A DNA stretch of 25,616 nucleotides, taken from positions 1-25,616 of the IMG/VR virus record IMGVR_UViG_3300044799_000457; one strand, given 5' to 3'. Source of the stretch: a virus. Positions 1 to 25,616 of the stretch are shown here, one piece after another. A model generated the notes under the pieces. The model searched no databases, was not told the origin of the DNA, and worked only from the letters and a program-made list of their open reading frames with translations. The first letter of the stretch is position 1, and each line of letters opens with the position of its first letter. The position numbers and the translations under genes were made by a program.

Positions 1-49
1 CGGAGCCTCCACCCGCCCAAAGTTTCCCTACGCGGCTGTCAGACCCCTA

Positions 50-90
50 TTGACACCGCCCCTCCCGCGATGTTATAAGCCACCTATAAC
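50..90 (+). promoter_or_regulatory. Sigma-70-type promoter with dyad operator for the XRE regulator
   Basis: A consensus -35 box TTGACA (50-55) is followed after 17 bases by TTATAA (73-78), or after 18 bases by TATAAG. A 6-bp inverted repeat GTTATA (72-77) and TATAAC (85-90), separated by 7 bases, covers the -10 region and likely start site. A dyad placed here in front of an XRE gene is the usual arrangement for autorepression; that the downstream protein binds it is inference. A strong ribosome binding site AGGAGG (99-104) follows. Confidence 0.65.
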
Positions 91-112
91 ACGCAGCAAG
101 GAGGGATGACCC

Positions 113-502
113 ATGGGAAGGCGGGAGACCTTCGGGGACTATCTGCGGGGGTGCCGGCTGAAAGCGGGGTACGGGCTCCGGGTGTTCGCGGAAGCCATCG
201 AGATGCAACCCTCTAACCTGAGCAGCGTGGAGCATGGGCGAATCCCGCCCCCGCAGGATCTCGGGACCCTGACGCGAATCGCCGAGGCGCTCGGATTCCC
301 AGAGGGGTCAAAGGACCGTGAGCGGCTGTTTGACCTGGCGGTGGCCGCCAAGAGGCAGAAGCTCCCCGCCGACGTCGCAGCCTTCGCTGCCAAGACCCCC
401 GGAATTCCGGTGATCCTGCGGACGCTCCAGAACCGGCGGTTGAGCAAGAAGGAGATCGAGGAGCTGACCCAGTACATCAATCGGTGGCTCAAGGCCCGAT
501 GA
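113..502 (+). CDS. XRE-family helix-turn-helix transcriptional regulator
   Basis: This 129-aa protein has an N-terminal XRE/Cro-CI type helix-turn-helix at about residues 7-62: the pattern GDYLRGCRLKAG..LRVFAEAIEMQPSNLSSVEHGRIPPP is typical, with the recognition helix around QPSNLSSVE. The C-terminal half (DVAAFAAKTPGIPVILRTLQNRRLSKKEIEEL) is helical and may mediate dimerisation. The ATG has AGGAGG eight bases upstream. The next gene, an ImmA/IrrE-like protein, overlaps its stop as ATGA. XRE/ImmA pairs on integrative elements act as repressor and anti-repressor protease controlling excision and lytic genes. The dyad operator just upstream suggests it represses its own promoter. The family call is firm; the regulated genes are not known. 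Confidence 0.88.
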   Translation: MGRRETFGDYLRGCRLKAGYGLRVFAEAIEMQPSNLSSVEHGRIPPPQDLGTLTRIAEALGFPEGSKDRERLFDLAVAAKRQKLPADVAAFAAKTPGIPVILRTLQNRRLSKKEIEELTQYINRWLKAR

Positions 503-1143
503 AGCCGCCGCTGGTCCCCCGGTACGGCCTGCCGAAGCTGGAGTCACTGGCCCAGGTCCTCTTGCGAGAACGCTGGCCAACGCTGGCAATCCCGGTGGAT
601 ATTGACTACCTCACCGAGCAGGAGCCTGGGGTGATCCTCGATACTGAGCGGGGCCTGCGGGATCGGTCCGGGGTGCTCGGTGCGACCGTGTATCACCCCG
701 AGGAAGACCGGTTCACGGTTAAGATTGACGAGGCGGTCGCAGACGGGAACCCAGGGTTCTACCGGTTCACCGTGGCTGAGGAGTTGGGACACGTGCGGCT
801 CCATCGTGTGATTCTCCGGCGCGTGCAGACGATGGAGGATGCTGTGGCCCTCCAGGCATCTGATGACTACCAGTTCATGGACCGGAACGCCAAGTGGTTT
901 GCCTCGGCCCTGCTCATGCCTCGGAATCCCCTGCTGCAGGATGCCAAACAAGTCTATGCCGGCCTGGTGAAACAACACGGGTTCGGCCGGCCTGAGTTGA
1001 TCCGGCGAGCGCTGGTCATTCGGCTCGGCCAGCGGTACGTGGTCAACGTGTCACCCATGGAATATCGCCTCCAGCGCTGGCCCCTGGAGGTTCTGAAGAT
1101 GGTCAGTCACGCATTAGAGTCGAAGATGAATTCCCTCGCTTGA
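499..1143 (+). CDS. ImmA/IrrE-family metallopeptidase-like protein with altered HExxH motif
   Basis: This 214-aa protein begins at the ATG that overlaps the XRE stop (ATGA), implying translational coupling; an upstream in-frame GTG at 484 is less likely. Family signatures are FTVAEELGHVRLH, corresponding to the HExxH helix, and MDRNAKWFASALLMP, corresponding to the usual E..A..FA..LLMP segment. The first zinc-ligand histidine is replaced by glutamate (EELGH instead of HELGH) and the usual later glutamate ligand is aspartate. ImmA proteins are zinc proteases that cleave the partner XRE repressor after DNA damage or signalling. Here the protein may be catalytically dead, use another metal geometry, or act only by binding the repressor. 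Fold assignment is confident and activity is doubtful. Confidence 0.8.
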   Translation: MKPPLVPRYGLPKLESLAQVLLRERWPTLAIPVDIDYLTEQEPGVILDTERGLRDRSGVLGATVYHPEEDRFTVKIDEAVADGNPGFYRFTVAEELGHVRLHRVILRRVQTMEDAVALQASDDYQFMDRNAKWFASALLMPRNPLLQDAKQVYAGLVKQHGFGRPELIRRALVIRLGQRYVVNVSPMEYRLQRWPLEVLKMVSHALESKMNSLA

Positions 1144-1233
1144 GTCAGTGGCCCAGCCTACCGTTCGCGACGGGAAGGGGCCCGCGCGAGCCGCATGGTC
1201 GGGGAGAACTTGGGATTGCTGTAAGGGGGAAGC

Positions 1234-2607
1234 GTGGAGACACCCGCACAATCTGATGATGCACTCATTGCCCAGCATCGCCTCGCGCACGCGATGTTTA
1301 TTCGATCTCGCGCTGCCAGCCGGCTAGCTCAGGTTCCTCCGTCTGATTATGGCCTCCCTGATAGTGCCTCTGATTTCTCTCGTGATGTGTTTCGTATTAT
1401 AGAACTCGCATTGCGGGCGGAAGCGCTGTGCGGCGCCCTCACCGACTTCTGGTCCGCTGGTCCCCCCCCCGCTACGTCACCGGACATTACCCAATTACGC
1501 CGGCTCATTGACTGCTGCGATCCCCAAGCCGATCCTGCCCCGCTGGATCAGCTTCTTGCCGTCTGGCTTGGGGAGAGGCAGGATCCGCGGCCGCTCGATG
1601 CAGTATGTATTCATCTTTTTCTCCTGGGCCGGCTACTTAACAAGCTGGAACCGCTCTTGAGTTTCGAGTGGGTTCATAGAGCGCTGGAAGAGTTCATTCA
1701 CTCTGGATTTAGCAGCCTTCACGAAGGTCGAATTGCCTCCGAGCATCTCGTCCAGAGGTTCATTCTCGGTCTGGCCGTCCATCGGATAACGCAGGCGCTA
1801 TCCCGGGGCGAATCGCGGGAGGACTATATCCAGGACAAACTGCTCGGCATGCTGGAGATCGACCGGGGACTAGGGAGGGAATTCGACGCCCTGCAGCGCT
1901 TTGCGAAACAGCCCTCCTCCGCCTTAGGCATGGATCAACTGAGCGGGGTGGATCCGAGCCGGTTTCGGGAGTTCCTCGCTCGGATAATCAAGCTGCTAGG
2001 TAAGGTACTCCTTCGCCGACGGCTCCCCCCGCTGATGCGAGACAGCGACAAGGCCAGGTACGACAAGACCCAAGCCCTGAAGCGCAGAGCCGGTGTGGAA
2101 GTCGCTTACGACGACGGCAAGCGCGAAGATTTGCCACCGGAGCCCCAAGAAATATCCGCCGAACTCCTTGAAACCATTAAGGCCAAGGAAGAGGACGAGG
2201 CCGAGGCTATTGAAGGCACCGAGGCTGAGGTCATTCAGACCGGAGCTGAGGTGACCGAGCCGATCGAGTACGAGTCACCCGAATTCGACGAGGAAGTGGA
2301 GATCCCGGAAGAGCGGCCCCTTATCCGCAAGCCTCGCCTGCTGGACCGGGCGGAGGAGAAAAACATTATCGGCATCTTGGACAATCAAGCTCGCTTGGAT
2401 GTACTCTTCCGGTACCTGAAGGAACAAGAAGGAGGCAAGGCGGTCGAGCTCTTCAAGTTTATAGTCTCCGACCGGCAGGAGGATCCTAAGCGTGGACGCC
2501 CAAACCTAAAAGGGGCCGCCAAACATATCGGAATGAGCTACGATACCGCGAGAGGGGTATGGAGGCGGGCGGAACAGTGGGCACGGGCCGCCTGCGATAA
2601 GCTGTAG
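1234..2607 (+). CDS. Unknown 457-aa protein with acidic linker and C-terminal helix-turn-helix
   Basis: The gene starts at GTG 1234 behind an AAGGGGGAAG ribosome binding site. I do not recognise the family. Residues 1-270 are mostly helical with leucine-rich stretches. Residues about 300-370 form a strongly acidic low-complexity linker rich in Glu. The last 80 residues (LDRAEEKNIIGILDNQARLDVLFRYLKEQ, then GRPNLKGAAKHIGMSYDTARGVWRRAE) resemble a DNA-binding helix-turn-helix of the sigma region 4 or replication-initiator kind. Base and codon use look more AT-tolerant than in neighbouring genes, which hints at separate acquisition. Sitting alone between the XRE/ImmA pair and the replication block, it could be a transcription activator or initiator; that is only inference. 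Confidence 0.75.
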   Translation: METPAQSDDALIAQHRLAHAMFIRSRAASRLAQVPPSDYGLPDSASDFSRDVFRIIELALRAEALCGALTDFWSAGPPPATSPDITQLRRLIDCCDPQADPAPLDQLLAVWLGERQDPRPLDAVCIHLFLLGRLLNKLEPLLSFEWVHRALEEFIHSGFSSLHEGRIASEHLVQRFILGLAVHRITQALSRGESREDYIQDKLLGMLEIDRGLGREFDALQRFAKQPSSALGMDQLSGVDPSRFREFLARIIKLLGKVLLRRRLPPLMRDSDKARYDKTQALKRRAGVEVAYDDGKREDLPPEPQEISAELLETIKAKEEDEAEAIEGTEAEVIQTGAEVTEPIEYESPEFDEEVEIPEERPLIRKPRLLDRAEEKNIIGILDNQARLDVLFRYLKEQEGGKAVELFKFIVSDRQEDPKRGRPNLKGAAKHIGMSYDTARGVWRRAEQWARAACDKL

Positions 2608-2836
2608 AGGGCAAGGCGGAGAAAAATTCTTGCGAGGCGCAAGGCCTCAGAAGGAGGCGCTGAAAGATTAGATAGCACAAGGAGATAGCATAAAGCCTAC
2701 CACTTCCCTCCTTTAATATTTCTTTCCACAATCTCATTTTTTCGCAAACCGCCCAATATCTCCGGCCGTTTTCCCCCTTCTATGGACAGAGGTGTGATGA
2801 TCTGACGGACGGCTCATTTTTAAGGAGGACCCTTTC
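2608..2836. other. AT-richer intergenic spacer with small hairpins
   Basis: No gene is visible here. Just after the preceding stop, two mutually exclusive short hairpins overlap: CTTGCG/CGCAAG (2629-2643) and GAGGC/GCCTC (2634-2648). They have no following T-run, so they are not a clear intrinsic terminator. The remainder is locally AT-rich (2700-2750) and probably holds the promoter of the 2837-6845 gene block, but I could not assign -35 and -10 boxes with confidence. Confidence 0.4.
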
Positions 2837-3046
2837 ATGGTCGGAAAGATCTCCCTTACGCTGACAGGCGCTCGGGTTCAGGTCCACGTTCAGGGCAGGA
2901 ATACCGCCGAGCTGCACCCCTTGGTGGATCTGGGCGGGCGGCTTGCCAAGGTTTGTCGGCAGGAGGTGAAGCGCATCGAACGGCGGGACCAGGGATTCAA
3001 GGAGGTTCTTGGGCAGCTGGGGGTCGAGAACATTCCGGAGCAGTGA
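2837..3046 (+). CDS. Small hypothetical protein, first gene of replication block
   Basis: This 69-aa protein has an optimal ribosome binding site (AAGGAGG, nine bases before ATG). The N-terminal half is strand-rich (KISLTLTGARVQVHVQGR) and the C-terminal half is basic and helical (RLAKVCRQEVKRIERRDQGFKEVL). No family is recognised. It is the first gene of a rightward block that leads to HNH and Prim-Pol genes, so a role in early element functions is plausible but not shown. Confidence 0.65.
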   Translation: MVGKISLTLTGARVQVHVQGRNTAELHPLVDLGGRLAKVCRQEVKRIERRDQGFKEVLGQLGVENIPEQ

Positions 3047-3084
3047 TCCGATCACCCACCCACCCGTCACGCGCAGGGGGCTAG

Positions 3085-3324
3085 ATGTTCACAACGACTT
3101 CCATCGCAGACACCGCCATCCTTCTCCGCAAGGGCGCTCCGCTGACGCATATCCGTCCCGGCAGCGGCGGGCTTTTTGCCTTCGACCTCGATATCTCGGA
3201 AGAGCAAGCTCGATCCATTCTAACTGAACCGGATGCGGCCGTTTGCTACAGCTTTCACCGTGCGTGGCGCCAACTGCGGCGCCGCATGGACGCTATTAGA
3301 TACGGCGGAGAGGTGCGGCGATGA
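3085..3324 (+). CDS. Small protein resembling DUF5659
   Basis: This 79-aa protein shows the pattern of a common phage and plasmid small family: TTSIADTAILLRKGAPLTHIRPG..GLFAFDLD, then a helix ending FHRAWRQLRRRMDAIR. This matches what I recall of DUF5659-like proteins (a start that reads as a substrate-less N-terminal helix, a short strand with F.F, and a C-terminal basic helix). The biochemical role of that family is unknown. The stop overlaps the next start as ATGA, so it is cotranslated with the zinc-binding protein that follows. An HMM search would settle the family. Confidence 0.6.
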   Translation: MFTTTSIADTAILLRKGAPLTHIRPGSGGLFAFDLDISEEQARSILTEPDAAVCYSFHRAWRQLRRRMDAIRYGGEVRR

Positions 3325-3851
3325 GACCATCGAAGACAGAGAGCAACCAGCTGACGATCAGCGAGTTTGAAGTCACATGCGATTCACTCGCCTGCCGTCT
3401 CTGTGGCCACGTCGGCCTCGTGGCCGTGGTGAATGTGAGCAACGGGGGCACCCGCCCGGGTTGCCCGAGCTGCGGCTGCTCCACGCCGCTCAAAGGGATC
3501 CAGTGGCTGCGGCGCCAGGACGCGAATACTCGAAAGCTCCGCCGCCCCTCGGGAGATCCCAGCACCGAGGACGTGTGGCAGGCGAACGGCGACTGCTGCT
3601 TTTTTTGCGGCAAGACGGGCCAGGAATGTAAAGAGCTTGGCATCGGGACCACCATCCAGCATGGTGTGCCTTTTGTGGAACCGGGCGGTCCGGAGAGCCC
3701 CCTCGTGCCTTTTTGCTCGCGCTGCCAGCAGGCCTCCCTGGCGGCACAGGAGGAGATCCGAGCCCACCGGGATAGCCGAACCCGCCTCATGGACATCATC
3801 GAGCGCCTCCGCGAGAAGCAGCGACTTCTCGACGAGGAAAGGGAGGGCTAG
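3321..3851 (+). CDS. Multi-cysteine zinc-binding protein, possible degenerate HNH
   Basis: This 176-aa protein carries two cysteine groups. The first is a zinc ribbon: CRLCGH near residues 25-30 and CPSCGC near 48-53. The second is CCFFCGKTG with a following QHGVPF and a closing FCSRCQ, in the order C..C - H - C..C that is seen in HNH/treble-clef folds, but without the usual DH and N residues. The C-terminus is a charged helix (RTRLMDIIERLREKQRLLDEEREG). It overlaps the preceding gene and lies two bases before the next. A nucleic-acid-binding role is likely from the zinc ribbons; nuclease activity is doubtful. Confidence 0.65.
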   Translation: MRPSKTESNQLTISEFEVTCDSLACRLCGHVGLVAVVNVSNGGTRPGCPSCGCSTPLKGIQWLRRQDANTRKLRRPSGDPSTEDVWQANGDCCFFCGKTGQECKELGIGTTIQHGVPFVEPGGPESPLVPFCSRCQQASLAAQEEIRAHRDSRTRLMDIIERLREKQRLLDEEREG

Positions 3852-3853
3852 CC

Positions 3854-4156
3854 ATGAGCCTCACACCAACCATAGACCAGCTCTACGATCCGGAAACCAT
3901 GGAGCCTGTGGGCGGCCCCGTCCCTATCTTTTCAGCCGAGGGCGAGCGGTGCCTCTACTGCGGGGGGAGGACCTCCGATCCCGCGATCCAATGGGTCGGG
4001 CTTCAACACCGGGGACAACAACTCGATACGGTTTACCTGCATCCGGTCTGCGCCGTCGAATTCTGCTTGGGCCTCCTCCGGGATGTGCAGGAATGGAAAT
4101 CTATGAGCCACAGTAAGCTGCTTGCGGTGCAACTGCGCGCGGGAGGAGTGCGATGA
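3854..4156 (+). CDS. Small zinc-binding protein
   Basis: This 100-aa protein has a CLYCGG knuckle near residue 33, then LQHRG and HPVCAVEFC, an arrangement (C..C - H - H..C) that again recalls a treble-clef or HNH core and resembles the second half of the gene upstream. The two may be related by duplication. Its TGA overlaps the ATG of the HNH nuclease gene, so the three zinc genes 3321-4719 form one coupled unit. No specific function can be assigned. Confidence 0.6.
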   Translation: MSLTPTIDQLYDPETMEPVGGPVPIFSAEGERCLYCGGRTSDPAIQWVGLQHRGQQLDTVYLHPVCAVEFCLGLLRDVQEWKSMSHSKLLAVQLRAGGVR

Positions 4157-4719
4157 CCGGCGCGGACGCCCTCGTGCAGCTCCAAGCGGTCCAGTCGTTT
4201 CTCCGGCTCCCGCTCGCCCCAGACGGCAAGGTCTATGGGCCAGGATTTTTCCACACGCGCGATTGGGTCAAGTCACTGGAGAGCGAAAACCGCCGGGTGA
4301 CGCTCCGCGTCGGCAGCCGTCGATCCTGTGCGGTCTGCGGTGGGGGTCTTAGTGGTTCGTCAACGGGAGATCACCTGATCCCGCTGGCCAAAGGCGGTCC
4401 CGTGGGCGCCCAGAATTTCTTGCCCCTCTGCCGGTCCTGCAATGCCAGTAAGGGTCCGCGTGACTTCCTCGAGTGGCTGTCCGGGCGATCGTTCGACATC
4501 CGGCTCCTGGATCTGGACGCCGTGTGCGCTTATGCGCGGCTCAAATACGCCTGGCTCAAGGAGGGCGGGCACCTCGGAACCCCCGCCTCACGCGGACTAC
4601 AAGAAACGCTGGCGTCGCTGCGGAGCCGGCTTCCTGAGCGCCACCGAGCGGTTCTCGACGGGCTCCGTTATAACGGAGCACATAGGAAGCCAGATCAGGA
4701 ACAGGGAGCGCAGCCGTGA
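4153..4719 (+). CDS. HNH endonuclease
   Basis: This 188-aa protein contains a textbook HNH core at residues 59-103: C59-x2-C62, D73-H74 in GDHLIPLAKGG, N88 in AQNFLPLC, and C93-x2-C96-N with NASKGP. All metal-binding and catalytic positions are present. HNH enzymes nick or cut DNA; in phages they are found next to terminase (assisting packaging) or replication genes, or as homing endonucleases. Here it precedes the Prim-Pol gene with a GTGA overlap, so a replication or homing role fits better than packaging. N-terminal residues 1-55 are unassigned. Confidence 0.85.
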   Translation: MTGADALVQLQAVQSFLRLPLAPDGKVYGPGFFHTRDWVKSLESENRRVTLRVGSRRSCAVCGGGLSGSSTGDHLIPLAKGGPVGAQNFLPLCRSCNASKGPRDFLEWLSGRSFDIRLLDLDAVCAYARLKYAWLKEGGHLGTPASRGLQETLASLRSRLPERHRAVLDGLRYNGAHRKPDQEQGAQP

Positions 4720-6845
4720 ACACGCCCGACGCAACCACCCTCCTGACCGCGGCCCTTGAGTACCTCACATGGCCGATCCCCGCGATTCCCGTGGACGCGG
4801 ACAAGCGCCCCCTCTGTAAATGGGGTGAGTACTTGACCCGGCCGCAAACCGAGGACGAGGTGCGGAGCTTGCCCTGGGATCGCGCCTACGGGCTCGCGCT
4901 GGTCACCTGGCCGGGGTCGGAGCTCATCGTCCTGGACTTCGACGGGCCCTGTGCCATGGCGGCGTGGAAGGCGACGGGGATCGAGCTTCCGCCGACGTGT
5001 GCCGTCCGCACCCGGAGCGGCTGGCTGCACGCAATCTACCGCACCCCGAGCGGCACGCCGCGCCCGGGCACGAATGGGAACGATCCGCGCCGCAAGGTGC
5101 GTCTCATCAAGGCGGCAGGTTGCGCCTGCACCAAGAAGTGCGGCGTGGACCTGCTCCTCAATGGCTACTTTCTGACGATTCCCACCCCCGGGTACCACGA
5201 GAATCCGGATTTCCCCTTCGAGCAGGGCCGGCTCGCCGAGATCCCGCAGGCCGTTCTGGACCTGGCCCGGGCGACCGCGGGCACGACCGGGACGCCGGAC
5301 AGCGCTGGACCCATCCCGGAGTCCGAGATTGCCCGGTTGCTCGCCTACGTCCCCCACGGGGAGATGCACGCAGCGTTGCTGACCCTGGCCGGCCATTTCG
5401 CCGCGAAGCTCGGCCCCCGCGAGGACGAGATCCTCGGCATCATCGAGCCCGCCACGCGGCAGTGGCAGCAGCCGGTGGACCTGGAGAAGGTGCGGCAGAC
5501 CGTCAAGGGTGTTGTGGCGATGGAGCAGCAGAAGCGGCAGCGATCCCGGAGAGGCCCCGAGCCGCCGGAGGAGCAGGCGCGAAAGCCCATACAGCATACG
5601 CAGGCCCAGCCGAACGGCAGCGCTCCCCCTCCAGCAGCCGAGATTGCCGAAGCCCCGCCGCTCCAAGTGCCCGAGGCGGGCATGCTCGGGATCGCGCGGG
5701 AGTTTGCCACGCTGTATGCGAGCCACCTGGAGGCGCCGACGAGCTTCTTCTACTTTACATACTTGACCTATCTCGGCGCGCTGCTCAGCCGGCAGATCTC
5801 CCTCGTCTCCGCCCTGGACATCGAACCCCGGTTGTACACCGTCCTCGTCGGCGAATCGTCCGACACCCGGAAGAGCACAGCCCTTCGCAAGACGGACCAG
5901 TTCTTCCGCTCCCTGGCCGGCTACGAGCTGACGGTATTACTCGGCGCCGGGAGCGGGGAGGGGCTGGCGAAGGCGCTGCAGGAGTCGCCGGAACTGCTGC
6001 TGCACTATGACGAATTGAAAACCTTCGTGTCCAAGGCGCAGGCCGAGTCAAGTGTTCTCCTGCCGATGGTGGGCAGCCTGTTCGAGCGCCATGAGTATGA
6101 CAACCGGACCAAGGAGGGGTCGATCAGCGTGCGAGGGGCGAGCCTCTCGCTCGTCGCCGCGTGCACGCAGGAAACCTACAGTACGATGTTCGACCGGCGC
6201 TTTCACGCCATCGGGTTCCTGAACCGGCTGTGGCTGGTGGCCGATCGCACCACCACGCGGATCGCCATGCCCCCGCCGTTCCGTCCGGACGTGCTCGACC
6301 GCCTGCGGGATCAGACCATAAGTCTCCTCAAGGATATCCAGGGGCGGTATCGGCAGAAGAACTACCAGCGGGTCGAGTTCGGCCTCACCAAGGGCGCAGA
6401 GGCGATGTTCACCGCGTGGTACCTGCAGCGGCAGGGGACGATTTTCGAGAAGCGGCTCGAGACCTACGGGCATCGCTTAATGCTGCTCCTCACCGCCATG
6501 GCCGGCAAGGATCAGGTGGACGAGGAGATCACCACGGCTGTCGTGGCCCTGCTGCGTTACCAGTTGGATGCCCGGCGGGAGCTTGACCCGGTGGATGCTG
6601 AGGGCACTATCGCGATCCTGGAGGAGCGGGTTCGGCGCACGCTGGCCCGGGGGAGGTTGAGCGGGCGGGAGCTCCGGCGCCGACTTCATCCAGAACGGGT
6701 CGGCATCTGGATGTGGAATACGGCTATCGAGAACCTTCTTCACGGCTCACGTGAACTGCACTGGGATCGGAAAACGGACATCTACTGGCTGACAGGTGTC
6801 ACCATCACTGTCACCACACCTCAAACAGGGCCTAACTCATGGTAA
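4716..6845 (+). CDS. Prim-Pol domain replication protein with C-terminal ATPase (DUF3987-like)
   Basis: This 709-aa protein starts at GTG, overlapping the HNH stop. Residues 15-200 form a bifunctional primase/polymerase domain: catalytic D74-F-D76 in LIVLDFDG, H105 in RTRSGWLHAIYR, and the GVDLLLNGYFLTIPTPGYH segment. A CAC...KKC cysteine group (near residues 135-143) is an insertion that could bind zinc. A proline-rich hinge (about 280-325) leads to an ATPase-like domain: VLVGESSDTRKST (about 375-387) is a variant P-loop with RKS in place of GKS, and LLLHYDEL (about 427) is the Walker B. Such fusions initiate and prime replication of plasmids, phages and satellites. The candidate origin lies directly downstream. 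Confidence 0.85.
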   Translation: MNTPDATTLLTAALEYLTWPIPAIPVDADKRPLCKWGEYLTRPQTEDEVRSLPWDRAYGLALVTWPGSELIVLDFDGPCAMAAWKATGIELPPTCAVRTRSGWLHAIYRTPSGTPRPGTNGNDPRRKVRLIKAAGCACTKKCGVDLLLNGYFLTIPTPGYHENPDFPFEQGRLAEIPQAVLDLARATAGTTGTPDSAGPIPESEIARLLAYVPHGEMHAALLTLAGHFAAKLGPREDEILGIIEPATRQWQQPVDLEKVRQTVKGVVAMEQQKRQRSRRGPEPPEEQARKPIQHTQAQPNGSAPPPAAEIAEAPPLQVPEAGMLGIAREFATLYASHLEAPTSFFYFTYLTYLGALLSRQISLVSALDIEPRLYTVLVGESSDTRKSTALRKTDQFFRSLAGYELTVLLGAGSGEGLAKALQESPELLLHYDELKTFVSKAQAESSVLLPMVGSLFERHEYDNRTKEGSISVRGASLSLVAACTQETYSTMFDRRFHAIGFLNRLWLVADRTTTRIAMPPPFRPDVLDRLRDQTISLLKDIQGRYRQKNYQRVEFGLTKGAEAMFTAWYLQRQGTIFEKRLETYGHRLMLLLTAMAGKDQVDEEITTAVVALLRYQLDARRELDPVDAEGTIAILEERVRRTLARGRLSGRELRRRLHPERVGIWMWNTAIENLLHGSRELHWDRKTDIYWLTGVTITVTTPQTGPNSW

Positions 6846-7212
6846 CGAAAGGCGTTGCTGGCGGTTTACTATATAAGGCACCCCTTTTTTTGTGTGCTAT
6901 ATAAAACAAAACGCCAGCAAACGCAATGGACATATATGTTTAGATACTGTTTGAGGTCTGGTGACAAACGTGGTGACAGGTAGGTGACAGCCAGTTATAG
7001 GATGTTTTGTCAACAATCTAGGCCAGAGGGTACTTTTACTCCTGTCACCACGTCAACCATGGACCTAACTGCCCATGAATAAAGAGCGAGTGGAAAGCAA
7101 GGCGGGACGAGGGGGGCGTTATTGTAGGGGGGTGGGGGAATATATGGGTAGGAAAACAACCTCTATTTCTTATGTTATCAATAACTTACGGAGTTTATGA
7201 GTAGTGGTGACA
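6797..7212. repeat. Iteron-like cluster: seven copies of GGTGACA
   Basis: The 7-mer GGTGACA occurs at 6960, 6972, 6983 and 7206 on the plus strand and its complement TGTCACC at 6797, 6809 and 7043. The three at 6960-6989 are direct repeats with an 11-12 base period, about one helical turn. Three copies extend to the 9-mer GGTGACAGG (6972, 7041 as complement, 7206), and a further 9-mer copy lies at 25138-25146 near the right end. Repeats with helical spacing beside a replication gene are typical initiator-binding iterons. One 8-mer match also occurs in the terminase gene (near 9036), so the word is not exclusive. Confidence 0.6.
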
Positions 7213-7217
7213 GGCTG
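6846..7217. other. Candidate replication origin: non-coding AT-rich region
   Basis: This 372-base gap follows the replication gene and has no convincing coding sequence. It holds five of the GGTGACA repeats; an imperfect long hairpin (arms 6852-6882 and 6893-6924, sharing GCGTT.GCTGGCG and TATATA..GCAC, around a T7 loop); the perfect palindrome ACATATATGT (6930-6939); a G-rich tract with four G-runs between 7111 and 7148 that could fold as a quadruplex; and GTTATCAATAAC (7174-7185), which contains a 7/9 match to the DnaA box. These together fit an origin. The first hairpin could also terminate transcription of the replication gene. Confidence 0.55.
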
Positions 7218-7349
7218 ATGGTGCAGGAGCCAGTGAAGGAGCAGGAGATGGAGTCGTTCATGGGGATCGCAGTGGCAGCGCAGCGGGCAGGCGGCCGGGT
7301 TGCCGGGCACCCTCGAATTTCGGTGGAGCGAGCAGACCGTGAACGATGA
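7218..7349 (+). CDS. Possible small ORF of 43 aa
   Basis: ATG 7218 opens 43 codons rich in Glu at the start (VQEPVKEQEMESF) and ends TGA at 7347-7349. There is no clear ribosome binding site apart from a distant purine-rich stretch, and an iteron repeat sits directly upstream. It could be a real microprotein or chance. No family is recognised. Confidence 0.22.
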   Translation: MVQEPVKEQEMESFMGIAVAAQRAGGRVAGHPRISVERADRER

Positions 7350-7704
7350 GCGTCGGATCACGACAGGCCCCCTGACCCCCCCCCACCGCGGTCGCCCCCG
7401 GAAGGCCGGGCCTAGGCACAATCTGGGCACAGGGGGTCCGCAGGTGGCGACAAAATCAGGCGAAAATGGCGGGCCGCTGGCTTCCTTAGCCATCGCGCCG
7501 GTGGCCCCGCGGTTGCTTAATTTGCACAGCGCCGCCCGCTACCTTGGCGTGTCGGAGTGGACCATCCGCGACCTCGAGACCGCAGGCACGCTTCGGCGGG
7601 TGCGCCTCCCACTTCCGAACGGTGGGGAAGTCCGCAGGCTTTTATTTTGCAAGGAAGATCTCGACACCCTCGTGGACAATTCGAAGGACACCACGAATGG
7701 CTAG
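7339..7704 (+). CDS. Excisionase/MerR-like helix-turn-helix protein
   Basis: The C-terminal 60 residues form an HTH_17-type winged helix: LLNLHSAARYLGVSEWTIRDLETAGTLRRVRLP, a wing with GGEVRRLLF, then CKEDLDTLVDN. This is the layout of excisionases and small element-encoded DNA-binding proteins. The start is uncertain: GTG 7339 has GGAG ten bases upstream, but TTG 7300 and GTG 7444 are also in frame, and the first 65 residues look disordered (proline, glycine and arginine rich). Its stop overlaps the next start. It may help the integrase excise the element or regulate the packaging block; its place directly before the terminase genes favours the second. Confidence 0.7.
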   Translation: MNDERRITTGPLTPPHRGRPRKAGPRHNLGTGGPQVATKSGENGGPLASLAIAPVAPRLLNLHSAARYLGVSEWTIRDLETAGTLRRVRLPLPNGGEVRRLLFCKEDLDTLVDNSKDTTNG

Positions 7705-8086
7705 CGCACTGAAAGGCAGGATGCCAAGGTGCCTCCCCGATCATAGGTCGCGTGAAGGCAAGCGGTTACGAGAGGTTTACCTCGAGTTCATAGGAAAACA
7801 TCCAGACGCCCCCGGCCCGGCCCGCCGCATCGCCTTGATGGCCGCTGAAGCATGGATCTCATACGAGGACCTGGGGATACAGATTGCCCGTGCGAAGCGA
7901 AACAAAAGATCCGCCCTGGAGATCCGCCGCTTGGCAAAGGGGCGCAGGTTGGCCGCTGGACACTACCTCGGCGGGATGCGAGAGCTTCAGGCACTGATCG
8001 ATCGAGACGGGCATAAGCCCTCCGACCTGGCCCAGGCGATCCAGACCGCCCAGCAGCGCAGCCTCGAGGATGGAAATGGACGATAA
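7697..8086 (+). CDS. Probable terminase small subunit
   Basis: This 129-aa protein overlaps the large terminase by 17 bases and the HTH gene by 8. It is basic and helical: REGKRLREVYLEFIGKHPDAPGPARRIALMAAEAWISYEDLGIQIARAKRNK, later RLAAGHYLGGMRELQALIDRDG. Small terminases recognise the packaging start site and regulate the large subunit, and they usually lie immediately upstream of it. I cannot point to a diagnostic family motif, so the call rests on position, size and composition. The ATG at 7697 fits the coupled start better than the in-frame upstream codons, which lie in the preceding gene. Confidence 0.55.
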   Translation: MASALKGRMPRCLPDHRSREGKRLREVYLEFIGKHPDAPGPARRIALMAAEAWISYEDLGIQIARAKRNKRSALEIRRLAKGRRLAAGHYLGGMRELQALIDRDGHKPSDLAQAIQTAQQRSLEDGNGR

Positions 8087-9650
8087 GGACCTCCACCGCT
8101 ACGCCATGGATCCGGCCTTCTTCGTTGACCGTTTCGTGAGAGTGAACGAGCTCGGGCAGCCCTTCCGGCTGATGGACCACCAGCGGGAGTTTCTCCGGCT
8201 GGCCTTCGCCTTCGACGACGCCGGCCTGCTTCTCTGGACCACGCTCGTTTACGGTGCCATCAAGAAGTCAGGGAAGACTTTCCTTGAAGCGCTTCTTGCC
8301 CTCTGGTGGGCCTATTGCCACGAGGCGCCGAACGAAATCATAGCAATCGCGAACGACTTAGAGCAGGTCCAGGCGCGTGCCTTCAAGTCCATGTGCGGCC
8401 TTATCCGGTACAACCCCGCGCTCGCACGAAGCGCCGAAGTGTTGACCAAGCAGATTATCTTGAGCAACAGGACCACGATCACGGCGATTGCCTCGGAGTA
8501 TGCAGGCGCCGCCGGCTCGAATCACGGCTTCACCGGCTGGGATGAGCTTTGGGCCTACACCTCCGAGGCCTCGCACCGATTGTGGGAAGAACTGACTCCA
8601 GTGCCGACGCGCCGGAATTCCGTTCGCGTCGTGACGACCTGTGCCGGCTGGGAAAATGAGAGCGAACTGCTTCGGGCTCTGTACAAGCAGGGCGTCGGGA
8701 AGGAGGAGCATCCCGACGGCCAAGGTGAGCGCCTCCACCCGACACTGCCCATTTTCGCCAACCAGGATGCGCGCCTTCTGGTCTACTGGGACCACGAGCC
8801 GCGCATGCCGTGGCAAACACCATCCTACTACGCGGCCCAGCGCCGGACCCTCCGCCCGGGGACGTACCTCCGCCTTCACGAGAACCGGTGGACCACGTCC
8901 GAGTCAACCTTCATCACGCCCGAGCTGTGGGATCCGTGCGTTGATCCCACCCTCTCGCCGCCACTGCCGACGCGGAGCGTCTCTCTCTTCGCCGGCGTGG
9001 ATGCAGGCATCAAACACGACAACGCGGCGGTGGTGACAGTCTACTGGAAGGAGGACAAGCTGGCCCTCGGCCCCTTCCGAATCTGGCGCCCCTCACCGAG
9101 CGAGCCCCTGGACATCGAGGCCACCATCGAGGAATTCGTCCGCGAGCTGCACGAGCGGTACGACCTGGCCTCGGTCCTCTGTGACCCCTACCAACTCCAC
9201 CGCTCCATCACGACCCTGCAGGCGGCCGGGCTCCCGATCGCCGAATTTCCGCAGACCACATCCAATACGACGCGCATGGGGCAGGGCCTCTTCGATCTTC
9301 TCCAGGGCCGGAACCTCCGACTCTACCCGAGTGAGGCACTTCGTGGCCAAGCTCTCAACACGATCGCCGTCGAGACGCCCCGGGGCTGGCGGATCGCGAA
9401 GGAGAAAGCATCCAAAAAGATCGACGCGGTTGTGGCCCTCGCGATGGCCGTTACAGCCGCCCTGGATGACGCCCCGCCGGCCGGCCCCAGCGCGGCCGAC
9501 CTGCAACGAGCGGAAGCGCAGGTGGCCACCCTCACGCTGGCGGTGCAGCAATGCGCGAGCGGCGAGAATTTGCAGGCTTTGGCGGCGGCGAAACGAGACT
9601 TCAGCGAGAAGCGCCGGTGCTACGTCGGCGAGCACCTCGGCTGTTGGTGA
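8070..9650 (+). CDS. terL: Phage terminase large subunit
   Basis: This 526-aa protein is a full two-domain packaging motor. The ATPase half has GAIKKSGKT (Walker A, residues 62-70) and GWDEL (Walker B, D158-E159). The RNase H-like nuclease half has its three acidic residues in GVDAGIKHDNAAVV (D311), SVLCDPYQLH (D372) and KKIDAVVALAMAV (D452). The enzyme cuts concatemeric DNA and pumps it into a procapsid through the portal. All key residues are intact and the length is normal for the family, so it is probably functional. A charged extension follows residue 470. Oddly, no portal or capsid gene follows, as the tape measure gene begins 214 bases later. Confidence 0.93.
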   Translation: MEMDDKDLHRYAMDPAFFVDRFVRVNELGQPFRLMDHQREFLRLAFAFDDAGLLLWTTLVYGAIKKSGKTFLEALLALWWAYCHEAPNEIIAIANDLEQVQARAFKSMCGLIRYNPALARSAEVLTKQIILSNRTTITAIASEYAGAAGSNHGFTGWDELWAYTSEASHRLWEELTPVPTRRNSVRVVTTCAGWENESELLRALYKQGVGKEEHPDGQGERLHPTLPIFANQDARLLVYWDHEPRMPWQTPSYYAAQRRTLRPGTYLRLHENRWTTSESTFITPELWDPCVDPTLSPPLPTRSVSLFAGVDAGIKHDNAAVVTVYWKEDKLALGPFRIWRPSPSEPLDIEATIEEFVRELHERYDLASVLCDPYQLHRSITTLQAAGLPIAEFPQTTSNTTRMGQGLFDLLQGRNLRLYPSEALRGQALNTIAVETPRGWRIAKEKASKKIDAVVALAMAVTAALDDAPPAGPSAADLQRAEAQVATLTLAVQQCASGENLQALAAAKRDFSEKRRCYVGEHLGCW

Positions 9651-9672
9651 TGGCGTGACGAGGAGGGCAGCG

Positions 9673-9864
9673 ATGCGAGCTACAGCACAACCGACCACCC
9701 TGGACCTGATCTTTCGCGGTCTGGACCTGTGCGACTCATGCGGGATGCACCTGGAGCCGGCAGACCAAATCGCCGGGCTTTGCGCCAGGTGCGATCCGCC
9801 GCGGCGTGCCCCCGTGCACACGTCTGTACGACTCGCCAGCCGCCAAGGAAAGGAGGGTAGGTGA
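9673..9864 (+). CDS. Small two-knuckle zinc-binding protein
   Basis: This 63-aa protein has two CxxC pairs, CDSC and CARC, 18 residues apart, forming a probable zinc ribbon. The ribosome binding site GAGGAGGG precedes the ATG by about seven bases. Its TGA overlaps the ATG of the tape measure gene (TGATG), so the two are translationally coupled. It fills the place where portal, capsid and tail genes normally lie. Its function is unknown; many phage zinc ribbons of this type bind DNA or act as small adaptors. Confidence 0.65.
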   Translation: MRATAQPTTLDLIFRGLDLCDSCGMHLEPADQIAGLCARCDPPRRAPVHTSVRLASRQGKEGR

Positions 9865-12443
9865 TGCCCCAGGACAATGTGATCAGCATCCGCGTGGTCG
9901 TGAAGGACGACGGCAGCATCGCCCTGAAGCAGGTGGCCCAGTCTACCGAGGACCTCGGCAAGAAGGCCGCGGCCGGCTCCGAGGGCATGGTCAAGCTGAA
10001 TGCCGCCGGCGCGGAGGCACGCGGGATCTTCCAGGGCCTCGGTCAGGAGGGGGCGGGCCTCCTCGGACGCTTCGGCGGGCTGCTCACCGTCCTGGGGCCC
10101 GTGGGGATCGGGCTGGGGGCCGCGGCCTATGCCGCTACCACTGCCGTCTCGGCGTTCACGGGCTTTGCCTCCCAGGTGCGGGACCTTTCCTTCCTTTCTG
10201 GTGGCTCGACGCGTGACACCTCGGTCCTCGTCGCGGGTCTGGAGCACATGGGCGTCAGCTCTGGTGCCGTGGAGATCGCCATGCGCGCCATGTCGGCGGC
10301 GGTTGAGAACGGCTCGCCGGTCCTCAATAAGCTCAAGATCAGTCTTATTGACATGAGCGGGGCGCAGAAGACCGGGCTGACTCTGTTCTACGAAACGATC
10401 GACGCCCTGCGCGCTATGCCGAACGAGATGGAGCGCAACCGCCTCTCGCAGCAACTCTTCGGGCGCAGTTTCCTGGAGTTGATCCTCGCCATCCAGCGCG
10501 GATCAGGAGCCATCAAAGAACTGGGTGAGGCGTCTGGGAAGTTCCTCACGGCAGAAGATCTCGAACGGGCGAAGCAGTACACCCTCGCCGTCGCAGAAGT
10601 AGGCGAGGTGTGGGACCGAGCCAAGATCAATCTTGGAAGGGGCATCATCGCGCCGATCACCTTCGTACTGAAGTGGCTCGGGACGGCAGGTGAGGAGACC
10701 ACTCCGTATGAGGAGTCTAAACGCATTGGCGAAGCTTTTGGCATGATGTTTCCGCAGAAACCGTCCGCCCCACCCCTAGAGTCCTATTTCGCGTCGGAAG
10801 CGGCAATGCAGGCGAATGTCTTTCGGCAGACCGGCATGCAGGCTCCCCCCTTCGACATTCAGGCGCTCCAGCGGAAGATCTTCGAGTCCCAGACTATGCA
10901 GATGCAGGCGGCCGCCCGGGCGACGCTGGCCACCAGCCCGGCCGCCATCCTCTCTGCGCAAGCCGACGCCCTCCGGGCCGCCCTACGGGGGGAGTTGGCG
11001 AAGTTCGCAATAGAGGCTCACGCGCAGGGGCTGACAGATGAGCAGATCTCCCCGCGCAGGATCGCCCTGACTGCGCAGACCAACGCCGCGATCGAGAAGC
11101 TCACGCGCGATAGCCTCCTGCGGCAGGCCGAGCCGCTCATTAAGTTCTATGACGACAGCCAGGCGATGGCCGAGAAGCAGTACGAGGCGCGGGTGAAGAT
11201 CGAGCAGGATATCACCGGGGCTACGCTGAACGAGAACGATAAGCGCCTCCGTGAGGTCGAGACCTGGCAGGAGACCAGCCTCAAGAGCATCCAATCCGTC
11301 TACGGGGAGAGCTTGGAGGGAGCGAGCCTCATCACGGCGGTCTACGCCGAGAGCGGGCGGCGGCGCGTCGAGATCGAGATTGAGACGGCGCGGAAGATCG
11401 GGGATGCCCTGAAGGGGCAGACGGATACCTTCGAGGAGGCCTATCGGCTCCAAGGCCAGCCGGTGACGCTGGACTGGGATCGCTACTATGCTGGCTTCCT
11501 CAAGCAGTTCTCCGACGCGCAGACGAAGTTCCAGAACGCCCTGACGGCGCCGATCCAGATGCGGGCCATGAGCCTCGGCGGCCCGCAACTCCTCCCCTAC
11601 GCCGAGTACGAGGACCGCCTGACGAAGATCGGCATCACCGCGCAACTCATCGGCCGGCAGTACTTCGACCCGCTCTCCAAGAGCATCAGCGAGACGCAGA
11701 GCACGCTTGAAGCCCTGGTGGCCAACGGCGTGGACCCGGCCAGCGAGCGCATGCAAGGACTCAAGACGAGGCTTGCCGATCTCCAGGACCAGTTCGAGCG
11801 GCGCGAGATGTTCCGCAATGTGTTCGACGAACTCTCGTCCGGGATTGCCGATTCGGTCCGGGGGGTCGCCCAGGGCACGCAGACCATGGGGCAACTCTTC
11901 ACGAACCTGGGGTACACAGTCCAGGCTAGCCTTCTCAACATGATCGTGAAGAACGGTCTCCAGAAGCTGGATCGCTACCTCGAGGACTGGTTGACGGAGA
12001 ACGGCGGTTTCTGGGCCCGCCTCTTCGGCTTCGGCGCCGGGGCGATGATGACTCACGCGCCGCTCGAAGGCACCACGGCAGTCGTGGCGGATATCCTGCG
12101 CGGGTCCGGCGGCATCCTCCCCGGTACCTTCGCCCCCCTCCGCCGCTTCGCCTGGGGCGGCATCTCCGACGGCCCGATGCTCGGGATGATCGGCGAGGGG
12201 CGGTATCCCCGCGAGGCCGTGATCCCGATGCCCGATGGCCGGTCCGTGCCCGTCACCTTCACCGGCCCGGCGAGCAACGAACCGATGAAATTAACGGTGA
12301 ACGTGATCAACGAGAGCGGGGTCCCGCTCGCCGTGAAGCAGACCACGACGCGCCGGAGCCAAAGCGAGCAGGTAGCACAAATCTTCATCGGCCTCACGGT
12401 CACCAATCCGGATGTCCGTGCGGCGATAGCGGCGGTGCGATGA
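9864..12443 (+). CDS. Phage tail tape measure protein
   Basis: This 859-aa protein starts at ATG 9864, seven bases after AGGAGG; the in-frame GTG at 9861 is less likely. The N-terminus (VISIRVVVKDDGSIALKQVAQSTEDLGKKA) and following hydrophobic glycine/alanine segment (about residues 65-110) are typical of tape measure proteins, followed by long helical regions. The C-terminus has the family-typical GGISDGPMLGMIGEGRYPREAVIPMPDG. Tape measure proteins set tail length and enter the host envelope during DNA injection. At 859 residues it would predict a tail of roughly 120-130 nm by the usual 1.5 Å per residue rule. Tail tube, chaperone and major tail protein genes are missing upstream. Confidence 0.9.
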   Translation: MPQDNVISIRVVVKDDGSIALKQVAQSTEDLGKKAAAGSEGMVKLNAAGAEARGIFQGLGQEGAGLLGRFGGLLTVLGPVGIGLGAAAYAATTAVSAFTGFASQVRDLSFLSGGSTRDTSVLVAGLEHMGVSSGAVEIAMRAMSAAVENGSPVLNKLKISLIDMSGAQKTGLTLFYETIDALRAMPNEMERNRLSQQLFGRSFLELILAIQRGSGAIKELGEASGKFLTAEDLERAKQYTLAVAEVGEVWDRAKINLGRGIIAPITFVLKWLGTAGEETTPYEESKRIGEAFGMMFPQKPSAPPLESYFASEAAMQANVFRQTGMQAPPFDIQALQRKIFESQTMQMQAAARATLATSPAAILSAQADALRAALRGELAKFAIEAHAQGLTDEQISPRRIALTAQTNAAIEKLTRDSLLRQAEPLIKFYDDSQAMAEKQYEARVKIEQDITGATLNENDKRLREVETWQETSLKSIQSVYGESLEGASLITAVYAESGRRRVEIEIETARKIGDALKGQTDTFEEAYRLQGQPVTLDWDRYYAGFLKQFSDAQTKFQNALTAPIQMRAMSLGGPQLLPYAEYEDRLTKIGITAQLIGRQYFDPLSKSISETQSTLEALVANGVDPASERMQGLKTRLADLQDQFERREMFRNVFDELSSGIADSVRGVAQGTQTMGQLFTNLGYTVQASLLNMIVKNGLQKLDRYLEDWLTENGGFWARLFGFGAGAMMTHAPLEGTTAVVADILRGSGGILPGTFAPLRRFAWGGISDGPMLGMIGEGRYPREAVIPMPDGRSVPVTFTGPASNEPMKLTVNVINESGVPLAVKQTTTRRSQSEQVAQIFIGLTVTNPDVRAAIAAVR

Positions 12444-12453
12444 GGAGAACACG

Positions 12454-12843
12454 ATGAACGAGGCGCAGGTACTCCTGGAGAACTTCGGCGAGCGGCTTGC
12501 GGAAATCACGCCGGCGGTCCTCCGATACCTCGATTGTCACTCAGCCATGCGGGCTCTGCAAGAGATCAGGGCCCTGAACCGGATCAACCAGGAGGTCCCC
12601 CTGGACGACCGCGGGTTCGAGGGCAAGGCCGCCGTGGCCCCCGCGATGACCGTGAAGCTCTTGGAGCAATGCAACAAAATCATGGCCATCCTCCGGGTTG
12701 CCCTTCGGAGCCGACGGCCCACCAAGGAGATTACCAGCCTCCTCGCCGAGTTGGACGAGGGCGCCGAGTTACTTCAAGAAGCGGCGGAATTTCTCAAGGA
12801 GGTGATCGATGGATCCCAAAGTCGGCCTGATCCTCATCCATAA
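12454..12843 (+). CDS. Hypothetical helical protein of tail module
   Basis: This 129-aa protein is almost wholly helical (AVLRYLDCHSAMRALQEIRALN, then VKLLEQCNKIMAILRVALRSRR, then LLAELDEGAELLQEAAEFLKEVI). The ribosome binding site GAGGAG lies upstream of ATG 12454. Its end overlaps the tail-tip gene by 35 bases. Genes between tape measure and J-type proteins normally encode distal tail or assembly proteins, but this one has no recognisable family signature. Confidence 0.6.
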   Translation: MNEAQVLLENFGERLAEITPAVLRYLDCHSAMRALQEIRALNRINQEVPLDDRGFEGKAAVAPAMTVKLLEQCNKIMAILRVALRSRRPTKEITSLLAELDEGAELLQEAAEFLKEVIDGSQSRPDPHP

Positions 12844-13474
12844 CCCCTTCGACCCCTACGGGTCGCGGGATATCCGGGCGCTGCCGTACCGGGTCGGCGC
12901 CGCGGTGCCGGAGTACCTCGCCCCAATCGCCCCTGCCGATGAGTATGTCGTCAGCCTCAACGGTGGCCTGATCCATCCGGCTGTCCTGGCCCAGACGATT
13001 CCCTGCCCCGGCGATCAACTCGTTGTCTGCCCGCTCGTGGAAAAGGGCGGCGGCGGGAAGGACGTGCTGCGCGTCATAGCCATGATCGTGGTGATGATCG
13101 TGGCCGGGGCGATCTCAGGCGGGGCGCTCGGTCCCGCAGGCCTTGCTCTCCTTGGTGAAGGGTTCGCGGCTGGCGGGGCTGGCGCCTTCGGTCTGGGAAT
13201 TGCCGTCGCCCTCGGCGGCTCCATGCTGGTCAATGCCCTCCTCCCGCCCGCCAAGATGGACTCGCTGTCTCTCTCCGGCCTCGGCGGTGACCTGGCGGGT
13301 TCGGCCACCTACGGCTGGAATGGCCCGCAGACCATGTGCCAGCCGGGGATTACGATCCCCGTGCTGTACGGGACGACGAAGATCGCTGGCAACGTTATTC
13401 AACATTCGGCGGCGGCGGAAGGGGACGACAAATACGCGAACCTCCTCCTCGCCCTCAAAGAGGAGCGGCGGTGA
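12809..13474 (+). CDS. Short tail-tip (J/TipJ-type) N-terminal domain protein
   Basis: This 221-aa protein matches the N-terminal part of phage host-specificity protein J. It has a ubiquitin-like start ending in EYVVSLNGGLIHPAVLAQTIPCPGDQLVVCPLV, a GGGGKDVLR turn, a long hydrophobic Gly/Ala stretch (residues about 86-145), then SATYGWNGPQTMCQPGITIPVLYGTTKIAGNVI, the classic J segment. Full J proteins exceed 1000 residues; this one stops at YANLLLALKEERR, just where the baseplate-forming domains normally continue. The ribosome binding site AAGGAGGTGAT is ideal and the stop overlaps the next start (GTGA), so the short form looks stable and translated. It may anchor to the tape measure but lacks receptor-binding parts. 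Confidence 0.75.
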   Translation: MDPKVGLILIHNPFDPYGSRDIRALPYRVGAAVPEYLAPIAPADEYVVSLNGGLIHPAVLAQTIPCPGDQLVVCPLVEKGGGGKDVLRVIAMIVVMIVAGAISGGALGPAGLALLGEGFAAGGAGAFGLGIAVALGGSMLVNALLPPAKMDSLSLSGLGGDLAGSATYGWNGPQTMCQPGITIPVLYGTTKIAGNVIQHSAAAEGDDKYANLLLALKEERR

Positions 13475-14019
13475 GGCCCACCTATCAGCGGGTCCGGTTT
13501 GGGACTGATCAGGATTGTCTCAGGGCCTGCTTGGCCAGCATTTTGGAGGTCCCACATGAGGCTGTACCCGACATTCCGCCCGGGCCTGGATGGATCCTGC
13601 TGATTCAGCAATGGCTCGGGCAGTTTGGGCTCGGGTTGCAGGGGATGCGCGCGCTCGTGCCGGAGAGTTTGCCAATGTTCCCGCCGGGACTCGTCATTGC
13701 GGGTGGAAAAGCCTCGGGGGGGGTGGACCACGCGTGCGTCTACCGTGCCGTTCGGCGGCCGGGGGGGATCGATGTGGAATTCGAGCTCGCCCACGATCCA
13801 TGGGTTCCACCGGACTTCATCGAGGCACACCGTGAGGCCCTGCAAGCCCACGGCTGGTTTGCCGGCCTTCAAGGCACCTTTGAGGACTGGAGCTTCTGGC
13901 CCCTCGTGGTGACCGACTTCCGGCTGCTGGTGCGGTGCCTCACGACGCTCGAACTCGTGGCACCCGATCCCGCGAAGGCTCCCGCGGCGCCGCCACCCGA
14001 TGCACCCGACGCGGGATGA
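13471..14019 (+). CDS. C39-like cysteine peptidase-fold protein
   Basis: This 182-aa protein starts at GTG overlapping the tail-tip stop. The N-terminus VRPTYQRVRFGTDQDCLRACLASILEVPHEAVPDI follows the pattern of C39-like papain-fold proteins found in phages and bacteria, with candidate nucleophile C16. The partner residues are H87 in GGVDHACVYR and D109 in LAHDPW. It ends with a disordered Pro/Ala tail. Tail modules usually carry an NlpC/P60 peptidase next to J for cell-wall digestion; this may be a replacement, though many members of the family have no proven activity. The fold call is based on remembered sequence pattern only. Confidence 0.65.
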   Translation: MRPTYQRVRFGTDQDCLRACLASILEVPHEAVPDIPPGPGWILLIQQWLGQFGLGLQGMRALVPESLPMFPPGLVIAGGKASGGVDHACVYRAVRRPGGIDVEFELAHDPWVPPDFIEAHREALQAHGWFAGLQGTFEDWSFWPLVVTDFRLLVRCLTTLELVAPDPAKAPAAPPPDAPDAG

Positions 14020-14085
14020 TCTGGAGAGAAGAGAGCAGTGAGCGAAAGGGAACGCAAGCCCGACAACGGGAGGAGGTAAAAGGCC

Positions 14086-14322
14086 ATGCCTAATTACGTG
14101 CACAGACCGCCCACGTCGCAGATCCAGGATAACGACGTGGTCCTCGAGCTCGACGTAAGCCCGGCGCTCCGGACGAATCCGCCCGGGGATGTAAAGAGGC
14201 TCGTACTCTTCGACGACGGGCCGAGTTCACGAACGCGCTACACGCTCATTTGCCCCTGTGGCGTTGAGTCATATTCGAACACCCGCCCACGACGGTGCCC
14301 TGGATGCCACCGGGTGTTGTAG
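14086..14322 (+). CDS. Small zinc-ribbon protein
   Basis: This 78-aa protein has a GGAGG ribosome binding site upstream of ATG 14086. Its C-terminal half forms a zinc ribbon: CPCG...CPGCH at residues 62-75 (ICPCGVESYSNTRPRRCPGCH). The N-terminal half (residues 1-50) is probably strand-rich and contains DVVLELDVSPAL. Such proteins may bind DNA or RNA. No named family is recognised. Confidence 0.6.
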   Translation: MPNYVHRPPTSQIQDNDVVLELDVSPALRTNPPGDVKRLVLFDDGPSSRTRYTLICPCGVESYSNTRPRRCPGCHRVL

Positions 14323-14361
14323 GAGCGACAAGGCCACCCACTACAGAAAGCGAGGCAAAAA

Positions 14362-15081
14362 ATGTTCGGAAAAAAGAATGAAACCTCCCCAGTCGCCGTG
14401 ATTGAACCGGAGCCAGCCGTGGTGCAGATTGAACCTGCCCCGGTCCCCGCTTCGGTCACCGTTCGCGTCGTGCGGCCGCTCTTCGAACAGGGCGCGAACT
14501 ACAAGCCTGACGATGAATTTTCTGCCACCACCGCGCGCGCGGCGCAGCTTGAGAAGCTCGGCCTGGTGGCGATCGTTGATCCAAACGCCCCGCCCCCAGG
14601 GCCGAAGCTCCAGGTGGCCCGTGAGGAGTTCCACAAGGCTGGCGAGGAGTCCGCTGGCCGCACTCGCGAGCGAACCGCGATCGAGAGGGAGGTCCACGCG
14701 GCCGAGGAGACGGTCAACGGCCTACAGGTTGTCTTGAAAGCGGCGGATGGCCTCGAGGCGGTCCGGACCGCCCAGGACGCCCTGACCGCCGCGGGACACG
14801 ACCTGGAAACCAAGCGCGCGCTCCTCTTGAGTGTCGCGCAGCGCGCGCAGGCGGCGAACATCAAAGCCCAGGCAGCGCGGAAGAGGGTCGAAGACTTGGA
14901 AGATCGGGCAACGTGGATCAAGGGTGAGGGGATCCCAAAACAGCGAGAACACTTGGAGAGTTGCCGGCGCATCTATGCCGAGAAGCAGACGGACGCACGC
15001 GCCATCCTGGAGGAGCGCGTTCACCCGAGCGAGGTTGCGCTGGCGGCGCTCCAGACCGAGCTCTCGGCGATCGAAGGCTGA
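14362..15081 (+). CDS. Coiled-coil protein with phage DUF7210-like N-terminal domain
   Basis: This 239-aa protein begins with a Pro/Glu-rich segment, then VTVRVVRPLFEQGANYKPDDEFSATTARAAQLEKLGLVAIVD (residues 32-73), which resembles the small phage domain that reads V.V..l...G..y.pGd......A..L...G.V, usually a stand-alone head-tail associated protein. The remaining 150 residues are charged heptad-like helices (for example REVHAAEETVNGLQVVLKAADGLEAVRTAQ), predicting a long coiled coil. The fusion is unusual. A structural or scaffolding role is possible, as scaffold proteins are often coiled coils, but this is inference. Confidence 0.6.
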   Translation: MFGKKNETSPVAVIEPEPAVVQIEPAPVPASVTVRVVRPLFEQGANYKPDDEFSATTARAAQLEKLGLVAIVDPNAPPPGPKLQVAREEFHKAGEESAGRTRERTAIEREVHAAEETVNGLQVVLKAADGLEAVRTAQDALTAAGHDLETKRALLLSVAQRAQAANIKAQAARKRVEDLEDRATWIKGEGIPKQREHLESCRRIYAEKQTDARAILEERVHPSEVALAALQTELSAIEG

Positions 15082-15083
15082 CC

Positions 15084-15248
15084 ATGGCTCGGCCCCTGGC
15101 CGTGCATTCGTCGCGTGAAGGCCTCGTGCGCGAAGGGCGGGGGCCTGGGGCCGGCCTCCGCTGCCTCCCCGACCGTGCGGTGCCTGCACGGCTAACGAGG
15201 TCAAGGCATCAGGGTGGAGTCGGCCAGCGGGCCGGCTCCCCCTCGTAA
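15084..15248 (+). CDS. Doubtful 54-aa ORF
   Basis: ATG 15084 lies one base after the preceding stop and opens 54 codons rich in Arg and Gly (MARPLAVHSSREGLVREG). There is no good ribosome binding site, and composition resembles a random GC-rich frame. A short hairpin CCGTGC/GCACGG (about 15172-15190) lies inside. It is kept as a weak possibility because it fills an otherwise empty 209-base gap. Confidence 0.2.
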   Translation: MARPLAVHSSREGLVREGRGPGAGLRCLPDRAVPARLTRSRHQGGVGQRAGSPS

Positions 15249-15290
15249 TAGGTCCGGAGCGGGACAGGCGCGGAGGCAGGAGCGTCAGCC

Positions 15291-15587
15291 ATGACTGAAC
15301 AAGCGAGGCGACTGATGCGCCGTGTGCGCGGGCCATTTTCGGAAAAGCAACAGCAAGTACTTGCAGCCGTGCTCGGGAGGTTCTGCGGCCGGGCCTTGAT
15401 CCTCGAAGATCGAGTCCGCGCCCTGGAGCTCGCGCTCGAAAAGAAGGGCCTTTCCACCCAGGCTCGGATCGCCTTCCGAGAGGATGCAGTCGCCGAACGG
15501 CACCTCGAGGGTTTGTGTTTTCCCGATCAAGGATCCGTCCACCGCGACCTCGCCGAGATCCTGGCAGGGAAGTCCCTCGATGCTTGA
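15291..15587 (+). CDS. Hypothetical protein with central helix
   Basis: This 98-aa protein has a basic N-terminus (MTEQARRLMRRVRGPFSEKQQQVLAAVLGRF) and a helical stretch (LILEDRVRALELALEKKG) typical of a short coiled coil, then GLCFPDQGSVHRDLAEILAGKSLDA. Its stop overlaps the next start by eight bases, so it begins a coupled three-gene set (15291-15995). No family is recognised. Confidence 0.55.
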   Translation: MTEQARRLMRRVRGPFSEKQQQVLAAVLGRFCGRALILEDRVRALELALEKKGLSTQARIAFREDAVAERHLEGLCFPDQGSVHRDLAEILAGKSLDA

Positions 15588-15774
15588 CCACGTCGTGGTG
15601 GACGTCGCCTGCCAGTCCCCGCCGGGCTTCGTGGCCGTCGAGATCGGCAAGGGCTGCGTCCTGGTCATCCCCCAGCGGGTCTACCTGGCTGGTCTCCGGC
15701 TTGGCAAGACCCTCCGCCGGCGGGAGGTAGAGGCCAAGCGGGCGGCCAGGACACAGGAACCGGAGCCCAGATGA
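15580..15774 (+). CDS. Small hypothetical protein
   Basis: This 64-aa protein starts at ATG 15580 within the end of the previous gene and its stop overlaps the next start (ATGA). The first half is strand-like (LDHVVVDVACQSPPGFVAVEIGKGCVLVIPQRVYLAGLRLGK) and the second is a basic helix (TLRRREVEAKRAAR). The tight coupling on both sides is the main support for it being a real gene. Confidence 0.5.
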   Translation: MLDHVVVDVACQSPPGFVAVEIGKGCVLVIPQRVYLAGLRLGKTLRRREVEAKRAARTQEPEPR

Positions 15775-15995
15775 GACCTTTATACGCCGGTTGTGTGAAT
15801 TGCATATTCGACGGGCGCGAGTGCTCCCATCCGGATGCCGGGCGCCCCGGCTTCTTCGACGGGGGCACGACCGAGTGCTGGACTGACCGGGCCACAGATC
15901 CGCCCGAGGCCGCGACAGATCCGGAATGCCGCGCTGACGCCCCTCGGGGAGGCGTTCCCACGGGGGATTTGCCACGATCTCCGGAGGAGAGGTAG
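15771..15995 (+). CDS. Small cysteine-rich protein
   Basis: This 74-aa protein has a cysteine pattern CVNC (residues 8-11), C18-SHPDA and GGTTECW (C36), which looks like a compact zinc-binding module of a type common in phage accessory genes; a further cysteine (C52) sits in the Pro/Arg-rich tail, which may be disordered. The start is coupled to the preceding stop (ATGA). Function unknown. Confidence 0.5.
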   Translation: MRPLYAGCVNCIFDGRECSHPDAGRPGFFDGGTTECWTDRATDPPEAATDPECRADAPRGGVPTGDLPRSPEER

Positions 15996-16100
15996 GGAGA
16001 GCCAGCCGGAGGAGTTCGCCGCTGGACAATGGCCGTCAGCGTGGACTATCGTGCAGGCCGAAACAGGATAGACTTCCACGCCGCTGGGGGTTGAAGCTCT

Positions 16101-16130
16101 AGGGGCTGGTTCTGGCCGTGACTAGCCCCT
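16101..16130 (+). terminator. Stem-loop downstream of small-gene set, possible terminator
   Basis: AGGGGCT (16101-16107) pairs with AGCCCCT (16124-16130), extended inward by a G-T wobble pair, around a 14-16 base loop, followed by TATCTAGG. The T-run is poor, so termination would be weak. It separates the structural/accessory genes ending at 15995 from the zinc-finger and GIY-YIG genes. Confidence 0.3.
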
Positions 16131-16177
16131 TATCTAGGCTCTGCGTTGCGTATACGGGCATCAGGGAGGAGCAAAGG

Positions 16178-16429
16178 TTGTCTGCCACCGTGCGATGCCA
16201 GTTTTGCGGGAAGAGTTTTGAAGCCAAGCAGGAGGCCCGAGCGCGTTTCTGCGGGGACCCGTGCCGCTGGGCAGCGTGGAAGCAAAAGAGGGAGGACCAC
16301 GCCAGGGCGCCGTTGGAGCGAGCATTGAGGGTTCTCGTGGCTCGGGTGGATGAGTTGTTCGCAGCGGCCGAAGCGGCGAAGGCAGCCCTGAAGGCTGATC
16401 GTGCAAACAGGGATACTGATGCCACCTGA
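16178..16429 (+). CDS. Zinc-finger protein
   Basis: A TTG start at 16178 is chosen because GGGAGGAG lies six bases upstream; an in-frame GTG at 16118 has no such site. The 83-aa product has CQFCGKSFEAKQEARARFCGDPCRWAAWKQ (C..C - C..C), a zinc-knuckle module found in many phage small proteins and predicted to bind nucleic acid. A charged helix follows (RALRVLVARVDELFAAAEAAKAALKAD). The downstream nuclease starts inside its end and carries a similar CSSEC motif, so the two may have arisen from a common module. Confidence 0.6.
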   Translation: MSATVRCQFCGKSFEAKQEARARFCGDPCRWAAWKQKREDHARAPLERALRVLVARVDELFAAAEAAKAALKADRANRDTDAT

Positions 16430-16976
16430 GACCCCGCCCACGTTCACGCTGTCTTGTGAGCAAACCGAGGCGATGCGGCGCTCCCTTGTCTACATCCGCC
16501 GGCGGCTGTCTGACGGGAAGGCGCTCTATATCGGCTCCTCTACGGATGGCCTCTCCCGGCCGCTTGCGAGGACACACGAAAAAGCTCGCCTGAGCGAGGG
16601 TGAAGTCCTGGAGGTATATCTGACCGACAGTCCCCGTGAACTTGAAGCCCGCTTGATTCTCAACGAGCGGCCCGAGTTGAATTACAACGGTCCGAACTCC
16701 TCCGTTCACTCTTCGGTAAAGGCCGCTCTGTATTGCGCGGTCTGTGAGCGACCCCTTTCCAATTGCCACGGGAGAGCAGTCTTCTGTAGCAGCGAGTGCC
16801 AGAAGGCCGCTAGGTTGGCCCCGCAAGAGTGCAAGACCCTCCGCGAGAAGCTCTGGACCGCCCAGGCGGCCCAGAAGGACTATGACGCTCGGCTCGGGGG
16901 GCTGGTCAAAACGCTGGTGAAGCAGGCTCGCCTGCTGGCGAAGGAAGTCGGGCTGGCGCCGGAGGACATGGCCTAA
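16419..16976 (+). CDS. GIY-YIG nuclease-like protein with C-terminal zinc finger
   Basis: This 185-aa protein starts at ATG 16419, overlapping the previous stop. Residues about 23-90 follow the GIY-YIG fold: LVYIRRRLSDGKALYIGSSTDGLSRPLARTHEKAR (both tyrosine strands and the catalytic arginine), then ELEARLILNERPELNYN, with the metal-binding glutamate and closing asparagine. A zinc finger CAVC...CSSEC follows (about residues 106-130), then a long helix. GIY-YIG enzymes cut DNA in homing, repair and restriction. With the HNH gene this makes two element-encoded nucleases. The call rests on motif order; the first motif reads VYI rather than GIY. Confidence 0.7.
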   Translation: MPPETPPTFTLSCEQTEAMRRSLVYIRRRLSDGKALYIGSSTDGLSRPLARTHEKARLSEGEVLEVYLTDSPRELEARLILNERPELNYNGPNSSVHSSVKAALYCAVCERPLSNCHGRAVFCSSECQKAARLAPQECKTLREKLWTAQAAQKDYDARLGGLVKTLVKQARLLAKEVGLAPEDMA

Positions 16977-17208
16977 GCCAGGAGGCCGCAAGCACGGCCT
17001 TCGCCTTGGCGACTCGTTCAGGCCACTGTGCATCCGCTGCCGCCCGGCGCACCGTGTCCGGCTGGATCCCGAGGAGCGCGGCCCAGAAGGACAGGCCCGG
17101 GCTCTCCTCCAGGAATTGCCGAGCATCGAGGCTCCCTGCATGGGCGTCCCGCACCGCCGTCTCAAGGACGGCCAGCGCCAGCAGCCGGCAGGGGGTCAGT
17201 CCGAACAC
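16906..17208 (-). CDS. Small antisense-strand gene, phage-associated family
   Basis: This is the only plausible minus-strand gene. GTG at 17208 has GGAGG four bases upstream on that strand. The 100-aa product begins VFGLTPCRLLALAVLETAVRDAHAGSLDARQFLEESPGLSFWAALLGIQPDTVRRAAADAQWPERV. The pattern of a helix with AvlrdA, then A..Wl.S, then a domain with LgidPe.vR resembles small phage proteins of unknown role. The last 35 residues are low quality and overlap the end of the GIY-YIG gene, so the reading frame may be decayed. The plus strand from 16977 to 17320 has no convincing gene. Confidence 0.4.
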   Translation of the reverse strand: MFGLTPCRLLALAVLETAVRDAHAGSLDARQFLEESPGLSFWAALLGIQPDTVRRAAADAQWPERVAKAKAVLAASWLRPCPPAPARLPSPAGEPASPAF

Positions 17209-17320
17209 GCGGCCTCCGTGTGGCGTAGAGCATACCGCAGAACCGCCACAGCGCGCAAGCGTGTGCGGCGCATCAGGATCGGCAGCCGGGCGGGTGAGGG
17301 GGTAGGGCTGAAGATTTCCC

Positions 17321-17349
17321 TTGACAAAGTGTAACCTAGGTATTACCTT
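17321..17349 (+). promoter_or_regulatory. Promoter/operator of the topoisomerase VI-like operon
   Basis: TTGACA (17321-17326), 17-base spacer, TACCTT (17344-17349). Half-sites GTAACC (17331-17336) and TTACC (17343-17348 region) form an imperfect dyad with ACCTAGGT at its centre (17334-17341). The promoter at 22613 has the same boxes, spacing and half-sites, with the left half shifted by one base. The expected start of transcription is close to ATG 17357, so the first transcript could be nearly leaderless. Confidence 0.65.
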
Positions 17350-17365
17350 AAGGAGCATGGAGACC

Positions 17366-17530
17366 ATGGCGATTGAGCGGCACACGCTACACCTGGATAC
17401 GCAGGACCTGAAAGCCCTGGCCCGACTGGCCAAGGCTGAGGCGAAGGCGACGGGGATCCGGGTGACCGCCGCCGGCATCGTCCGGCGACTCATCAAGGAA
17501 TTCCTGCAATCACGAGCTCAGAAGAAATGA
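17366..17530 (+). CDS. Ribbon-helix-helix DNA-binding protein
   Basis: This 54-aa protein reads as a minimal ribbon-helix-helix repressor: a short strand (RHTLHLDTQ), helix A (DLKALARLAKAEAKA), turn with GIRVT and helix B (AAGIVRRLIKEFLQ), with a basic tail. These dimeric proteins bind short palindromic operators with the paired strands. ATG 17366 lies ten bases after AAGGAG; ATG 17357 is an in-frame alternative. The operator-like promoter immediately upstream suggests autoregulation of the whole operon, including the topoisomerase genes. Confidence 0.7.
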   Translation: MAIERHTLHLDTQDLKALARLAKAEAKATGIRVTAAGIVRRLIKEFLQSRAQKK

Positions 17531-17538
17531 GGCATCCC

Positions 17539-17871
17539 ATGGCCAGCCCCCGTCTCCTCATCCCTACCGTCCTCCCGCCGCTCTCGGCCGCGGAGGAAGC
17601 GATCCAGCGGGCGAAGGTCCGGCAGGAGGCCGAGCGCCTGGCCCGGCGCCTCCGGTACCTCCAGGCCATGACGCCCGGATGCCCCAGGACGATCACGGGG
17701 GCGATCCCGATGAGGGGCTCCTACGCCATGCCGGAGTCGGGGTTGCGGAACCGGTGTCCGAATTCGGACACCGCCCGTAAGGTGAAGGTGGGGGAGTTGT
17801 TGGAGAAGGAGGCACCCATGGCCCTGATACTTCAGATTAAGTGCAGTGGATTTCGTGAAACGGGTAGGTGA
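17539..17871 (+). CDS. Small protein with GAIPMRGxYAMP motif (paralogue A)
   Basis: This 110-aa protein, MASPRLLIPTVLPP at the start, has a charged helix (AEEAIQRAKVRQEAERLARRLRYLQ) and the motif GAIPMRGSYAMPES near residues 56-69. The gene at 22856 has the same start (MAPRVLIPQIVEP) and GAIPMRGAYAMPAS. Within that motif the two genes differ at nearly every third codon position but at only two amino acids, which shows selection on the protein. It lies eight bases after the RHH stop and ends four bases before the topoisomerase B start. No known family. A 22-base palindrome lies in its coding sequence. Confidence 0.7.
   Translation: MASPRLLIPTVLPPLSAAEEAIQRAKVRQEAERLARRLRYLQAMTPGCPRTITGAIPMRGSYAMPESGLRNRCPNSDTARKVKVGELLEKEAPMALILQIKCSGFRETGR
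17752..17773. repeat. Perfect 22-bp palindrome inside a small gene
   Basis: The half-site CGGTGTCCGAA (17752-17762) is followed directly by its exact reverse complement (to 17773), with GAATTC at the centre. It lies in the coding sequence of the small GAIPMRG protein, about 100 bases before the topoisomerase B start. A regulator site or an enzyme recognition site are both possible. Confidence 0.75.
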
Positions 17872-17875
17872 TGCT

Positions 17876-19216
17876 ATGGGTCCGCGCCTCAGTCGCACGA
17901 CCTTTCGCACCAGCCGGCTGCTGGACTTCTTTTCGGAGAAGGAACTGGTGGCCCAGATCGGTCACCCCAAGGAGCAGTGGCCCCTCGTGGTGCTGAAGGA
18001 ACTCGTGGACAATGCGTTAGACGCCTGTGAGGAGGCCGGGGTCGCCCCGGAGGTGACGGTCAACCTCGACCCGGCGGGCATCACCATCAGCGACAACGGC
18101 CTGGGGCTTCCGGCAAAGACCCTCAAGAGCATCCTAGACTTTCGCCTCCGCGTCTCGGCCCGGGAGGCCTATGTCAGCCCGACCCGGGGGGCCCAGGGCA
18201 ATGCCCTCAAGACGATCCTAGCCATCCCCTACGTCCTGGACGGTACTGCTGGCACGGTGGAAATTGCCTCCGGCGGGAGGCGTCATGCCATCACCGTCCA
18301 GGCCGACCAGATCCGGCAGGAACCGATCATCCACCAGACCGTTCACCAGGATGGACTTGTAAGAACCGGGACAACGGTCACGCTCTGCTGGCCCGATTCA
18401 GCTTGCTCACTCCTGACGGATGCCCGGGAGCGATTTTTACAAATGGCCGAGGCCTACACCTGGCTGAACCCTCACCTCAGCCTGACGCTCTCCCTCTTCG
18501 AGGAACGCCTTCAGTTCCCAGCCACGGCCCCCACCTGGCGGAAATGGGGGCCGAGCGATCCGACCTCGCCCCACTGGTACACGGCCGAGCATCTGGGGCG
18601 GCTGGTGGCCGCCTACCTCACCCACGATGCCGATGCCGGGCGGGAGGAACGGACGGTCCGGGAATTCGTCGCGGAATTCCGGGGCCTATCGGGGACGGCG
18701 AAACAACGGGCTGTCCTGGAGGCGACGGGGCTGGCGCGGGAGAAGCTGTCGGCCCTGCGAAACGCCCACGGCCTGGATGCCCAGGCACTCGCGCGACTCC
18801 TCGCGGGCATGCGCACGCACTCGTCCCCGGTCAAGCCGGCCAGCCTCGGGGTGATCGGTCGGGACCATCTGGCCGCCCGGTTCGCAGCCTTGGGCTGCAC
18901 CATGGAGACGTTCAACTATACACGCAAGGCCGATGTCTCGGAGGACGGCTTGCCGTGGGTGCTAGAGACCGCCTTCGGCTGGTGCGAGACGCTCCCGGGG
19001 CGCCGCTCCATCATCGGGGTGAACTGGTCCCCCGGCATTGTCAACCCGTTCCGGGAGCTGGGCGTGGGGCAATCCCTCGACACTATCCTGGAGCGACAGA
19101 AGGTCGGACGCGACGAGCCGGTCATTCTCTTCCTGCACCTGGCCCAGCCGCGGGTGCAGTACGCCGACCGTGGCAAGTCCAACGTGGTGGTAGACGGCGA
19201 CAACGATGGAAATTAA
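17876..19216 (+). CDS. Topoisomerase VI subunit B-like GHKL ATPase
   Basis: This 446-aa protein starts at ATG 17876, four bases after AGGTGA; an in-frame GTG at 17846 lies in the preceding gene. The GHKL ATP-binding fold is clear: N-box KELVDNALDAC (E42, N46), ISDNGLGLP (D73-x-G75) and RGAQGNALKT (residues 104-112), the last a variant of the usual GxxGxG with Ala in the third place. A middle region (about 230-300) fits the helix-two-turns-helix insert, and the transducer-like end contains FLHLAQPRVQYADRGKSNVVV, where K434 is a candidate switch lysine. Topoisomerase VI B closes on ATP to drive strand passage by the A subunit. It is shorter than archaeal B (about 530). Confidence 0.88.
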   Translation: MGPRLSRTTFRTSRLLDFFSEKELVAQIGHPKEQWPLVVLKELVDNALDACEEAGVAPEVTVNLDPAGITISDNGLGLPAKTLKSILDFRLRVSAREAYVSPTRGAQGNALKTILAIPYVLDGTAGTVEIASGGRRHAITVQADQIRQEPIIHQTVHQDGLVRTGTTVTLCWPDSACSLLTDARERFLQMAEAYTWLNPHLSLTLSLFEERLQFPATAPTWRKWGPSDPTSPHWYTAEHLGRLVAAYLTHDADAGREERTVREFVAEFRGLSGTAKQRAVLEATGLAREKLSALRNAHGLDAQALARLLAGMRTHSSPVKPASLGVIGRDHLAARFAALGCTMETFNYTRKADVSEDGLPWVLETAFGWCETLPGRRSIIGVNWSPGIVNPFRELGVGQSLDTILERQKVGRDEPVILFLHLAQPRVQYADRGKSNVVVDGDNDGN

Positions 19217-20465
19217 CGCGACCACCATCATCGACGCCATTCAGGGCGTGACGAAGAAGTGGGCCAAAGTCCGCAAGGCCGAGGAGCGGGAGGAGGCCCG
19301 GCGCTACCGGCGATCAGAGTATATGACGCGCCCCCTTCGGGAAACTATCAAGGAGGTAGCCTGGGAGGTGATGGTTGCGGCGTATAGGAAGGCCTCGGCC
19401 AACGAGACCCTGCCCGCCACGGCGCGACAGATCATGTACGCCGCCCGCCCGGACATCCTAAAGCGCACGGGACGACAAGACCTGGACGACCAGTATTTCA
19501 CGCAGACCATCCTCCCGGACTACATCCAGGAACATCCGGAACAGACGGCCGACTGGGACGTGGTGTTTGATGCTCGCGGGCATCTTCATGAGCCGCACAC
19601 GGAAAAGAGCGTGCTGCTCGGCACGCTCGCTGTCCGAAAATATCTCTCGGATATCAAGGGGCAGAAAGTCCTCGATCCAGGTGTCACGGTCGCTGGCGGC
19701 GACACAGATTTTCCTACCTGCGGCCCGGCCAACCGCTATGGTGCCATCCTCTTCATAGAGAAGGAGGGTTTTCTTTCGTTGTTCGAGGCCGTTCATCTGG
19801 AGGCCAGGTATGACATCGCCATCATGACCACCAAGGGTGTCAGCACAACCGCGGGACGGAGCCTTGTGGACGGGCTGTGCAGTGCCGGGGGCGGAGTACC
19901 ACTTCTTGTCCTCCATGATTTCGATAAGGCGGGCTTCTCGATCCTGGCGACGTTGAGTCGGGACACGCGGCGCTATACATTCTTCAACGACGTCCGGGTG
20001 ATCGACCTCGGTCTCCGCTTGGCTGACGTGCAGCAATGGCATTTGCCGGGAGAATCCGTCAGCTTTGGCCGATCGGATCCGACGCGGAACCTCCAGGAGA
20101 ATGGGGCGACCGCCGACGAGATTTCCTACCTCTGCAACGGCGATATCGGGCGCCGGGTGGAGTTGAACGCCTTTACGTCCGATCAGTTCATCGCGTGGCT
20201 GGAGGGGAAGCTGGCCGCACACGGCGCCAAGAAGGTAGTACCCTCTGCCGAGATCCTGACCCGGGCCTACCGTCGCGCCCTATATGCCACACTGATTCAG
20301 CGCGCGGTGGATGATATGCACGAGAGCGTCCGCAGGCGCGTCGAGGCGATGAAAGTTCCCACGGGCCTCGTCCAGCACGTCAAGAAGGCGCTGAATGCAC
20401 ATCGCGAGCGCCCCTGGGATGCGGTGATCGCCGAAATGGTTGTCAAACAGCTCGACAAGCGGTAG
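19206..20465 (+). CDS. Topoisomerase VI subunit A/Spo11-like protein
   Basis: This 419-aa protein overlaps the B gene by 11 bases. The winged-helix (5Y-CAP) domain has the catalytic tyrosine Y78 in ATARQIMYAARP. The Toprim domain follows: ILFIEKEGF (E186) and VLHDFDKAGF (D239-x-D241-xx-G244). These are the residues that cleave DNA with a 5'-phosphotyrosyl bond and hold magnesium in topoisomerase VI and Spo11. Its length is near archaeal A subunits (about 370-390) with an extended N-terminus and C-terminus. The DFDKAG form is typical of diverged bacterial Toprim proteins. With the B subunit it should form an A2B2 type IIB topoisomerase, or a programmed DNA-cutting enzyme. Confidence 0.88.
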   Translation: MEINATTIIDAIQGVTKKWAKVRKAEEREEARRYRRSEYMTRPLRETIKEVAWEVMVAAYRKASANETLPATARQIMYAARPDILKRTGRQDLDDQYFTQTILPDYIQEHPEQTADWDVVFDARGHLHEPHTEKSVLLGTLAVRKYLSDIKGQKVLDPGVTVAGGDTDFPTCGPANRYGAILFIEKEGFLSLFEAVHLEARYDIAIMTTKGVSTTAGRSLVDGLCSAGGGVPLLVLHDFDKAGFSILATLSRDTRRYTFFNDVRVIDLGLRLADVQQWHLPGESVSFGRSDPTRNLQENGATADEISYLCNGDIGRRVELNAFTSDQFIAWLEGKLAAHGAKKVVPSAEILTRAYRRALYATLIQRAVDDMHESVRRRVEAMKVPTGLVQHVKKALNAHRERPWDAVIAEMVVKQLDKR

Positions 20466-20484
20466 AAGAAAGGAGGCGGGAGCC

Positions 20485-20844
20485 ATGGAATCGGATCGGC
20501 CGATAGATGATGCAGCCAAGGAGATAGAGCGGGCGGAAACACAGACGAAGAAGGCGGGGATCATGATTGACGCCTTCGACTTGGAGCATCCGGAGCTCGG
20601 GATCGAAGCTGTGACCGAGAACTATGTTGCAGCGTTCGATGTCCCGGAGATCCCCTCGCCGAATGATCCGGGGCGACCGATCAGCCTGTGTTACGACTGC
20701 TGGGACGAGGCCGGTCGGCCAGAGGCAGAGCAGCAGACCGACGACGTGATCTTTCAGTGGGCAAAGGAGCACGACTCCGCGCTCTACAAGAAGCTGGTTC
20801 ACTGTGAGCGCTGCGGCATCAAGTTCGGATTCGTGAAGGACTGA
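20485..20844 (+). CDS. Small zinc-binding protein
   Basis: This 119-aa protein has a strong ribosome binding site (AAAGGAGG) before ATG 20485. The N-terminus is charged (ESDRPIDDAAKEIERAETQTKK). Two CxxC pairs, CYDC and CERC, form a probable zinc ribbon in the C-terminal half (CERCGIKFGF at the end). It is the first gene after topoisomerase A, 19 bases downstream, and may be in the same operon. Function unknown. Confidence 0.6.
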   Translation: MESDRPIDDAAKEIERAETQTKKAGIMIDAFDLEHPELGIEAVTENYVAAFDVPEIPSPNDPGRPISLCYDCWDEAGRPEAEQQTDDVIFQWAKEHDSALYKKLVHCERCGIKFGFVKD

Positions 20845-20853
20845 ATGACAACG

Positions 20854-20919
20854 CCCCCGCGTCAGCGCGACCTGACCGGGGGCATGGCCCACAACCCCAG
20901 CCTGAGAAGGAGGAGAGGC
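20854..20919 (+). ncRNA. Hairpin leader repeat, copy 1
   Basis: A strong two-part hairpin (CCCCC and GTCAG pairing with CTGAC and GGGGG, 20854-20882) is followed by CATG, then GCCCACAACCCC, AGCCTGAGAA and a ribosome binding site GGAGGAG ending at the ATG of the next gene (20920). Two further copies occur at 23135 and 23465. Copy 1 and 2 share the hairpin almost exactly, and all three share GCCCACAACCC. It looks like a 5' leader element controlling expression of the next gene, not coding sequence; the function is unknown. Confidence 0.55.
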
Positions 20920-21255
20920 ATGAGCAAGAAGAGTCTATCACAAAAGGTCGCCGTAAGAAAGCTCCCGCCGCCTGCCGATGTCTCCTTCGAGTGCTCGCTC
21001 CCCTTCACTGTGATCCGGCTCCGCCGCCTCGAGCTGATCGACCGGACAGGCGAGACCCGGTGCGTACTCCAGGTGGACGAGCAGGGCGTACCGCGGATCG
21101 GGATCCCGTACCGGAAGGGCGAGCGGGCCACCGCCTTCGTGTCTCTTTCAGCGCTGACGACGTTCGTGGATTACTTCGCAAAATCACGCACGCGGGGGGC
21201 TGAGATCAAGAAGGCTTCGGCCCGGGACGGCAAAGCCGGCCGGAAAGCCGCATGA
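20920..21255 (+). CDS. Hypothetical basic protein behind leader repeat
   Basis: This 111-aa protein starts at ATG 20920 after AAGGAGGAGAGG; an in-frame ATG at 20845 would translate the leader hairpin and is rejected. The body is strand-rich (FTVIRLRRLELIDRTGETRCVLQVDEQGVPRIGIPYRKG), and the ends are basic (KKSLSQKVAVRK; KKASARDGKAGRK). The core may be a small beta-barrel. No family is recognised. Confidence 0.6.
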   Translation: MSKKSLSQKVAVRKLPPPADVSFECSLPFTVIRLRRLELIDRTGETRCVLQVDEQGVPRIGIPYRKGERATAFVSLSALTTFVDYFAKSRTRGAEIKKASARDGKAGRKAA

Positions 21256-21268
21256 GGAGGGAGCCGCC

Positions 21269-21691
21269 ATGAACAAGAAGAGAGTAGCACACCTACCGAC
21301 CGAAGAGAAGGCGAAACCCGCCCCGCTCACCCTGGCCGATGTCACCGTCAACCATCCCCGGTTCTCCATGGCGACTGGCCACGAGGAAATGCACTCGTTC
21401 TCGGGCGCGCAACTCGCGCTCCTCCTGACCGCCAATGAGTACGAGGGGAACCTGTCCGAGGTCGCGGATACGGGAGAGATCGCCGAGGAAGTCCGCGGCC
21501 TCTGCGCGTGCCTCGGAGCGCTGAGCGCGTGCAAGGTTCACCTCACGGAGACCGACGACGAGAGCGAAAGGCAGGCGATTGATTTCCTCGAGCGCTCCCT
21601 ACAACGACTTGCCGACCGGGTGAATGCGAGCAGAGAAGGTGCCGTCAATCCGGAGCGCTACCGCGTGGTGATCGCGGCGAAGGCCGCGTGA
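21269..21691 (+). CDS. Hypothetical protein
   Basis: This 140-aa protein has a GGAGGGAG ribosome binding site. The N-terminal 40 residues are basic and proline-rich, then SGAQLALLLTANEYEGNLSEVADTG and helices (LCACLGALSACKVHLTE, ERQAIDFLERSLQRLADRVNAS). It belongs to a tightly spaced series of short genes (20485-22500), each with its own strong ribosome binding site. No family is recognised. Confidence 0.6.
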   Translation: MNKKRVAHLPTEEKAKPAPLTLADVTVNHPRFSMATGHEEMHSFSGAQLALLLTANEYEGNLSEVADTGEIAEEVRGLCACLGALSACKVHLTETDDESERQAIDFLERSLQRLADRVNASREGAVNPERYRVVIAAKAA

Positions 21692-21701
21692 GGAGGACAC
21701 C

Positions 21702-21962
21702 ATGGACGCAATCACCCCCGAAGAGATTCAGGCCGTCGAGACGGCCGCAGTCGCGTTGTCGGCCAGGGCGCATCTGCTGGACCTGGCTTGCAGTGGGCTT
21801 TGCAGGGAGGACCTGGAGGGGAAGACGGGCATCAACTACGCCGACGTGGAGCCGGTCCACATCCTGGCGAAGGAAGTCACGGCCCTGGCGAACGCGCTTG
21901 AAACGGAAACCACAAACCTCCGGTTCAAGATCACCCCGTCGCGCCTGCTGCTGCCCGCGTGA
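21702..21962 (+). CDS. Hypothetical helical protein
   Basis: This 86-aa protein has GAGGAGG upstream of ATG 21702. It is acidic and helical (ITPEEIQAVETAAVALSARAHLLDLACSGLCREDLEG, then VEPVHILAKEVTALANALETETTNL), ten bases after the previous gene. An unrelated-looking frame also spans this region, but this one has the good start and natural composition. Confidence 0.55.
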   Translation: MDAITPEEIQAVETAAVALSARAHLLDLACSGLCREDLEGKTGINYADVEPVHILAKEVTALANALETETTNLRFKITPSRLLLPA

Positions 21963-21972
21963 GGAGAGGGCC

Positions 21973-22338
21973 ATGAGCGAACCGCAACTTATTCCAAGTC
22001 TCGTGCGGACGGGGTGCCCTCTGCCGGATGACCTGCCTCCCGGATTCGTCAAGGACCTGCCGGGACACGCCGAACTCCGGCTCATCGTGAGTCGATCGAA
22101 ACACCTCGTTCCTGTGGACGAGGCGCTGATCCTTGAGGTGGCTGGTCACTTGTGGGCCCGGGCTCGGTTGGGCGGGAAGCCGTCCTTCCTGCGTTTTGCA
22201 GCGCGACGGCTGGGGCCACTCTCCAAAGAGCAAGCCGAAAAGTTGTGGGAGATCGCCTGTCGCCGGCGCCGAGAGGCCGTGGCTGTGTTCGACGCATTCA
22301 CGCGGGAGATGGATCGGGTTTGGGCGGAGGAGAAGTAG
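21973..22338 (+). CDS. Hypothetical protein
   Basis: This 121-aa protein starts at ATG 21973 after GAGGAGAGGG. The N-terminal half is Leu/Pro rich (LIPSLVRTGCPLPDDLPPGFVKDLPGHAELRLIVSRSKH), followed by helices (VDEALILEVAGHLWARARLGGKPSFLRFAARRLGPLSKEQAEKLWEIACRRRREA). No family is recognised. Confidence 0.6.
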   Translation: MSEPQLIPSLVRTGCPLPDDLPPGFVKDLPGHAELRLIVSRSKHLVPVDEALILEVAGHLWARARLGGKPSFLRFAARRLGPLSKEQAEKLWEIACRRRREAVAVFDAFTREMDRVWAEEK

Positions 22339-22347
22339 GAGGGAGCC

Positions 22348-22500
22348 ATGAGCCTCAATGCGTTTCGCGGCTTTCTCTACAAGCTGGCCCGGCTCCTGGG
22401 CGATGTGAACGCGATCGAGAAGGGCCGGATCCCCCGGCGGATCGTGCGCCGGATGGCCGGCAAGGTGACGGGCCGCTTTCTAGGGAAGTTGTTCCGATAG
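22348..22500 (+). CDS. Conserved-looking small basic protein
   Basis: This 50-aa protein (MSLNAFRGFLYKLARLLGD at the start, then NAIEKGRIPRRIVRRMAGKVTGR) is not found among longer frames. It has GGAGGGAG upstream and ends with TAG. The strongly basic and amphipathic composition, with the pattern LyklARllGD.NAi.kGri..Ri.RR.agK.TGr, recalls small proteins common in bacterial elements and archaea. It may bind nucleic acids or membranes; no function is known. A very short ATG-GGC-ATG-CTG-TAC-TAG frame follows at 22513. Confidence 0.6.
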   Translation: MSLNAFRGFLYKLARLLGDVNAIEKGRIPRRIVRRMAGKVTGRFLGKLFR

Positions 22501-22612
22501 GAGGGATAGGCCATGGGCATGCTGTACTAGCGGGGGGGCAGGCGGGATCTGCCGAAAAAGATGAAAAAGATGAAAACGATCCGGAACCGTGAGGGAACCC
22601 CAAAAATAAACC

Positions 22613-22641
22613 TTGACAAATAGGTAACCGGGAGTTACCTT
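22613..22641 (+). promoter_or_regulatory. Promoter/operator of the second regulator cassette
   Basis: TTGACA (22613-22618), 17-base spacer, TACCTT (22636-22641). A perfect 6-bp inverted repeat GGTAAC (22623-22628) and GTTACC (22634-22639), 5 bases apart, lies across the spacer and -10 box. It is a close copy of the promoter at 17321. The ATG of the XRE gene is only three bases after the -10 box, so the transcript would be leaderless, as for the lambda repressor made from PRM. Confidence 0.68.
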
Positions 22642-22644
22642 AAT

Positions 22645-22851
22645 ATGGGACGAACAAAAGGGCTCAGCAAGATGCTGAAGAAGCTCCGGGAAGGCAAGGG
22701 AATGACCCAAGCACAACTCGCCGAGAAGGCGGGCATCACCCGTGAATACATCACCATGCTGGAGAGCGGGGCGAAGGCCAATCCCTCTCTCGACGTGGCC
22801 GTGCGGCTGGCCAAGGCCCTGGGCGTGTCGATTGCCAACCTGGTGGAGTGA
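22645..22851 (+). CDS. Small XRE-family regulator
   Basis: This 68-aa protein is almost only a helix-turn-helix: LSKMLKKLREGKGMTQAQLAEKAGITREYITMLESGAKANPSLDVAVRLAKALGVSIANLVE. Helices 2 and 3 (QAQLAEKAG, REYITMLES) carry the DNA-reading surface. The start at 22645 lies just after the operator; an internal ATG (22672) is also possible and keeps the whole fold. Its operator is repeated in front of the topoisomerase VI-like operon, so this protein is the best candidate to control both. The next gene begins four bases after its stop and encodes a paralogue of the protein at 17539. Confidence 0.88.
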   Translation: MGRTKGLSKMLKKLREGKGMTQAQLAEKAGITREYITMLESGAKANPSLDVAVRLAKALGVSIANLVE

Positions 22852-22855
22852 CATC

Positions 22856-23131
22856 ATGGCCCCCCGCGTCCTCATCCCGCAGATCGTGGAGCCCAAACAG
22901 CCGGGCGACACCTTGCGGCAGTTCCGCGCCGCCCGTGACCGCGCCTACCGCCGGGCGACTGACCCCCTCTGGCCCCTTCGGGATCCCCGCGGCGCCATCC
23001 CGATGCGCGGGGCGTATGCGATGCCAGCCTCGGAGGCTGGGGCAGGCGTGAGGCGAGCGGTGGGAGAAGACGTGGCGCAGCTACGCTCAGAGCGGCGGAC
23101 TGGTAGACGTGGCCGGCCAGGAGGAGAGTAA
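22856..23131 (+). CDS. Small protein with GAIPMRGxYAMP motif (paralogue B)
   Basis: This 91-aa protein starts at ATG 22856; a longer frame to 22742 would lie inside the XRE gene. It reads MAPRVLIPQIVEP, a charged helix (RQFRAARDRAYRRATDPLWPL), GAIPMRGAYAMPAS and a basic tail. It is a diverged paralogue of the gene at 17539, sharing both ends of the conserved part and its place directly after a regulator gene. Third-position changes dominate in the motif, so selection is on the protein. Function unknown; the pairing with different regulators suggests an anti-regulator or a co-effector. Confidence 0.68.
   Translation: MAPRVLIPQIVEPKQPGDTLRQFRAARDRAYRRATDPLWPLRDPRGAIPMRGAYAMPASEAGAGVRRAVGEDVAQLRSERRTGRRGRPGGE
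23024..23040. repeat. Inverted repeat after the paralogue B motif
   Basis: CCAGCCTC (23024-23031), one base, GAGGCTGG (23033-23040): a perfect 8-bp inverted repeat. It begins within two codons after the AYAMP motif, and the 22-bp palindrome in paralogue A lies at a comparable place, although the two sequences are unrelated. Confidence 0.55.
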
Positions 23132-23134
23132 GAA

Positions 23135-23199
23135 CCCCCGCGTCAGCGTCACCTGACCGGGGGCATGGCCCACAACCCTCAACCCGAAAGGAGAGCATC
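23135..23199 (+). ncRNA. Hairpin leader repeat, copy 2
   Basis: The same hairpin as copy 1 (CCCCC and GTCAG pairing with CTGAC and GGGGG, 23135-23163) differs only in the terminal loop and keeps CATGGCCCACAACCC. It ends with GAAAGGAGAGCATC and ATG (23200). Conservation of both stem halves while the loop changes supports an RNA structure. Confidence 0.55.
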
Positions 23200-23445
23200 A
23201 TGGGCATTTAAAGTGTACCACGCAGGACCAAGCGATGCAACATCCTTTCATTCCCACGTGGCCTCGCATCGAAAGCCGCGAGAGCTCTCCGCATCATCCG
23301 GCGGTGGGACAAGATCGTCCTCCGACGGGCGGAGGAACTCGGGCGTGCCGATCCCTCGTGGCACGGACCAGGGACGTATGGCTTGCAGCACTACCTCGCG
23401 GCCTCGAACCCCAAGGCCGTTCCGGGGGTGCCGCTGTACGGGTAG
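23200..23445 (+). pseudogene. Interrupted gene behind leader copy 2
   Basis: The leader ends at ATG 23200, but the third codon is followed by TAA (23209-23211). The same frame then stays open to TAG at 23443-23445 and reads like a protein (LASKAARALRIIRRWDKIVLRRAEELGRADPSWHGPGTYGLQHYLAASNPKAVPGVPLYG). This suggests a gene of about 80 codons broken by a nonsense mutation. Alternatively, MGI is a true tiny leader peptide and the remainder is chance or uses another start. Confidence 0.4.
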
Positions 23446-23464
23446 CCCGGCCGATCGGGAACAA

Positions 23465-23535
23465 CAAGCCCCTGGCGGGTGCCTCCGTCCAGGGGCTTGC
23501 CCTTGCCCACAACCCCCAGCCTGAGAACGGGCATC
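23465..23535 (+). ncRNA. Hairpin leader repeat, copy 3 (diverged)
   Basis: An 11-bp perfect hairpin (CAAGCCCCTGG, 13-base loop, CCAGGGGCTTG; 23465-23499), unrelated in stem sequence to copies 1 and 2, is followed by CCCTT and then GCCCACAACCCCCAGCCTGAGAA, nearly the same box as copy 1. The ribosome binding site is decayed to AACGGG and the expected ATG reads ACG, so the copy looks no longer used for a start here. The next gene starts at 23605. Confidence 0.5.
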
Positions 23536-23604
23536 ACGAGCAGGCAGACGGTAGCACAGCCCCCCGCGCTTCGGGCGAGGCTGGGTGCGTTAGAGGAGGG
23601 TAAG

Positions 23605-23823
23605 ATGAAAGGGGCCAAGGTCGTGAAAACCGAGAACGGGTGGGAGCCTGCATTTTGGCAGGAGCATTTCGGCGAGTACGTGGTGGAGCCAGGGTTTGCC
23701 AAGCGCACAAAGCGGGAAGCCGAGGCAGCCCTTGCGGCGGACCTTGCCATTTCTGCTGCCTGCGTTGCGGCGGAGCGGCTCTATCAGGGACAGTACGCCT
23801 ACGCGGCGGGATACCACAACTGA
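23605..23823 (+). CDS. Small hypothetical protein before integrase
   Basis: This 72-aa protein starts at ATG 23605 after GAGGAGGG; upstream codons in frame run through the leader repeat and are rejected. It has ENGWEPAFWQEHFGEYVVEPGFAKRTKREAEAALAADLAISAACVAAERLY, with an aromatic-rich start and a helical end. Function unknown; genes beside integrases are often excisionases, but no helix-turn-helix is evident. Confidence 0.55.
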   Translation: MKGAKVVKTENGWEPAFWQEHFGEYVVEPGFAKRTKREAEAALAADLAISAACVAAERLYQGQYAYAAGYHN

Positions 23824-23918
23824 AATCGCCGTCGATCAACCGCGAATCTGGAGAGGAGGCCTAGGCGATGGCGCGGGGCTCGATCATTTGGCTGTCTCGG
23901 AACTGAAGGGAGGAGCCC

Positions 23919-25109
23919 ATGGGATACCTGTACCGGCGGATGTTCACGAAGGGAGAGCTGCCCGCCGTGGAGGGCCGGCGGGTTTGGTGCGCGCACCCCG
24001 AGCATGGGCAGAGCGACGCCTGCCCCGGGTGCGGCGCCACGTTCGGGAAGACCTGGTGGGTGAAATACTACGTGAACGGAAAGCCCGTCCGGGAGAGCAC
24101 GGAGACTGACAGCGAGACGAAGGCGCGCCGGATGCTGAAGGAGCGCGAGGGGCGCGTGGCCGGCGGGCAACCCCTGCTGCCCCGGGTGGACCGGATCCGC
24201 TATGAAGAGGCGGCGGCGGATCTGCGCCAGCACTACAGGGTGACGGGGGAGCGGAATCTCGAAGAGGCTGAATACCGGCTCGCACGCCTGGACGCCTTCT
24301 TTGCCCATCGGCGCCTGGCGAGCATCGGCCCTGCCGACGCCACCGCCTACGCCGCGCAGCGGCAAGGGGAGCAGGTTGCGAACGGGACCATCAATCGCGA
24401 GCTCGCCGTCCTCAGTCGCATGCTCCGGCTGGCATACGACAACAACAAGCTCCTGCGTCTCCCGCGCCTCCGGCACCTGGAGGAGGCCGCGCCCCGGTCG
24501 GGCTTCTTCGAGCGCGAGCAGTACGAGGCCGTGCGCCAGCACTTGCCCGAGGACCTCCAGGCGGCCGTGGCGATCGCCCACACCTTCGGCTGGCGGATGC
24601 AGAGCGAAGTCCTGATCTTGGAGCTTCGCCAGGTGGATCTCGAGGCGGGCACGATCCGGCTGGACCCCGGGGCGACGAAGAATGACGAGGGGCGCGTGGT
24701 CTATCTCACGCCCGAGCTCCGCGGCATGCTCACGGCCCAAGTCGCCCGCGTGATGGATCTCATGCGCGAGCGGGGCGCCGTGATCCCGTACCTCTTCCCG
24801 CACTTGACGGGCCGGCACCAGGGGCAGCGGCGGCGGGAGTTCCGGAAGGCCTGGAAGACGGCCTGCAAGCGGGCCGGGTGCCTGGGGATGCTCCAGCACG
24901 ACTTCCGCCGGACGGCCGTGCGGAACATGGTCAATGCCGGGATCCCCGAGCGGGTCGCCATGGCGGTGACCGGGCACAAGACCCGATCCATCTTCGACCG
25001 CTACCACATCGTGAGCCCCGGGGATCTCCAGGAGGCCTCCCGGCGGCTCGCCGAGACGTCCACGCCCACCGTGGCCTCGAGGCTTGACCGTGAACGACGG
25101 AGCATGTAG
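23919..25109 (+). CDS. int: Tyrosine recombinase/integrase with N-terminal zinc knuckle
   Basis: This 396-aa protein has the full catalytic set: R226 (FGWRMQSEV), K254 (GATKNDEGRVVYL), H327-xx-R330 (QHDFRR), H353 (TGHK) and nucleophile Y362 (FDRYHIVS). Residues 100-185 form a SAM-like core-binding domain. The N-terminal arm-binding part carries a cysteine/histidine group (C24, H26, H29, C35, C38 in WCAHPEHGQSDACPGC), an insertion not usual for phage integrases. GGGAGGAG precedes the ATG. It catalyses integration and excision at att sites and sits at the right end of the element, as expected. It is probably active. Confidence 0.93.
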   Translation: MGYLYRRMFTKGELPAVEGRRVWCAHPEHGQSDACPGCGATFGKTWWVKYYVNGKPVRESTETDSETKARRMLKEREGRVAGGQPLLPRVDRIRYEEAAADLRQHYRVTGERNLEEAEYRLARLDAFFAHRRLASIGPADATAYAAQRQGEQVANGTINRELAVLSRMLRLAYDNNKLLRLPRLRHLEEAAPRSGFFEREQYEAVRQHLPEDLQAAVAIAHTFGWRMQSEVLILELRQVDLEAGTIRLDPGATKNDEGRVVYLTPELRGMLTAQVARVMDLMRERGAVIPYLFPHLTGRHQGQRRREFRKAWKTACKRAGCLGMLQHDFRRTAVRNMVNAGIPERVAMAVTGHKTRSIFDRYHIVSPGDLQEASRRLAETSTPTVASRLDRERRSM

Positions 25110-25137
25110 TATGCCCCCGCTGTCCAACCCTGGGGTG

Positions 25138-25193
25138 CCTGTCACCGGAACCTCTCCCAAACTGGACGTGACGGGCACAATTTCGGGCACAAT
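25138..25193. repeat. Tandem CGGGCACAAT repeats with a distant GGTGACAGG copy, near right end
   Basis: CGGGCACAAT occurs at 25172-25181 and 25184-25193 with a 12-base period; CCTGTCACC (complement of the origin-region 9-mer) lies at 25138-25146. Such sites downstream of an integrase could be arm-type binding sites for the integrase or excisionase. A related GGCACAAT..GGGCACA pair lies inside the HTH gene at 7415-7431. The attachment core itself is not identified because no matching left-end repeat was found in the first bases of the window. Confidence 0.4.
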
Positions 25194-25259
25194 GACAGCA
25201 CCAGGGCAGGACGGACAAGAGCTAAGTAGCGGAAAAGACAGAATCAGGGGGCTGGTGGG

Positions 25260-25282
25260 CCTCTGGCCCTCTCGGCCAGAGG
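25260..25282 (+). terminator. Hairpin terminator after integrase
   Basis: A perfect 9-bp stem (CCTCTGGCC pairing with GGCCAGAGG) with a 5-base loop is followed by GCTGTTCTGTTC, a moderately T-rich stretch. It lies between the integrase and the next gene and probably ends element transcription. Confidence 0.6.
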
Positions 25283-25305
25283 GCTGTTCTGTTCCCGGGG
25301 TGACC

Positions 25306-25616
25306 ATGGAGACCATGCGGCTCTACTACCGAGACGGCTGCCCCGCCTGCGCCCAGGCGAGGGAGTTCCTCTCGCAGAAGCAGGTCCCCTACACCGCCCA
25401 CGATGTGGCCAGGCATCCCCTGAACGCGCAGGCGACGCTGGAGCTCGTCCGCCCCTGCCGCCGGTTCTTCGTGAAGGTGGGCGAGGACATCTTCATCTGG
25501 GACCGCGATCAGGAAGAGGTCCCGGAGGAGGCCCTGCGCCGCCACTTCGTGCATCTCGACGGCTTCATGCGCATCCCGGTCCTGATCGTGGGGACCACAG
25601 CCGTCCGTGGCTTCCT
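25306..25616 (+). CDS. Glutaredoxin-like protein, partial at window end
   Basis: The frame from ATG 25306 (or 25315) remains open to the window end (at least 103 residues). It reads MRLYYRDGCPACAQAREFLSQKQVPYTAHDVARHP, a thioredoxin-fold start with a CPAC redox centre, then a helix and PVLIVGTTAVRGF, the usual cis-proline-type segment before the last strand. Glutaredoxins reduce disulfides or transfer iron-sulfur clusters. It follows the terminator and is probably a host gene bordering the element. Confidence 0.7.
   Translation, partial: METMRLYYRDGCPACAQAREFLSQKQVPYTAHDVARHPLNAQATLELVRPCRRFFVKVGEDIFIWDRDQEEVPEEALRRHFVHLDGFMRIPVLIVGTTAVRGF

Follow-up and report, generated by a model that had tools for sequence, protein, structure and literature searches.

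A probable satellite-like element of the Nitrospira order with a complete terminase, a tape measure gene and no recognisable head genes

Gene content of the window

The stretch of DNA analysed here, referred to as the window, comes from IMG/VR as one metagenome record, 25,616 bases in length. An integrase, regulators and replication genes are present, while head and tail gene sets are absent, with the exception of a tape measure gene and a stub of the tail-tip gene J (Table 1). The window showed no att repeat or tRNA gene, but it may be truncated at its ends.

Table 1. Features of the window, in order of position
Feature	Position	Strand	Basis and remarks
HTH regulator and IrrE/M78-type peptidase	113–502 and 484–1143	+	left-end regulatory pair; Pfam HTH_31 and Peptidase_M78
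457-aa protein	1234–2607	+	predicted all-helical with HTH-like C-terminus; no family match; low-confidence model
HNH endonuclease	4153–4719	+	Pfam HNH
Primase/helicase DUF3987	4716–6845	+	family match and identity to G460a primase
AlpA/excisionase-like HTH	7300–7704	+	homologues in Nitrospira-order loci with the same integrase type
TerS candidate	7640–8086	+	start codon uncertain; position and weak identity
Large terminase TerL	8070–9650	+	complete
63-aa CxxC zinc-ribbon-like protein	9673–9864	+	overlaps start of tape measure gene
Tape measure protein, 860 aa	9861–12443	+	phrog_1292, phrog_12798, phrog_167
129-aa protein	12454–12843	+	between tape measure and J stub; no match
J stub	12809–13474	+	tail-assembly-I-like part and only the first residues of tail-tip J; phrog_31, phrog_32
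Phage protein	13477–14019	+	phrog_5845; start assumed
Protein with small beta domain and long coiled coil	14362–15081	+	phrog_2616 at 34–96; model mean pLDDT 68
Two zinc-finger/HNH-fragment-like proteins	16118–16976	+	
Topoisomerase VI-type B and A	17846–19216 and 19206–20465	+	
XRE regulator	22645–22851	+	48–60% identity to XREs of elements in G018 and G149
Tyrosine integrase	23919–25109	+	resembles Nitrospira-order integrases adjoining tRNA genes

TerL is a protein of 526 aa that matches phrog_9 over residues 20–489 (E 2.8e-43) as well as the Pfam TerL nuclease family, and its profile finds the solved terminase 6z6d. In an alignment of seven relatives, the KxSGK and DELW motifs and residues D311, D317, D372 and D452 are invariant, which bears out the claim of an earlier note on this DNA that all ATPase and nuclease residues are in place. 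The TerS candidate has no PHROG family match and is 28–34% identical to frames that precede TerL in L049, G001 and G018. The same note had seen only the 63-aa zinc protein between TerL and the tape measure gene, and this is correct: the tape measure frame starts at 9861/9864, within the zinc frame (CxxC..CxxC), and an AGGAGG sequence lies ahead of the start.

Tape measure proteins have roles in tail length and in the DNA-entry channel. The one in the window matches families in both its N-terminal and C-terminal regions and thus looks full-length. The J frame (221 aa) matches two families, phrog_31 (J; E 3.9e-16) and phrog_32 (tail assembly protein I), and has relatives in L042–L044. Since the J relative in L043 is 1514 aa long, the frame in the window is an N-terminal stub, and the three genes that separate the tape measure from J in L043 are missing. 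With J truncated, the tail block of the window would be incomplete.

None of the window proteins scanned matched a portal, protease, capsid, connector or tail-tube family, in agreement with the earlier statement that portal, prohead protease, capsid and tail tube genes are absent; a complete siphophage would have a portal, capsid, tail tube and full J. Could a divergent capsid be hidden among the uncharacterised frames? Only two unannotated frames exceed 200 aa, and single-sequence models predict an all-helical product for 1234–2607 (at low confidence) and a mostly coiled-coil one for 14362–15081. Both appear unlike a capsid, although this is a weak test, and neither the family matches nor the two models support a hidden capsid. 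A proposed homology between the coiled-coil protein and the coiled-coil protein that follows the protease in Nitrospira elements was likewise unsupported.

TerL relatives in phages and integrated elements

Relatives of TerL were found at 40 loci in viral contigs, 32 of which have a homologue of the portal gene after TerL, showing that phages with this terminase type carry head genes there; portal and protease are both retained at this position in phages with related TerL. The 32 include the closest viral-contig TerLs (L002, L004 and L008; 48–54% identity). Closer relatives are found in genomes, namely L049 (68%) and L050, from a Nitrospira MAG (66%). Genomes with TerL relatives made up 6 of 235 in the Nitrospira order and 7 of 297 in the phylum of a Binatia MAG, and wide regions were taken for nine genome TerL loci (four of eight matches in the phylum of G003). 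None of the ten element loci has a portal homologue after TerL. A homologue of the head protease does come after TerL at four Nitrospira-order loci, although no capsid was found there. The contig of L065 (from G001) stops 2.3 kb past TerL, with the protease present and no portal between. The L049 contig stops 0.36 kb past TerL, so that absence of a portal cannot be read from it. Its Planctomycetota origin may be a case of misbinning, since a match turned up in just one of 343 genomes from that phylum.

A maximum-likelihood tree was built from 51 TerL rows. It places the window in a group of seven, every one from an integrated element (support 96/95), and in a group of ten (91/90), with the portal-linked phage TerLs outside; L049, although a fragment, is counted as an element row and labelled capsid-less in this tree. 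The G387 TerL stands apart.

Is the window, then, a decayed prophage? A siphophage might have deleted its head genes, most of its tail genes and the rest of J, leaving the remaining frames intact by chance. The J stub and the lack of the genes that L043 has between its tape measure and J would fit such a history, as would the portal and protease found at this place in phages with related TerL. On the other hand, no portal was found in any of the loci with the nearest TerL relatives, and several of these loci are complete elements; the integrase, AlpA-like HTH, primase and topoisomerase VI genes match element genes; and the frames of the window are open and overlapping. Subject to the limit set by the L049 fragment, the nearest kin share this absence of head genes, which makes a recent deletion in the window alone the less parsimonious account. 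Decay is thus unlikely, and the missing shell genes most likely reflect a common design, not damage. The earlier argument from intact frames against simple decay agrees with these open frames; the truncated J looks like part of a decaying tail block. The genes that a recent deletion or misassembly would have left at the same place in relatives do occur there in more distant phages, but not in the nearest relatives.

Complete relatives and shared backbone genes

The integrase of the window is 52–63% identical to integrases in nine Nitrospira-order genomes. An AlpA-like HTH homologue (43–53% identity) is present in seven of the eight loci fetched, the eighth being a contig of 3.8 kb, and in all seven a tRNA gene comes just after the integrase. 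Of the genome loci with TerL relatives, seven were tested for flanking repeats, and six have direct repeats of 20–53 bp that overlap a tRNA gene and lie 10.2–14.9 kb apart. They bound elements in G018 (tRNA-Arg, 14.4 kb, within a contig of 4.2 Mb), G175 (11.1 kb, tRNA-Ser), G460 (two elements, 14.9 kb at tRNA-Pro and 14.0 kb at tRNA-Arg), G430 (14.9 kb, tRNA-Ala) and G387 (10.2 kb, tRNA-Ser), and all six carry an integrase, primase, HTH, TerS candidate and TerL. The 101 frames called cover 82–89% of each element. A family scan of the 73 unassigned frames, together with 21 frames of the window, found no portal, capsid or tail-tube gene among the best 25 of 70 PHROG and 25 of 30 Pfam families. 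One of these 94 frames, in the G018 element, matched the 'tail protein' family phrog_7043, which also matches 10 of 14 control genomes and was therefore not scored as a tail gene.

The window also shares other genes with integrated elements. Its primase is 42% identical over 422 aa to that of the capsid-less element G460a, and no primase relatives were found in viral contigs. In G168, AlpA, TerS, TerL (25% identical), XRE and integrase genes lie within 4 kb, beside tRNA-Thr. Of the two proteins at 16118–16976, one shows weak similarity to the frame that immediately follows TerL in L049. Like the capsid-less elements, the window has a TerL of this clade, with an AlpA-like HTH and a TerS candidate upstream and no portal downstream.

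At 25.6 kb, the window is longer than its bounded relatives (10–16 kb), and it could be a composite of two adjacent elements, one with TerL and the other with the topoisomerase VI genes and the integrase. Tandem elements do exist in G149, and perhaps in G029. However, in the capsid-less element G460b a topoisomerase VI B–A pair lies between TerL and the integrase, as it does downstream of TerL in the window, all within 14.0 kb bounded by att sites, and no second integrase could be recognised in the window. A composite is accordingly improbable.

Which phages might serve as helpers? In a portal search of host genomes, 12 records gave no phrog_12 match, and of eight records searched for phrog_2662 one, G387, gave a weak match broken by a stop, so the helper prophages that the earlier note proposed to look for did not emerge. 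Its suggestion of a capsid-less element with its own packaging specificity gains from the TerL clade and from the six bounded members in which the scans showed no head or tail genes.

TerS–tape measure loci in the same order

Tape measure relatives occur in 23 of 235 Nitrospira-order genomes, from which 20 regions were fetched. G149 has a TerL element on contig C200 and, adjoining it, a second locus with genes for a capsid protein, HNH and TerS, followed 9 bp later by a tape measure gene. No portal or TerL was recognised near this locus, and the element has no defined ends. In 17 of the 20 regions, no homologue of the G149 TerS adjoins the tape measure; in G128, G126 and G029, TerS comes directly before it, with gaps of 18, 29 and 9 bp, respectively. 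An integrase frame follows the tape measure in all three, with an excisionase-like frame between them in G128 and G126. Two of these elements are bounded: that of G128 (15.8 kb, tRNA-Lys, 48 bp repeats) on a 4.69 Mb contig and that of G029 (16.1 kb, tRNA-Glu, 45 bp repeats) on a 4.32 Mb contig. A scan of all 44 frames of the two recovered TerL, protease, TerS and tape measure in G029 and TerS and tape measure in G128, and no other structural family among the best 25 of 31 PHROG families. With its two integrases, the G029 element may in fact be a tandem pair.

The tape measures of G149, G128, G126 and G029 are only remotely related to that of the window, and these loci therefore parallel the design of the junction without being orthologous to it. 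No relative has TerL, zinc protein and tape measure in this order. The search for the same gene order elsewhere, which the earlier note had recommended, gave no second case of the exact junction, but four Nitrospira-order loci in which TerS is followed by a tape measure. The tape measure lineage of the window was not found in any other element.

A junction seen once, in a single metagenome record, might be an assembly artefact in which part of a siphophage tail block (about 9864–13474) was fused to a capsid-less element. It is consistent with such a chimera that IMG/VR viral contigs yielded no close tape measure relative and that Nitrospira-order genomes gave weak ones only. Against it, the zinc frame overlaps the tape measure start and contains its ribosome-binding site, the genes downstream are tightly packed, GC content is 63–66% throughout the junction, and adjacency of TerS and tape measure is seen on megabase contigs. 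We consider a chimera quite unlikely.

Comparison with known satellites

The cf-PICIs, which depend on a helper, are described as carrying an integrase, AlpA, primase, HNH, TerS and TerL (PMC10690885, PMC10448857). The window has counterparts of all of these, HNH and TerL by family match and TerS by its position and weak identity. However, cf-PICIs as outlined in these sources have their own major capsid, protease, portal and connectors and borrow only tails, whereas neither the window nor its bounded relatives have a capsid or portal, the window is also without the protease and connectors, and it does have a tape measure. The classical PICIs, including the SaPIs, are summarised as small, integrated, self-replicating elements that redirect packaging into helper capsids through a terminase subunit (PMC10690885). 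According to that summary, their own contribution is TerS or a protein that binds TerS, and TerL comes from the helper; in the window, TerL is complete.

Tape measures have been described in satellites before. The RepA_N satellites of E. coli are tRNA-proximal and att-bounded and have a tape measure and a baseplate-hub component, most tail genes being absent (PMC10448857). As portrayed there, they have their own capsid and decoration proteins and no terminase, the reverse of the window. The glacial putative satellite ML_43_3791, a circular scaffold of 15.8 kb, is reported to carry a terminase, a phage tail gene, a prim-pol and a P4-type integrase (PMC4490671); its likeness to the window is by description only, and the listed ParB and resolvase set it apart. 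The AH14b satellite prophage of Pseudomonas, with its own primase, is packaged into helper capsids, probably as a concatemer (PMC4936722), and, unlike in the window, no terminase gene is identified in the available account. Among titles and abstract openings of the open-access literature, no description of capsid-less terminase or terminase–tape measure elements of the Nitrospira order was recognised, and no earlier description of satellites in this order was found. The family of capsid-less TerL elements thus appears to be undescribed in the open-access literature that was searched.

Mechanism and significance

The window has the gene content and the terminase of a clade with complete, att-bounded members. 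Its sequence supports the reading of a satellite-like element that has no capsid and its own specificity of packaging. It is likely, if well short of certain, that a Nitrospira-order bacterium was host to this integrative satellite-like element, most of which the window represents, with a TerS–TerL motor and no head genes, and that element DNA is packaged into helper procapsids. When a helper phage is present, the element would excise and replicate by means of its own primase, and TerS–TerL would then dock on the helper portal, filling helper procapsids with element DNA.

The tape measure is harder to place. The block of tape measure, 129-aa gene and J stub may have been added to the element backbone, and the tape measure may replace or compete with that of the helper, so that element-carrying particles would have their tail length or DNA-entry channel set by it. 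Such a role is suggested by the independent TerS–tape measure elements of the same order. Alternatively, the tape measure and J stub could be decoys that poison helper tail assembly, serving defence or interference, and not parts of a particle. Island systems that interfere with tail assembly have been reported (PMC11364771), and the tail block is only partly present; the tape measure, on the other hand, looks full-length, and a decoy function is rather doubtful. The earlier idea that the element has its own tail-length determinant is therefore plausible by analogy with the four TerS–tape measure loci, and weakened by the truncated J and by a tape measure lineage found in no other element.

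A broader scheme can be offered tentatively. The Nitrospira order might harbour a wide class of satellites that borrow a particle and provide its packaging motor and tape measure without coding for its shell or tail tube. In that class, the window would possibly be the form with both TerS and TerL, and the elements of G128, G029, G126 and G149 the form in which TerS directly precedes the tape measure. If so, such satellites would choose the DNA that enters the helper shell as well as the tail length or injection competence of the particle.

The elements described here would extend satellites to the order of the nitrite-oxidising Nitrospira. Known satellites have a motor together with a shell, or just a terminase subunit or adaptor; this family has a complete motor of its own and no shell. 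This implies that TerL would work on a foreign portal, which makes the compatibility of motor and portal testable. And why should a tape measure, the sole complete tail gene, recur beside terminase genes? It may be that satellites re-specify the tail length or DNA-entry channel of their helpers.

Head and packaging genes in related elements

A head-protease homologue lies downstream of TerL in several related elements (loci L059/L060 of genome G018, L062, L063/L064 of G169, and L065), in none of which was a capsid gene found; by eye, its His and Ser positions appear conserved. In Nitrospira-order loci (contig C200 of genome G149, L130, L136 and L140-L143), the tape measure gene follows immediately after TerS. 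The C200 locus additionally has a capsid gene, and no portal or TerL was recognised near its TerS-tape measure pair. Four TerL relatives are each encoded by one over-long open frame, whose insertions, several hundred residues in length, are possibly inteins.

Locations of features in the window and relatives
Feature	Locus	Position
Over-long TerL frame	L028	1895-4555
Over-long TerL frame	L022	8717-11320
Over-long TerL frame	L030	4288-7533
Over-long TerL frame	L037	8201-10768
TerS-tape measure (C200)	L061	15000-20000
TerS-tape measure (C200)	L087	1-9992
TopoVI-type A and B	window	17846-20465
44-bp repeat	window	20854-20897
44-bp repeat	window	23135-23178
Presumed TIR-like frame	L156	13970-14737

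Accessory genes and repeats

The TopoVI-type pair, here within a phage-like element, has close relatives on two IMG/VR contigs (L045, L046) and in G460b (L082), a bounded capsid-less element. The repeat copies (95% identity) contain an inverted repeat (CCCCCG...CGGGGG) and may be regulatory.

The element with the presumed TIR-like frame (genome G232) has an integrase of the window's type. Among the Pfam families listed for 73 unassigned frames of six att-bounded relatives and 21 window frames, AbiJ N-terminal, NYN, radical SAM and antitoxin-like domains occur in one frame apiece and look like defence or addiction cargo.

Follow-up and report, generated by a model that had tools for sequence, protein, structure and literature searches.

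A two-gene type IIB topoisomerase in a phage-like record

Two overlapping genes encoding type IIB topoisomerase-like subunits lie on the forward strand of IMGVR_UViG_3300044799_000457, an IMG/VR virus record whose 25,616 bases are covered in full by the window analysed here; the primase/helicase, terminase, tape-measure, regulator and integrase genes given below are on the same strand. The upstream gene (17876–19216) encodes a 446-residue B subunit with a GHKL ATPase, an H2TH domain and a transducer sheet, and starts with an ATG at 17876, with an alternative GTG start possible at 17846. The downstream gene (19206–20465) encodes a 419-residue A subunit with a stalk helix, a winged helix carrying Y78, a Toprim domain and a C-terminal helical extension. 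The two genes share 11 nt (19206–19216, ATGGAAATTAA), with the A start positioned within the end of B, and translation of B and A is likely coupled through this overlap. The first-pass annotation had described overlapping genes for a GHKL ATPase and a Spo11-like subunit, and the open reading frames, profile matches and motifs uphold this; it had, however, begun the locus at 17321, a range that takes in two unrelated upstream ORFs (17357–17530 and 17527–17871). The second of these ORFs has the peptide GAIPMRG(S/A)YAMP in common with an otherwise dissimilar ORF at 22742–23131.

B residues 37–380 match the NCBIfam Topo VI-B profile at 6e-22, and B also matches Pfam HATPase_c; A matches the NCBIfam Topo VI-A profile at 1.4e-9 and Pfam TOP6A-Spo11_Toprim at 2.5e-6, the latter exceeding the gathering score. 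These matches far exceed chance. Both proteins fail the NCBIfam Topo VI cut-offs (77.9 against 274 bits for B, and 37.4 against 424 bits for A), and neither has a good PHROG match. A phmmer match of A to MscS, at E 0.01 only, was judged to be chance. Across 33 loci, distances between A proteins track those between B proteins (r=0.80, against at most 0.33 in 2000 permutations), which fits co-inheritance of the two subunits as one enzyme, although shared ancestry contributes to the correlation.

AlphaFold2 models of the single chains, built with alignments of relatives, have pLDDT values of 92.7 (A) and 90.4 (B), and contain the winged-helix/Toprim and GHKL folds respectively. The closest solved fold to the A model is Methanosarcina mazei Topo VI-A bound to DNA (E 1.3e-8) and that to the B model is Sulfolobus Topo VI-B (E 1e-23), with about 14–20% identity between the window chains and the solved Topo VI chains in the fold search. 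A Foldseek comparison of the A model with viral models gave no match below 1e-3.

Conserved features of the B and A subunits

The motifs KELVDNALDA, DNGLG, RGAQGNALKT, RQIMY78, EKEG and HDFDKAG are all present. Within B, residues N46, D73, G108 and A110 are invariant across 36 sequences and K112 is kept in 35 of them. The alanine in place of glycine in the G2 box had been pointed out before; Ala110 is real, and because it is invariant in all 36 relatives we regard it as a family trait rather than a mark of decay. The H2TH domain, a hallmark of type IIB enzymes, occupies about residues 259–316 (18650–18823), where the profile alignment runs through the Topo VI-B H2TH region. The switch lysine K434 (DRGKS, 19175–19177) aligns with the GK of Topo VI-B and is found in 35/36 relatives, and B terminates 12 residues beyond it. 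B is short, as had been remarked, because the stalk helix is encoded by the A gene.

The A subunit opens with N-terminal helices (residues 5–41, 19218–19328) that are homologous to the transducer stalk at the C-terminus of Topo VI B. The catalytic tyrosine Y78 (RQIMY, 19437–19439) is present in 47 of 48 A sequences, the single exception being L046, a frame-broken copy, and the Toprim domain (19737–20075) carries E185, E187, D238 and D240, which are invariant in all 48. The key residues are thus intact as first reported, but the Toprim numbering given then (E186/D239/D241) was one too high. A helical extension at the C-terminus (residues 348–419, 20247–20462) exceeds the Topo VI-A core; such an extension of A has been named as a trait of Topo VIII (PMC8185306).

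Pairwise comparisons between relatives give pN far below pS, and dN/dS is about 0.1–0.2 where dS can be estimated, dS being near saturation for most pairs. Together with the near-invariance of the catalytic residues, this indicates that the gene pair is under purifying selection. It also bears on the idea that the pair is a remnant in decay that no longer serves the element carrying it, a view that could draw on the absence of a recognised portal or capsid gene from the record and on the frame-broken state of some relatives (L034, L051, L052 and L060). Both window genes are nevertheless intact with all catalytic residues present, and comparisons between relatives give dN/dS values well below 1, so that we give a remnant the lowest probability of any reading considered here.

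The host element

The record also encodes a DUF3987 primase/helicase (4716–6845), a terminase large subunit (8070–9650; phrog_9, 2.8e-43), a tail tape-measure protein (9861–12443), an HTH repressor-like regulator (22645–22851) and a tyrosine integrase (23919–25109; phrog_1, 2.4e-39), and a tail protein gene is recognised as well; it is therefore a temperate-phage fragment or a phage-derived element. The earlier description of a bacterial integrative element was right as to a mobile element but too narrow, since the terminase, tape measure and integrase mark a tailed-phage-like virus record. Genes for a portal, capsid or head protease were not recognised anywhere in the 25,616 bases, and for this reason the element may be incomplete, defective or satellite-like. 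The tape-measure gene begins about 210 bases after the terminase large subunit gene (window 8070–12443). Downstream of the topoisomerase genes is a 44-nt direct repeat (20854–20897 and 23135–23178, 95% identical) that holds a short GC-rich hairpin, with both copies located between likely genes.

Relationship to Topo VIII, Topo VI and other type II enzymes

One scan of bacterial and archaeal genomes yielded 47 related loci, to which viral scans added more; many of the relatives sit on short MAG contigs. The closest relative of the window pair is a Phycisphaerales locus with 58% identity. Plasmid matches include a Paenibacillus polymyxa M1 plasmid protein (pPPM1a) that matches A over 74–87% of its length and is of the kind termed Topo VIII in reviews (PMC7614492). 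A tblastn search with A and B against 50,697 phage records gave no match, suggesting that this is a kind of phage topoisomerase not sampled among isolated phages.

In an IQ-TREE phylogeny of 62 A sequences the family is separated from haloarchaeal Topo VI-A at 100/100, Topo VI being represented by two rows only, and A groups with the Topo VIII lineage. The tree neighbours of the window A are split pairs, with the fused B–A proteins L018, L037 and L020 nested among them. The fused/split label changes at least seven times on the A tree, which fixes neither the root position nor whether a given change was a split or a fusion, and the starred branches alone require at least four (split) or at least six (fused) changes. 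The Mini-A branch is very long (9.3) and we give its position no interpretation.

Topo VIII was originally defined by fusion of A and B in one chain. As the window pair is two chains and fused forms are nested in the same clade, the phylogeny argues that it belongs to the Topo VIII lineage as a two-gene, split variant rather than as a typical single-chain member, and that it is not Topo VI by descent. The initial label of topoisomerase VI-like therefore holds for a type IIB pair but not for its ancestry, whereas the broader description, of a type IIB enzyme that has diverged, is encoded as separate subunits, keeps its chemistry intact and resides on mobile DNA of bacteria, is borne out by the profiles, the motifs and the content of the record. 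With Topo VIII such as that of P. polymyxa pPPM1a the pair shares type IIB A and B parts, catalytic residues, lineage in the tree, a C-terminal extension of A and carriage by mobile DNA (bacterial plasmids or integrated elements); it differs in its two genes, its phage context, its break between the lysine and the stalk, and the alanine in the G2 box. Archaeal and plant Topo VI also have separate A and B genes, with GHKL, H2TH, transducer, winged helix and Toprim in like order, but they are distant in the A tree, their profile cut-offs are not reached by the window proteins, and their stalk helix is at the C-terminus of B rather than at the N-terminus of A. Mini-A of Pseudomonas phage NP1 is likewise a phage-encoded Toprim/winged-helix protein that the A profile detects, but it lacks a B partner, whereas the window A has a full, adjacent and coupled B gene.

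Reviews describe Topo VIII as "usually" or "mostly" a single-chain homodimer (PMC7614492, PMC8185306), wording which suggests that split Topo VIII may have been observed before. The phage context, the break within the transducer and the link to replication genes were not found in the literature searched, the primary Topo VIII and Mini-A papers (Gadelle 2014; Takahashi 2020) lying outside it.

Several relatives have other arrangements. L090, on the chromosome of the Phycisphaerales genome that holds L009, is a Topo VI-like A/B pair apart from the element-borne Topo VIII-type pair (identity 36% over 335 residues for A and 48% over 129 for B). Rhizobium-type relatives (L027, L030, L033, L038, L058 and L059) combine in one chain an A part of the family and a B part that is very unlike the others and whose H2TH region the B profile does not recognise. 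Frame-broken copies of the pair (L034, L046, L051, L052 and L060) reflect either decay or sequencing errors.

A gene break within the transducer

The same break is present in 25 clean split pairs from many bacterial phyla, and two more split pairs (L093 and L094) were found later. In nearly all of the 25 the last residue of B is only a few positions from the DRGK loop, the split A proteins open with a helix of the form IIxAVxxVTKxWAKQRKAEER, and the commonest join between B and A is a 4-nt ATGA overlap. Fused relatives have the same helix stretch directly after the lysine loop, and a profile of ten of them aligns with Topo VI-B (2zbk_B residues 35–467) past the lysine and into the stalk helix. 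The split family has its stalk on A where Topo VI has it on B, which suggests that a fused enzyme was divided at a new position and that the Topo VI layout was not inherited. Two other accounts of the break were rejected: sequencing error, since about 25 independent loci have an identical break, and programmed frameshifting to join B and A, since the frame relation of B to A varies (0, +1 and +2) and the joins are mostly a plain ATGA overlap or short gap.

In M. mazei Topo VI, cleavage is coupled to the state of the ATPase through the stalk, whose stability governs it, and the stalk mutant L469G lowers relaxation at least tenfold (PMC13040014). With the gene break inside the transducer, leaving the lysine loop on B and the stalk helix on A, the ATP signal would have to cross a non-covalent joint between B and A. 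We propose, in a wider hypothesis whose prospects we judge to be evenly balanced, that in a phage-associated type IIB clade the number of chains has alternated repeatedly between one and two, with the transducer broken between lysine and stalk, the coupling non-covalent and the enzymes dedicated to phage replication. If so, nature would supply a series of split and fused enzymes with the joint at the element controlling Topo VI cleavage, which could be used to examine how ATP binding is transmitted to the DNA-cutting domain.

Gene neighbourhood and proposed role

Across the loci we identified terminase genes in 7, head maturation protease genes in 5, tyrosine integrase genes in 22 and serine recombinase genes in 10. 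In several loci a replication gene starts at the A stop codon or a few tens of bases from it, including genes for a DUF3987 helicase (L011), Prim-Pol (L024 and L036), an AAA_25 helicase (L038), a DnaD-like loader (L009) and initiator-like proteins (L033 and L058). Single-pass phmmer searches found a replication gene in 20/63 loci and in 0/20 stretches drawn at random from four of these genomes, the former count being biased upward because some of the replication seeds came from test loci. In a partly independent set, five of nine newer topoisomerase-bearing viral loci outside the seed set have a primase or helicase gene close upstream (L093, L094, L096, L097 and L102, of which L096 and L097 are near-identical). 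The window's own primase/helicase gene lies 11 kb from the topoisomerase pair.

These recurrent adjoining primase, helicase and initiator genes support the earlier suggestion of a role in element replication, whereas nothing specific favours the excision role offered beside it. Most likely, to judge from gene content, the pair relaxes or decatenates the element's own DNA during replication. Following known type IIB chemistry, B would dimerise upon ATP binding and capture one DNA duplex, the two Y78 residues and the Toprim Mg2+ site of A would open a second duplex (the G-segment), and the captured duplex would be passed through the break before resealing. The enzyme is predicted to assemble as A2B2 with the stalk bridging the chains non-covalently, and would remove supercoils or catenanes as the element replicates. 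We thus consider it probable that the pair forms an A2B2 type IIB topoisomerase of the Topo VIII lineage, borne by a temperate phage or phage-derived element and using ATP-coupled strand passage in replication, although this must be set against the weakness of the Topo VIII enzymes studied so far, many of which seem partly inactivated (PMC7614492).

Alternatively, A and B could act as a Spo11-like complex that introduces programmed double-strand breaks into the DNA of the element or the host with no strand passage, serving recombination-dependent replication, excision or attack on the host. A has the Spo11/Topo VI-A core, the Ammonifex degensii Topo VIII gave cleavage only (PMC7614492), and ATP coupling could be weaker with the genes divided at the stalk. 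The parts needed for strand passage are retained, however (H2TH, GHKL and, in 35/36 relatives, the switch lysine), whereas conversion to a nuclease has been tied to loss of H2TH and reduced ATPase activity (review, PMC11302465), and no recombination partner recurs among the loci; we therefore consider such a breaker unlikely, if the strongest of the competitors.

A second alternative is that the pair is anti-phage or anti-plasmid defence cargo on a prophage, like Wadjet JetD or Gabija. Toprim nucleases are known in defence systems (PMC13040014), and A has a weak match to DUF2399 that is below threshold (16.4 of 23.4 bits). The surrounding genes are not defence genes but encode replication proteins, terminase and integrase, and PADLOC gave no match for A, B or the flanking ORFs tested, which separates A from the Wadjet JetD/Toprim defence proteins and makes defence cargo improbable, only slightly less so than a remnant. 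The proposal of a DNA-cutting weapon is similarly disfavoured by the intact ATPase, H2TH and switch lysine, the lack of PADLOC matches and the replication-gene neighbours.

We know of no established main cellular role for Topo VIII, and the way in which genes for primases, helicases and loaders recur beside the topoisomerase genes in operon-like fashion suggests a concrete one, element replication, that is open to test. Phage T4-type type IIA topoisomerase, also a phage-encoded multi-gene type II enzyme, would act alike in phage DNA replication, but its A subunit is non-homologous and relatedness is confined to the ATPase of B.
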